A DNA stretch of 64,000 bases, taken from Gracilariopsis chorda. Taxonomy: Eukaryota; Rhodophyta; Florideophyceae; Gracilariales; Gracilariaceae. The notes below the pieces were generated by a model. It had not been told where the DNA came from and ran no database searches. It was given only the letters and a program-made list of their open reading frames with translations. This document shows positions 1 to 64,000 of the stretch, piece after piece. The position numbers and the translations under genes are program-made. Numbering within the stretch: the first letter of the stretch is position 1; each line of letters starts with the position of its first letter. Location of the stretch: assembly GCA_003194525.1 (NCBI GenBank), contig NBIV01000025.1:124001-188000 (forward strand), written 5' to 3'.

Positions 1-1689
1 TTTCAATCTAGTTCAAAAGCAGAATTTCTGTTTGCATACTTTTCAATTACTATAACGAGAGAAGCTCCACGTCCAAATTCATCTAGAGCTTGATCAAATT
101 TTGAAGACAGTATACCCAACACTGGAGGGGATAGAGTGAACTCATGTGGCATGAGCTACAGCGATGGAGGTTGCTGTGTCTACAATAGTGGAGCACGACA
201 GGGAGCTAAAAGACCTTGGCAACTACCAGGTCCCACCACTCCAGATGAGGTGGAGAGAAACGAAATTGGAGCTACGCGCAGGCATTCATTGTTCCAACTG
301 TGGAAGAGGACGAAATTATGGCTATACCTATGTTGGTCGAAAATGCGGGCATTACAAGCATGCTGCCACAAGTCATTCTATTTCAACAGCTCTACCAACA
401 TCCTGTCCAGTATGCAGATTGTTAGAGTTCTCGAGATGCTTTACGTCCAGCACGTTTCCACCTTCGCGGCCCCCAACTCTCTCAGCGATGCTTAGGCCTC
501 CTACAGACCATTAACGTAGAACAGTCGTGGAGAAACATGCGCGATACGCTCAGCCCCAAGCTGAAGAAGAAAAGTGGGTGCCCGTGGAGATCGAATTGGA
601 AAAGGATGAGATGACTCCCAGTCACTCAGAGCCGCTGCTTCAAGCTCGTCTGCCACAAGCTGAAGGAGAAAAAACAGAAGGCCATTCCAATAAGATTGGA
701 AGAGGCTGAGATTACTATTGCTCCATCACAGCCACCGCCGCATTCTGCTCTCCCTCAAATTAATGAAGAGCACCGGAGGGCTGGTGTAACAAATTTCACC
801 GAAAATGAAATCACCCCCGTTCTACCAAAGCCACAGCAGCAGTTGCAGCTGCTACAATGGACACAGCAGGACCTTGATTACATGATCAATCATTATTTTG
901 GATGTCCTGATTGAAGACTATGTCACGTAAAGTATTCGTGCCAACCCGTGGAAGCCCATGCGTGCAAAATTCTAGCGACTCATGCAAGATAACCATCGTT
1001 TGAGGCGCCTCACACTGCAGGTCAATGGCAATTCAGAACATATAGTGCCCTCCAAAATGCTCCCTCCCTCTCCATAACTAGTATGGTTTTTGCGAATTCA
1101 TGGCTGCAAGTATTGTATTTGTGATGTGCTTGGAAAACACACTACTGGGCTGTGCTTTGAAATGAGAAATTTTTCTGGAGGCGACGTTAGGCTCCGCACA
1201 AGGCATTGAAACGGACTTCCTTGCAGTCTGTGTAGTCTTAGAGCACTTTGATTTCATTTTAGAAACTTTGATGCAGTCTTCGCAACGACCTAAGAGTTCA
1301 TAGGCTTGTCATATTTGAACGCCACGATCCTGTCTTTCCAAGAAGTGATAAAAACGCTGCTGTCACCCTTCCCATGCACAACATGAACAACTCTCACCAC
1401 AGCTTTCCGTGAAGTATGGGTCTGCCTCTGTTGCATGCATCCCCAGAGAAGTACTTCCATGCCCGGAAGATGCGTGTGCGCGTATATGGGTGATTCCATG
1501 CGCTGGAAATGACGCATACTATCTCATGTAATACTGTTGATCTATTCCTTCTATTTCAAATGTATATCCAGGTTCTGGCTGGACGTCCAGATGATGTCCA
1601 CAAAACTAAGAAAATTGCATGCACGTCAAGGTCCTTGATGGTTCGGAGCCATTCGGTCATAAATCGTGAATGATATTGTGCTTGTAATA

Positions 1690-1759
1690 CTCTGATGATA
1701 AACAGTTAGTCATACGTAGAATATCACCCGTGATTTCCTACCTTTGGAATCACTCTGAT
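1690..1759 (+). repeat. Dispersed 70-bp repeat, copy 1
   Basis: Aligns without gaps to 8005-8074 in the same orientation. Both copies share the blocks ctctgatg, acagttagt, atacgta, gtgattt and ggaatcact. This is probably a fragment of an old dispersed element; its full extent is unclear because the flanks diverge. Confidence 0.6.
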
Positions 1760-3153
1760 TGGGCACGCCTATTCACCGTGCATCTACGATGATCTTCTCT
1801 GGGATCGCACGATCCGCGTTCTACTTTCAGTTGGTTCTTTCCGCACATCAACTTAATAGGCATCGTCTTCAGGTTGTACAATGCGATATAGGCCAAGCCA
1901 GGTATGGTGCGCCAGCGGTACTTATGCATGTGTGGCGCACTATCCCTAGTCAGGAGATCTTCTCAAGGTGTCGCGGTCATGCTCTCTTGCGAGGTAGGCG
2001 CAGTGACAGGGCCCTCTGCACCACAAAGTCTTCGGGTGTGAAACCAAGGTGGCTTCTGGCTATACTGACGTATTTGTCACCGAGGATCGGGCTACCAGGG
2101 GGTCGACTTATTGCAAAGACCCGTGTTAGCGGTGTCCAGCTCACGTGGAATCCAAGGTAAAAAGGGAAAATTGAAAAGAGAACCAAGGAAAAAGGTACAG
2201 CACGGTGGGTCGTGCGGAAAGCGGAAAGAAAGCCAGCGGTGAGGGTGTTGCTTATTCAGCAAGCATTGCAAATTTCAATACTGAGTCAAACTCCCATGTG
2301 TTCCAACAATGAGAAACTAACCAAAATGGCAACAACAGCTAACCAAGGGCGAGCACACAGGATAAAACAGATCAATGGTTCTAGTTGATACTCTGCTAGT
2401 GAGTATAACGGAACCGGACGCAGTGAAACCCCAAAAAGAGTTACTCACTTCGCGCAGGCGATAAACTTAAAGCCTAATCACAGCTTTTCTTTACTTCAGG
2501 ATGAAACGGCAGGGCCGTCCTCCCTTAAGTACTATTGGGTCATAATAAAACTAACAATACTACTACTGTAGTATACAACAATCATGTTCCACACATTTGT
2601 GTCACTAGGCGGCACGGCCTGTCACGGGGCAACAAGACATGTGTGAACCATGCCAGCCATGAACATTGTCCGTACGCTCACCACGCGTCCATATACAGAT
2701 ATCATAAAAATCACTCATGAAAGTTCCACAAGTACCAAATAAAATTTGTACAGAATTCCACCCGAAATTCTAATGGTCCACTAATACCTGATATGAACCG
2801 ATCCCACGTTGGTACTGAATCATTCATGATCTAGCTCGCCTAGATAGCATGCGCAAACGCATTGCTCTACACCATGATTACTACGCAACAGCAACCCAAA
2901 GATGCAGAAACCACCGTGGATATCATAGTGCGAGCAGCGGAACAAGGAGTAGTCGTGCGTGGATATGAAAAAATTCGAAGTGCTAAAATCAGTGCTTTTC
3001 ATGCAGTTACAGGCCCTCTCTGTGCACGTGCTCCTGGCCCCGCCAGCCATGATGAGAGTGCCCGTCGTTGACCTGACTAGGCGGTGCGGAGTCCACTCTC
3101 AAATACTGTGCCGGGTAAGACGAGCCGTAACAGAAGAGCAAGCCATAGCAATG

Positions 3154-3202
3154 GCTGCTGGAGCTGGAGCTGCTGGAGCTGCTGGAGCTGCTGGAGCTGC
3201 TG
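3154..3202 (+). repeat. Short tandem repeat, 9-bp period (gctgctgga)
   Basis: About five units of gctgctgga, slightly imperfect at the left end. Several frames through it appear open only because the repeat contains no stop codon (Ala/Gly, Ser or Gln/Leu runs), so no gene is called here. Confidence 0.85.
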
Positions 3203-6200
3203 TAGATGGGACAAATACAAATTTGGCAAACGCTGCACAAGTGTAGTACCAATTTCTAAAACTCCCATCCAAGCTTGCAGAGAAAGAAAATTTACATCTT
3301 CTCTACCAGTACGGCGATAAGCACAAAACGCCTCACATAGGCGTAGTTCTAGATGCAAGAAACTCCACACTGCAAAATCCAGGTCTCAGCATCGACTAGT
3401 AGAGCTTTCGGAAGCCCACCAGAACTGAGCAAGTGAAGCAACGAATGTAATTAGACCAAAACCTTCTGTACAGGTACGCGGTTGATTCATATTTGAATGA
3501 TTCGCACCCACACGAACATTAAGGATAAGTCATTGTATTCATGGACAGAACAACAGGCAGGCCTTGTACAAGAGCGAGAGACTCATCCATTAAAACAGCA
3601 ACCCGTTCACATTTCACCATCATTGTTTTGCAAATGAGTCGTATCTCTCTGCCCGGTCACTTGGTCAACGCAGCATCGTAGTGGAACATTTGTCCCAGGG
3701 GTATACCATCAGCAGTGGCGCAAATAGAACTGCCTTATATCTTAATTACAATCCTCATGGACATCTAGCGAGCGATATTCATTCTCTTGGTATGGACTTC
3801 AGCAATCATACCGCATGTACGGCGCACAGTACCTGCCTTTCACACTTACCCATATATATCTGATTTTAAAGGTGTATAAGCAGAAATCAAAGAAATTATG
3901 AGAGGCCTGGGAAGGAACTACACGCCCGTATGTCAAATGAAGTTTTGGATATTACATCAGAGATTGACTTCAAAGAGCGCTACACCTCTCAACAGCACAT
4001 CCTCCTGTTGCTAGAGGAGGGCGTACTTGAAGAAGTTGATGTTATTGAAGAGCTGTTTCGTGCAGATTAACCTCCTTCCGGTGTAAATGAAATGTTGCGC
4101 GTACTGAGGCTGTTCTTTCATAGACAATCCTGCTCTTTCGATTGTCAGATTCACGCTCGAGTGTAAACGTTTGGATACGGCGGCACCATGATTGTGCCAG
4201 AGACGTACATTGAATAGGTTTCCAATCGCCTGATCTACTACAGAAAGAGGCAGCAAGTCTATAAAATTGTGCCTTACAATTCAACTCTGACGAAGAAGTA
4301 CCGAAATCACACCAAACCAGAACACGCGCAGTGATTGTAAACCGTGACTTATCTGACGATGTAAGCCTTTAAAGGGCCAAAATTAAAAGAGATGGCGCTC
4401 AATGTGAGCATTGTCAATGAGACCGGCCTGCAGAAATAGCAGCAAAAGGATGCGCAGCTTTACAACGACATTCGTGCGGTGTGCGTGTGGTGCGTACTGT
4501 GAGCACAACTTGAAAAATCTTTCGGGTTTCGCCATTTCCACATTTTATCTCCAGTACTGCCACGAGTCATTTACATTTAACGTGAACAAACACTTCTGGG
4601 GACCGGTCCAGATCAGATCCACTCAGTATGGCAGCCTTTTGCGTTAGAGAGATACTTTCCAAGGCCCCAATCATATGCAAAAAAGTATATGTCTTGTACT
4701 CTGAGAATATGAGTTTGTATCATTACTTTCCTGCATCTTTGGGTAACCAACATTCCAAAGTTCACACTGAGATTCCCACCGGCAACTGAGATCCGCCTAC
4801 GTACGTGGTAGAGCGCACAGCTTTCGACCGGTGCGTCGCCAGGATAAGAGATGTGTCACTGTCAGACATTAAGCTCTTTGATCTTTGCCTGCTGTTCATG
4901 AATCACTACTCGAGCACTTATAAAGATGCAAGGAATTTTAATGGCCAGCACTATGAAACGGCTCGTGAAACAGCGATTGCAATTGAACTGCTTGCGCAAC
5001 GAACAGATTTTGGTGTGGTGTTTCATGAAACAATGCAGAACTACAGCAGTTACACACAACTATGAAGTTTGGTTGGTGCACAGCAACAGCAATGCCATGA
5101 CATAGAAAATAGCCGCGATATAGATAGAAGCGTTGAGCAACAACAAAAGAAAAAATACATCGACGTTTGGTAGAGGTCTCAAACCGGAACTGTGTCAGAC
5201 GTTTTAGCGGCCCAGACTTTGCTCGCAGCACGTGCAGCAAGATGTTGTAGCATTTACTGAGACAAATCGGGCTGCACCAACCCGAGACGTGGGCGTGACG
5301 CGAAATTCATCAACGTTGCTGGCAGAACGGGCGAGGCTAAACCTGTGGCGATAAATAGTGGTTCACACCCTTACTGTCACATATGAATACCTATCTCCGA
5401 TGCAAAAGGTATCACTCTCCTCTGGAATAGTATTTTTAAGCCGGATAGTTTTACAGAAGGGAGACCTTTCTATCGACCTTAAATCTGAGTTCAAAATGGA
5501 AAACGTCATGTATTATGAAACCGATAACTTTTTCCTGGATAGTGAAGTCATGGAGGAAACGATTAGAAGAAAGAATCAGAAATAGAATGATACTGCTAGA
5601 ATTGGCAGTGACAGAAGTCTCTGTTGCAGTATGATTGAATCCGGTGCCATGCGCATTGGTCTTAATTCTAGTTTGGATTAAGTACCAGTTAACAGTTGCA
5701 GCGCAAAAGCACATAACCCTAGTAGCTTCTAATTTGAATTGGAAGGTCAGAGAAAGACAGCCAGTGGAGTGGAAGTGCTCATTGAATGCCGAATGCACTG
5801 AGCGTGGCACGGATTCCAGAACAAATCACTTCTTTTACGAATTAGACGTTTCAAAATGATCAGAGGAGCGCAGATTTGACAGAAGAGGAGATTCATGGTG
5901 GTTCTAGAATTTGAGACATTTTTTCGACAGACAGAATTCAAAACTGGCGCCTTGAAGGTGTGGCCAACAATTTATATGGGAAGAAAATATTCGCGCGTTT
6001 GAGTATGTTGGAAATGCGAACATCACCTGTTAGGCAAAGCCGATCGTTGTTGGTGCCAGGCATACCATTCACTCGCATGGGGCTTCGAAGAAAAGCGGAA
6101 AGCGCTCCTGAGTCGCTACATGTGTAAAATGGCATGGGGGACAGTATTGCAGTTATAAGAAGATGAAAGCGTGGCTAGGTACAGTTAGAGCTGAGCGTGA

Positions 6201-8004
6201 ATACTTCATTTGGACAACCTTGATGTTCAATCACTGTTCTTGCTTGTTTGCTCCTCTGTATCTGGACAGACCATGGGACGATAACGCTGTATTAGCGCAG
6301 TGACAGTTTTCATGCATATCTGTAGAGGTCCAGGCTGCCCGCTGCGAACTACTATTTTGCCCTCACGCCTCATTTTTTCCACATTGTACCACATTTTCCA
6401 GTGTCCTGTCTGAGAGCACTAAGCATCCGAGGACCACCTCTGCTTCTCCACTGCACTCTTCTCGCTTTCACTGATTTACTTCTCTGCTGTTTCGTTTTAA
6501 GCATTCTAACTTTCTCAATCTGCCTCTCCTTCCAATTCTTTTTCTGTCTGTTCTCTTTGTATCCAACTTTAAGTATACGTCTCACCGAGTCGCTGACCGC
6601 ACATCAATTTTCATGCACTTCTTGCACTGTGGCATGTATGAAATTAAAGAGTTCTTTCAGAACAAAGATAACCACAACATGCCAAAAATACTAAGACTAA
6701 AGCTATCAACAACTGCAACGACTTTGCTCTAAACACGAACAGTATTAGTCCTACATTCAACATTTCCCATTTCCGTCAACAATAGCTTGGCAAACGGCGC
6801 ACGATATTTGCCTCTCCTCAGTGGCATCAGGAAATTTATAGCCCAGCTATTGTAAGATTTTCTGCCACCATGGATCCAGCCGTGCATTTTGAGTTCACCT
6901 CTTCTATACGCTTCAATGTATGATTGAACTATATACGTACTGCCATCCCAAAACTGGCTACACACTCTAATGACATGTAATTTCATCGGTATACCATTCT
7001 GTACAATGAGACTGGTTAGGGTTCAAAATAGCTATGGCTCTATACTGAGAGACGTAAAGCATTCCAGAATTTATGAGGCTGAAATTTCATATCTTGTGTT
7101 CTTTTGTGCAAGCACTTCTAATGAATACGAGCACCAAGGCACAAAAGATCACACGGACGTATTTGAGTGGTACCAGTACATTAAAAACGAAGAGTTAATG
7201 CATTGGCAGTGTTGAATAGATTGAAACCCAATATGGTTGATATTGCAAAAAGAAAAGCAGTGAATAGATGGGAACAGAAACATTCATGATCATTACGGTT
7301 CAGGAAAAACATAAAGAGCTTGCATGGGGAAAAAAGAGAATGCGAAGAGCATGGTGCTTTTTAAAGAATATTATGACATCATGAGCGCGCGGATATCAAA
7401 GTCGCATCTACCATGTCGCATTCGAGACTATACGAAAAAAGTGAGAATTCTAGGTGCACATTTGGCATAGTCGAGGAAGAGAGTCTAAAAACGGATTATT
7501 GTTTCTGCACATTCAAAATAAGTACAAAGGGCAGACCTCCTTGCACTACGAAGACAGAAGCCCAGTTGGGTGCGGATATTGAGACCTCAACGCAACGCCT
7601 ATTTGTACATCATATCGCAGTACCTCAATTTCACGTTATGAAGGCATACAGCTATATACTTTCTTACATAAGTTCCTGCTATGAATGGTACTTAGAACAC
7701 ACTTGATATTCTTCTTCTGTATTCTATGTGCCTTGTTTTTGGCTCCCCTTTTTTGCTATTTGAATGGCTTATGAGCAGCTGGAGTAGTAGAATCTGAAAG
7801 CGAGATGGTTCTCTTCGTGTGATTTTGAGCAATACCCTTGATTTTTCGAATACTCTTGGCCAAACTTCCATTTCTTTGTGTTTTCGAAATGTTTTGCTTG
7901 CTTGCTACCTGTCTTATTCTGAACAGTGTTGCTTGCAAGTCATTTTTCTTTATTTTTCGGGACCCTTCGGAAGCCCAGCGTGAATTATGGATGTGCATAT
8001 GACA

Positions 8005-8074
8005 CTCTGATGGTAGACAGTTAGTGATACGTAGGATAGCACGCGTGATTTCATACGCGCGGAATCACTCAGAT
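8005..8074 (+). repeat. Dispersed 70-bp repeat, copy 2
   Basis: Gapless partner of 1690-1759, same orientation, with scattered substitutions. Separated from copy 1 by about 6.2 kb. Confidence 0.6.
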
Positions 8075-10198
8075 GTGTGCATCCCCATCCAACGCACATC
8101 CACGTGCTTATCTTGTTCTATTATGGAACGATGGGTTTGTCCATTTTGGTTCCAGTGTTCAGGCAGACCTGAGAAGCTTGTTAACGTTTCACCAATGCAC
8201 GGCCATCGACATGATGCAAGTATACATAGATTCCCAATGGGAACAGGCACATTTCGATGGGTCACAAATTGCATAGCCCGGTATATTGCTATGATAGTGG
8301 CTCATGTCAAGCGACAAACGTCGAGCTTCGTAATAGCTATCTAAAAAAGAATAGAACTGAGAACGATACAAGGTTACAAGTGATCGGACACGAACTACCT
8401 GAAACTAGTCGTGGAAGCGATTTGCTCGACAATGAGAGGGAAGCAAGTGAAAAGATTGAGATGATCCCGGTCTGGACATGAGTAGCCAAGAGAGCAGAAG
8501 AGTGAAACCTGGTTCTACCCCTTAAAATGCTCATGTTACGAAATCACACGAGTAGGCACGCCTGGAAGAGAGACTGCAATCAACAGATGAGTACGGCCAT
8601 CGTGTAGATCCGAAAGTAGCTAACATGATGGCTATCGGCAATAAAGGGCACAGCATTTCAGAAGCCTCGGAAGCGGTAACTTGCAGTAAGCCTACATCTC
8701 GGATCCTTCACCAAAAGCTATTCCTTGATACGAAGTTAGCTGTGGTGATGAACGCGGCTGGTGGAATTATATCAGTGGAAGCTTAAGATATAATCATTCA
8801 GTCAACTCAAAATGGTCTGTATGGCGATGAAGTCCTGGCTAAAGGTCTATTATGAGAGTAGTTGTAACTACACTTCGAAGAACAGGTTTTTAGAGTACCC
8901 AGATTGGTGCGTTGGATACAAAAAGAAAGGAACTTGGTACATCTGTGCTATCGTTTTGAGCTAGAAGAGGTGACAATAGAGGCAATTCCGTGACAAATGG
9001 GCTTCCCTGCAAAGAGTTAGAAGACCGGGCGAACAGCCATGAGTTTCACCGGCGAAAATGAACGGAATCTTCTTAGATTACCCTATTTACAGGAGACACG
9101 GTTTTCATGAACCTTCAAAAAAATAATATTCCCTTCTGGACCGAATAACAGGAGCTTAAACCGTTGGATAACGATTAAAGTGGAGACAAATTTCAATATA
9201 TTCATCTCTTATCTCGCTTTGAGGAAATTTTGCGTGATGGAAAGATTTGTACCCAGCTCTATTCTTAGTGAAAAAATAGTATCTTAGAAAGTAGGATTGT
9301 GAGAGACTATTTTGATGATGATTACTACAAATGCCTGGTTTAAGCGCATGGTAGCGAAGAGAATTTAAAGTTGGATATCTGTGCTTCTGCATCAGCATAC
9401 GGCGTTTCTGTCTTCAAAAACGGAACGCAAATCTTTCACATGGCTGACGCTGTTAAATTCAATTCGCCTCTATCTTTCCGTTACATGCCTCACAAAATGC
9501 TACGGATTGACTTTATACCTAGCCCTTCGCAACCGAAGAATTTCTATTCCATTCTGAGTGCTGTTGTTGGAAAACATCTTGAGGCACTGAACAATGATGG
9601 TATAGCTTTCTGATCCTGCTATATTCTTGGTCGCAACGTTCGGTGTAAATTGATGGGTTTTTGGGGTGAACAAAGAGCTATTTTGGCAGTCTCAGGCTTG
9701 GATATTAGCAATGAAAGAGCACAGTTTAGAACTTGATTCATACGTGGGGTTGTGGACTGTCACAAACACTATTCTTACATGATTCAAAGAAAGAATTCTC
9801 CAAAGAGTTTAAGTGAGTGTCCATAATCTCTAGAAATGGTACGACACATAGAATCTGCAGATGAAGACAGTAGTAGAAGTTGTGTTAAGGTTATTCGAGC
9901 TCTGTATGCAAATTCTCCTAGAACCAAGGTGGAAAAATACAGTGGGATAAGGGAAGTGTAGCGCAATCTATCGTGTAATTGAACCAAGAATTATTGGTGG
10001 TGACACAAATTTGTTGTGGTTCCATTGTGGAATGGTTTGCTTTGCTAGTCTCAGTTTTAGTGGTAACCCTGAAAAGGCCTCAATTTGGGAAAGGGCTTAA
10101 TTTGGCACAGCCTTCTCTAGCTTTGGTGGGTTGCTTGTAGCTCATAAACAACTCACAGATAGGCTCCCAAACCCGCCGCGGTAGTATAGCGTCACCCC
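8075..10198. other. Decayed DNA with possible helix-turn-helix remnant
   Basis: No intact gene. Around 8605-8790 on the plus strand a frame reads GHSISEASEAVTCSKPTSR, which has the spacing of a transposase-type helix-turn-helix. The frame stops at a TAA shortly after and nothing downstream supports a family call. A second open stretch at about 9371-9613 (80 codons) is protein-like but unassigned. Confidence 0.3.
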
Positions 10199-11892
10199 TT
10201 GAGAAAGTACGTAGCGTCCCAAGACAAAACACCCACCATGCCAATATCAATGCCACGCGACACGTCCAAAGTAAAGGCCAACCACATACGGCGAGAATAT
10301 TTGCAGGCACCCTGCCGTGAAGAAGCAAACTTAATCAGACAGCACCATACTGTTGCAGACGTTTCAGCAGCAACGTCAATTAGCAACCGCACTATCCATC
10401 GCATCAAAAAAGCAATAAGAGAAAGCCAAAAACAGACACTCCACCGACTGCTTACCCCAACAAAGCACTATGCGGGACGCAAACCAGTTCTGAGTTCCTC
10501 AAGAATATGGTAGTGAACGCGCGATTTTTGCGTCTGAGCGAGCTTCCACCATTGGGTAGCATGAAATGCGCTCCATGATGGTGCAAGTTGCTAACGATGG
10601 CCATAAGAATTTCAAAAACAAATTGCCGTCCATGTGGGCTCTACGCTCGTTTTGGAAAAAAAAGGCCATTGACAATGCGGAGGACGGAAAACGTAGTACT
10701 AAAACGCATTAACCCGCAAAAAACAGAACATCTCCAGACTTTTTTTGATGTGATAAATAACGTCAGGCGAGAGATGCCAGACATCTTTAAAGATGAGCGA
10801 AAAATCTGGAACCTTGATGAAACAGCTCTATCAGCCTCATACGGACGTCTTTATAGGACATTTAGTGCAGCGGACCGGAGAAGCGGCGGCCTGCAAATGA
10901 AATTGAAAGACAATGGGAAGCATCTCACGTCTGTTATAATAGATTGTGCTGCAGGTCACACAGCACCAATGTTTCTCATTGCACAAGGGAAGAAGCCAGT
11001 GAAAAACTAGATGAAACCGGTACAAGAACAGGTAAACGGAAAGCTACCAGCAGCTTACCAATGGCTAGGGGAGGAAGATTGGCTTCTCAAGGCCACTAAA
11101 ATCTCGTGCAGTACCAAAGGATCGATCAGCCAGGATTTACTCTCAGATGTAGTTATTTACTTCAACTATTTTGCACCCAAGTTTGTTCAGCAAGTAGAAA
11201 AGATTCTCCTGTACATTGATGGACATAGTTCATGAAAGGGATTGGATTGGATCGATGCTGCCCTGGCCAAAAATATTTAGGTGATTGAACTCCCTGCCAA
11301 CACTTCTCACTTGCTCCAATGCTGTGACTAATGCAAAAACAAAATGTTCAAATAACAAGCCAGAAAAGCATTGGATATGTTCCTGTATACTGGTGCGTAC
11401 ATTAATGGAAACCTGTTTGTAAAAATGAAACTGGCTGCCAGTGCATGCAGGTCCATGGATGCGGCTCTTGTTGTGAAGGGCTTTTATAACTGTGGATTAT
11501 ACCCCTTAGATACGGAGAAGATCATGAGTTGTGCCACAACGTCAGCTCTGAAACCAAAAGAGAACACAAAGGTTCACCTTCAGGACACTGAAAGTCGAAG
11601 AATTGCCGACAACACCATTGCACAGAGATTGCGTGAAATAGTGGGGAAGGTGAGAGATTCCAGTGATTTTCCCCGTCAAATCGAGAATTTACTGCAACAG
11701 AATCCCTCTGCAAATTGTGTTATATGGCGCCCGGAGCCTCTCATAACGCCAACCAAAGCAAGGCCTGGTGCCAACCCGGGCGATGCTCCTGCTCTGAGAC
11801 TCACGAATAGAATTTTTGTGACACGTAACGCCAGTTTGTTGGCCATTGATGCAATGGGGTCTGCGTCGGTTTCGACTGGAGAAAACAAATAG
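10199..11892 (+). pseudogene. pogo/Tigger-like (DDE_1) transposase pseudogene
   Basis: Decayed transposase of the pogo/Tigger type, which would cut and paste DNA with a DDE/DDD active site. The N-terminal part (10199-10513) holds a helix-turn-helix (VSAATSISNRTIHRIKKAI). The chain then passes through a second frame and continues in a third from 10588. There I see the first catalytic block IWNLDETAL (about 10807), the second YIDGHSS (about 11215), the classic block LPANTSHLLQCCD (about 11290) and a C-terminal GLYPLDTEKI block (about 11495). In-frame stops occur after DGHSS (TGA, 11233-11235), before VIELPAN (TAG), after QCCD (TAA) and later (TAA), and at least one frameshift lies between 10513 and 10588. 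The element is dead. I did not identify terminal inverted repeats. Confidence 0.85.
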
Positions 11893-13621
11893 AATGGTGG
11901 TGAGTACGAAGAGAATTTTGGTCCGTACCAATAAAATGGAGGTCAGTTGTATATAAAGAAAGTTCCGTAGGTGGCTCCTGCGCGTAGTGCTGTAGATTTT
12001 CACGACATATCTATTGCATTCTGGCCGTAAAGGACCAGGAAAGCCCCAAGGGCGGGCACCGAATCGGCAGCGCAGAACGAAGCCACTTCAGCGTTGCTTG
12101 CTATGAATCACTTCCAATAACGAGGAAAGTGGTGCAGCTCTACCATCTGCCAAATCAAGCCCTTGGCGACCAGCGGGTGTTTACCCCTTAAAAAATTGTT
12201 CAAATATGTGCGTGTTTGCTTACATTTTGGCCTTTTTTCAGGCATAGATTCTCTACCAAATTGAGCCCTTGTGAGAGCTAGCCAGTGCGGCTGGAAAAAC
12301 ACATTTGATACGTGCCTGAACCAGAATGGGTAGAACTCAGATAGTTTTCGTATATGGGTGACGACACTTTTGGTCACCACCAAGAACTAATAAATGTATC
12401 CGAGTTACACTCAATATTCTAGTGCTTCTTGAAAATCAATTGTCCTGCAATGAATCATTCACCTTCGACAGTTTTGGTTTCATTGAGAGTTGTCACCGCG
12501 TACGGCTGCACGGATTCATCCACATAAAATCTATGGAAATGAGTTATTTGCAGAATGCTTCAAGATCATACAGAGACGGCCCTATATTCGGAATAACCAC
12601 AGCCATTCTCTCATTGGCAGGGATGGAATGGAGCTCTTGGACCGATATCGTAGTACCAGAGTCCGTTCAAATAGTGATAACGGTAAATGACTCCGATTTC
12701 TTTTAAAATACTATTTTTCAGAAGGCACGAAGAGCTCAGAACTAGCGAAGTGATTAGAATACTGCATGGTGCTGACAAGATCATTTTTTAGTGTGAAGTA
12801 AGCTTTTAAATTGTCAGGGACACAATGAAGGTGGGTATATACTGTGATGCTGGAGGAAGAGATCAAAGAGAGCTGTAAGAAAAAGCAACCCGTTTTGAGG
12901 CCATGGATATAGAATTATATGAAGATGAGAGGTTCTGGGACGTCTACTATGTTCATCTCTTCCATTTGACGCGGCACAAGCTACAATTCGTTGCAGCTGG
13001 TTTATGGGGAGTTAGAAAGGGAGATGGACACTACAAAGTAACATTTATCCACTGCTCAAAGCCCCTGGAGGTAGCAGAACAGGGTCAAGGCTTCTGAAGT
13101 GTAGTACGAAAGACCGCCTTTTTGAGCGTAGTAATGAAGGATATTATACTACGTGGTTTATCTCCATGCTTGAGCATATACTGGTTATTATACTAGCATA
13201 GGGCTTAAAAGCAACTTTACGTCTCCAGGTACGAGGCTACTGACGTACGTGATCAGCACCTCCAGTTTTCCAGGATAGTACAGCCGGGAGAAAAAGGACT
13301 TGACAGAATGAATTAAAGTCTCAATGAATGTAGACACCTTTGAACGGGTATTGGATATCATTCCCAATTTTTATGAATTAGCTGCACTAATCTAATACCG
13401 GAATCTAAAAAGATTACATTAAATGGACACAAGCAGTATCCGAAAAGTGCATCTACGTGGCAAAAGGTTCCTCGCTTATGATATATAAGAACCGTGTTTC
13501 GATTCCCAAAGATAGTTTTTTATCCAGAGGATGATGTCAGCTCCAAGCCTGGCATGTTGAGTTGATTACGTTCTTCACCATTGTTCTATTCGGAAATGTT
13601 GCGAGGACTATCTCTAGTTTT
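11893..13621. other. Decayed DNA, no supportable gene
   Basis: Two open stretches (12422-12706 and 12903-13097, plus strand) are under 100 codons and match no family I recognise. No splice-supported gene structure is visible. Confidence 0.5.
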
Positions 13622-13729
13622 TGTAAGCACTGAAAGCGGGGGAAGGCGCGATGGTATCGTTTACAGAGACTTGGCTTGCTTATGAATAGTCCGGTCAACC
13701 GCCAGCGGTACTGCACTGTGCGGTCTGAC
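13622..13729 (-). repeat. 3' LTR of the split copia element
   Basis: Aligns without gaps to 29052-29159 over 108 bp at roughly 80% identity by eye. On the minus strand it ends in CA. The shared block caccgctagcgg-like core (agcggtactg on plus) and gcttatga are the best-conserved parts. The LTR is short, so the outer edge on the RNase H side is uncertain by a few bases. Confidence 0.75.
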
Positions 13730-14454
13730 GCGATCTGAAGGTTGTTTGTTTGTATGAGGGGAGGTGTGTGCACGGTGAGCAACAGGAGTGGTTTCGTTGC
13801 GGTCTGACAGTCCCGGGTGTTGCGAGCCTTGTTGATGTGATATGAGAGGAAAGGTCAGGTTTAGATGTTGTAGAGCTGTGGGGAAGGCAGCTCTTTTGAC
13901 GGGCTTTGTTAGTATGTCGGTTTTCCTGTTGGTTGACAGTACATGTTTGATGTCAATAGCCCTCATGTTTTGGTGATAGTTGAGATAGTGGTGTCGGAAA
14001 TCGATGAATTTTCGATGCTTAATTGGTGCTGTGTTCAGTGCCAATTTGATGGCTGCTTGATTGTCAATGAGATGTGTTGTTGGGAAGGCTTTTTTATGTT
14101 CTAGGTCTTTCAGGATTTCTTGAAGCCAAACTGTTTCCTGAGTTGCTTTTGTGGCAGCCATATATTCCGCTTCGCACCTACTGAGTGCTAGGGTCTTATG
14201 CTTGGCTGCGGTCCAGTGGACTGTACAGCTGTTGATTAGATGCAGTTTTCCAGAGTACGAACGTCTGTCGGTGGCGTTGGCATAGTCTGAGTCGTAGTAT
14301 CTGGTTAGTGTGGTGGTAAATTGCGCGAAGTAGGTGATGCCGAGGTGCGGGGTGTGAGTGAGGTAGCGTAGAAGGCGTTTGAGTTGTGCCCAGTGGGCAG
14401 CGGTTGGGTTGTGCATTTCGCCTGCGCGGCGGTTGGTGGCCAACGTAACGTCAG
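13730..14454 (-). pseudogene. copia RNase H and pol C-terminus
   Basis: C-terminal part of copia pol, which degrades the RNA strand during reverse transcription. Visible blocks are AHWAQLKRLLRYL (connection domain), YYDSDYANATDRRSYSG (first catalytic Asp region), SRCEAEYMAATKATQE (catalytic Glu), HLIDNQAAIKLA (catalytic Asp) and the terminal KTDILTKPV. The open frame runs on into the LTR. The start near 14443 is not a real start: the frame is the downstream half of the RT/RNase H domain, whose upstream half ends at 25470, on the far side of the 11-kb insertion. Confidence 0.9.
14440..14454. repeat. Left target-site duplication of the 11-kb element
   Basis: ccaacgtaacgtcag here against ccaacgaatgtctgg at 25455-25469. 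The first six bases are identical and, allowing one 1-bp gap, 12 of 14 aligned bases match. Both copies lie at the same codon position of copia pol (RPDI/TLA), which is what a target duplication predicts. A 14-15-bp duplication is long for a DNA transposon. Confidence 0.65.
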
Positions 14455-14471
14455 TGTTCTCGTTATACTAG
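14455..14471 (+). repeat. Left terminal inverted repeat
   Basis: TGTTCTCGTTATACTAG. The reverse complement of the right end reads TGATCTCGGAATGCTAG; 13 of 17 positions match. The repeat starts directly at the inner edge of the target duplication. Confidence 0.6.
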
Positions 14472-14575
14472 TTTGGCATTCAAAAGGCAAAGAACTAAAA
14501 TGAACGAATAACGACTCTTCAAACCCAATTTTGAATGAATCAAATTTCTCAAAATAATTCCATACATAGCACAGA

Positions 14576-14654
14576 GCTAGTTTGTTTGCTTGGGACAAAA
14601 GACTAGCAGTATACTAGACATTTCTCAGTTTCTTTGGAGGTAAAACTAGCGCCA
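14576..14654. promoter_or_regulatory. Left subterminal motif cluster (AAACTAGC, AGCGCCA)
   Basis: AAACTAGC occurs at 14576-14583 (minus) and 14643-14650 (plus). AGCGCCA at 14648-14654 overlaps the second copy. The same two motifs recur near the right end. Clustered subterminal repeats are the usual binding sites of a transposase, so that is the inferred role. Confidence 0.5.
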
Positions 14655-14742
14655 GACTCGACTAATACCTACCCTCTCAGGTGCACGTGGAATCCAAATC
14701 TTACTGGTCCTGAGCGAGTGCCCTTTCAAATAGCAAAATAGA

Positions 14743-14771
14743 ATAGATAGAATAGATAGAATAGATACATA
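14743..14771 (+). repeat. gaatagata tandem repeat
   Basis: About three units of the 9-bp word gaatagata just upstream of the transposase-like ORF. No function is visible. Confidence 0.7.
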
Positions 14772-14793
14772 GCGTTTACATAACCAAATAGCT

Positions 14794-16236
14794 TTGGCTT
14801 TCTATCACCCGTTGCTCGACCTGCTCCCTGCATCGCATGCTCTACCCCACGGCCTACGAAAAGACGCTCTGCATCACGTGCACCACCTCATCTACATGCG
14901 CCATAATATTACGCTCCCCGATATCCCACTCCGCCACCACCCTCCCTTCTCTGTTTCCAAGCATCCCGTTCTCCGTTCTCCTTCCCCCGCCATGATACCC
15001 TGTTGCCATCCCCGTTGCACCTTCTATGGCCACACCGCGTTCTCTCTCCAGAGTCACCAACGCAGGTGCCCTCATCGACTGCCCCCGACAAACGCCCTTC
15101 CTCCTCCGCAAACGCCCCCGTCCAGCTCCCTCCAAGGACCAAGCGACGAAAATCCGTTCCAAACCTCTCCACCATTCGTCCTGCCACTCCCTCACACCGC
15201 CCCTCCGACAACGTCCCCTCGCCGAAGATGAACCTTATCACATCCAAAAGGCCTCCCTTTCCCTCCAAACACAAGACGCACACCACATGGCAAGTCACGC
15301 CCTCTGTTCAGTCTCCTCCTCAAACCCACCTCCCCATACGTCGTCCCAATCCCCCTCCCTCTCCTCAACAACCCCCATCTCGAGCAACTCGTCCTCTGCA
15401 TCTCCTCCATCGCTTCCTCCGTCAGCACACGCAAAGCCGACGAACTCATCTCCCTTCTCAACCACCCAGACTTCTCCAAGTCATTCTTCCAGAAATCCAT
15501 CTCCTCCGCAAAGCAGTGCCTCGCACTCCAAGAACACCTCCTCAACGGAAGTATCAACTCCACCAGTTTTCTCCCTCTCACAATCTCCGACGAGCACAAC
15601 TCCTTCTCCGCAACTCTCTTCCAAAAAGGCGCCATAGACGTCCTGAAGCAACAACTCGCTCTCGCACACTTCAACAACATCTTCTTACAACGCGTGTCCC
15701 AATCTTCACCTTACTCTTCTTCAACCCCCGCCTTCACCCATCCTATAGCCGCAGCCTTCGGAAACAAAGTCGTTCCTGTCTTTAAACAGGCCATCACGCA
15801 GTGCCACATCAATGATATTGTCTGGCACACTCCCGAAACAACCGGTATGGAATCATTCGTCGGTCTCGTCCAGTTATACTCCGATACGTGTGTAACCTCA
15901 CTCAAAGGCTCCTCCATCACCTCTTACCCCCTTCACATCACCCTTCTCAACCTCTCCGACGCATTCCACCGAAAGTGTGTCTCCCAAAACCCCACCCTAC
16001 TCGGATACCTCCCAACTTTCTTCTCCCCCTCTTCCTCCCCCGGCGACGGATACCCAATCCCACATTCGTCCTCCAACATCCCACGCGAATCAAGAATGGC
16101 CCTCATTCAGCGCGCAATCTCTGCAATCTTCCGTTTCGAAGGTATCCCCAGCGCTACCTTCGCTTCTCTACTCCCATTCCTAGCTATAAAACGCAGGTCA
16201 CCGTCATTGCAACCTTCATTCTCCAATTCTTCATGA
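14794..16236 (+). pseudogene. C2H2 zinc-finger protein with KDZ/Plavaka-like YSD block, candidate transposase
   Basis: One frame is open for about 480 codons apart from a single TGA at 15229-15231. Near the N-terminus a C2H2-type finger reads CCHPRCTFYGHTAFSLQSHQ, as in Plavaka-type fungal transposases that begin with one finger. About residue 365 the block LVQLYSDTCVTSLKG is followed by PLHITLLNLSDAF, then RKC and LLGYLP. This matches the spacing around the first catalytic Asp of KDZ transposases (YSD, then a TLGN-like strand, then GFLP). The C-terminal half with the remaining catalytic residues is not visible after the stop at 16234, so the gene is truncated or continues elsewhere. The 14794 start is TTG; in-frame ATGs lie at 14896 and near 14992. 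The family call rests on pattern memory only. Confidence 0.5.
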
Positions 16237-16246
16237 TGTAGTTCTC

Positions 16247-17980
16247 TTACCCTCTCCCACGCCACCCCAAGTATTTTCTCCACCGCAAGCCGAAGATGTT
16301 CCCCGTACAACTAGAAAATAACAACTGCCTTCTTCCTCCACGCCCCATATCTGTGTCCAATGCTGTCAAAACACATCCGATCCACGCATCCAAACGAGCC
16401 AAATGCATCACTGTCCCATCAACGTACTCCATCTCTCCCTCCCTTTCCGTCCCCAGCTCATATCCCATGAATTCTTCCAACACTTCCACCGCAGCCCCGT
16501 TCTTGAAGTACATGTCCTCTTCACTTAACTCCGTCAGCTGACCAGCAACCTGAAATCCAGAATATGTAAGATCCTCGATTGTTCTCATCCTCCAAGAACA
16601 TAAACTACCGCTCTTCGCCTCCCCATCCCCCTCGAACTTCGTCTTTGCTTCCTCTCACTGCTTCTTCAACTCAATGTCTAGCCCCGTCCCCTCTCGCAGT
16701 CTCACACGTCTGGCGATCAAGTAATATCCAAGCAACGAAAGCATTTTGTCTGGTGCCGCACGCTTCCGAATCCCAATCAAATCACTCAAATTCTGCTTCA
16801 TACGTTGCCTCAAACACCTGTCCGCAACAACCTCCCACACGCATTGATCCTTCCTACCCGCATCACTAATCGACTGCCATCTCTCCCCCTCAATCTCAAC
16901 CCCAACCAAGTACTTCAATTGGTCATTACTTCCTCCTCGTGACGAAGGCGTGTACGACCTCATCTCAGACGCGATCTCAAACGGACATCGAGGCACAATT
17001 TCCTTTCCTCTGACGACAAACACACTCCACTCTCTTCCCTTCCCCAATACTTTGCATCGATTCTTCCAGTTTCTTTCCACACCCTCTGAAGTAAAACAAA
17101 ACTCCGATACCTCCACCTTCGCATAGTACAACAACCTATCATATAATACCCTGGCAAACCCATAAAACCTCTCTTGCACATCAACTATATACTTCCTACA
17201 CCCTCTGAAGCCATTTTCACCTTCAGATCCCTTTCTCTTCCCTCTTCTTACCTTCATCCATTCCCGTAAGCTATCTATCAATATATTCTTCTCGCTCATC
17301 TCTTCTCTCATCCTCTTCAGTTCCTCTTGCGTCAGCTTCAGCGACATCTTTTGGCTGCAGTGGTCCCCTTTGATCTGTCCGAGTTCTGCCCTCAATATAT
17401 TGACCCTCTCAACTAACGAAGATCAAGAAATCACACCGATGTCGTCATTTCCTGCATCTCCCAAAACATTGACAGGCAGGCTTCGCTCGTCAGCAGGTTT
17501 TCTTGGCGACCGATGAAAAATTCATTTTCTCTCTCGCATGCCTTCCAGAGTCTGCCGCGCTCTGCTTCCTCTATCACTTTCCAAGTTTTCAGCCATTTGC
17601 ACCTTTCGCGTCCGCACGAGTGTGCTTGTACGGTCTCCGCTTTTCGATGCTTCCTGTATTCCATCCGTCCCTCTGACCACTTCTTCCACTTCTCGCGTTT
17701 CCTTTAAATTAGAGCGGCGTCCCACTCCTTCGTTTATCATATCTCTCGTCCATCTCTCCTTCACAATGTGATCCTCTTCGTCCCCATCACTGTGTTCCAA
17801 AGAGACATTTACCTCTCCTACATCTCGGTTTCCACTTGGGGCCCCACCTCTCTTCAGCGCACCAGCCTCTTCTATTTGTTTCCTTCCGGGCATATCTTCA
17901 TCCTTATTTCGGTCTTCGACCGGCGCATTTCCTTTCAACTCTCCCTGATCTGTTACCTCTTCCGTTCTCCGAACAACCAA
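16247..17980 (-). pseudogene. Unknown acidic/coiled-coil protein of the 11-kb element
   Basis: One minus-strand frame is open for about 578 codons except for three stops, all TGA (near 17522, 17437 and 16656). The N-terminal third is very acidic and hydrophilic (Glu/Arg/Asp). The middle has a heptad-like stretch (LTQEELKRMREEMSEKNILI) suggesting a coiled coil. The rest is mixed and globular-looking, with segments such as YIVDVQERFYGFARVLYDRL and LTYSGFQVAGQLTELSEED. I recognise no domain. There is no ATG before the acidic region; the first in-frame ATG is at MPGRKQIEE. It converges on the transposase-like ORF with only about 10 bp between them. It could be the missing half of the transposition machinery or cargo. 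Confidence 0.45.
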
Positions 17981-18618
17981 CCCTTTTTAACCCTCCACTC
18001 TACCACCCGACCCAGCCATAGATCGCTGTCCCTGAACCGAATCTCTCCCGCCTGCTATATGCGCATGGGCATCAGCCTTCAAATTCTCACTCGTCGTGCG
18101 CTCACTCGTCGTGCGCTCGGATCCGACGTTCTTTGCCCCACCTCTTCCCCCTTTCTTCAAAGCACCTTCTCCTGACCTCCTCCGCGATAATCCGCTCCTG
18201 GGAACACATGATTTAGCTTTCGTTCCACCGCGGTTCGCTCCTCAATAGCCTTTCACCGCCTCTTAGCCGCACTCGCCGCACTACCCCTTCCTGGGCCTCG
18301 CGTTTTTCCCTTCGGCGCGATTCTTGGAGTCAAAACTCTTGCGCAAGTGGATGGTGACGCTCTGGGTTGGCGCACGCCGTGTGTTTTCCGGGAAAATCTC
18401 GCCACCCGATGCGCACAAAAATCTTTGCTTTTTGTGAAATCTTGAAAATACAATCCTCGGTGGTACCGAAAATGGACGTTTCTGTGTCACATCTATATCG
18501 CTTTGTATCTTCTATTCTTACTGAAAAGTGATGTTCTCCTAAGTTAGGACTACACATACGTTCAAATAATAAACGTCGCCCTTTAGCCAAGCTGTGGACA
18601 AAGGTTTATAACAAAAAA
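17981..18618. other. Intergenic DNA within the 11-kb element
   Basis: Contains a direct duplication of ctcactcgtcgtgcg at about 18088-18118 and otherwise pyrimidine-rich plus strand up to about 18.3 kb. Short open frames here show nothing recognisable. It lies downstream of the methyltransferase-SET gene. Confidence 0.5.
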
Positions 18619-21600
18619 CTAATCAATGACTATCGTTCCATCCTCCACATTCAAATGGGTTTGCCAGTCATAAACATCACCGTATCTGGCGAGAAGTTCC
18701 TCTCCTTGCTCTATGTTGGCTGCCGCCTCCATCTTAATAAGTTTGTAGTCCGTTATTCCCCCTGGTGTTCGTCCCACTCCCGGTGTCCGTTTCATTCGTA
18801 CATTAGCCTCCCTTTTTTTTAAGGCCATCCACCATGGCATCTAACTGTTTATCCCCTTCCACGTACTTTGGATCGTTGATATACCCCGCAATACAAAAAG
18901 GGGCAGGAACCACCCATAAAATGGGGTTTGCTTGTTTTCCATACCAGTTCGTCAGCTGTTTTCGATGTGGAAGTGACTGGAACTTTTGACCGTAGACTTC
19001 TATCTCCACCGCATACTTCCGGAAGCGATCCTTCGTCACACCCATGACTCCCTCCCCGTAGGTCTTGTGCACTTCTTTCCGATTCGGGTCATGATAAACC
19101 AACGTCCAGTAGAAATAGCACATTACCTCGCCTGCAGCAATTCGACGAGTTGCAAACACTCCAACACCAGCCTTTTCGTGACGAATAATAGACTTGCCCA
19201 CTGGCAACCCATATTGCACAGCCTCCATTGCCAATAGAGACTTCATGTTCTCCAGATTCATTCTTCCCTGCAGCTCCCTCGGCCATCCATCCATAGCTTT
19301 CTTCCTTCCCAACTTCCCTAGAATTTCACTTTGCCACAAAGTGGAGAGAAAGTCGACAAGGTGTAGGGGAAGAATTTGGTAGGGTGGATATCCGTCGACA
19401 GCCCTCCATAACACGGTGTGCCTGCTTCTTCCCGTTTGGAATGCAGAGAAAACACAATCGGCCATCTTTCGAAGCTCCTGGCTCTTCTCAATATCCGTGT
19501 GTCCTTCCCGTATAACGGAAGCGAAGCGAACAATAGCGGCATGCCTGGCGTGTTCAATGCAAGCTTTGTCCGGTTCACACCCTACAAACTGCCGATACCT
19601 GGGCAGTTCCATGCACTCCATCGCTATCGAGAACGTTCCGGCAAACATGTCGACCACGAGGTCTCCTGGCTGACTGAACCTGCAAATCAGCTCTTTCAAC
19701 AATGCCCTACACTTCTGTTCCGGTCGCACCCTCTTCCTCGTATACTTCCCATCCGGGGTTTTTACAGACAACATGAGCATCTCAGTATTTGACATCGGCG
19801 GCACCTGATCCATGATTGCATGATACGCTGGGTATCGTGAAGCAACATAATTGAAGTTCTCATAGTTGACCATCCGGTGCTGTTGTGCATAAGAAACTCC
19901 AGAAAAAACAGCATATACAGCGTATTCTGTCGTCTGGTGCAACCGGCAACTTCTTCTCCCAGCGTTACCCGTCGTATTACCTAAAGACGGTACGAAATGG
20001 AGGGGCTTTTCGTCGACGACAAATGAGTAACGTTTCGTATCAGAGTCATCCATGTAGGTAACTTTCCGTAGCACATCCCGCCACAACGGTACCTGATCCC
20101 ATGAGCAGAACTGTATAATATGTCCACCAGGACGTAGAAGCTTTGACGACATCCTCGCTGACCAGCTCATGCCCTTCTCGGTCAGAATATCGTGTTCGCT
20201 GTTCTCCAAACGACGCTCAGAACGAGTCCCATATGGCGGATCGGAAAGCAGGAACTGTACCCTTCCTTCAATAGATACCTCGCTTTCGCCAGACTTGTTG
20301 TCGTCAACTCCGATGAGATTTTCGGACTTGCAGTTGTGGAGACGGAAGGTGCAGGACATCTCCTTCTCACAATACTTGTAAGCTATCACATCATCCAAAG
20401 TCTTAGAGTACGGTGGTGCACGAATCCCCGTGCCTTCGACATCATACGATAAGTTCTGCGACAAAGCTGTTGTCTGCAGTTCTTCAGTGGCCTTTGGTGC
20501 AGTACCACGTTCCGCAGTATCACGTTCCGCATCCTCTACCATCTCTATGTCTTTCACTTCTTCCAACTCACCCTGACCACCACCTTTCACACGCTCAGCA
20601 CGTTCGTTCCCACCACCAGCCGTACCAGTTTCTACCGGCTCCATAATGATGTCAACGTCTTCTGCGTGCTCTGATTTCACAGCTTGATGTACTTTGACAT
20701 TGCTTCCATGCAATGCAATGAGCTTCAGAGGCTTTATGGCCTCTTGAACCGTAGTGACAAGAGATTCACTAAAGTTCTCAAACCGCAGAGGGAAAAGTGT
20801 CGTTCTCGTGATGATGAAACTTTGAGGGCATCCCATTTGCTGGGAGCAGAGATGTCGAACAGTTTCTCTTGTACCACCACACTAGAAAGGTCACCAAGAT
20901 ATTCTTTGGCACAGAGGCGAAGCGCTGTATCCACTGGGTCCAGCAGATTCCATGCCTATTTGGTAACGTTTTCTTCTACGGTGGTGGCGTTCTTCTCCTC
21001 CACAAACTGTTTGGAACAATCTTTGTGTTGGGAGCCCATGAAGCGTTGTGCAATATCGGTGAAGACTACACTGATATAGTCGAGTCGAATGTAAGGCAAG
21101 ATCATAACCTCAACGATAGAAAACCCGAGGAATTGGGCGAAACAATCCCAAGCCCTGGTCACCAGCTGCACACCATACCCGACTCTCTGAATCTGGGTTT
21201 TGTCCGACAAACTCACTTTCGAGAACTTCGTAGCTGCCATGCCCCTTTTCCTCTTCCTACCACTTCCTTTCTTATCCACGGCATTCTGTTGCACCATAGA
21301 CAACCCAATGACCATTTTAAAGTCGGTGCAAGGATCCGTGTGGGAAGTGGAAGATTTCTTGGTTGCTCCCAGAACACGGGACTTGCAAAAGACAGATAGC
21401 AACACGTTACGGGGAATTCCTTTAAGCCCTTCCCTTTTACAATAAACCTTCCAAAAGTCCCTTACACGCCTGTCTTCTTCACGGTCCGTTACGTCCACCA
21501 CTCTTGCCATAAGATAGACTTGACGTGGAGGGCCTCTGAGAGACATGTTACGGAGCTCGGAGTCCGAATACGAGATGTAATCCGGTCCGATGAGAGTGAG

Positions 21601-21837
21601 AAACATTTTCTTGGCAGAGTCATGAACGTTGCGACTTTGTACCGCGAACTCCACAAAGTCGGTGTGCTTCAAACTTCTCGGCTCATCCACATTTTGCCTC
21701 GTCGCTGCGTAGTCATCACGAACTGCAAGATAAGCATCAATAAGCTCTTCTCCGGTTCCGTGCGTCTTGAATGAACCCGTTTCCTTCGGATTATGTTTCT
21801 CTTCGTTTTTGGTCGAGGACCGTGGTCCGAGGTGTCA
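18619..21837 (-). pseudogene. N6-adenine DNA methyltransferase fused to a SET domain
   Basis: The chain covers about 1070 codons in three pieces. The first 290 or so codons (21837 to 20958) are unassigned; no ATG follows the upstream TGA, so the true start may be in an upstream exon. A TAG interrupts at 20956-20958, and the frame changes near 20.8 kb. The core then carries FLLSDPPYGTRSE (motif IV, about 20235), followed about 195 residues later by VVDMFAGTFSIAMECM (AdoMet motif I, about 19645) and GCEPD. Motif IV before motif I is the beta-class order, and DPPY favours adenine-N6. From about 19.2 kb a SET domain follows: GVGVFATRRIAAGE, AGYINDP, then after a run of eight A (plus-strand T, about 18811-18818) a frame change, ANVRMKR and IEQGEELLARYGD. 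The protein would methylate DNA adenine and probably a histone lysine. The breaks may be decay, sequence error or, for A8, slippage. Confidence 0.75.
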
Positions 21838-21960
21838 TGGTGCTCCATCACGAACACCATGGAGCGCCAGGCATGAATTTTAATTAAAATTTCGCGTCCT
21901 GGCGCTTCATCGTGTTCGCGATGGAGCACATCGACACCTCGGACCATGATCCTCGGCCAA
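21809..21960. promoter_or_regulatory. Long imperfect inverted repeat between the divergent cargo genes
   Basis: Arms of about 73 bp face each other around the perfect 16-bp centre aattttaattaaaatt (21876-21891). Matching blocks include gtccgaggtgtc with gacacctcggac, and gagcgccagg with cctggcgctt. Arms match at close to nine in ten positions by eye with a small length difference. It sits in the gap between the methyltransferase-SET reading frame (-) and the ParB-like gene (+), where a shared promoter would lie. Each arm holds one AGCGCCA motif. It may be an operator-like binding site, a cruciform, or a small inserted hairpin. Confidence 0.7.
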
Positions 21961-22157
21961 AAAATTATCAAATTCTTTTTGCAATGCAATTAATTGGGAG
22001 GGGAATTGCAGGGATGCTACGTTGACGACAATGGATGTCATGAAACGTCATGAAAACGATATATAGTGCTTACGTCCATCTCTTTGGAACCAAGCATACG
22101 TGATCACGGGAGCATTCGACGTCAGCGGGTGCCAAGAAAACGCAAGGGCGACCTTTG

Positions 22158-24250
22158 ATGTACTCAGCCATAGATTCCACTGGGAATAAGATAAACGCAC
22201 CATCACGGAAAGGGACTCCGAGGAAGCCTGTTTCGCCAAAGAGACGTGTTATCGACATGCAGACCACGCGAGGCAAAGCGAAGAGCTGGGGTGCCGCCCG
22301 AACTGCCAGCCACCCTGAGCCATCAATTGGGGGCAATACGGGTCAGGTGCTTAAGGGCGATGCGGAGGTCAATCTGTTCGTACGAGTTGGGAGTAGTGAT
22401 GCGATGGTGAAGGGAGGAGAGGCGAAATTGCGCGGTGTGGGGGTTGCTGGGGGGCCGGGGACGAGACTCTGTCGTTCACTACACACTCATCTCCTGTCCT
22501 CTACGCAGAGACCTGGAGAGGACTTGGTGGTTATCTTTAAGACAAATATTTCATCACACCAAGATGAGAAGTACCCTTATGTTTTTGGAGGTCCCGAGGA
22601 ACCGCCCGCAACTTTGAAGGAGATGGTTTCAGCGGGTTTATATGCATGGGACCCTGCCATGATGAGTGTCACAAATGAAGGCGGAGAGGGGAATGAGTCG
22701 GTTCCACCGCAATCAGGAGCAAATGTGAAGACTGTCCACAGAAGTACAGCTTCCAGGACCACTGCAAGACAAGTCAAGCGCCTTCCCGCTGTTGCTGGTA
22801 CACCATCAAGCATTTTGGTGACCAAAGCGCCTTTGAAGAGCCTTGAGAGCGGTGGAGAGGCTCCGGTGAAAACCTGTCAGAGCGGTGGAGGAACATCAGG
22901 TGCTCTCGCGGGCGGCTCTGGAAACCGAGGAGGCCCAGAATTCGGAGCAAACTCCGATGATGACGTCATAGAGGTGCCTGTACTCTCCAGGAACGATCTT
23001 GATACGGAGAAGAGGGTTTTATGTGATGACGGTGATGCTGTTCCTTCGGAAGAGGTGGATAACAGTTTGGGTGTCTTCGACATCAATCGAGATGATTATG
23101 ACCAGCACAATTGCGTAATCAATATCCACAACATTCGATTTCCGAAGAACATGGTTCGTTCGAAGAATGGCAAATATCTTCGAGATACTTCGAACAAACT
23201 GAGGGACTTCGGATGGCTTCCTTTTCTTGGGTCGATTGCGGTGGCCCTGTTGGAGAATGTGCCGGTTCGTGACGCTATTGATGCGAGTGGGCGTTTGATT
23301 GTTCCTGTGGTTTTGGTGGATGGCTTCCATCGAGTGAGTGTTCTACTGGACCTCGAGCAGGATGGTGCGAAATGGGCACGGATTACTGCTGGTTTGAACG
23401 TCACGCTTTGGGAACGGAACGACGGCCGGAGAATTACATTGAATGAGGTGTTGTGGCTGCGGAAGACGTTGAATGATTTGAGCTCCAATGTTCTGGTGAT
23501 GTCCTTCGCAGATAAGATTCACACTGCTGTTTCGTTTATTCGTAATGGCGTAGAGCAGGATGGGTATGAGTTGTCGAAGCTTAAACCAAGCCAAATCACG
23601 CGGGTGTTGTGGAGCAGTGAGACGAAGGGGAACGAAGGGAAGATACGTCATTTCAATCGCCAGTCTGCTCTTGCTCTGAAGTTTGTGCGTAATCCTGGTC
23701 TGTTAGAGTTCTTCGATGTGGTGTGTCAGGAGACGCCTCAAATTGGAATCACTCCTGTGTCTAGTGATATTCTGCTTGGAATGTCAGGGGATAAGTTTTG
23801 TTTTACTATCCAATGTCTACAGGCGCATGTTCGAGTGAGGTCGGCGGCCACTGTGAAGATGGGACCATTTGAGGATTCCGAAAGTACTTCTTCGACTGCG
23901 CTTCTAGAACGTATGACATTTGCAGTGAGCTGGGGAGTTCCATGAAGGAGAAAAAGAATGTACAGGAAGTGATGAATACCATGGTTACCATCGGCGATTC
24001 TGACCAGACTGTGTCAAAGTATATCATATCTCGTCTGGGGAAGTGGTATACGAAAGCGAAACCCAGCTCACTGGAGTCCAGAGTGAGTAATAAGGTGAAA
24101 GAGGTTCGTAGGACGTTGTCCAGCGCTTTTTCGGGCATGCAGGGACAGGATGCTACTGCTGCTGCTCCCTCTGCGGCCGATGTGGACGTGATCAAGTTGC
24201 TTGGTCTGAATGAGGAAGCTGCTCAGGAGCCTCTGAACGCTGACCAGTAG
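22158..24250 (+). pseudogene. ParB-like domain protein
   Basis: Begins at the ATG at 22158 (MYSAIDSTGNK) in a good frame. Residues 1-300 are basic and low in complexity, probably disordered. The conserved part starts about residue 310: FPKNMVRSKNGKYL, VPVRDAIDASG, then VVLVDGFHRVSVLLDLEQ, the (D)GxHR signature of the ParB/sulfiredoxin-like fold. Next comes ITLNEVLWLRKTLNDLSSN, like the helical region after ParB domains. The frame is broken once at about 23881-23884, where a run of A is one base short; the next frame carries on with KYFFDCASRTYDICSELG and ends at a TAG at 24248-24250. Standard ParB proteins bind DNA and some relatives are nucleases; which applies here is unknown. It is divergent from the methyltransferase-SET gene across the inverted repeat, suggesting a shared control. 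Confidence 0.65.
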
Positions 24251-24256
24251 CCTTGA

Positions 24257-24889
24257 AGAAGTAAGCGAATCTCAAAGAAGCGTAAAGCGGAGGTCCTGGA
24301 TGAAGATGAAGATGAAGAGTCAGTTGATTTTGAGCCACCGGTGAAGAGGCAGAGACCATCGAATCGTAAGCCGACTGCACCTGATGTGAAGCGATTTGGA
24401 TTTGGTATCTCGCAGGAGGTGGTGGAGGTGCTGTGTAGTATGGAAAGCAGAGATTTGAAGAGGTGGTTGACAGCACAGGAGATCATTGTGCTCGAGTCAA
24501 GCGAGAATGAAGCTCAGGATGACTTTGTGGATGATGAGGAAGACGAGGCAGAGGAGCAGCAAACCGCAGGCAGCTTTGACGATAAGAATCCTGACAAGCT
24601 TCCAGCTGGCTTAAGTACTCCAGGAGAGCTGGCTATGGGAGCGGACATGTCTTGGGTGGACCAGGTATACTCGCTGCCGAGTGAGTGGCCTGCAAGCGGA
24701 AATGCAGTGAAGCATTCCCATCCATGGATGCAGAGGATAAATCTGAGGAAGCACCATCGGGCGGAGTGCCTATCACCTGATGACTTCCGAATGGTTCATC
24801 ATGCTGTGTACTGGCGTGCGTCACGCAACATGCACAAAGAGATGGGTATTACGACACGTGCAGTGCTTGGCGTGAAGATGGGGTCGTGA
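24257..24889 (+). CDS. Lysine-rich acidic protein downstream of the ParB-like gene
   Basis: An open frame in the same phase as the end of the ParB-like gene, starting right after its TAG and a TGA. It begins with a basic block (SKRISKKRKAEV), an acidic run (LDEDEDEESVDFEPP) and a nuclear-localisation-like PVKRQR, then about 180 codons ending in a TGA at 24887. A second acidic run (DDFVDDEEDEAEEQQ) lies mid-protein. No ATG is present before MESRDLKRW, so it may be a C-terminal exon or a continuation of the ParB-like protein past two stops rather than a separate gene. No domain recognised; nuclear location is inferred. Confidence 0.4.
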   Translation, partial: RSKRISKKRKAEVLDEDEDEESVDFEPPVKRQRPSNRKPTAPDVKRFGFGISQEVVEVLCSMESRDLKRWLTAQEIIVLESSENEAQDDFVDDEEDEAEEQQTAGSFDDKNPDKLPAGLSTPGELAMGADMSWVDQVYSLPSEWPASGNAVKHSHPWMQRINLRKHHRAECLSPDDFRMVHHAVYWRASRNMHKEMGITTRAVLGVKMGS

Positions 24890-25164
24890 AAAGGAGGTTG
24901 GTGGAGAAGAACGAAGAAAGATTGGAGGTTAAGAGTCTGTTGAAGAGGACGCATGGAAAGAGGGAAGAGGGAGAAGAAGGCAAGTGATGTTTAGGAGTGT
25001 CGTTGAGGCTGTTAGGATGACAGAATGGGTGGTATTGGAATCTGATGCGCGGTGCGTCGAGTGTGTGAGAACGGAGAGAGCTACCCAGATGAGTTTCTGA
25101 GGATGAGTTGGAAGTCAAACTAGGGCAGTATGAAGTTTGAAATTCAAAAGATGGAAATAAAAAT

Positions 25165-25371
25165 GCTAGTTTTGGTTGGGTGCTCGAAATGGCGCTGGCC
25201 ACTGCTTGGCCAGCGCCATTTTGAGATCTGTATCTAGCTTTTAGTGGAGAATGAACTTGCTCCAAATTTGAAACTAGCGATGCGCAGTGCAGGTGAGGCA
25301 AGGCTCTGTAAGATATGGAAGTGTGAATTCCAAAAATGTTTTTTTTTACTTGGCAAGCGCCAGAAACTAGC
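25165..25371. promoter_or_regulatory. Right subterminal motif cluster
   Basis: AAACTAGC at 25165-25172 (minus), 25271-25278 (plus) and 25364-25371 (plus). AGCGCCA at 25190-25196 (minus), 25212-25218 (plus) and 25356-25362 (plus). These are the same words as at the left end. Probable transposase (or ParB-like protein) binding region. Confidence 0.5.
25185..25223. repeat. Compact 16-bp hairpin near right end
   Basis: cgaaatggcgctggcc, a 7-nt loop (actgctt), then ggccagcgccattttg. The arms pair at 15 of 16 positions. Each arm holds one AGCGCCA. In bacteria it would suggest a terminator; here a binding site or transposon-end structure is likelier. Confidence 0.8.
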
Positions 25372-25437
25372 AGAATCTATCATTTTCGTAGTATTTTTGA
25401 GCTTTTGCCTAAGAAACTTGCGATGTAGCACCTCTAT

Positions 25438-25454
25438 CTAGCATTCCGAGATCA
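25438..25454 (-). repeat. Right terminal inverted repeat
   Basis: On the minus strand reads TGATCTCGGAATGCTAG, the partner of 14455-14471 with four mismatches, directly next to the right target duplication. Confidence 0.6.
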
Positions 25455-25469
25455 CCAACGAATGTCTGG
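25455..25469. repeat. Right target-site duplication of the 11-kb element
   Basis: ccaacgaatgtctgg, partner of 14440-14454. On the minus strand it encodes the PDI of the copia RTRPDI block. Confidence 0.65.
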
Positions 25470-26515
25470 CCTCGTTCTGTCTGATATGTAGCGCAGATCT
25501 GCGAGTATTGTTTGGAAAATTTCACTTGGTTTGGTGGGATTGGCTAGGCATCTTTGTCTTTAGTGCATATGTACGGGGTGTCCTTAGTGTTGCAGTCGGT
25601 GAGGTTCGCCTTGTGGAGAAGGGCGCAGATTTGGTGTGGTTGTGAGAGGTCGATGGTGCCACATGGTGTGAGTGTGACCTCCCAATTGATAAACTGCGTG
25701 GATATGTCGAGGCGTTTGATGGTGTACTTTGCTTTTAAGTACTCATAGAATTAGGTGATGCTTTCGGTGTTGGGTGCAGTGACAAGGAAATCATCGATGG
25801 TGACTATCACGATGAGAAGGCCATTGGGAATTTGTTTGGTAAATACACTGGGTTCTTCTGTGGATTGTTGGAAACCATGTGTTAGAAGGTAGTCGGTGTG
25901 TTTGGAGAAATAAAGGTAGGAGGCTGGTGGTGTACCATAGATATTCCCTTTCAGCATGCCTGCCTTGGGGTTGTGCGTGTATGTACCGCTGAATTGGGAG
26001 GGTTGGCGTATGTACACGGTGTGCTCAGGATCGTAGTGTTCGTGTAGGTAGGCATCCTTGATATCCATGTGTTCAATGGTGTATTTCGTGATGGCTATGA
26101 TTGCAGAAATGAGTGTGATGGACGATTTTTCGAGGGTATAGATTGTGGTTTTGTTGGGTTTGAAGTAAACTTGCGGTTTCATTAGGTCGCTACGGACTGG
26201 GCTACAGACTTTATAATCTGTGATGCTGCCATTTGTGGCCGGTTTGTATCTGTACGTCCTACGAAGTGCGATGAGTTTGGTGTTCGGTGGGAGTTCGCTG
26301 TCAGGGATCCATTGGATTGCTTGGTTTTGATCAAGGAGGTCTAGTTCATGGTTGTGCGCTTGGGGCCATTTTTGTGTCTCTGGGTATTTTGTCGCCCATT
26401 TGTGGAAGGCAGGGGGTGGCTTGTTGGTTGTAATGGTGGTGGTCGTTTGGTGACAGTTGCGGAATGTTTTTAACGCGATATTGATGTCTTGGGCATTATC
26501 TTTTGGTGGGATCAT
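25470..26515 (-). pseudogene. copia reverse transcriptase (RVT_2)
   Basis: Copia-type reverse transcriptase, 5' half of the domain whose RNase H half is at 14454-13730. Visible blocks: HMDIKDAYLHEHY (first catalytic Asp), VTIDDFLV (the YVDD-type pair), then past a TAA at about 25751 the frame continues with LKAKYTIKRLDI, LSQPHQICALLHKANL and FQTILADLRYISDRTRPDI up to the insertion. A second TAA lies at about 25566. It overlaps the integrase frame by about 20 bp in another phase, which shows a frameshift in the original single pol ORF. Confidence 0.9.
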
Positions 26516-27260
26516 ATGGATGGAAGTCAGTGGATCGTACTGTGTGGTACGTGTGTTGTGGGATTAGTTTTATGCAGATCAGTGCATCCGTGACTCCGTG
26601 GATGTAGCGGGAGATTTGGGCTTCGGGGGCAAGTTTCGTTTTCGTTTTTAGGGTGGGGAAGGTTATATAACCTATTTTGCCAAAAGTGAATAGTGGAGGG
26701 TGGTTGAGTGGTTGTTGATGCCTTGTTGTGTACGGCAGTTGGTGTGTTGTGGTATTGAGCGTGATGTTGTGTTTGAACAGGGAATAGAGTAAAGCATCTT
26801 CCCAGCATTTGGGGGTTATTTTAGCGTGATTGGCAGCTGCTCTGGCTGCGTTGAGTAGGTTTCGGTTCAGCAGCTCCGCAAGGGATTTCATTTGCGGTTT
26901 TTAGGGGACCGTGGGTATTTCTGTGATGCCTTGTTGATTGTAGTGGCTGTAAATGTCTGCTGAGATGTATTCTTTTGCATTGTCGCAGCGAAAGAATAGG
27001 GGAAAACGTCCGTGGTGACTTTCGACTTGATGCATGCGTTGTTTGATCAATTGGGTGCCGTTATTGCGACTATTGGTGCAGTTGATAAGTGCCAGACGTG
27101 ATTTTGTTTCCAGGAAAGTCATGAATAGGTTGTTGCTGAGGTTAGACGTGATGGGGAGCGGGCCGCAGACGTCGCTGCTGACATGTCGACCACTTATTAT
27201 GAGTGGGCTTTCGGCTAGTGGGGCTCGGGCGTAGCGTTGCCGACTTTGTACGGTGCGCAT
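26496..27260 (-). pseudogene. copia integrase
   Basis: Core integrase: VSSDVCGPLPITSNLSNN (first catalytic Asp), FFRCDNAKEYISADIYSHY (second Asp), then a stop near 26901 and, in the same frame, NLLNAARAAANHAKITPKCW (catalytic Glu helix region) and the copia C-terminal part. Decayed but unambiguous. Confidence 0.9.
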
Positions 27261-27800
27261 GTGATGGTGGGGGTTTTGCGTAGGAGTGCAGCTGGCATCT
27301 TTGATAGAAGTTTGTGTTTGGCCATGTTGTGTACGATTGGGAGGCTGACGTGGTTGTATGTGAGGTGCCAGCTGTGGTATGCTTTGCAGGTGGATGTGTG
27401 TGTGATGGTTGGGATGCGGGGCTCAGTGACCGGTGGGATGTGGAGGGTAGTGTTGAGGATGCGTGTGCCAGTAGTGAGTGGATACGGGCGTTGTGGTTGA
27501 GGGTACGATAGGTTGCCTGTTGGTGGCGGTGATTTAGATTAGGTGGGGGTGGTAGGTACAGCGCGGGCTACGCGTGCGGCAGGTGTGTTCTAATGGGGCG
27601 AGGGGGAGGAGGTACATTCTATTCACATATGGGGCTGTACTTGTTTGTCGAGGTAGGTGTTTGTGTTGCCAATTGATGATTTCGGCATTTGTCGAGGAGA
27701 AAGACACTTGGCCAAAAGTCTTTGCTACATCATAGACAGAGGTAAGGTTGGTATTGATATTCTTGTAAACAACCGAAGGTACTTGGAATGCGATGCCATT

Positions 27801-28810
27801 TCAGAACGCAAGAGTGGAGGATCCTGTGTAGGATAAAGGGAATAAAGAGATAGTAGCACCGCCTGAGTGGAGTCTCGTTGCGGGTTTCATGGTGATTGAA
27901 GGGGTGGATAGGTGCGTTGGTGACGCTGCATAGTCAAGTACGGATGTACAATTGTCAGCCTGTTCTGCGTTGTCGGGCTCCATGTAGGGTAGGAAATCGG
28001 GAGTACTTGTGGGGTTATCGGGTTGTTTGGGCGGGAGGTCTGTGGGGTCGTTTAGTGTGTACTTGGATTGGTTGGGGGCCGCAGGTGTGTTGGACCTGAA
28101 GGGGCTTTGTGCGAAGCATTGGGCGTTACTGTGTGTGGGGCTTTGGTGGTAGGAGCACCAGACATTTTTTCATTGCTGAGGGAGTGTGCGGCAGTACTGC
28201 CTACATCTGTGATAGTTTCGTCCATGGGAGCGAGAGGGTCTGCGGTGGGGATTTTCGGGTTTGGTGAGTGAAGGAAATGGAAAAGGTGTGTGGGGTAGGT
28301 TTTGGCGGAATAGGTCCGTTTGTTTGATTCATGTAGCGAAGGCTTTGATTGTGGCCGGGGGCTGATGAACATATGTTATCCAGTAGTGATGTATTGGTAG
28401 TTGTATTGGAGGCCTTCGTTAAGGAAGCGGACTGTGATGGATTCTTCGTGTACGCCTGGGTATTTGGAATTCACCATTCTGGTGCGTAGTTGTTGTTGTT
28501 CTTTGGGGTACTCATTAAGTGGTTTATCAGGTGTGTAAACAATGGTTCGGGCTTCGGCTTCTAGGAAACGGTGCGTGGTTTCAGTGTTGGATGGGATGTT
28601 GGTATTTATGGCTTTAAGGATCTTTTAGGGCGTGTCGGAGTAATTGTCGGGTGTGACTATCGAGTATATTTTGTCTGGTAAGCTGGGAAGGATTATGGTC
28701 TTGAGGACAGCTTCGTGCTTTGTGTGCAGCGGGGTTTGCTTGGGGTCAGTGGATATTTCTGGGTTGCCAAGGAGTTGGGGTGTTGCATCGTGTATTATAG
28801 CTTGTTGCAT
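27801..28810 (-). pseudogene. copia protease and gag remnants
   Basis: 27983-27801 reads SVLDYAASPTHLS, the aspartic protease active site with DSGAS changed to DYAAS. 28372-28052 and 28810-28625 are Pro/Thr-rich and helical fragments at the position of gag. Frames change between them. Placement between the 5' LTR and the integrase supports the call more than sequence does. Confidence 0.55.
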
Positions 28811-29040
28811 GGTGCTTGCTTATCATATTGCCATGTTATCTTGGTTTAGGGTTGGAAAATGTGGTGTTTAGGGGTCCATGTTGACTTTCTGTATGGTGTC
28901 GATAGGGGTGTGTGTGTCGGTTGCTGCTAGGTTGGCTCTGCGCAGGAGGTCAGTTGTGAGCTCGTAGATTGACGGTCTTAGTTCTCTATCGAGAGCGCGA
29001 AGATTTCCGGGGGTGAGACGAGGGCTTGGTTATGAATGTC

Positions 29041-29051
29041 GGCCCATAACC
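29041..29051 (-). other. copia primer-binding site, initiator tRNA-Met half
   Basis: Directly inside the 5' LTR the minus strand reads GGTTATGGGCC, complementary to the anticodon stem-loop of eukaryotic initiator tRNA-Met (GGCCCAUAACC). Drosophila copia and yeast Ty5 use this internal tRNA half as primer. Confidence 0.75.
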
Positions 29052-29159
29052 TGTGAGGCCTGAGAGCGCAGGAAGGCGCGAGAGTGTCGTTTACTGAGAG
29101 CCGGTCTGCTTATGACTAGTTTTGTCAGCCGCTAGCGGTACTGTACTGTGCGGTCTGAT
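29052..29159 (-). repeat. 5' LTR of the split copia element
   Basis: Gapless partner of 13622-13729 (about 80% identity by eye); on the minus strand ends in CA immediately before the primer-binding site. Confidence 0.75.
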
Positions 29160-29771
29160 AGTGCTTATTGCGTCCTTGCACTCTGAATTGCAAGCATGGT
29201 CCTGGATGTTGTGTTTTACGCCATATAAGAACTGTATACAGGCATAAATGCTGTGTAATTGCAGAGCACAGACATAGTATAGGACAGGCTTCTTGGGTAC
29301 TATTATTTCACCATATATTACTACAGAACAATCTATTGGAATCTCTGCTACTGAGGGTTTGATACGCTGCGAAGTGAAAGGAGATTCCAAGCATACTCTA
29401 CAAAAATAAAATCATTCTGGTTTGCACTACGTCTTGTAAATCAACACCAAGAAGAGAAATGTACCTGATCTGGAAAGAATCAGTGTCTCCATTCAAACCA
29501 TTCCGTAAAATCAACTGGAGTTCTGAACCAAAAGGGTTCCTTCTATGAAATAGTTAATTACCAAGAAGAAAAAGCCCATCACCATGGACGACATTAAAAG
29601 GGATTGGAGTCTCTTTACGCGTGATATAGACAAATCAAAGATTCCAACTCGCAAATACCAATTGGGCATTCATGCAGTTTAATTCGGGGACCAGGGAAGA
29701 ACCGCTCTTGATGGAAAGCCACTCGTACAGAATATGCCTCGATTGTTGCAGGTTTAGAAATTCAGAACACC
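29160..29771. other. Intergenic DNA between two copia elements
   Basis: No gene seen. The last 200 bp may belong to the 5' part of the plus-strand copia remnant that follows. Confidence 0.5.
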
Positions 29772-32162
29772 TTGCAATATTGCTTTTTACCTGCTTTCCA
29801 CTACGTTTTTACCCCAGAAGACAACTTTCATGTGTATCGAGAAGGGGATAAACATTTCTTCCGTCCACTAACTTTCGTTCGTGAGAATGGTAACAAAATA
29901 GATGTTCGACAGAATGTTCGTCTTACTCATTACAATATCTCCCAATGCATTCCATCCCGTGTGTTCAGTGACGATCTTACAACAGATTCTATTTGTCATC
30001 AGCTTTCCGACTTCAAGAACAAATCTTCTCCATCTACTCCCCCTCCGGTTGGTAACTCTTTTTCCCCGATATACTTATCAAGGAAGTCATCCCTTGTAAT
30101 GACACCCGCAATGGCGATCCACTGTTTCTTACTGCGAAGAAAAAGGAGGCACAAGTATTAGTATGTAAGGGCAGACAGATTGTTGTCACTGAAAAATTAT
30201 CTGTCAATGCCAATATTATTGGTGAACGGTTCGTACTAGCTATCAAGGATACAGAGACAGATCAGCCCCTGTACGAGGCTAGGTTTGTTGCACAGAGACA
30301 CCTGGATATTAAAAAGGACATGATGATACATCAGTTCAACACATTTCAACAATCCTCAATTCGAACGAAAATAACTATCGCAGCGATGCTTCACTTCAGG
30401 TTGGAGTCTATGGATGCGGCACCGTCGTATTTATAGTCAGCCTTGAAGTTAATGTGTGATGTCTACGTTCGTCCGATGAAATAGTTTTAATTAGCACCTG
30501 GTCAAATACATAGGCTTCTGTGTCCTCTATGGTTTACCAGATCCGGGTGATTACTGGAACTTCTCATTTTTGTACGATATCATGAATGATCTCTCTCTAT
30601 GACACGTTGTGTTGACGACTTACCATTATTTGTGAAGCATATCAAGGGAACGTTGGCTGGACTAGCTGGTACGTATGTGGATGATTATATCCTGGCCGGA
30701 AACGAGACATTCGCCGCGCTTATGAATAATACTGCAGAACGTGTCGAATCAAAGATGAAGGTGTCCGACAAGTTCTTTTCTGCAGAAATAGAAGTAGCAG
30801 CAACCTTGACTGGCTTCTGCCTCCATCAAGGCAAACGGATTGAAAAGCGAATGCCCATGACCGTCGAGTCAACTTCCAAAGAATTGGAGTCCCCTCTGGT
30901 GGCAATTGGTTAGAATACGCATACTCGTCTGTTAGAATTAGTTATTATTTACCTTTCTTTGAATATAGTCGGCTCTAGCATCAGTTCTAACGTGCAAAAA
31001 CCAGCTAGTTTTATTTTACTCGATCTGCTGAAGAAATCGGTTATCCATTCTCCATGCCAAACTGGCCTCAAAGCCGAGTTGACATCTTCGTGACACACTG
31101 TCAATATGACATGGCAACATGTTCATGTCAAAGAAGTCTTGGTTGACCACGTGGACATATTGGCTATAAATTACACGTTGCCTACTACTCACAACGTTGA
31201 CAGACACTTCACACGGTACAGCAGGGATCGAACGGTCTTGGAACATTCCCGAAGGAGTCGTGCCAAGTCATCACTGGCACCCTGGGTCCGTGCCAGATCA
31301 TCAAAACCTTCTCTGATGCCAATTCATCAGCATTGATGGAATTTGTCAAGTCATGAAACGACTAGGTCTGGCACTGAACCCGGTAAACCAGTCGATTACA
31401 GAGGCCAGCACGAACACCAAGCATCATACCGGTTAACTCGGACGAACTCTCATCGACTAATGGCACTGGTAGAATTAGACTAGAAACTCTATATAAACCC
31501 CGATGGATGTTCCGAACTTCTAACTCGGATCATCACCATCAACTTTCAACCAATTCAACCACTGCACCTCTGTTCCTAACATCGTCCCGACATAATACGT
31601 GGCATTGTGCAACTCGCACATATTACCGCGCACTGTTCACAGATGAACAATTGAAACAAATGAACTCTACAACAAGCCATGTCAAGGCACAAGAGGCTAT
31701 GAAATACAGGAGGTCGGTTTAGATCAGGACCCAATATACCTGAGAGTTTACACTGACGCTTCTTTTACCAACAATATGAACCTTTTTTCTCAACTGGGAT
31801 ATATAGTGACACTCCGCGACAAGCACTATCCCGGCAATATACTACAATAAAAATCTCACAAGTCTCTACGGGTGGTTAGAAGCGTACTGGGTGGAAATTT
31901 ATACGCGTTTGCGGCCGGCTTGGACGCTGCAGTTCTCTTGAGACACGACCTGCAGCGAATAATCCGCCGTGCATTGAAATTATGTCCACTGATGGATATC
32001 AAATCCCTCTTCGACACAACCGTGAAGAATTAGTTTTTGACGGAGAAGTGTAGAATGATCGATTTCACCGCTGCCCAAGAAATATATCAGCGATTGGTCA
32101 TGTCGGACATTGGTCATATCAGTAGGAAGGTCAATCCAGCCGATTGTTTAACGAAGTGAAGC
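29772..32162 (+). pseudogene. Second Ty1/copia pol remnant
   Basis: A plus-strand copia of a different lineage, with no resemblance in detail to the split element. From 30076 the frame reads IIGERFVLAIKDTETD, YEARFVAQRHLDIKKDMM and IRTKITIAAMLHFRLESMD, the start of RVT_2, ending at a TAG near 30434. The YVDD block is present at AGTYVDDYILAG (about 30660), and RNase H at YLRVYTDASFTNN (about 31740). It ends with VNPADCLTK at about 32130-32158, the usual copia pol terminus. The fragment at 29772-30161 may be the region before RT. Many stops and frame changes: dead. Confidence 0.85.
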
Positions 32163-33624
32163 CCTGCGCAGCTCTGACACATTCTCTGGCCATAGGAGTA
32201 ATGGACCATCCCATCAATGAGTGGGTAGTCTGGAATTATCGGATCGTTTTCGATCGGCCACGGAACTGAACTATGTACTTATTTATAACCTGTTCTTCCC
32301 TCTTTTTCTTGTACCGTACGTCATGTTTGTTGGACACTATACAGGTTCTCTTGTTCTTTCCTTTGTTAGGTTTGCCTGTGAATTGTGCCTTTTTCATTCA
32401 TTTCGAAGAGAGGCTTGAGTGATGAGCGATAACCATGACATTTTCGTGAGTTTAGGTACTTATAAAGAAGGGTTATATGATCAATGCATCGTTTCAATTC
32501 AATTAGTTTAACGTAAGACTAATAGTGACCTTTCATGGCAGTCGAATATAGCTATACATTTGCCATCATTTCTCTCTGGTATAATATCAGGTAAATGTAA
32601 AGGTGTTATATGTATTAGCTATTTGTTATTAAGAGGTGAATAGTATTGTGATCGTCGGCTGATATAGTACTGTAGAGTATGCATTCTTAGATGTGTTACG
32701 TTTTGCTGCTCTAATTGTGTCTAATGAGAATTAAATAGCCTTTAATACGGATTTTTAGGAAATGTTTAAGAATTGTAGGGGAATTTGATGTATTTTATCT
32801 TTTTATGGTAAATATGCTAATAATATGATAACATGTGGTTTAGAGACCTATTTAATATTAGTGACTTAGTTACGTGTATCGAAAAAGGTAGTTGTTTTAT
32901 TACATACCAAGTAATATTTGATTTGGGAGATAAAGGTAAAAATGTTTGAATAAAATTATTTAAGGTAAATGTTTATAAAGTTTTGAAGTTGATATCAACA
33001 AAGCGCCTTTTGCATACACCTTCAGCATTTTAATGCATATAGCAAGCTTAAGTACTAATTTGTACGCACTAAAAGTAATACTTACTAATCGCAAGAAGAG
33101 GGGCACACATCACTTTCTCAACTCGTCAAAAAGTGATAACTGTGAATTTGGGGAGACGCCCATATTGCGTTACTGGCAGGGAAACACGAATTAATAGCAC
33201 AGAATCTCGCAGCAAAGCAACAGGAACGGTCACTCGGGCCAAGCGACGGCTGTGTGGAGGAGCGTGAATTTGGGAACACGCCCATTTTGCTTTGCTGTCA
33301 GGGAAACAGGAGTATGTTAAACAATCCCTGCCAACAATGTAACAGGAACGTGCATAATTATGTGCGTTCTGTCTCCACCCTCTTTGTTCCTCCCCTACGC
33401 CTGCTCTCCGACTTGCACGCCAACCCGCCACCTCGGCTGCGCCTTCCATACACCGATGCTGATCATGCTAGACCTACACTCGCTGAAAATCCCGTGTTCA
33501 CTCTGCGACAGCAGTACTACCAGCCAGATCAAAAGCAACCGCTCGTAGAGCATCAACCACACGAAGGACAACCAGAAACACCACGAAGAGTAATCCCATC
33601 AAGAGCCGCCCCAACAGGAGTTTA
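32163..33624. other. AT-rich stretch and spacer
   Basis: 32.4-33.1 kb is clearly more AT-rich than its surroundings and has no long open frame. The 65-codon frame at 32221 is hydrophobic but unsupported. From about 33.12 kb composition returns to normal; two similar segments (about 33150-33200 and 33265-33320: cacgcccat..tgcgttactg / ttgctttgctg, then caggGAAACA) suggest a small direct duplication. Confidence 0.5.
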
Positions 33625-34440
33625 GTGCAATGCTCGGAAGCGGGAGTGCACCGAAAGATGGTTGGGATCTTTCCTCGTTAGAGGTGAGCACAGTTGGGTA
33701 GAGCCCTCCCAGAAGTGACACGACTATGTCGGGTTGTAAGGCCGAGGCCATCCATCGCAACTTGCGCAGGGAGGTTGACGCAAGAATCGGGTATCCGCAG
33801 GAGCGGTGTATGAGGGAGGTCTTCCTCTAGAGAAGTGAGGTTTCCACGTTGGTAGCACGCGACAACGCGAGCCGTGGGTAGCGGGAAATCCACCCTGTAA
33901 AGGGAAAAATAAGGGGAAGCTGAATCACGAGTGTCGTGACGAAGACTTACGGCAGGGCCGGTAAATAAACCTTATACAAAACGAACACCAAGACAGTTAA
34001 AATAACAATCCGAATACTGCGGTCTTTTACATAGGAAAGTGGGTTGGGCTTCCCGTATGCGACGGTCTTTCCCTCTAAAAAGGAGTTGAGAACACGCGAA
34101 GGCGGTGAGGTCTAGAGCCAATTCCACAGGTTGGGGTCCCTTGTTTGGCAAGGTTTACTGGTGCAATGCCCACTCGCCGGCGCACTAAGTACTAACCATC
34201 CCAGAAATGGGTGTAAAAATAATAAATAAATTTCACTAAACTACCCCACTTCAGTGGTTCATGCCCACTACTGTGGCCAACCGCCAATTGGCTCTTCCGT
34301 GTCCCACGTGTCTCATGCACTATTAGTGGTCGTAGTTCATGCAATGACTACATTACCGAAACATTCGGGAAATCAACCAAGTACCAAGAATCCCTCCCTG
34401 AGGGCATTGCACTTCAAAGCACAATTCGGGGAAAACCAAA
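33625..34440 (+). repeat. LTR-like repeat, copy A
   Basis: About 800 bp collinear with 48830-49660 in the same orientation. Shared blocks include gggatcttt, gttgggtagagccc, gaatcgg.tatccgc, gaggtttccac, actactgtggccaaccgcc and agaatccctccctgaggg. Not coding. Probably a solo LTR or LTR fragment. Confidence 0.75.
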
Positions 34441-34573
34441 TTGAAAATGAGCGCCACCCCACTGATGGGTTAAGCAGGGAGGGTAACCGCATGGGTCCTT
34501 CCCTTCGAGGCTCCTTTGGTACTGGCGCACCGTCAGCTGTTCTCTTCGTCATGATCACGTATTCTTCATTACT

Positions 34574-35675
34574 TTAATCCTCGACGACAAAGGAGACACT
34601 ACTTGTTTGTTGGCTATTCTGCACGTTATCTCCCTTTTCATTCTTCTTGAGTCGATTATCACTCCTGGACTGTACACAGTTGTCCTCGAATCCAACCCTG
34701 CGCTCGACATCGACATCCTTCTTCCAACAAGTGGCCTTTGCATGGCTGACCATGCCACAACGCCCGAGTCGGGTACTGCGATGAGGGTTCAAATTGCAAC
34801 GAGTTGAGTAATGTCCCGGTTGCTGACAATATGGGCAGATTCGATCCTCTTCATTCCTTCTATCCGCCGCTGAACTCTTCTTGACTAACAAAGTTAGCTA
34901 TGCCAGCTGGTTTGTGAGTTCATCCACTTTGCATTCGAGAGGAGCATGATAGCCTGGCTTATCCTTCTGTAGAATTCTCTTTTGGGGCTCAAGAACATGT
35001 AGGGCATCATGGGAGCTGAGTACCTTTTTCACAGCCACAAAGGCCCTTACAACATTTTTCAATGCTGGATAGTCTGCCGGTTTCGAAAGATACCAAACTG
35101 AGCCAGATCTGAGAATCCCATCACAGCCTTCCGAAGCAACCCAACTTTGGCCTCAGAGTTGAATCCTGCCTTCTCGAAACATGTGTCCACTCGTTTCAAT
35201 GATCCCAACAAGTCACCATATCTAACCTGAAGGGAACAGCGTGGCGAATGTATTCCTCGGAATCTTCAGTCCCACCAAACCGTTCCGAAAAGCCTGCCTT
35301 TATCGTATCGTTGTTAAATGCATCAGCAGTTAAATACCCATTCGAAGCGAAGTTGTCATTGTAGAATTCGAATGCCTCACCTTCGAGGTAGCCGTTGAAC
35401 TCCAATGCTCGTTCCTCGTTCGACTTTCCTCGGGAAGCGACATTCTCATAAAAGAAAATAAACTTGCGGACTTCAGAATAACATCCATCGAAAGAGAAGA
35501 CAATTGTGATATCCGAGAAGTTTGACCCTCCACGAGAGTACCATATGAGTCTCGTGTTCCACGATTTCACGACACCGGATGACAACAGCCCTTTTTGTAC
35601 CTTTCTTTGTTGGATAGTAGCTTGAAAATATGTTCGTAGCTCGAGAGTACCAGCACTAGCGTACAAAGCCAACAT
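34574..35675 (-). pseudogene. Retrotransposon gag remnant with CCHC knuckle
   Basis: Minus-strand gag. The upstream part (35675-35196) holds a capsid-like block (ALEFNGYLEGEAFEFYNDNF, then FSERFGG), and the downstream part (34891-34574) has a zinc knuckle CPYCQQPGHYSTRC followed by a second, imperfect one. The two parts are in different frames and separated by about 300 bp, so at least one frameshift is present. No pol follows; repeat A lies directly downstream. Confidence 0.75.
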
Positions 35676-37163
35676 ATAGTAGACCGAAAGGGACTAACAG
35701 CAACTTGAGTACTGCGGGGGTAGGCAAAAGAAATGCACCCTCTCGATTAAGGCAAAGCGGAAATAGGTGATGATAAACGCGTACACTGGACAACCGCCTA
35801 CTAGCAGCAGTAGAGAAGAACAATGGTGACAACAGATGCGCGACAAAAATCTTAGGTTTAGCATAATGTGGATACGTACGTCTTCACTGAACACGCAAGT
35901 CCAAAATCTTAGGTCTAGTGCGTGGCTTGGAGCAAACTAATACGATGGCTGATCCCGTATCAGACCGAGACAGCCGAGTCACTCAAGATTTGCAGGAGAA
36001 CTTGCTGCGCTTTTATGGAGGGAAAGTGGGGTAGAGTATTATTGGAGGCAAAGAGGAGCACACAGTTCGAAGAGAAGGTTGGGGTTGCCAAAAGAAGGAG
36101 TAGAGGTCTGGCCCGAGCTGGTTTGAAGGCCGTTGAGCCCGGGATTTTATAGACAATTTGGCTAGAAGCATATTCTTTAGTTATGCATACTAGTTCTAAG
36201 CAATAACTCATAATAACATGTCATGGGACACATCCTTGCCATGATGGACCAGCTTGGCAAAAGAACTGTCCGTCTCAGAGTATATTGTGTCTCTATAGTA
36301 CCCTTCCATGTCAAGGGTCAGCTTCAAAACTCTTGTTTCAACACCGTCATGATGGCACAACCAGTTGCAACCTTTATCATTCGCGAGATGACAGATGATT
36401 CTAGTTGGTCGCATCAGTCCAATCCATACTACTCGTTAATTGATATGGAGGCTGAGGAGTCCGAAAAAACTCATCCCTTCATACCGGCAACTACTGCATG
36501 AGATGCTAGCGATGGAATCCCTTCCAGTATCAGGAGGTTTGGTTGGTGCAAATATTTACTAGTGGAGGTGGAGGAAGTACTGTGTCGCATATCTGTAAAT
36601 GAAACAACGATGGTAATGCAGTATGCTACGGTCAACGCTATTATTATCCAGGTCCCCACTTTATATGTGCGCCGACTATTGAATGACCCGGTATTTGCGG
36701 GAAACTGTTACGGTTTGAACAACGCTGCTTCACTGCATCTGCTTCTACCTTCAGTTGGTACCCGTTTTGATAAGTACATTTCTTTCCTTGCGCCGTGCCA
36801 AAATAGTATTCTCTGTGGCGGTGCAGGGCTGAATAGGGTACGGGTTGGGGCGAGGCGGAGGGCAGCGAACTGGCTGGCGCAAAAAAACGCAGCGCTAGAA
36901 TAGTCATAGTGGGTGCGCAGGTGCGCAATAGCGCGCTGGTGCTGACGTGTTGGTTATGAAAAGGGCTCGATGGACAGCGTTAAACACGAGTTGATCTATA
37001 TGATCGAAGGTGGTTTTTGCTATGGCATGGAACATATAGTGGTACAAATACTTCATAAGCACCAGCAAGCTTAGATGCACGAGAATGGACGTAGCGCGCT
37101 GACCGACAGCACCGTGCTAGGTGGTATTATAGAAGTTCGTAAGCGTCGGCATTTGCAAGGAGA
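35676..37163. other. No supportable gene
   Basis: Open frames here are below 115 codons and show no domain. GC content rises from about 36.8 kb toward the ALKBH6-like fragment. Confidence 0.5.
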
Positions 37164-37688
37164 TTAGACAGGTACAGGCCTGTAGACGTAGCTGTCTTCA
37201 AGGGATTGAATGTCCTGTTTGAGAAGGTAGCGATTGACAAGCAAGTAATTTGGGGGGGTGGCAAAGACGCGCCTGCCAGTGAGCTGGATGACAAGCGAAT
37301 GAAGAAAGGGAGGCAACCGCGTTTGGAGTATGTGTTTAATATGGGGAAGACCGCCCCAGGTTTGGAGCCTGCGGTTGTTGAGTCGCTTCCATGCGGCGGG
37401 GTGTGAGTTGATTTGGTGCAGGAAATGCTGTTGCTGGGCGGCAGTTACAAAATGGGCGTAGTATTGTATGCCGGGTAGGGTTTCATATTGAAACAGCTGC
37501 ACGGGCTGCGCACGGACGCGCTCACACGCGTGCATAGGCGCTGCCTTTGCGGATGCCGCGGGAGAAGCGGCGGGCGCAGGACCGGCGGTTGCGCAACGGC
37601 GGGGTGCTGAGAGCGGAAGCGGCGAGAGAGCGCCTGGGGTGGAAGCGGCGAGAGGGGGTTGGCTCTTAAAAAGGAGATCGATTCTCAT
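37164..37688 (-). pseudogene. ALKBH6-like 2OG-Fe(II) oxygenase, truncated
   Basis: From the ATG at 37688 about 174 codons. A Pro/Ala-rich leader precedes LPGIQYYAHFVTAAQQQHFL, then AAWKRLNNRRLQTWGGLPH and PPNYLLVNRYLLKQDIQ. This is the N-terminal half of ALKBH6 (RKLQNWGGLPH, NHVLVNQYLPGEGIMPHED). ALKBH-type enzymes oxidise alkyl groups on nucleic acid or protein using iron and 2-oxoglutarate. Here the iron-binding HxD reads LED, so the His is lost. The ORF stops ten residues later, so the distal His and the Arg that binds 2-oxoglutarate are missing. It cannot be an active oxygenase in this form. Its 3' side borders retroelement-rich DNA and its 5' side a Harbinger-like transposon. Confidence 0.75.
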
Positions 37689-37863
37689 AGGGACTCCATT
37701 CCCTCCCCGTCTTTCCACCTGGACCACAGAAGGTGGGGCAATGGCTAACAAGTGTCATGTTCGGATATGGGGCTACTCTGCCACAGTAGCGCTTCCTTAC
37801 AGCTTGCTCATCGAGCCTACACCGATGCCGGCGAATACTGGGTCGAACCTGAAAACCCTTTTA

Positions 37864-37918
37864 CCATTTTGGGTGTAGCCAAGAACAGGTTATCATACCC
37901 GTTTGGGTACACCCAAAC
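37864..37918. repeat. Small palindromic cluster
   Basis: ttgggtgt at 37867, then the palindrome tttgggtacacccaaa at about 37901-37916, followed by another caccc. It could mark the left end of the Harbinger-like transposon; a related tttgggtgttt occurs at about 40795. Confidence 0.35.
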
Positions 37919-38173
37919 ACCCGAAACCCTCTGACGTCCTCACCCCGTCGAAGACGGAAAAAGGGGCCTCCCAAAAACAAAATTCCGCGCCAAATTCGAG
38001 AGGATGGGGCCTTTTTCTGCCGCCAAACGCGCGCAACGGATACAGGCACAACATGAGCGCGCGGCGGCCTGAACTGCAATGGCGGGACGCTCTTCGGCCA
38101 CAGCGTCATCACCGACCGCGCTCATCCTGCCGCAAACTCGTTAGCAGTCGGACGTTCCCAGTTCCCACACACA

Positions 38174-39468
38174 ATGCCCGAAGTATTAGATGGAACGAAC
38201 TCCATCTGCAACGCGACCGAAGACACAGAGCACCCGATGCTCGATCGCCAACGAGCCACGCACCGATGCTCAGATACACCCAGCAAAAGGCAGGAACCGA
38301 CATCACCGTGTCAAGCGCGCTCAAATTTTGCCTTTCCTGACAGCTCTGCTTCTGTTTCCCCGGAGACCCCGCCTATCTTCTGTAGGGAAAGCTTCAGCCT
38401 TCCCGTGGATGGTCCCTCAGCTCCGACAGCCCCGACTGCCAATAGATCAGGGTATCGGCTGCCAGCACCGGCTCATCCGCGCCACCACATTACTCCTCCC
38501 CTGCCTTCTGCTACTGCACCCGACCGAATGACGAACGCCGCCGCATGCAACAGTGCAAGAGACGATGTGGCCTGGCCTCCGGCCTCTGCATCGAACATGG
38601 AAAAGCCAGCCATCGATCTCGCTGCCGCTGGTACGCGTGGCAGCCCCGGATATGGGGGTTCGTATGTCCGTGGACACTCGTCGTTGCGACTGACTCGCCC
38701 CCCAGTCCCTGCTAGTGGTCGAATCGCAAAGAAAAAGAATAGCAAAAGCGGAAAAGCGCCAACGCGCGGCAGTGGCTTTTCGTCTGTCGAGACGGACACG
38801 ATGCTTGACCTTATCGAAGAAATGCAGCCGCTGTGCAGGGATGAGTGGGACTTGCTTGCGCAGGAACATGGAAAGCGTCACCCGGAAAAGCAACGAACGT
38901 CAGACAGTCTCAAGAAAAAATTCGCGACCTTGTATCGCAAGAAGATGCCGAATGGGATCCCCGCATGCCCGAAGACGTCAGAAAAGCCAAAAATTTGAGG
39001 TATCGGCTCACGGAGCTGGCAGAAATTCGTGACGGTGAGCAGCCACGTGAGGTTGTTGATCAATTCCTGCCAAGTGTTGAAGAGAATTCTGCGTCGCTCG
39101 CATCCAGCGACGAGCAGGATGCTCAATCTACCGGAAGGGACAGTTTGTCCGCTGCTCCGTCACGCGGCACTACCCCAAAGCTGCGGCCAATTGTTAACAG
39201 ACGACCCCCCCGAATGGTCAGGGATGATGAAGACTTGACGTCCGTCGTCAAAATGATGATGATGCAGGACCAGCATCGTCGCGAAGAAGAAGCACGCCTG
39301 AGAGAGGAGGAGAGGAAGGAGGATCGCTTACGACGGGAGAAGGAGAGGCGGAAAGAGGAAGTCCGGAGACGCGAAGACTCTGAAAGGCACAACCAATTTA
39401 TGGAGATGATGCTAGTCATGATGACGAAATGTGTGAATGATAATAGCAATCCTGCGTCGTCAAGATAA
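38174..39468 (+). pseudogene. Myb/SANT-like DNA-binding partner protein of Harbinger element
   Basis: Two frames join near 38950. The first ends its conserved part with GFSSVETDTMLDLIEEMQPL, WDLLAQEHGKRHPEKQRTS and LKKKFATLYRKKMP. The second continues with WDPRMPEDVRKAKNLRYRL. In relatives this reads as one domain with a GDPxxPxxVxxAK ending, so one G has been lost from a run of three, or the sequence has an error. The domain is preceded by a Ser/Pro/Ala-rich 190-residue region and followed by a long Arg/Glu-rich coiled coil (RREEEARLREEERKEDRLRR) ending in HNQFMEMMLVMMTKC. The C-terminal coiled coil is typical of this partner. Role: DNA binding for transposition (family knowledge). Confidence 0.7.
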
Positions 39469-39621
39469 AAGTCAGAGCCTCATGTGGATAATGAGATAGT
39501 TGGCTTCAACACTCATCTGCGGCATGTACGACGACAACAGTTGATTAATGCCAACAAGTCTCGCTCTCACGTTGAACAAGTATACAGCACATAGTAAAAC
39601 GAGTCTTCGCTCTCTGTTTTA

Positions 39622-40741
39622 TTAGTATAAAAAACGGTCCTTCATGCGTGGGAATGACCCTTGGAACGCTCTCATGCCCCATTCTGCCGCCTGCCGCGCA
39701 GAAGTTGCTTGGCGCAGCAATATGATTTCGGCCGACGAATTGGCGCTCGTTTCGTCCTGCGCCGATTTGATGAGGAACGGGTATTGCCCCCGTGCAAATG
39801 CAGAATCCACCACACAGCGGCCACCAAAAGCATCGAAGGCGGCCTCGAGTTTCTCATACACGCCTCCCCATTCAGATACGAGAGAATCATGCATACGTCC
39901 GGGTGCATTCAAGGCGCATGCGATGATGATTCCACTGGGAGCAAACACCAACACTTTTGTGACGTTATGATCGTGTTTCCAACCATTATAAAAACGGTTT
40001 TGAATAAAGCAGTCTCCCGATTGTTCTAGGCAGAGTTTGGGTCCTTCGGCAACTGCATAAACATCTTTTAGCGTGACGTAATTTGCAGAAAACGCTAGCA
40101 TGAACTGACGAGCTTCCTGTTCCGTTGGCATCAGAACTTGTGCTTGACAGTCATAGGTGAAAACGCGAAGAAGAATTCGCCTTGAGAAACGTAGTAACAA
40201 CGAACACACAGAAGCCGTGATACCAAAAAAAAAGCACAAAGTCATAGTAGAACCACGCGTGCGATGCCAGGTGAGGATAAGACCCAATGCGTTCCGTGCG
40301 GTAAGCAATCGCGGCCGACTCCGTCTGCGGTTCCTCACTCGTAGAATGCGGATGCAGCCGTCCTTTGAGTAGGGTGTGTATCGTTCGTACAGTGGAGCAA
40401 ATCGTTCATGTAGATACGCAAAGGTGAGATGATCGAAACTGGTCAATGTTATCAGAGACTGGTCACATGCGGAGTTGAAAAGTTGAACGAATGGAGATAT
40501 TGATGGATCGAGAAGGGCAACACGAGATATTCGTCATGAGCGACGGTGGAGCCCACGAATTGAAAGTCGATCGCGAAACGTAATTGCAAGCCTTCGACGC
40601 CGACGGTCGAGGAGAAGAACCAGTAACATAGTAGACAAGGATTCCATCGCGCGGAAGTACTGCGAGCTGTTGAGAAGCAGAAGAGGAGGCAGAATTTTGC
40701 CTGATGTCGTACTGGCCTCGACAAGGTTTGCTGGCCTCATA
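39622..40741 (-). pseudogene. PIF/Harbinger-like DDE_Tnp_4 transposase
   Basis: Starts best at the ATG near 40741 (MRPANLVEAST). One TGA at about 40531-40533 interrupts an otherwise continuous frame; directly past it comes RVALLDPSIS. Then ITLTSFDHLTFAYL, TPYSKDGCIRI, LILTWHRTRGST, the first catalytic block VYAVAEGPKLCLE, then FYNGWKHDHNV, VLVFAPSGIIIACALNAPGR, HDSLVSEWG, the second catalytic block RCVVDSAFARGQYP and the last, AEWGMRAFQGSFPRM. This is the DDE_Tnp_4 group common in oomycetes and red algae. The first catalytic residue is Glu (AEG) where relatives have Asp (DG). With the stop this suggests an inactive copy. Confidence 0.85.
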
Positions 40742-40943
40742 CTCGTGTGGAAAAAGGTGCGGCTTTTCAGTGGCAGAAACACTGCTATCAAATTTGGGTG
40801 TTTACATTTTTGGCATTTATGCGTTGCACTCAAATTGAATTTCAGGTTCGACCCACTCTGCAAACAAAAGACGCAGCCGCAACATAAACAGAAGCTTTAC
40901 CTATCCCGTTTCTACGAAGGGATTCCTTGATCCCATGTTTCGT

Positions 40944-41381
40944 TTACAACTCTCGATCATCTTCTTCAGGTCCGAATTCTACCAACTCCACCTTGAACTT
41001 GAGCGTAGCCTTCTCAGGAATCACCGGCGGATAGCCTCGATCGCCATATCCCATGTGCGGTGGAATAACCAAGCTTCGAACCTCACCTTTGCATATTCCC
41101 TCGAGCCCAACGTCCCAACCCTTGATCACCATGCCCTGTCCAAGCACCAGTCCGAAAGGTTCGCCGCGTTTATACGAACTGTCAAATTCACTGCCGTCTT
41201 CTAAAGTACCCGCGTAATGCATCATGAGTCGGTCTCCCTTTTTCGCTTTGCGAGAGCAGTCGCCCGTCTTGATAGTCTCGATTTGGAGCTCCTCTACTGC
41301 GTGGGCCACGGTCAGAATGAATGCCAGCAATAGAGCTAGCAGAATAATCTTGCGCATTGCGTTCTGGGAATGTGCGCTCAT
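40944..41381 (-). CDS. FKBP2: FKBP2-like peptidyl-prolyl isomerase, ER lumen
   Basis: 145 residues, intronless. A signal peptide follows the second Met ([20 protein letters not shown]), then one FKBP domain: [76 protein letters not shown]. The Tyr, Asp-Phe, Val-Ile-Trp and Tyr positions that line the FK506 pocket are all in place. It ends in DREL, a KDEL-type retrieval signal, as FKBP2/FKBP13 ends in a similar tetrapeptide. It would speed proline isomerisation in secretory proteins. Divergent from TAF9 with a 404-bp gap. Start: the first ATG at 41381 is used here; the Met nine residues in is equally possible and puts the signal peptide at the very N-terminus. Confidence 0.93.
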
Positions 41382-41785
41382 GTTTTCCGTCTCAACAACG
41401 TGCGGATCAGGGCGCGGGATCTGCTGCGATAAGTTTCAATACAGAGAGCCGGAGCAGGAGGGGTAGCGGGGACCAAAGTTGGCGCCGGGAGGAGTCCGAA
41501 AGTTGATTTGAACGGCGGATCCATATTCTGGATTGACTGACATGTCACTGATACATAAACCAACCAAAAAACTTTCAGCCTTTTCTGCTAATTTGATACT
41601 GTCTTCGAAACTGAAGCGAAAAGTTCAGTATGAAGTCCTCAGATGAACGGTACAGAGCTACCTGTAATTCCAAAGTACCCCAGTCGATAAATTGTGCTAG
41701 CTAGCCGCCTCCTCCACCACCGCCGCCACCGTCGTCGCCGCCCTTTCAACACCCACACTAACGATTAGCTCTACCGACCAACAAA
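41382..41785. promoter_or_regulatory. Divergent promoter region FKBP2 / TAF9
   Basis: 404 bp between two divergent start codons. Holds a CCN-rich tract at about 41705-41742, next to TAF9. No TATA-like element stands out in a position I would trust. Confidence 0.5.
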
Positions 41786-42766
41786 ATGGAAGCTGTAGGC
41801 GGTAAACCAAGAGATGCCCGTATCATTGAGGCCATTCTACGCACTATGGGCGTCGATCAATACGACCCAAGAGTCGTAAATCAACTACTGGAGCTGCTCT
41901 ACCGCTATGTCTCCACCGTGCTTATTGACGCTCGAAACGTCTGTGAACACACCTTAAAGACGCAAATCGACGCCGAGGACATCAAACTCGCCATCAAATC
42001 TGGATGTTCTCACAGTTTCTTGCAAGCGCCACCCCGCGAAGTCACCATGAGAATGGCGGCCGAAAGGAATAGCGTTCCACTACCTCCGGTAGATCAAAAG
42101 GCTGGCATCTCTTTACCGCATGTCGACCTACAGCTTACGGAGCAGTTGCGAGTTAAGGTTGATGACGGACATTCTTCTCCTGTGAAGAGGGCCAGTCCGA
42201 CACGCAATTTGGATCTGTCGACAAGCCCTAAACGACAGAGATTGAGCCCGCAGCAACGGCCCCACACCGAACCACCCCGCCTGGGAGTTAACAGCTCATC
42301 TACCAAGGCGCAGAGCACAGCGAGTCCGGCCCGCGTTGCGAGCGCAAAACAAGCCTTGTCGAGGAGTCCAGACGCTAAAGCCGCGCAACCTGTACCGTCC
42401 ACCAGCTCACCAGTTAGGAGCTCTAATCTGCCACACTCTGCATTGCCTCAGAAAACGCCTCCGAAGCTCGGAATCTCCAGAGGCACTGCAACAGCGAACG
42501 TTGTACAACCAACGCTTTCAACCCAAGTGCAAATTCAACGTCAGCAACAGCTGAGGCAGAGTCCACTCGGCACGATAGGATCGCAATCCACCCCATCTTC
42601 ATGGAATCCCTCGTCAGCAGCCATGCGCACCACAGCGCAAATAGCGCCTCAAAACGTCGCGGTGCGCCCACCACAGCTCACAGGCGCACCACAACAGAGA
42701 CCATCGCTCAGCTCAGGAATGGCTGGTTTACCGCCTTCCGCCCCACCAAACCCGCCACCTCCCTAA
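41786..42766 (+). CDS. TAF9: TFIID/SAGA subunit TAF9
   Basis: 326 residues, intronless. Residues 1-110 match the TAF9 (TFIID-31) histone-fold region closely: PRDARIIEAILRTMGVDQYD, VVNQLLELLYRYVSTVLIDA, TLKTQIDAEDIKLAIKSG, then PPREVTMRMAAERNSVPLPP. The histone fold pairs with TAF6 in TFIID and SAGA, so the role is transcription initiation in the nucleus. The remaining 200 residues are Ser/Pro/Gln-rich and disordered, with basic patches (SPKRQRLSP), similar in length to tails in other eukaryotes. ATG at 41786 directly precedes the conserved domain and no upstream ATG in frame is needed. The stop is TAA. It converges with the SPP gene with 177 bp between them. Confidence 0.93.
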   Translation: MEAVGGKPRDARIIEAILRTMGVDQYDPRVVNQLLELLYRYVSTVLIDARNVCEHTLKTQIDAEDIKLAIKSGCSHSFLQAPPREVTMRMAAERNSVPLPPVDQKAGISLPHVDLQLTEQLRVKVDDGHSSPVKRASPTRNLDLSTSPKRQRLSPQQRPHTEPPRLGVNSSSTKAQSTASPARVASAKQALSRSPDAKAAQPVPSTSSPVRSSNLPHSALPQKTPPKLGISRGTATANVVQPTLSTQVQIQRQQQLRQSPLGTIGSQSTPSSWNPSSAAMRTTAQIAPQNVAVRPPQLTGAPQQRPSLSSGMAGLPPSAPPNPPPP

Positions 42767-42943
42767 CAAACCCACCAACCTTGTCGCGTTATTGTATGTA
42801 ACTTCAATTTGTATTTCTCGTCGCAAAACTCTAAAGATGTCCGTAAATGTTGGTCGTTGGTTCTTTCGCTCCATTAACAGTGCGCCTTTAGCTCGCTTGT
42901 ATTCGATTACTAGTTGGTGGAGTGTAATGCAAAATCTGATTCT

Positions 42944-44098
42944 CTATTGATCTTTCTTTGATTCGGTCTCTTCCTCAGGCATTGATGACACTGTAGACGG
43001 TTCCGAATCCTTTACACCCTCCTTCGTACCTGATGGTGTCTTCTCTGGTTTGCCCTTTTCACCTTCTTCATGTTCCTCAGTGTAGGAAATAAGTTCACTC
43101 AGTTCCTTTTTGGCAGCCGCCATAACCAACGCTGTCAACAAACAAGAAGGAACCAAGTAAAGCAAAGCGGGTTGTGCCGCGTCAAACACGGTTAATGCAG
43201 TATACGTCGCAACCAATCCCGCAACATATGCTACAACCGCGCCGACAAAATACGGCAATCGCGAAGGCAGGGAGTGTGCAAGATCCAGCTTTCGCACGTC
43301 AAAACGAAGCATCAAAGCAACGAAGAGACCGGGAATGACCACATCGCCAAGTCCAAGCATCGAAGTCTCCTTCGGACCGGCGCCGACAAACCTGGGGAAC
43401 ACAAGCTTGATGGGACCTTCGAATTGCTTAGCGACGGACACCATGACATTGGAGCCGAACACACTCTTCGAGCCGAACACCCAGAAAATGTCGTACACGA
43501 AAAGACCACCGAGTAACACGGCTGCGCTTTGGAAATCGGGAATGGCTAGCATGTCAACAGCAGACAGCGCGAGAGAAGCGGCGAGGATGTTGTTCGGTAG
43601 CCACATCTTTGTCTTGTAGTACCACACGGCGACTGGAGCGGCGATAAGCATGCCGACTATATCACAAAGAGAAAAGGTGAAATAATCTTGGAGACCAAAC
43701 TGTTTCTTGCATATTGCAGGCATATGATGCAAGGACTCGAAAACGCCACCAAGAACACCACCAAAGGCCATACCTCCAAAACTTACTGCGTACAAGGTGA
43801 GCAAGAAGGAGACCCACTCCTTGGGAAGGTACTTGAATGCCAAAAACATTCCAAGTAAAGCGAGGGAGGCAACAATGGGAAAGCGATATGCTTGATCCCT
43901 GCCAATGACGTCTCGGGGGTCAGAGTCTCCATCGCGACGGCGTTTTCGTTCGCGTTCGGCGGCGTTATAGGATGAAATTATAATGATCAAGGTGGAGAGC
44001 CCCATCATTTGGGCAGCTACGGGTACCGGCACAACAGAAGGAGCGAGTAAGAGGGTGAAAAGACTGACATAGGAAAAATTTACCCAGGTTGGAGCCAT
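42944..44098 (-). CDS. SPP: Signal peptide peptidase (intramembrane aspartyl protease)
   Basis: 384 residues, intronless. A polytopic membrane protein with about nine hydrophobic segments. The catalytic signatures of the presenilin/SPP family are intact: GGLFVYDIFWVFG (YD motif), MLGLGDVVIPGLF (GxGD) and QPALLYLVPSCL (PAL motif). SPP cuts leftover signal peptides within the ER membrane. The C-terminal tail is hydrophilic, Glu/Lys-rich and lacks a clear KKxx signal (ends KKDQ). The N-terminus begins with a hydrophobic segment rather than a long luminal domain, which fits SPP rather than SPPL2. ATG at 44098 is the first in frame. Upstream lies a 1.6-kb gap to calmodulin. Confidence 0.95.
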   Translation of the reverse strand: MAPTWVNFSYVSLFTLLLAPSVVPVPVAAQMMGLSTLIIIISSYNAAERERKRRRDGDSDPRDVIGRDQAYRFPIVASLALLGMFLAFKYLPKEWVSFLLTLYAVSFGGMAFGGVLGGVFESLHHMPAICKKQFGLQDYFTFSLCDIVGMLIAAPVAVWYYKTKMWLPNNILAASLALSAVDMLAIPDFQSAAVLLGGLFVYDIFWVFGSKSVFGSNVMVSVAKQFEGPIKLVFPRFVGAGPKETSMLGLGDVVIPGLFVALMLRFDVRKLDLAHSLPSRLPYFVGAVVAYVAGLVATYTALTVFDAAQPALLYLVPSCLLTALVMAAAKKELSELISYTEEHEEGEKGKPEKTPSGTKEGVKDSEPSTVSSMPEEETESKKDQ

Positions 44099-45737
44099 GG
44101 TGAGAGGGTGCGATGAGCAAGCAGGGTAGACAGCAAATGGAGACGAATTTACTGGCGTCTTAGGGCGGCAGATGATGCAGTGTTAGACGTGTTTCTTTCA
44201 CGGCGAGTGAGATGGTTGACGAAGGAGAAGAAAATGAAAGCGGCCTGATATGTCTGCGGCGGATCAAGAAGCATGAAATACCAAGGGACGAACGTGACGA
44301 GCTGGATGTAGAGGGCGGAGGCTGGTTCAAAAGGGCGCTCATCGGCAATGGCGGAGATGGAGCAGCGGCAACAAGCTGTTGCTGCTGGATCGTGGTTCAG
44401 TCAACTTGCAGTAAGAAGCAGCGTGTATGAGGCTGACGTGTTCACCGTTACACACGGTTACAGTTGTACTACGTGTTGACCACGTTTCTGTTTGTGAGAA
44501 AGTTTCCTCATGCGAGAGCAAATTTGCTGGACCCGCTGTGACCTAACGTTGGTACACGTACAGTAGATTATTTCGTTCACAAGACTGAATAGTAACCCAT
44601 ACAACACTTGTACGTGTCGTATAATTCAGACTCTGAATTTCAGAGGGAGTCATGTGGCGCATGCCCGTGTTTAAGGAGATCAATCTGCAGTTACTGATTG
44701 TCAGAGGCCCGGACTGATTGCACTGCGTACGCATTCCTTACAGCAACGCCCCGAAACGTGGCAACAGCGCGCACATCCATCTGGTCTTTACCTGTAAGAT
44801 TTTCAGTCTGACATATTTGTTGTCATTCTAAACCAGAACAAGTTTCTCTAACACTGCATATTCTGTTGCAACGCTGAGAGAAACATGGCAGTCTTTTCAG
44901 AAGTTTGAAAAAGCATTGAGCAAACGTTCAAGCCCAAAGAAAGTTTCTGAGGATTCTCGTTTGCCGATTCTTGCACGTATGGGTTATATTGGCGAAGCGG
45001 GTGCGGATTACGGTGCACGAGCAGGGGCAAAACTGGTCCCGAGCCGCAGGCGAGGTATGACCGCTAACCCTTACCAATTTTCCCCTTCGACCCGCGCTGT
45101 ACGAGTGTGATTCGACTGTTTTAACACCTCAAACGCAGCATGGACCATCGCAAAACTCACATGTGAGCTTTGCTATACCACGCTCTACCACTGTTCCAAA
45201 TCTCTTTGTTGAAGAAGCGCCCCGATCGATAGGCGCGATGATCCAGTTTGATAAGCACACGGATTACACTACGTGTAGTCAGCAGATACGATACGCGAGC
45301 TCATTTCGGGAGGGGGAGTCAAAAAGTTGGAATTGAATTTTTGGGGATAATACCGATAAAGCTCTCCGGATTCAGGAGTCGTGAGACGGCGACAGCCAAG
45401 TGCTGCCGCGTAGAACGGGTTGCGTGTCACATCGTATGACGCATCGGCCTGCAAGCCGCTGACGGTAACGGTACCCAGAATCCTGGAATCACACGTAACT
45501 TTAAAGCATCATCTCCACGCCCTTAAGAGAAGAGAAGCGTAGATGCTACGAGGCCACTTTCTTATTTCCTCACATCTTCACGTCATCGCTGCCCTCCAGT
45601 GACCGCTTGTTCTTCTTCTCTTCACAACAAAGCCCTTTACAACTCATCTGCGCATTGTACCACATACGCGCTACACCTGTCTCGTCCTCTTCAAACCGTC
45701 CCCCTCTTTCCGGAGCTTCGTTTCAACTGTTTCAATC
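44099..45737. other. Intergenic region between SPP and calmodulin
   Basis: Promoter-containing spacer of two divergent genes. Small open frames (44212-44430, 44916-45110) have no recognisable domain or splice context. Pyrimidine-rich tracts precede calmodulin at about 45605-45720. No RNA gene recognised. Confidence 0.5.
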
Positions 45738-46503
45738 ATGTCGGGAATGACCGCCACGCCGGCTCTCTCGGAAGAGACAATCAAAGAATTTCGCGAGGTA
45801 AGTTAACAAACGGCTCACGCTGTTGGTTGGAAACAAACAACTTCCCCACTTGCAAGTGCAATCATGCAGCACACGCGCGTTTCTATTGCGTGCCCCATCG
45901 CGCAGCAGGCATTTTTTTGACAACCGTGACGTGACCCCCACCCCCCTTCCCCCTCGCGCTATCCGCTACTGCGAACGATCCTAAAAATAACATGACACCA
46001 GGCGTTCAATCTGTTCGATACAGATGGAGACGGTTCAATCACCATGAAAGAATTAGGCACGGTGATGCGCAACCTCGGTCAGAACCCTACGGAAGAAGCG
46101 TTACGCCAAATGATCAATGAGGTGGATGCCGATGGCAGCGGCACCATCGACTTTCCGGAGTTTCTCACGCTTATGGCAAGAAAGATGAAAACACAAGACT
46201 CGGAAGCCGAAATCATCGAGGCGTTTAAAGTGTTTGATAAAGACAACTCTGGCAAAATCTCAGCAGACGAACTGAGACAAGTGATGAACAACCTTGGAGA
46301 GAGATTATCCGACGCCGAAGTGGAGGAGATGATTCGTGAGGCCGATACAAATGGTGACGGAGTACGTGCATGCTTGTCTTTTTTGTGTTTCTCTTTCACA
46401 AGCTTTCGGAACACATTGCTAACCATTTTGGTGTTTTATTGTTGCGCATTTGTAGGAGATTGACATTGCCGAATTTGTCAGAATGATGGGTTACGGCCCT
46501 TGA
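45738..46503 (+). CDS. CAM: Calmodulin, three exons
   Basis: Exons 45738-45797, 46002-46361 and 46456-46503; introns of 204 and 94 bp, both GT-AG (gtaagt...accag; gtacgt...tgtag) and both between codons. The product is 155 residues with four EF-hand loops: [36 protein letters not shown] and DTNGDGEIDIAE (loop written from its first Asp), each with Asp at position 1 and Glu at position 12. It binds calcium and regulates kinases and other targets. The N-terminus ([13 protein letters not shown]) is several residues longer than the usual MADQLTEE, and the C-terminus ends MMGYGP rather than MMTAK. Splicing was needed to see exons 1 and 3. Confidence 0.96.
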
Positions 46504-46716
46504 GCGACGTATAGAAGTTAGATGGCATTACGGGTAGGTTGAAGGCGTACGTAATGCAGTAAGCGCACAGAGACCATCTTTGAACATAGAAAGCAAGCGC
46601 ACGAAGTAGCGAGCGCCCATCGCACTGTGTGATAAACACTCATTCACACATGACTCCCAAGTAGCATACTTTAGATGGTCAAACACACAAAGCAAAAAAA
46701 GAAACAAGTGCCAATA

Positions 46717-47769
46717 CTACACGTCTTCATTTCGAGAAGCGACAACATACTCGGTACCAATTGCACTGGGGAACACAATGTGTACACCTTTCAACTGTTG
46801 TTCTTCTGCTAAACGAGTTCGAAATTCGTGCAGTCCACCTTCGCCGCGCAGCAGAGTCGCCAACACGCCAGAAACGTTTCCCGAACCATTGTCAAAGGGT
46901 ACAACAGTACGCGGCAAAACGCACCGACACAGCTGTAAAGCTTGTTCCACACCGTTGACAAGCGCGTAGCCAAACGCAAGTCTCGCCGCCTTGACAGGCG
47001 CCACCACCACGTCAATGCGGCCCTGGTACTGGCGGAGTGCCCGTTGATCGTTATTACCGTGCGGTTCGTGATACAGCTGTATCGGAGGCGATTGGTTTTG
47101 GGTGTCAAAGGTGAATATGTACGCGTGCTCAGGCCTTGACCACGGAGGACCGACGAGAGAGCCTTTCAGAGTGGTGATGCGAACGGCCGGAAACGGGGAG
47201 ACGGTTTGGGCGTAATCGGTGTAGGTGACGTTGGAAAAGCGCAGTTGACGCAGTATGGAACGCGCTGCAGGCGTGGAGATGACGGGGATATGCTTGGGTA
47301 AACGACGTAGTGTGGGGACGTGGGCGTGGTCGGGCAGTGCCTGGGTGAGAACGATGGCGTCTACTTTGGAGGCATCAAATGATCTGAAGTCGTTTTGCGG
47401 GTCGGGTGCAAGGGGCTTCTTGGCGCGGAAGAAGGCCGGGGTGAAGAAGATTAAATCGTGGTACAACCAGGGGTCGACCAGAATGGTTTTGTCGGCGTGT
47501 CGAAGCGCGAAGGAGTTGTTGGACAGCGATATGTAGCGCAGAACGTTGTTGTCGGTGCTGAATGGGGAGGGCGAGGGCGTGGGCGTTGGAGATGGCGATT
47601 GTGGCTGTGAGGGGGAAGGGGACGGTTTTGGGGAGAGGGCGAGAAGGAGTGGGTCACGACTGCGCGGACGCAGAGGCCGGCAGGAATGGCGGTGGGTGTG
47701 GAGTTTGTTGCGCAGCGGCGCAGCGGCGGGCAGGATGAAGGCAGGGCACGGGGAAGGCGTGCTCGTCAT
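46717..47769 (-). CDS. UlaG-like metallo-beta-lactamase-fold hydrolase, probably plastid
   Basis: 350 residues, intronless. Residues 1-70 are Ser/Pro/Thr/Arg-rich without acidic residues, like a plastid transit peptide. The fold begins NSFALRHADKTILVDPWLY, then IVLTQALPDHAHVPTLRRLP, which stands where the HxHxDH zinc motif should be: the two first His are replaced (TQALPDH). Plant homologues of the UlaG-like group show the same Q-x-L-x-D-H form (family knowledge). Later blocks: HIPVISTPAA, IQLYHEPHGN and VVPFDNGSGN. The substrate is unknown; no phosphatase or lactamase activity should be assumed. It converges with calmodulin with 213 bp between them. ATG at 47769 is the first in frame. Confidence 0.8.
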   Translation of the reverse strand: MTSTPSPCPAFILPAAAPLRNKLHTHRHSCRPLRPRSRDPLLLALSPKPSPSPSQPQSPSPTPTPSPSPFSTDNNVLRYISLSNNSFALRHADKTILVDPWLYHDLIFFTPAFFRAKKPLAPDPQNDFRSFDASKVDAIVLTQALPDHAHVPTLRRLPKHIPVISTPAARSILRQLRFSNVTYTDYAQTVSPFPAVRITTLKGSLVGPPWSRPEHAYIFTFDTQNQSPPIQLYHEPHGNNDQRALRQYQGRIDVVVAPVKAARLAFGYALVNGVEQALQLCRCVLPRTVVPFDNGSGNVSGVLATLLRGEGGLHEFRTRLAEEQQLKGVHIVFPSAIGTEYVVASRNEDV

Positions 47770-48740
47770 GCCGGCGATGTCGGCAATGGCGGCGAAGGCG
47801 GCGATGTTGCCGGTGAGTGCGGTACCCGAGCGGGGGTGGAGTTGTCAAGTGCATGTTAACGCGTACCGTCGGTGATTGTGCAATGATAGAAGCATAGGGG
47901 TTGAGCCGAGCTCGGCCATGCACTGGTGAACGCACGGCTGGTGTACGAACGAAGACTACTGGTACCAATGGTACGTGTACAGGCGATCACTGTGATTGGT
48001 GATACGCGACCATGCAGCGTGATATAATAGCAATTGTCAACCTACGGAGGAGTCCGGCTTTGAATTTAACTCTAGCTTTTCGCATGCGATTGAACTCTTC
48101 TAGTAAATCCGTTTGCAACGACGTTACCCATGGTGTCATTTTGCGTATTGGGCCTTTGGCAGCCTTTGGGTAATGTCGTTGCAACTAGTTTTGCATTTGT
48201 TTTAGAAATAAAAGGTTAGGCCCCTTTGCAATTTTGTCGCGTTCACCAGCAAGGGTGTCGCTATCTATCGAATACTTGCTCCCCCGTTGAAGATTTGCTT
48301 TTGATGATCCTCTGAAGAATTGACGACATTGCTCCACTTTTAGAGCTAGTCTTTGTCTGTTGCTTTTAGAAATAGGGTTTCAAAGCATCAATTTTGCTAT
48401 GCTGGCTTTGTTAGAAATTTGTGAACGTGTAGAGGGTTTTCTAACTTTTTCGTTTTTGCAGTTGTGGTCGTGGTGAGACGTGTGTTTCGATTATGTGGAA
48501 AGAGTTTGTCACTTTGCTGCAATTGGTCAGCATTGTCGTTTTCATTTGCGGGCGGGAGTACGCCTGACAATGAGATTAGCAATGGGGAGGAATAAAGCGA
48601 GATGTCTTGACTCTCAAGGTTGCTTGATGAGAAAACGTTATCAGAACCCGTGAACGTCTGGTAATCTGTTGGAAAACAAAGCGCGCGTTTTCTGTTTGGA
48701 ATGGAGAAAGTGTTTCAAAGCTACACTATTTGTTGAATAA
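47770..48740. other. Intergenic, no gene seen
   Basis: The first 200 bp would hold the promoter of the metallo-hydrolase gene. The rest is moderately AT-rich with no open frame above 65 codons. Confidence 0.5.
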
Positions 48741-49660
48741 CATGTTTTTAACAGTTAATGCAGGCAGTGCGCAGTGTTTAAACGCTGTCTAGCAGCTGGA
48801 ATAATAAATTTGGGGCTGCCGGTTGCATTCTGTGGTGCAACGCCCCAAAGGGAAGAAACGCCGAAAGACGTTCGGGATCTTTCCCCCATGGAGGTCAACC
48901 AAGTTGGGTAGAGCCCCTCTAGGGGTGGCACAGCGGAGCCGGTTTGTAATACCGAGGCCACCCTTCGCGACTAGCGCAAGAGGGTTCAAGACAAGAATCG
49001 GTATCCGCGAGAGCATGAATGCGTCCTCGCCAGAGGTAGGTTTCCACGAAAGTAGGGGTGTGTGAGCAGATGCGCACATGAGAGTCACGGATAGCGGGAG
49101 GTGCTACCTTAAAAAGGGGAAAAAGGAAGGGCGAAGAGGAGGAAGAGAGGACGAAGTGAGTCGCGAGAGTGACGGGGGCGAACGGCGATGCCGGTAACAA
49201 TATCCCTACACAGGGGGAAACAACAATGAAATTGGAAAAGTTACACTCCCAGTGATGGGTCCCCTTAGATGTGCAAGGTTAGATGTCCCATGGTTCACGG
49301 CGTTTCCCTCCAAGGAGGAGTAGAGCACGCGCCCAAGCAGTAACAATTAGAGCCAATTCCCCAGGTTGGAGTCCTTTGTTGGGGAAGGTTTACTGGTGCG
49401 ACGGCAGCACGCCGTCGCACTAAGTACTAGCTTCCCAGAAATGGGTGTGAAAATAATAAATAATATGAACTAAAATACTCCACATTTCGTGGCAACATCC
49501 ACTACTGTGGCCAACCGCCAATTGGCCCAAAACCGTGTCCCACGTGTCCATACCCACCATTGTGGGGCTTAGTTCATACACACACTACACAAGTGATAAT
49601 ATCGGGAAAACGATCAAGTACCCAGAATCCCTCCCTGAGGGCGTTGCACTACAATATCAG
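48741..49660 (+). repeat. LTR-like repeat, copy B
   Basis: Collinear with copy A (33625-34440) in the same orientation. The left end holds agcagctggaataataaat, a possible TATA region, and is repeated at 52145-52225 (agcagctggcattataaag). Probably an LTR. Confidence 0.7.
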
Positions 49661-49754
49661 CTCCGAGTGTTGGTCACGAAAGAAGTATAATACCGATAAA
49701 TAATCCTCCAATCGAAACAATAGTCGCTCTAGAGGAAGAGGTCGCAATCATAAT

Positions 49755-50530
49755 GTGGTGCAATACCCCAAGATGGGACAGACACACGAGGGTGTTCGAC
49801 GTCCTCCTCAGCATGGTAGCGCAGCGACAGAACCACCTGTGGTGAGTACACGGAGCCGGGTGTAAGACCGGGACTCACCGTCACGACTGGCGTACAGGTG
49901 TAGAGACAAAGACAGACCACGGAGTGGGAAAGCGGAAAATGCAGCGACACACGAGTGGTGGGCGACGCGCAAGAGCGGCACGGTGTCCACACGAGTGGGA
50001 CGGTGGCGAAAACAGCAACGGTAATCACCGGTAGTTGCTAGTGAAGCAACACCTGTATACGGGGCAAAGAATAACAATCGCTGTAAAAGCGTGCACAAAA
50101 ACAAACACAATAGTGGTAAGAATGTGCTGAGCTCCACGAGGTGGGTAACTAGGCCTTCACAGGATGGCGTCTCTCCAGACGGAGGTGGACACTCACCAGG
50201 GAACCTGAGTTAGAGCCAGACACTCGCTTGTTGCGTTTACTTTGACCCGGGCAGCCGGAGCTCACACACATAAGTAGTGGTGGTCCGCGCCCTGACATTA
50301 CAGTAGTAATTAACTAATAATAACTAATAATGTCCCTACGGGGGTGCAAAACACTACACACGTGTGGCACAAGCCAGCAATGCTGTGCACTACACTTGTC
50401 AACCAAATTGGGGCCCTTCCAACGGAAACAGATTACCGGTGTAACACTCATACTTCACAGCAAAGTGGTGAGCATCGCCAGAGCGGGATATGAGCTCACG
50501 ACGTGCTGATACCGCTAGGAGCGTTGCACT
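49755..50530 (+). repeat. LTR-like repeat, diverged copy C
   Basis: Shares with copy B the order of blocks: tggtgcaa.gcccc, cggagccgg.tgtaa.accg.g, cacgactggcg / cgcgactagcg, tagagccaattcc / tagagccagacac. Clearly more diverged than A against B. Confidence 0.5.
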
Positions 50531-50661
50531 TCACATAATACGAAATCTAACAAGGCCTGGGACTCCTGCAACAATATCAACAACGGCAATCGAAAAACCA
50601 CCCACGGAACAGTAACAACCGTGATAATGACGACCATAAATACCAAACTGCTCGTTGATTT

Positions 50662-51309
50662 GTGGAAATTGCTCAAGCAAAACTTTCACACGAAGAGACC
50701 GATGGAACATGGTTGGAGTCTGTGGCAACACCCGTCTACATCAAAGACAAAGATTTATCTTGCGACTATCAAAAGTCAAGGAGTCAAATGGTACGAATCT
50801 GCGACTACGTATCGGAAATAACTAGCCATGGTACAATAAAGAAACCAATTGGAAGTGGGATAACAATTCACGCCAAACACAAGCCCTCTTTCGACTGTAA
50901 CCTTATCTCATTATCTGTGTTGTCGAGAAATGTGCAGATAGAGTTCGACAGTACATCTGAGAACAGTGGGTTGGCTATCTGGGACACAAACACTGGAGGA
51001 GAACTCTACACGTCTGCCAAAAGGGACGGACTATATCCACTGCCTAACCCCGTGTCACTTTCGTGAGCAAACGCAGCCTTAAACTTACCCGGAAACACTG
51101 CTAAAGACTGGCATGAGAAATTGGGACACCCTGGAAAGGATAGGCTTTTATCCACGGTGGAACAAGCGATGGAGTACCACATCTCTCACCCCCTGAAGTA
51201 CAAAACATCTTCCGTCCACCCTGCATCAACGTTGAGGGTAGGCAGGCACCACTTCAAAGGTCGTACTCAGTCGCCTCGAGACCCCAGGACTTCACCATCA
51301 CGGACTTAA
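50662..51309 (+). pseudogene. copia protease/pre-integrase fragment
   Basis: One frame with a TGA at 51064-51066. After it comes KDWHEKLGHPGKDRLLSTVE, the gag pre-integrase zinc-binding motif region of copia pol (WHxRLGH). The preceding part ends DGLYPLPNP, normal just upstream of that motif. No integrase core follows, so the element is truncated. It lies directly downstream of repeat C in the same orientation and may be its internal part. Confidence 0.7.
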
Positions 51310-52958
51310 GAGGGCCTATTAAACCTCTGTCTCTACAAGGATCGAAGAATACTCAAGTTCTCCTAGATGAAAACACTAAAGTTTTCTCACTTTTCTTTTT
51401 GAACGCAAACCACAGTTCTTCAAGACTAAAAGGTGGCACAAGGCTCGCGCGGAAAAAGAGATAGCATTTAATCGTACCTACCACCTTCGTCATGACGAGG
51501 CGGGTAAGAACAGATCAGATAATTTCGTCAAATGTGCATTGAATAGTGGTCTGCTGTTAGAGCAGTAAGGCGTATATGCCTTTGCAGCTGCCACTTCCCT
51601 CCCAATTATCAGATCCTGGGCTGCCGTAAACTGCAAATGAAGTCGTGTCTTGCCTGTTTTATGCGCCGTATCGATCAACACCTTTGCAATTTTTGCTTTT
51701 GCTTGTTCAGTATTTTGGTCAGTAGCAACGTAGTCCCGTACTTTTATTTGTGCTGGGAATGTTGGCGCGAAAACTTGCAAACCTGTCACCAGTGTTTGCT
51801 CACAACTGCGCTCACGGGCGTTCAATAACAACTCACTTTTCCGCTTCTTTCATCACATGTGTGGAATAGATTTCTGCAATCTGCATTTCAGTTAAATGAT
51901 ATTTGCAGAATTTTGCAAAAGAAATTGCTGAAATGTTTTGGCGTATGCTCACTATTATGAATTTATACTTATTGGAAAAGCGTTCTATATCTTATCCTTC
52001 TGTCACAAACTGTCCTTATACTAATGGTAGCCAAAAAACTCTTGGATGGTAGTCACTACGTCTATAACGTAGTTGGTACGCAATACATTGCTAGTTTGCA
52101 TGTTTGCGAGGAACGGTGAATGAAGTGTTTGTAACCGTTCATTCGGACAGCGCACAGTGTCTACATGGTGCCGAGCAGCTGGCATTATAAAGTAGCGGCC
52201 GGCGGTTGCACTCCGCCCCACTCTTGAGAGTCAAGCCGCGATCTTCACTTTTGGATGAGCAAACAGGTGTGCTACCCAAGAACTAGCGTGTGTGCACTAT
52301 TTTTCCGCCACACTAATCACAGGGATCGTCTGTACCTTTCTTTGGGTAGAGTTAAGCACAAGAGGCAGGGGCGCGGTGAGGGGTGTACGTGCTGTGTGGT
52401 GTGAACGTGGCCATGCGGTGTAAGGCGGCACGTTCTGTATTGGCGCCAACGCGGAGGCAAGCTCACAGCCGCAGCACGAGCAGGCGACACGTGCAGCTGT
52501 CTGCGAGCGCAGCGCGCGGCGATCACTTTTTGTTTGTGCGGTTTGTTGTCTTGTTAGATGAGTTAACTGCTGTGGACGCTTGCTGCGGCCGACGGGGAAT
52601 ACACATGGATGCGCCGCACGCACGCACAGCCGCCCCGTGCCCTTCTTTTTTCGCGTGCGCGCGCGCAGCTCAACTTCAACACGTCCCGTTGGTACGTACT
52701 GTACGATACCGTTGGTGCTGTATCTACGGCCACCGCCCGTTTGGTGAGCGCGCTGCACGCCCGCGCCGCCGCTGTCTTCAAAGTTTGAACCTCAACGCTT
52801 GTGCTGCGCTGTATTCCGGGCGCTCTGCCCGTGTCGACCGTTGCGCCGCCGCCGCCGCCGTTGGTAAAAAAAGGCGCGCTCTGCGCTTGTCCTCATCCCA
52901 TCGTTCCACACCACCGCCACACACTCCTCTGCTGCGTCACCCCGCCCTTCCTCTCAGA
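51310..52958. other. Spacer with LTR-end fragment and GC-rich leader of the helicase gene
   Basis: 52145-52225 repeats the left end of copy B. 51490-51831 has a 113-codon minus-strand frame with ordered-looking sequence but no recognised domain; its Leu/Lys/Ala-rich composition is unlike the flanking repeats. From about 52.3 kb the DNA becomes GC-rich and forms the 5' flank of the helicase gene; open frames there reflect composition. Confidence 0.45.
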
Positions 52959-54578
52959 ATGCCGTCATCCCAAGCACCGCCCGCCGCTCGACTGCGCCCC
53001 CGTCCGTATCAACAACGCATCATCGATCAGGCCGTCCTGAAAAACACCCTGGTCGTGCTGCCAACCGGCGCCGGAAAGACGCTCATCGCCACCGAAGTGA
53101 TTCGAACGCTCTCTCCCCCAGCGCTCTTCATCGTCCCGACCGTTCTCCTCGTCAAGCAGCAGTCGGAGGCCATCGCCGCACACACCAACTACAAAGTGGC
53201 CCAACTGCACGGCGGCAAGTCTCTCCCGCACTCTTGGCACGTCGTCGTCGCCACGCCGGCCTGTTTCCACGCCACCCAGTCCGCCTACCCCTCGCTGGCG
53301 TGGGCACGCTTTCGATCCGTCGTCTTTGACGAAGTGCACCACGCCCTCAAGAAGCATCCGTACAGAACGTTGGCGCTCTCCTTGAAACGCTGTAAAAGCG
53401 CCCACCCAAGGGTTGTCGGACTCACTGCTTCCTTCACCTACGCTCTTGCCCAACAGCGTGCTACAAACGTCCTGAAAACGCTGTGCAATGAATTCCAGTT
53501 TTCCGCAGTGCAAACCGCCCCCGCGCACGAGCTCAAAAGTGGCGGCTATCACGCATCTTCCGCCGGTTCAACGCCTTCAAATGTACAACCGCTCGCTCGT
53601 ACCGTACCTGCAAACGTTTTGCCGCCGCAGCAACGACAACCCCATCTCATGTTGCACACGTTTCTCGATCGATGTGAAGCCAAACAAGCCACTCAAACAG
53701 CGCAACAAATTTTTCAAGTCGTGTTGAGCATGGAAAGCGTCGTCCATGCGCGAGATCGCTCTTTGGACTCCCAGTTGCGTCACGTGCGCAACGTTCGCAA
53801 ATGGTCCGGTAACACCTTTAAACGCGCCACAGCACATAATCAGCAGATCATGCGCACGTTGTTGACGCAGTTGTGTCATTGGTATGAGGCGCTTCGCCTC
53901 CTGATCGTCACCTGGGAAGAAGATGAATTCGCGGCTGTGTGGTTTTTGAAAATGATGAAATGCAACCTCAACGACGCGATACAAGTGTGGCCCGAGCACT
54001 GTGCGCGTCATGTGCGCTCGTTTTGGTATCGGGTGAATACACTACAATTCGATCGTTTGGTGTGCTTGAAGCAAGTGCTACTGCAGCAAGACGCGCAACG
54101 TCGTGCAGACGGTGTGGCGTTTCGCGGCATTATTTTCGTTCAACAGCGCGTTTACACGCACATGATTGAACACTACATTGAGAGTGACCAGCAGTTACAA
54201 GCTGTGCTCCGATGCGGGTGCGTGTATGCGTCGTCCACTTCTGCGACGCCTCTGTTGAGCGTTTCGAAAAGCAAGGCTGCGGAGCGGATTGAGGCGTTTC
54301 GGACGGGCGCCATTAATTTGCTGATTGCTACGTCGGTGGCGGAGGAAGGGATGGACATTCCGGCGGCGAATTGCGTGATTCGATTTGACACGGTGCAATC
54401 GACGGTTTCGTTCGTGCAGGGACGCGGGCGCGCTCGATTGGAAGGGAGTGCGTTTGTGGTGATGAAGGAAAGCGCAGCGAAAAGCAGTGCGCGATTTGCG
54501 CAGGTGGAAAGTGAGCACATGAAGCTGCTGGAAGAAGTTTGCGAGCGCACGAACAGGCGCAGTATCAAAAGCGGTTAG
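52959..54578 (+). CDS. Dicer/RIG-I-type SF2 helicase without RNase III domains
   Basis: About 539 residues from the ATG at 52959; the frame stays open upstream but that part is low-complexity. Helicase motifs: VLPTGAGKTLIA (I), VVVATPACFH (Ib), VVFDEVHHALKKHPY (II, DExH with Val), VVGLTASFTY (III), GIIFVQQR (IV), NLLIATSVAEEGMDIPAANC (V) and FVQGRGRARL (VI). A helical insert of about 230 residues between the two RecA lobes fits the Hel2i domain that defines the Dicer/RIG-I/DRH group. There is no PAZ, dsRBD or RNase III part: the gene ends shortly after motif VI. Likely binds or moves along double-stranded RNA in silencing or defence. It could be a separate DRH gene or the split-off N-terminus of Dicer. 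The ELO gene ends 62 bp downstream, convergent. Confidence 0.88.
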   Translation: MPSSQAPPAARLRPRPYQQRIIDQAVLKNTLVVLPTGAGKTLIATEVIRTLSPPALFIVPTVLLVKQQSEAIAAHTNYKVAQLHGGKSLPHSWHVVVATPACFHATQSAYPSLAWARFRSVVFDEVHHALKKHPYRTLALSLKRCKSAHPRVVGLTASFTYALAQQRATNVLKTLCNEFQFSAVQTAPAHELKSGGYHASSAGSTPSNVQPLARTVPANVLPPQQRQPHLMLHTFLDRCEAKQATQTAQQIFQVVLSMESVVHARDRSLDSQLRHVRNVRKWSGNTFKRATAHNQQIMRTLLTQLCHWYEALRLLIVTWEEDEFAAVWFLKMMKCNLNDAIQVWPEHCARHVRSFWYRVNTLQFDRLVCLKQVLLQQDAQRRADGVAFRGIIFVQQRVYTHMIEHYIESDQQLQAVLRCGCVYASSTSATPLLSVSKSKAAERIEAFRTGAINLLIATSVAEEGMDIPAANCVIRFDTVQSTVSFVQGRGRARLEGSAFVVMKESAAKSSARFAQVESEHMKLLEEVCERTNRRSIKSG

Positions 54579-54640
54579 CTAGCTAGCTAACAAGTGCACA
54601 AGTAGGGTTACAGAGAGAAAAGCAGCATACAAGCAAAAAC

Positions 54641-55474
54641 CTAAAGCGACTTGATTTTTTTGGGCTTGTTGTTGTTGGTGTTGTAAGTGGCGTTGTAGAA
54701 GTTTGCAAAAAGATAGAGCAAGTAGAGGACGTGGAGAATGATGGCGGAGAGAGCGAGCTTCTGGGTGAGCAAGGCGCACTGGGCGTTTTGGAGAAGAAAC
54801 ATTGGGAGCGCCAAGACGATTCCCACGACGAACTGGAGCATTTGAAGCGTGGTGATGAGGTGCTTGAAAGGGAATCGAATGGAGAGCAGCGTGAGTGCGT
54901 AGTACGAGTACATGATGGTGTGGACGGAGGCGTTGAGGGACACAAACAAAAAGGAGACTGAGGTGTGGGAGAGTTGCAACCAATAGGCACAGTATATTGT
55001 GAGGGCGTGATGGTAGAGGTGTAAGTAGGAGGGCTTCTTCTGCTTGACGAGGAGCAGATGGGTGTCCAGCAGCTCAACGTATTTGGAAAGGTAGAAGAGA
55101 AAGGACCAGTATGACAAGCCGGCGTTCCACAGTGCGTTGGAGCAGTAGAGAGAGAGGACGCCGTGGTGGCGGAGGTGTGAGACGGTGAGGGGGATGATGT
55201 TGACGGCGGTGTAGCCCGAGTAGAGGGCGAGAGCGAGGTTGTGCGCGAAGGCGGCGATGCGGAACGGCACGCACTTTCCGGTGGTGGCGAGGCGGGCGCA
55301 CAGCGCGGACAGCAGCGGGACGGAGAGCAGGTACGCGGCGATGACGACGGGCGGCAGCAGCGGATGCATGAGCGGGTGACGCGGCCACACGGCGGCCGTG
55401 AGCAGCTGCAGCGGGCGCACTGCCTGCGCGCCGCCGTCGGCCGCGGCCAGAGCGCGAAGCAGCTGCGAGAGCAT
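54641..55474 (-). CDS. ELO-family very-long-chain fatty acid elongase
   Basis: 277 residues from the ATG at 55474. The open frame upstream of it is composition-driven and not used. Seven or so membrane spans. Family signatures: FYLSKYVELLDTHLLLVK (KxxExxDT), HLYHHALTIYCAYW (the HxxHH box), NASVHTIMYSYYALT and the late LQMLQFVVGI (QxxQ). The protein condenses malonyl-CoA with fatty acyl-CoA in the ER. The C-terminus PKKIKSL is a plausible di-lysine ER signal. HxxHH is intact, so it should be active. The box begins with H, not Q, a form found in both saturated and polyunsaturated elongases, so substrate cannot be read. A heptanucleotide repeat abuts the start codon. Confidence 0.93.
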   Translation of the reverse strand: MLSQLLRALAAADGGAQAVRPLQLLTAAVWPRHPLMHPLLPPVVIAAYLLSVPLLSALCARLATTGKCVPFRIAAFAHNLALALYSGYTAVNIIPLTVSHLRHHGVLSLYCSNALWNAGLSYWSFLFYLSKYVELLDTHLLLVKQKKPSYLHLYHHALTIYCAYWLQLSHTSVSFLFVSLNASVHTIMYSYYALTLLSIRFPFKHLITTLQMLQFVVGIVLALPMFLLQNAQCALLTQKLALSAIILHVLYLLYLFANFYNATYNTNNNKPKKIKSL

Positions 55475-55475
55475 G

Positions 55476-55524
55476 ACGCTGTGCGCTGTGCGCTGTGCGC
55501 TGTGCGCTGTGCGCTGTGCGCTGT
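55476..55524 (+). repeat. Heptanucleotide tandem repeat (gctgtgc)
   Basis: Seven near-perfect units immediately upstream of the ELO start codon (in its 5' leader on the minus strand). Confidence 0.95.
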
Positions 55525-55899
55525 GAGACGACTGGGCTACAAAAGTGTGCGGCCAGACACTACTGATGCGAGAGCTTGTCCAGCGATACTTTGTATCTTC
55601 TACTAGTGAGCTCCCACAGACGCCACCGATGCGCGATGCGTTGTTGAGCATTCGCTGTCTGTCCACGTGGACAGGTGGACAGGTGGACAGCAAGCGTGAC
55701 GCGCCTCGCGCGCGCCGCTCCACATCATCGGCGCGCGCAAGCAAGCACGCGTGGCGCACGCGCCCCAGCGCCGTTGACGACCCCAAGTCATCATGGCGCG
55801 GTGCGGCGCCGCATTGCGCCGCGTCCTCCGCTCCCCTCGCGCTGGCGCGCGCATGTGCGCGTCCTGCCCCGCCCCTGCTCGCCGCAACGCTCTCCCTCC

Positions 55900-56055
55900 C
55901 CTCCCCCCCCCCCCTCCGTGCCAATACTCCGCCACCCCCGGCCCGGCGCTTGTACCACTACCAACCACCTTCGCTGTCACACGCACACACCACCCCCCCC
56001 CCCCCCCCCTCCCCTTCACACCCTCCCCCCTCCCCCCCCCCCCCCACCGCCAACT
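55900..56055 (+). repeat. Poly-C tracts
   Basis: Several uninterrupted C runs of 10-18 bases separated by short T/A-containing spacers, between the divergent ELO and Cys-capped protein genes. The minus strand has the make-up to form G-quadruplexes. Assembly over such runs can be wrong. Confidence 0.9.
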
Positions 56056-56355
56056 TACCCCCTCATAAGACCCCCCACCCAACCAACTCTCACCTCTTCC
56101 CTTCGCTTCTTTCCCCGTTCCTTTCCCACCACCCACCCCCCGAACACATCATCCTGTCCCGATCACTCCGCCTTCTTCCCCCCCCCGCGCTGAGCCTTGC
56201 AACAACACACGCGCTTCTCCCGTTTCTTTCGTGTGTACATCCTCCCTCTCTCCCTCTCTCCCTCTCTCCCTCTCTCCCCCCCAACCTATTCCACAATCCG
56301 CGCCCCGCGCATCGTACTGCAGTGCACCCCGTTCATCCCCCCTCCGCCGTCCACA

Positions 56356-57759
56356 ATGACTTGTCCGTGCAAGAACAAACGGCTTTCCGTACCGAATGTC
56401 ACCACCAAACGCTCCTCATCCGCAAACCCCACCTCCGCCGCCAACGGCACTGTCAAAGCGCGACCCAAGTCCACGCCCCACTCAAAGCGTATAACCATTG
56501 CCACCCCCTCTCGTCAAACATCCACCAACTCCAGACAGCGCCACTCCAAACGTTACTCCGCCTCCGCGCTCCGTTCCGAATCGGTTCAACCTTCTTCCAC
56601 CCAGCTTGAGGACGACAGCCACGTCCCTCTGGAACCATCGCAACCGCCACCCAGTGATCAACTCTATTACGACCACGACCAATCCTCGCCACAACTCTCG
56701 CCGGAACAATACGCACAACTTTTGCAACAACATCAACAGCAACTGCAACAGCAGCAGCAGCAGCAACAACAACAACAAATGGGAGCTATCTCAAATGCAT
56801 CTCGTAACTTTACAAGTGCTCAGCTACCGCCGTTAACGGAAACACGTCGCGGAACCAACAAGTCCAGTTCATGTCACTGTGACAATACGCCCTCCGGAAC
56901 GCCAATTCCTTCCGCCTCACTCAGCGCCAGTGTGTCGGTCAGTGCCAATGTATCCGCCAGTGCATCGGCCAGTGCCAAAGCTTCCAAAACGCCATCTCAA
57001 CCACGCTCTGCATCCAATGCATCGGCTGGTGGTACAGCATCTGCTCGCACGGCGTCTGCTCGCACGGCATCTGCTCGCACGCCATCTGCTGTGCCGGTAT
57101 CTGCTCGCACGCCATCTGCTCGCACGGCATCTGCTCGCACGGCATCTGCTCGCACGGCATCTGCAGGAACAGCATCTAAATCGGCTTCAAATGGCGGTAG
57201 CGGCGGTGGTGGAAGTGCCTCTAAGAGTGTTAGCGTTTCGAAGAGTGTAAGCGTGTCCAAGTCGGGTGGAAGTGTATCAAAGTCTGTGAGCGTGTCCAAG
57301 AGTGTGAGCGTTTCGAAAAGCGCCTCACGCTCCGGTGCGCGAAGTGGCAGTGGCAGTGGCAGTGGCAACGGCAGCGGCAACGGCAGCGGCAACGGCAGCG
57401 GCAACGGCAGCGTACCATCGGAAGGTGTCGCACAGACTGGGTCTGCGGGAAGTGAGGGTGAGCAAGGCGGAACGGAATACGTTGAGAGCGAAGCGGCGCA
57501 AGAGAGCGAAGCGCGGTCGCAACGGTCTGCGGCGAAGAGTGTGAGCGTATCGAAGAGCGTGAGCGTCTCCAAAAGTGCAAGCGTGTCGAAGAGCGCCAGT
57601 GTTCCGAAATCGGGCTCGTCGAGTAGCGGCTCAAAGTGGGCCAAGTGCAAATGTGATAACAGTGTGCAGATCACGATTCCGGTGTGCAAGGCGAGCTCCT
57701 GCGGCACGGTGATTAAGATTCACATCAAGTGTTGCAAGGTGTGCAAGAAGGAGTGCTAG
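56356..57759 (+). CDS. Ser/Gln-rich repetitive protein with cysteine-rich ends
   Basis: 467 residues from the ATG at 56356. The frame is open further upstream only through Pro-rich low complexity. Layout: short Cys patch at the N-terminus (MTCPCKNKR); basic, disordered 110 residues; poly-Gln (about residues 124-141, preceded by QQHQQQLQ); a small Cys/His patch (SSCHCDN); Ser/Ala-rich segment; pentapeptide SARTA/SARTP units (15-bp repeats); SKSVSV hexapeptides (18-bp repeats) in two blocks separated by a SGNG run; finally a compact C-terminal Cys domain, KWAKCKCDNSVQITIPVC then SSCGTVIKIHIKCCKVCKKEC in two pieces. No signal peptide. I recognise no family. The cysteine patches at both ends could bind metal or cross-link the protein; any role is a guess. 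Confidence 0.7.
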   Translation: MTCPCKNKRLSVPNVTTKRSSSANPTSAANGTVKARPKSTPHSKRITIATPSRQTSTNSRQRHSKRYSASALRSESVQPSSTQLEDDSHVPLEPSQPPPSDQLYYDHDQSSPQLSPEQYAQLLQQHQQQLQQQQQQQQQQQMGAISNASRNFTSAQLPPLTETRRGTNKSSSCHCDNTPSGTPIPSASLSASVSVSANVSASASASAKASKTPSQPRSASNASAGGTASARTASARTASARTPSAVPVSARTPSARTASARTASARTASAGTASKSASNGGSGGGGSASKSVSVSKSVSVSKSGGSVSKSVSVSKSVSVSKSASRSGARSGSGSGSGNGSGNGSGNGSGNGSVPSEGVAQTGSAGSEGEQGGTEYVESEAAQESEARSQRSAAKSVSVSKSVSVSKSASVSKSASVPKSGSSSSGSKWAKCKCDNSVQITIPVCKASSCGTVIKIHIKCCKVCKKEC

Positions 57760-58087
57760 CGACAGTAGCGCAGCTGTGTAGTAGTGTAGTACATAAACAA
57801 GAAGCGCTTTTTGAGACAGAGCCGCTTTCCTGCTTGGCGCATATAACGCACATGTCATCGCGTGACGCCAACACGCTCGTACTCCGACTTACAGTACCGC
57901 ATGCGCGCGTCACCGCGCGTGGCACAGCGTGACCGCCTGCACCGAAACGCCAGCGCGCGCCGGACGCCCCAACACGTCGGCCACGTGCGCCGCAATTGCG
58001 CAATTGAACAGCGTGCGCGCCAATTGCACGCGCCACGCGCTCCAGAAAGAGCAACGCCCGATCTCGACGCGATCAAACGACGCGCCC

Positions 58088-58130
58088 CCGACCCCCCCCG
58101 ACCCCCCCCCCGACCCCCCCCCTCCCCCCC
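58088..58130 (+). repeat. Poly-C tract before the Tic22-like gene
   Basis: gacccccccc-type runs repeated four times, just upstream of the start at 58158. Confidence 0.9.
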
Positions 58131-58157
58131 GTCGCCACATCGCCTTCGTCTTCGATC

Positions 58158-59209
58158 ATGGCCTTCACCGCCCCGCCCTCCGTCCTACCGCACGCCCCTC
58201 CACCCCGCAGCCATCTCCTAAGTCCACGTCGTACCTCCTCCTCCCCCATTTCTCACCCCGCACCAATCCGCGCCCAACGAGATCGCCCCTCCTCCCCTTC
58301 CTCTTCTCATCCGTCCGTTAACCGCGTCACTGCTTCTTCTCCCACTCCCCCCTCCCGCCCCTTGTGGCGCACCGCAGCCTTGTCCACTGCTGCTGCCGCG
58401 CTGGCCACGCTTGCCGCCCCCTGCTTGAGTCCCAACTGCTTCAAACCCGCACCGCTCGCTCCGTCGTACCGTCTCATGTGTCGCCCTATGCCGCCCTCGC
58501 CGCAGCCCGCTTCTCCAAAAAGACAGTCTCCGAAAAGCTCTCTCAAGTGCCTGTGTTCGCAGTCACAAACGCTTCAGGACAGCCTTATCTCGCCAAGATG
58601 GACGGTTCCGGAAGTCAAATCGGCCTCATATTCTTCTCCCATCTCGACGCTCTCAACATGTTGAAGGACATGCAAAAGAATCCCGGTGCCTCTGACGCCC
58701 GTGTGTACATCATGGGTTTGGACAAGGCTTACGAAATGGTCAAAGCAAAACCAACCCCGTCTGGAATCCGTGGCTCGGGCGGCGAGGAGATGACCATGGT
58801 ATTCCGATTTTACCCAGATTCCAAGCAAGTCAAAGCTGCAGAGGGTTTGCAACGAAAGATGAGACTGTCTTCGTCTGTGCAAGGCGTCCCGGTGTTTGTC
58901 GCAAAGGGACTTACACTTCGAAAGGGCAATGAAAACATTGTGCCCCTGTTTTTAACCAAGGAGGACTTGGATGCATCTTGGGCAAAGTTGAGAGAAAGTA
59001 ACAAACATCTCCCGAACAGTGCGCCCGTTGCTGTCGGAAATTTGTTGTATATTATCCAACAGATGGAAAGCGATGAGCAACCGCAATTGAGAAACCTCGG
59101 TTTCTTTGCTCCTCGCGCTTCGGTTGAATACGTTTCTAAGGAACAGGCGGGACCTACTGGTCAGGCTAGGTTACATCAGAACCCAGTCAATCCGCAAAAC
59201 AATAAGTGA
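58158..59209 (+). CDS. TIC22: Tic22-like plastid protein-import factor
   Basis: The mature part is clear in one frame from about 58470: VSEKLSQVPVFAVTNASGQP, GSQIGLIFFSHLDALNMLKD, RVYIMGLDKAYEMVKAKP, then MTMVFRFYPDSKQVKAA, VQGVPVFVAKGL and NIVPLFLTKEDLD, ending NPQNNK. Tic22 is a soluble chaperone of the plastid intermembrane space. The likely leader is in another frame from the ATG at 58158: a Ser/Pro/Arg-rich transit region followed by a hydrophobic run (TAALSTAAAALATLAA). The switch of frame falls between about 58400 and 58510, so a short intron or a 1-bp error must be present; a gt...ccgcag pair at about 58466-58507 is possible but very short. The GTG at 58364 is not a credible start. 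The coding end is TGA at 59207. Confidence 0.8.
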
Positions 59210-59745
59210 AACTTCTTTCTTTTTCTTTCTTTTCTTTGTTCCTCCTTCTTTCTATATACCTTTGTATTGACGCTTGAGATGTCTTCTTCTCTGCGTTTTA
59301 CCGCGCTCACGACTGCAGCTAACATGCCCCCCTGTCAACACACACCCGCACCTTTCTAAGAGCTTACACCAATACAATTCGCATGTAGAGATTCACGTAC
59401 ATATCACCAATGCAATTGCGTTTGGAAGCACAATCATCGTGCTTTTTCCTTTCTTTTGTTGGTTTCCTCTTTACCACTCTGCAATACTTGTGTGTTATCA
59501 TTAACTCCCACCGCCTTCCCTACTGTTCACGCGTCACATCCTTCTCACAGTTGCTTTGACCATTCGGGTCCAGTGAAACACACGTACCCAAGAAAAAGAG
59601 CAACAGGAGCTGAGGAGAAAACAAGGGCGCGTTGAGGCGACCAGATTTGTGGTCTAGCATTGCATGCCCGAGCTCGGATATGATTTCGTTATAAGCCATT
59701 TTTCGTAGCTTTCCGTCTGACCTTGGTCGTTGAGCGATCCGTGCT
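59210..59745. other. Convergent intergenic region
   Basis: Begins with a pyrimidine tract (59216-59260) after Tic22-like. Holds the 3' ends of two convergent genes. No further gene seen. Confidence 0.6.
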
Positions 59746-60303
59746 TCACTGCTTGTACACGCCCACAAACGGCAAGTGTCGATATTGCTGGTCATAATCC
59801 AAGCCGTACCCAATCACAAATTTGTCCGGGATGTGAAAAGCTACAAAGTCCACGTTGGGCACATTTGACTTTCGTCTCACCGTCTCCTTCTCCAGAAACG
59901 AGCACGTCTTAATGCTCGCTGCACCAGCATCTGCAAAATGCTCATATAACCGACTCAATGTTAGTCCAGTATCCACGATATCTTCAATGATGATCAAATG
60001 CCTGCCCTTTAGTTTTGTGTTTTCCAGCCCATCAATGCGTACTCTTCCACAGCTTTCCGTACCGTTATAGCTCTTGGCGCGAATGAACTCCAGCTCGTGT
60101 GGTGTCTTCATGGCGCGTGATAGGTCGGATGCAAACATGTACGAACCCTTCAGGACTACTATAAGCAGTGGGTTTAAACCTTCGTATTTTGCAGAGATGG
60201 CGTGGCCGAGCTCTGTGACGCGTCTTGATATGTCAGCTGACCCGATCAGAACTTCTGATACAGAATTTTCCCATTCTGCCGGTACCTCTCCTCCGGTTTC
60301 CAT
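59746..60303 (-). CDS. HPRT: Hypoxanthine-guanine phosphoribosyltransferase
   Basis: 185 residues from the ATG at 60303 (METGGEVPAEWE). The frame is open for about 40 codons upstream, from which a leader is possible but has no ATG. Signatures: LLIVVLKGSYMFASDLSRA (Lys-Gly of the pyrophosphate loop), EFIRAKSYNGTESCGRV (flexible loop with Ser-Tyr), HLIIIEDIVDTGLTLSRL (the PRPP-binding loop) and VIGYGLDYDQQYRHLPFVGV (C-terminal purine-binding region with Asp and Arg). It salvages hypoxanthine and guanine to IMP and GMP. Length is that of short protist/bacterial Hpt rather than human HPRT1. Stop TGA, so TGA is a normal stop codon in this organism. Confidence 0.93.
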   Translation of the reverse strand: METGGEVPAEWENSVSEVLIGSADISRRVTELGHAISAKYEGLNPLLIVVLKGSYMFASDLSRAMKTPHELEFIRAKSYNGTESCGRVRIDGLENTKLKGRHLIIIEDIVDTGLTLSRLYEHFADAGAASIKTCSFLEKETVRRKSNVPNVDFVAFHIPDKFVIGYGLDYDQQYRHLPFVGVYKQ

Positions 60304-60932
60304 TGTGTTGAGAGCCGGGTGTTGAAGATTGTGTTGTTGAGAAATACACGAAAGACCAGTGGTGCCCTTGTACTGCAACGGCAATGTGTTCAGCCTAAAA
60401 CCAACTTTATGACAAGCTTGGAAACACAAACTGCGCTTCCCCTCACGATGGTAGATGTGCTGTCGGGTAGTTACTTCGAGCAGATAGTTTCAAGGCTAGT
60501 CCAGTACAAAGGTCGGCACGCGGTAGAGCGGGACGGCGATGCGCGTGATGCAAGTCTCCCTGTGTTGCTGTGTTGTGAAAACGAGTTTTGAGCCAACCAA
60601 AGCTGTTTCGGAGTTATTCCTCAATGCTCAGGCAGCATCATGAGGTCGAAAATCGTTGATACAATTTTTCAACATACTGCGCCGCCTTGCAGGGAATGTC
60701 TCGGAATCTTCAGATTCCCTACTGTTGTTTGAGTTTCTGATTGAATTTCCCCCGTAGCGACGACAAACGTGAAGTGCGAGTTCGGTTTCCTGTTCAGCGT
60801 CTTCGACCCAGAATTCGCTCTAAGCTGCGATACTTTTTCCTATCGTGGGCGGTTTTCATTCCGTGTCAAGACATTAGAATGTTGACAAACCAGAAACGAA
60901 TGCGGCTTCCCGTGTACGCCAGCTCATAGACA
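60304..60932. promoter_or_regulatory. Divergent promoter region HPRT / RlmH-like
   Basis: 629 bp between divergent start codons. No motif stands out; ORFs in it are shadows. Confidence 0.5.
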
Positions 60933-61603
60933 ATGCTTCTGGTCCGGCCCTATATCGGAGCAGGCCTTCTTGGCGGATCGTTTGTTCGCAACAAGTTGTG
61001 TACCACCAAAGAAGCGCTTAAGCCCGTGCGACATGCAAAAAGCGCAACTTTTCACGCAAAGCTAAAAGTTCAGCTGATAACGATTGGGAAACGAAGTGGT
61101 AAAGACGCAGTTTTCGACCCTCTCGTTGCAGAGTATACAAAGCGAATGTCCAATGTTATATCAATTTCTGAGAGATCTGTAAAACGCGAGTCAGCGACAG
61201 CCCTCGTTGCAGAGCTTTCAAAGCGGGAAGCAGTGATGTTGATGGACGAACACGGTCCCATGCCACGCGACAGCATTCATTTCTCAGAAATGATTTTCGC
61301 GGCTCTTGAGCGAGGTGGCAGTCGCCTTTCCATGATTGTTGGAGACGCGGACGGTTTGCCGTTAAGTGTTCTAGAAGTGCAAAATTCACGAGTGCAAAAA
61401 GTTAGTCTTAGCCCTTTGACTTTCACTCATAAGATGGTAAGCAGAATAAACTCTTCGGCAAGACTGAGGGACCGCCTTTTCTTTACAAGTACGATAACTA
61501 ACAAGAGCAGAAATCTTTCAAACAACCAAAGGCTCGCCTTTTCATATACGAGCAGCTGTATCGTGCCACCGAAATTCGCAATAACAGCAAGTACCACAAA
61601 TGA
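60933..61603 (+). CDS. rlmH: RlmH-like rRNA pseudouridine methyltransferase, two exons
   Basis: Exons 60933-61436 and 61532-61603; the 95-bp intron is gtaagc...aaag with an ATG/GCT junction between codons, giving 191 residues. After a basic, hydroxylated organelle leader of about 45 residues the SPOUT/RlmH domain runs: KLKVQLITIGKRSGKDAVFD, VAEYTKRM, REAVMLMDEHGPM, RLSMIVGDADGLP, KVSLSPLTFTHKM and, only after splicing, RLFIYEQLYRATEIRNNSKYHK, the usual C-terminus. RlmH adds a methyl group to pseudouridine 1915 of bacterial 23S rRNA; plants have a nuclear gene of this type for plastids. The Gly-Gly before AdoMet-binding Ala is Gly-Asp here (VGDADG). Stop TGA. Confidence 0.9.
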
Positions 61604-61619
61604 TAACTAGTGAATCTCA

Positions 61620-61982
61620 TCATTGAGGCTGGCGTCTTTCCCCATCGAAGAACAGTCGCGGAAAGTCCCTTGGATGGGGTGTTGGTGCCCGAGGAGGCTT
61701 TTTTCGCACCCTTTGTGCCGATTCTGGTGTTGCCGGAGTCACGGGTGTTGTGGGGACTGCAGTGGTTCCAGTATCGGAAGATGAGCTTCCTTTGATCTTG
61801 TCTTTCGGCTTCTGGGCATCAGTTTGCGTTTCGACATCTTCATCATAGTCATCGATAGTCGAAATTACTGCAGAAAACGAGACCACTCTGGTTGGAAGTG
61901 GTCGAAATGGTTCGGTAGAAAACTGTCCTTGCTTTAGCTTGTGGTCCATTTGCTCATCGTCGGCAGACTCTTGACCAGCCAT
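61620..61982 (-). CDS. Small hypothetical protein
   Basis: 120 residues from the ATG at 61982 (MAGQESADDEQMDHKL). Hydrophilic, Thr/Pro/Ser-rich in the middle, with VVSFSAVISTIDDYDEDVE as the only ordered-looking segment and a C-terminal basic stretch (RVRKKPPRAPTPHPRDFPRL). It converges with the RlmH-like gene with 16 bp between stops, so the frame is in a gene-dense place. No family recognised; moderately likely to be real. Confidence 0.45.
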   Translation of the reverse strand: MAGQESADDEQMDHKLKQGQFSTEPFRPLPTRVVSFSAVISTIDDYDEDVETQTDAQKPKDKIKGSSSSDTGTTAVPTTPVTPATPESAQRVRKKPPRAPTPHPRDFPRLFFDGERRQPQ

Positions 61983-62758
61983 CCTTGGCAACTGTGATGG
62001 GTTTCTGTGGGTGCTAAACGAACGAAGTTGAAATGCTTTGCACGGAGATGCGAACTTCGTCTAGGCAGGAAACGCTGTCAATCGAGTTACGCGAATGGTT
62101 GCTCAAACCGTCTTCGGGCAAATGGAAATGTCATGTTCAGAGACAAGAAATTGATTTTCATTCCAGTGAAGATGTTTTCGAACACGGGACAGTACAAAAA
62201 GGTACAAGGGTTGTCAAAAGCTGAAGACACGCGTGGAATTACTCGTTTGTGGCGCTTTCAAGCCCCGTATTAGACCTTTGCGTCGCTGATACCGTCATAT
62301 TTATTCCTTTTCTGGGGTTGCTCAGTATTCTCTACCTCCCATGGATTGAACGGGTAGTGAAGACGAAACCGGAGGGGGAGGAAAGAAACTGCTAACTTCT
62401 CTACTCATGTGTAAGGGCAAAAAGAATCGTCGTTCAAGGTATTATTGACCAGCTCGAGTCTGAAGAGAGTGTTCCCAGAACTTTTTTGTAACGGCCAGAC
62501 GTCAATCTTGGAATACAGTTGTGGGCCTTGAGCATTGTTCTTGGTTTTGGGTCGAGAATTCGTTTATGGGAGAAAGTTGGAAGAAGCTGTGCGCTGTTTG
62601 GGCCAAGTTCTAATGCCGTCAGCCGTAAAACGGACAAATCGGAGAAATGAAAGTAGTACAATCATTAAGGTAACCCCGTTAACTCTGGAACTCGCGGGTA
62701 CCGAGCCATGCTGAGCGTCCACGGTTTGTTCGTTTCCGTCTGCGTCTCGACGTATATG

Positions 62759-62760
<2 letters not shown>

Positions 62761-62808
<48 letters not shown>
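62761..62808 (+). repeat. (GT)24 microsatellite
   Basis: Uninterrupted GT dinucleotide repeat. Confidence 0.98.
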
Positions 62809-62810
<2 letters not shown>

Positions 62811-63639
62811 ACGGGCACTTGCCTCTAATTCCGAGGCAGCGGTATTAACTTTCTAGAAGAAGTAGAAGGCTAAACTTCTATTCGACGGCTATATTCCCGT
62901 AACAGACCCAATCGCATCTCCATTTGGCTTCCTCATCCGGCGTAACTTCATAGTCTTTTGTAGCTTTTCGGAAGGTCGGCACACCTCGACGGGCGGGGCT
63001 GCACGTGCCCTGAGAGGGGATTCGCCAGTACCTTGCAGTGATCCCTCACCACAGCAGGCATCCAGCGCAAAGCGATTCGGGGCTTTGACGCCCCCTACGT
63101 ATATGATAGTCACGCAACGCAAACGGGCACGAGGTGATCCATCTTCTCGAGGTGTGCCTGTGCTCCCACGTGCATAGCGATAAAAGCGAAATAGACTCGC
63201 AACCGGGTCTCCGCAAGAGTCCAACACCAAACCAGCCACCAGAAATGACAAACAATACGACATAGAGGATATTGAAGGAAGCACGAATCTCGCCATCGGC
63301 ATCATCCTGTTTGTGAAGACCCTATCACAACGTGCCTGAATCCTCTACCATCTAATACTCTTAAAGGAACAGCTGTCTTCCTCAAAAGTCTAACAAGGCT
63401 TACTGCCATTGCCTAATCATTAAACGCTGTCACCTTGGACAACATGTTGCTGTTCTTCATGTGGACGTGCGGCGGTAGAAGGCTAGACTTCGGCTACAAT
63501 CTAGCCCTTGAAGGGAAATTTTCATGTTCAAGACCGCCAATGCTGTCTTCCAAAGAAGAACTCCCGCTTTGCAGCGCCACCAATTCAGTGGCCATTACGC
63601 TAGCAAAGAAAGGCCCGTTCTCCATACCGTAACACCTAT

Positions 63640-63663
63640 CTTCTTCTTCTTCTTCTTCTTCTT
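63640..63663 (+). repeat. (TTC)n microsatellite
   Basis: About seven to eight perfect TTC units. Confidence 0.95.
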
Positions 63664-64000
63664 TATGGACGAACATTGTCTAATTGCGACGCTGCGGTAG
63701 AACTTATCATAATTCCTTCTCAATCTCTCAACAACCAAGGTTAACCGCTAGGTACTCCTCGTGAATGACAAGTTCTCTCTACCCTGTTACACCAGTCTTA
63801 TCTTCCGACTCAAAATATTGTTGATGGCTGTTGCTTGCTCCCACCCTGCAGCAGCCGTGTTACGCTTACCAACTGGTATTCCAAGACGTAGTAGGATGGT
63901 ACAAAACTTCTGCGAGGAGACCCGAATGTATAATCCATTCCGTGCTGGCGCGTTTTGCCTCTTCCACACTTTGCTCTGCTAATCCTTCCTCAACTCGAGA

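Follow-up and report, generated by a model that had tools for sequence, protein, structure and literature searches.

Fungal Plavaka elements (PlavakaA and PlavakaB; Kojima 2025, PMC12730594) use a transposase of the same family as the element described here, with C(2)C and an H(3)H, and generate 2-bp target-site duplications; some PlavakaB families are reported there to carry epigenetic cargo as well, namely a TET/JBP dioxygenase. The KDZ elements (Kyakuja, Dileera and Zisupton) are likewise large DNA transposons with chromatin cargo, but their transposase is unrelated and the duplications of Zisupton measure 8 bp (PMC12730594). HarbingerS and Phytophthora MuDR elements (cited in PMC12730594) are DNA transposons encoding SET histone methyltransferases, although they belong to other transposase superfamilies and the passages of that article describing them mention no DNA-methyltransferase fusion. 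The N4CMT protein of bdelloid rotifers is also a eukaryotic, bacterial-type PF01555 amino-methyltransferase fused to a chromatin domain, and its description states that it has "no eukaryotic homologs" (PMC8885841). SymbioLINE-Dnmt, SymbioDIRS-Dnmt3 and marine-virus DNA transposons with a DNMT are further mobile carriers of DNA methyltransferases, the Symbiodinium elements being retrotransposons with C5-cytosine DNMTs; the relevant passages mention no SET fusion for any of them (PMC5890265). Very large repeats flanked by Plavaka transposase are described in Amoebidium, but the relevant passages speak of clusters of intron-poor genes, many of them encoding tyrosine recombinases, and of no methyltransferase-SET gene (PMC11244446).

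Transposons carrying DNA-methylation erasers, SET enzymes or C5-DNMTs are already known. A single selected protein combining a bacterial-type amino-methyltransferase with SET would be a new route for a non-canonical mark into eukaryotic chromatin. No published transposon with a DNA-methylase-SET fusion was found in searches of the open-access literature, a scope outside which Repbase reports and most subscription papers fall.

We analyzed a window of 64,000 nucleotides from the red alga Gracilariopsis chorda, in which an element is inserted into a copia retrotransposon (Table 1). This copy is a decayed, internally deleted and non-autonomous relative of an approximately 18-kb element, a large Plavaka-type cut-and-paste DNA transposon (CMCT clade, CACTA-related). 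The boundaries, the 2-bp duplication, the transposase family, gene content and order, the large copy number and purifying selection on the cargo are all established, and we regard the identity and anatomy of the element as practically certain. Compared with fungal Plavaka elements, it differs in its size, in its termini and in its cargo, a methyltransferase-SET fusion. That this cargo marks the element's own copies against host silencing is the overall reading that we favor on balance.

Insertion site and boundaries

The preliminary description had recognized an 11.0-kb insert in a copia pol gene, with copia coding sequence resuming across it, and both observations held. When the copia flanks were joined with a single AA, the reading frame RYISDRTRPDI, continuing across the junction into TLATNRRAGEMHNP, was restored, and the LTR segments at the two ends of the host element were detected as a repeat pair. 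Each 500-bp flank was also searched separately in the same genome, and both flanks were present at six loci besides the window. Five of these six copia paralogs, the empty sites that the preliminary description had proposed to look for, are uninterrupted at the insertion point: the two flank matches abut base to base in three (C73, C2 and C134) and do so once 11 and 2 bases are extrapolated in two others (C82 and C202, respectively). At the sixth (C6), approximately 14 bases are deleted at the junction, and a second interruption follows further on.

The extent of the whole copy was called from homology to elements of a young family with exact ends, together with the empty sites. The inverted termini, previously read as 17 bp, proved to be imperfect repeats of 23 bp, each extending 6 bp beyond the outer limit given earlier. 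The 14-15-bp flanking duplication proposed earlier is ruled out by the empty sites, which give 2 bp (AA).

Table 1 Features of the transposon copy and its copia host, in positions of the window.
Feature	Position	Strand	Basis or remarks
Whole transposon copy	14449..25460		11,012 bp, inside copia pol; internally deleted and frameshifted
Left terminal inverted repeat	14449..14471	+	CGTCAGTGTTCTCGTTATACTAG; 23 bp, imperfect; aligned with ends of other copies
Right terminal inverted repeat	25438..25460	-	CTAGCATTCCGAGATCACCAACG; 23 bp, imperfect; aligned with ends of other copies
Target-site duplication AA, left	14447..14448		Frame join, copies, empty sites
Target-site duplication AA, right	25461..25462		Frame join, copies, empty sites
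Host copia, 5' part	25463..29158	-	Takes in LTR segment 29052-29158; RVT_2 E 3.4e-18 at 25751-26515
Host copia, 3' part	13622..14448	-	Takes in LTR segment 13622-13728
Left subterminal region	14449..14948		AACTAG(C) repeats
Transposase remains, N-terminal part only	14776..16131	+	tblastn of 1160-aa relative; block map; Pfam Plavaka
Gene X remains	16125..18205	-	tblastn; 821 aa in young family, coiled-coil-like by eye
Methyltransferase-SET fusion gene	18622..21780	-	Three broken frames: 20956-21834, 18803-20881, 18619-18840
Long palindrome	21806..21963		Arms of 66 nt, complementarity 86%; lies in the gap that separates the methyltransferase-SET gene from the divergent ParB-labelled gene
ParB-labelled gene remains	22185..24880	+	tblastn; 1417 aa in young copy, approximately 380 C-terminal residues missing here
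Right subterminal region	24961..25460		AACTAG(C) repeats

Copies and families

At least 40 left ends and at least 40 main right ends were scored in the genome, the window's own being counted in each, and the ends other than the window's were 93-97% identical. Matched 2-bp duplications flank nine of 13 other window-family copies (P approximately 7e-8 at an assumed chance rate of 8%) and are absent from four. Among ten young-family copies retrieved, all eight whose sequence covered both ends have matched 2-bp duplications. The young-family copies are 99.0-99.8% identical in aligned blocks, and this family has recently been amplified. The search for further copies that the preliminary description had called for was productive: ends were constant among the copies read, variable end points being seen in neither the window family nor the young family, and its suggestion of a large DNA transposon is supported by many copies with fixed ends. 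The bacterial or phage type of the methyltransferase would also suit an integrated virus, contamination by bacteria or a cluster of host genes, but such origins are refuted by the precise insertion into copia and the empty sites, and by the many copies that show inverted repeats and target duplications; we give them a negligible probability.

Transposase and gene content

The preliminary description did not recognize the type of this transposon, but its transposase belongs to Plavaka (PF18759), a family assigned to the CMCT clade (PMC12730594). The Plavaka profile matched the 910-aa frame of a relative (L034:353-3082) with E 1.7e-21 and 77.3 bits against a cut-off of 26.3, and the 1160-aa frame of C31 with E 2.7e-21. 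The remnant in the window, which lacks approximately 1.1 kb corresponding to C332 index 10006-11115, gave E 1.7e-4, under the cut-off. Plavaka places number 114 in this genome, 110 of them above the cut-off, against none in 14 control genomes. The 1160-aa transposase has one CxxC at 510 and an HLLDH at 788, the latter being one of four H(3)H; both are candidates for the motifs between the catalytic D and E. The 2-bp duplications at the window and in the copies of both families agree with the 2-bp (or 3-bp) target duplications of Plavaka. Given that the termini read CGTCGG..CCGACG, and not TGT..ACA or CATCA..TGATG as in PlavakaA and PlavakaB (PMC12730594), the element is placed in Plavaka by its transposase, outside both named lineages. 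Membership in KDZ was rejected: no KDZ profile was among the Pfam matches, and the duplications are 2 bp.

The long form of approximately 18 kb contains, in order, a coiled-coil-like 276-aa ORF, a 417-aa ORF for a putative membrane protein, the ParB-labelled gene (1417 aa), the methyltransferase-SET gene (1065 aa), gene X (821 aa) and the transposase gene (1160 aa). The methyltransferase-SET gene is divergent from the ParB-labelled gene, and the transposase gene is convergent. Each of the six ORFs is open in some young copy, with no copy among those read having all six open. Gene X had no Pfam match when a 702-aa piece of a relative was searched.

The genome holds at least 150 places that match N6_N4_Mtase (PF01555), to be set against the statement quoted above for N4CMT. 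A Plavaka place lies within 12 kb of 73 of them, in the same order in 71, and the order was also the same at all 53 places with the C-terminus of the ParB-labelled gene nearby; the cargo genes travel together, a point that the preliminary description had proposed to check. Neither neighbor was present within 12 kb of 51 of 150 methylase places, among them the window copy; no case of a cargo gene standing alone in host synteny emerged from these neighbor counts.

The methyltransferase-SET fusion

Chief among the cargo is a protein of 1065 aa in which a permuted N6_N4 DNA methyltransferase is joined to a SET domain, a fusion already proposed in the preliminary description and now confirmed by profile matches to both parts. 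N6_N4_Mtase matched with E 3.6e-18 in a relative whose frame is open and with 5.9e-13 in the window. The DPPY motif (residues 524-527) precedes the AdoMet motif (near 720-727), which is the permuted (beta-class) arrangement, and both align with those of an annotated adenine methylase of phage PhiCh1. Among phage proteins, this enzyme, M.PhiCh1-I, matches the methyltransferase domain best (27%, E 2e-10). Searches with that domain alone gave at least 93 phage relatives in at least 600 stretches, at 22-43%, whereas no viral relatives were found for the whole fusion with whole-length patterns (57 stretches) or for the SET part (7 stretches).

The SET region of the first member, searched alone, matched PF00856 with 27 bits against a cut-off of 22.4, over profile positions 1-105 of 105; within the full-length protein the score was 22.0 bits, slightly below the cut-off. 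All three members matched at E<=0.1 (best 1.8e-6), and one is 44% identical to the first. PDB sequence matches of the SET part to histone methyltransferases were weak, the best having E 0.0028 with a profile. From these motifs and profiles, the protein is very probably a DNA amino-methyltransferase and SET methyltransferase. An N6-adenine mark is the likelier prediction over N4-cytosine, judging by DPPY and by the nearest enzyme in phages, and the SET substrate may be other than histone.

Most window-family copies of the fusion gene hold stop codons, and large transposons can carry captured genes, both of which would suit a passenger gene that does nothing for the element. Between the two element families, however, dN/dS was 0.15-0.18 across the N-terminal, methyltransferase (0.16-0.18) and SET (0.16-0.17) domains alike, with dS near 1, and gene order is the same at dozens of loci, including those of diverged families. 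The methyltransferase and SET domains are thus under purifying selection between families, which largely refutes passenger status and leaves it very improbable. Corresponding values were 0.18 for the ParB-labelled gene, 0.15 for gene X (over 254 codons) and 0.29 for the transposase. Within the window family, dN/dS was 0.67-1.04, as in near-neutral decay.

Possible roles of the fusion

In the reading that we favor, the transposase would bind the subterminal AACTAG(C) repeats and move the element, and the fusion protein would write an exocyclic-amino methyl mark on DNA as well as one on lysine, most probably at copies of the element itself. These marks would keep the cargo and transposase genes expressible despite host silencing. 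Judged from sequence, chromatin self-marking as the role of the fusion, which the preliminary description had put forward, is plausible, with an even chance of being correct.

The fusion might instead belong to the transposition machinery, methylating the CTAG of the subterminal repeats and thereby making the transposase sensitive to methylation when it binds or cuts; the methylation state would then couple transposition to replication, or limit it. CTAG is concentrated in the terminal 1 kb, at 11 per kb versus 0.7 inside the window element and 10 versus 1.0 in the young element, whereas 14 other palindromic tetramers (ATAT left out) showed approximately threefold terminal enrichment at most. 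Selection on the fusion is equal to or stronger than that on the transposase, and amplified 8-kb derivatives retain the methyltransferase domain. The repeats could equally well be plain transposase sites, however, as subterminal repeats are in other CACTA-like elements, and the SET domain would be left unexplained. We consider this role possible but rather unlikely.

Less likely still is that the cargo represses the element, silencing its own copies so that host damage is limited and restrained copies persist. The rotifer PF01555 enzyme, a host gene product with a chromodomain rather than a transposon protein with SET, deposits 4mC at transposons in silencing (PMC8885841), and the palindrome in the shared promoter region, which shows compensatory changes and has a homolog in the young family, could give feedback control or a hairpin RNA. 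Against repression stand the recent amplification of the young family to near-identical copies and the association of eukaryotic 6mA with permissive chromatin, as described in PMC12695648.

Self-marking could extend to a complete heritable system, in which the fusion would write 6mA or 4mC and methyl-lysine, the 1417-aa partner, whose motifs recall ParB and a 2OG dioxygenase, would read or erase the marks and the palindrome would be a control site; we hold this fuller version to be doubtful. If it were true, a bacterial-type DNA base mark would have been brought into a eukaryotic genome in bulk. Under this version, part of the non-CG methylation that has been reported in Gracilariopsis chorda (cited in PMC8566409) could be 4mC made by transposon enzymes, provided that bisulphite was the method of measurement. 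The question raised is whether mobile elements introduce 6mA or 4mC into eukaryotes and keep it there, and whether such a mark protects or restrains them. The observed/expected ratio of CpG was 0.86-0.90 for the elements, 0.89 for the copia piece and 1.02 for window positions 30001-64000. Composition therefore offers no hint of an element-specific cytosine mark; CpG and TpG content showed no sign of element-specific cytosine-methylation decay.

The ParB-labelled gene

The ParB-like label of the preliminary description was supported by no profile search, and the resemblance is at the level of a motif only. ParB_N (PF02195) had no place in the genome at E<=10, with profile matches in 11 of 14 control genomes. 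In hhalign against ten phage ParB domains, the score was reached by five of 150 shuffles, and the element's own transposase scored as high (19.8 versus 19.5). With two parts of the 1417-aa protein, tblastn against phages gave chance matches only (best E 4 and 8). ParB family membership was therefore rejected as a demonstrated fact. M.PhiCh1-I is a single protein without SET in which the methylase follows an N-terminal region matching ParB_N (E 5e-5; 23.7 bits, below the cut-off of 26.3), whereas the ParB-labelled gene of the transposon is separate and divergent.

A TET/JBP identity for the C-terminus was likewise rejected for want of a profile match: with the last 400 aa, Pfam gave none at E<=10, either to this family or to another 2OG-Fe(II) dioxygenase, and Tet_JBP (PF12851), which matched in only one of 14 control genomes, had no place in this genome at E<=1, a difference from PlavakaB cargo. 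No viral relatives of the C-terminus were found in 89 stretches.

By eye, the sequence L..GW....VDG.HR is ParB-like, and an HxD..H..R pattern recalling a 2OG dioxygenase can be seen in the C-terminal part of the 1417-aa protein.

Insertion site and boundaries

The genome searched for copies comprised 91.3 Mb in 1081 contigs. The copia element split by the insert matched RVT_2 (Pfam, E = 3.4e-18). For the detection of empty sites, the last 500 bp before the insert and the first 500 bp after it were queried separately, yielding 12 matches for the left flank and 8 for the right, with the window counted in each. Both flanks were present together at six loci besides the window. Left and right matches abutted base to base at three of these loci (C73, C2, and C134) and did so at C82 and C202 once 11 and 2 bases, respectively, had been extrapolated; C6 showed a deletion of ~14 bases at the junction as well as another interruption in the right flank. 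These copia loci fix the boundaries of the insert and its 2-bp duplication, with AA flanking both sides, and the copia frame was restored when the flanks were joined with a single AA. The preliminary description was thus right that an insert splits copia, and its limits of 14455–25454 have been revised (Table). Its 17-bp inverted termini became imperfect 23-bp inverted repeats on comparison with relatives of the young, near-identical family, and its 14–15-bp flanking duplication was reduced to 2 bp by the empty sites.

Features of the element and of the window (L numbers denote fetched loci; C numbers, loci elsewhere in the genome)
Feature	Position	Remarks
Insert	window 14449–25460	limits set by comparison with young relatives
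LTR segments of host copia	window 13622–13728, 29052–29158	79% alike
276-aa ORF	L064 639–1466	coiled-coil-like (by eye); open in C204
417-aa ORF	L064 1640–2890	putative membrane protein (by eye); open in C204
1417-aa ORF		labelled ParB-like; open in C204
1065-aa ORF		methyltransferase-SET; divergent from 1417-aa gene; open in C332
821-aa ORF		gene X; open in C31
1160-aa ORF		transposase; convergent; open in C31
Diverged, decayed fusion copy	L012 8604–9894	near C232 insertion; methyltransferase 35%, SET 44% identity
Direct repeats	window 34062–34417, 49297–49654	~15.2 kb apart; 76–86% identity
Tandem 15/45-bp repeat	window 57034–57177	period a multiple of three

Copies and long form of the element

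Many other copies were found in the genome. At least 40 left ends and at least 40 main right ends were scored as matches, the window contributing one of each and the others being 93–97% identical; these counts are lower bounds, and the outer limit of the matches is set by the query itself. A matched 2-bp duplication was observed in 9 of the 13 other window-family copies with both ends read, the exceptions being C134, C382, C212, and C201. Young-family copies were 99.0–99.8% identical to one another in aligned blocks, and both ends were present in 8 of 10 fetched copies, all eight with matched duplications. Five of the eight were 7981–7987 bp long and the remaining three 7228, 9939, and 11168 bp, with additional deletions or insertions in C34, C187, C14, and C27. 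The last three of these each carry an extra block of ~1.95 kb (4-bp overlap) at one common position, which may represent a longer variant or an insertion that nested there and was passed on within a sub-line.

A long form was seen in the young-family copies C332, C31, and C204. Its length of ~17.96 kb is a composite of the right end of C31 and the left end of C204, which overlap with 99.4% identity over 5.9 kb; the ORF set, given in order in the Table, is likewise a composite, read without introns from different copies. In C31 the 1417-aa gene is interrupted by a stop codon and the fusion gene is frameshifted; in C332 the 1417-aa gene is broken and the transposase frame is 910 aa. Missing from the window copy are the transposase COOH-terminus, both left genes, and approximately the last quarter of the 1417-aa gene; the genes that survive are frameshifted. 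The 276-aa and 417-aa ORFs had no Pfam match.

Transposase and terminal sequences

The transposase of a relative matched Plavaka in Pfam (E = 1.7e-21), the window remnant falling under the cut-off (1.7e-4). At E ≤ 0.001 the genome had 114 Plavaka places, of which 110 exceeded the cut-off, and none of 14 control genomes contained any. The transposase contains C(2)C at position 510 and H(3)H at 788, the latter being one of four H(3)H in the protein; this pair would agree with the CMCT motifs of Kojima 2025 (PMC12730594). According to the same source, PlavakaA has 2-bp duplications and termini TGT..ACA, and PlavakaB has 2–3-bp duplications and termini CATCA..TGATG; the termini of the present element match neither lineage as there described. 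Its anatomy shows the element to be of the cut-and-paste type.

The two 500-bp ends of the window element contain 11 CTAG, versus 0.7 per kb inside, and those of the young C232 element 10, versus 1.0 per kb inside. Inside the two elements AACTAG is found once, compared with 13 occurrences in their 450-bp ends taken together.

Gene order

Places matching N6_N4_Mtase numbered at least 150, all over the cut-off; 150 of 175 candidates were scored, with the presence of a SET domain checked for part of the 150. Gene order was counted for these 150 places against 113 of 114 Plavaka places and 94 of 110 matches to the 1417-aa COOH-terminus, after omission of second pieces at any one locus and some short fragments. 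A Plavaka place lay within 12 kb of 73 methylase places, downstream and convergent in 71 of the 73, and a 1417-aa COOH-terminus place lay near 53, upstream and divergent in all 53. One or both neighbours in this order accompanied 98 of the 150 places (both in 26), and neither neighbour accompanied 51; ~3% would be expected by chance. Among close relatives (66 of 67 methylase rows, 81 of 84 ParB-gene rows, and 67 of 71 transposase rows), the two neighbours were in order for 30 and 26 of the 66 methylase rows, both for 8, and no other arrangement was encountered. The cargo genes therefore travel together in one order. The window copy is itself among the 51 places, its transposase remnant being too weak and its 1417-aa COOH-terminus gone; a lone methylase is therefore no evidence of a host gene.

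The methyltransferase-SET fusion

Both domains of the fusion described initially were confirmed. The METHYLTRANSFERASE-SET protein of 1065 aa matched N6_N4_Mtase at residues 518–756 (E = 3.6e-18) and SET at residues 882–1044. In the whole protein the SET match fell just short of the cut-off (22.0 bits), and it reached 27 bits against the cut-off of 22.4 when the region was scanned alone, with three of three family members matching at E ≤ 0.1; one of these is a diverged copy adjoining the C232 element (44% identical) with SET motifs kept. The decayed fusion copy at L012 shows another family of the element.

The methyltransferase belongs to the permuted class, given that DPPY comes before the AdoMet motif. 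DPPY commonly denotes N6-adenine. Neighbours by sequence in the PDB were DpnA, CcrM, and similar enzymes, and the best phage match was the PhiCh1 enzyme annotated as an adenine methyltransferase (27%, E = 2e-10), whose NH2-terminus matches ParB_N (E = 5e-5, below that family's cut-off).

The 1417-aa gene

Searches of Pfam, NCBIfam, and PHROG assigned the 1417-aa protein to no family at a meaningful E-value; it had no phage relative above chance level, and PF02195 had no place in the genome. Profile-profile alignment with ten phage ParB domains brought the motifs L..GW....VDG.HR together; given that 5 of 150 shuffles matched this alignment and that the element's own transposase scored equally high, the ParB-like label assigned initially is unproven. 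A COOH-terminal HxD..H..R pattern recalls, by eye, 2OG-Fe(II) dioxygenases, a reading that received no support from profile searches. Many relatives of the COOH-terminus (39–57%) were found at C263:95218, C539, C179, C172, C125, and others, some in open frames of ~700–1350 aa; they imply additional families with the 1417-aa gene. In the phage loci L069, L070, and L076, a glycosyltransferase gene is adjacent to, or a short distance from, a gene of ParB-like or nucleoid-occlusion type, an arrangement that recalls base-modification clusters.

Palindrome between the divergent genes

A long palindrome separates the divergent fusion and 1417-aa genes, with arms of 66 nt in the window, perfect arms of 43 nt in young C232, and a more complex form in the long element. 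It was present in the window-family loci L001–L008, of which L001 is the window itself, and L030, in 9 of 10 fetched young copies, in C332, and in C31, and was partial in C204, where the locus ends. Nothing matched in the young copy C27 (L023, L024), whose alignment with C232 skips exactly that stretch, reflecting either a deletion or an assembly effect. One arm is identical between families at 32 of 40 positions (score of 48, compared with 26 for the best of 500 shuffles); for the other window arm, the score is 30. Among the 40 pairs, 26 were the same, 7 had changed on both sides and still paired, 2 had changed on one side, and in the window copy 5 were broken. The compensatory changes could be due to gene conversion between arms as well as to selection. 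The palindrome may serve as a dimer-binding site in the DNA or be transcribed into a hairpin.

Selection and proposed working

Between families, dN/dS for the fusion was 0.17–0.22 (eight comparisons), with single comparisons giving lower or higher values for the other genes (1417-aa gene, 0.18; gene X, 0.15; transposase, 0.29); these Nei-Gojobori script values are approximate, dS being near 1 between the young and window families. By domain (four copies), the fusion gave 0.15–0.17 for the NH2-terminus, 0.16–0.18 for the methyltransferase, 0.22–0.29 for the linker, and 0.16–0.17 for SET. The cargo was therefore under selection and functional while the families diverged. Seven comparisons with the window copy within its own family gave near-neutral values of 0.67–1.04, and the window family therefore looks dead.

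We propose that the transposase would act on the CTAG-rich ends and that the fusion protein would methylate DNA as well as a lysine, the element itself being the most likely site. Such methylation might keep the element expressible under host silencing. A silencing system for the element to evade is plausible because ~8% methylation, non-CG biased, and small RNAs at methylated TEs are reported for G. chorda in a review (PMC8566409). The fusion's mark may act either way on expression, given that 6mA is associated with permissive chromatin across eukaryotes (PMC12695648), whereas in rotifers a silencing 4mC is deposited by an enzyme that shares its Pfam family with the fusion methyltransferase (PMC8885841).

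Known separately are Plavaka carrying TET/JBP and SET in HarbingerS and MuDR (PMC12730594), retrotransposons with C5-DNMTs and, in marine viruses, DNMT-encoding DNA transposons (PMC5890265), and Plavaka giant repeats and integrated adintoviruses with a Dam methyltransferase (PMC11244446). We found no DNA-methylase-SET transposon in our searches of the open-access literature.

Elsewhere in the window, the direct repeats are probably LTRs of another long retroelement, and the tandem repeat is possibly coding.
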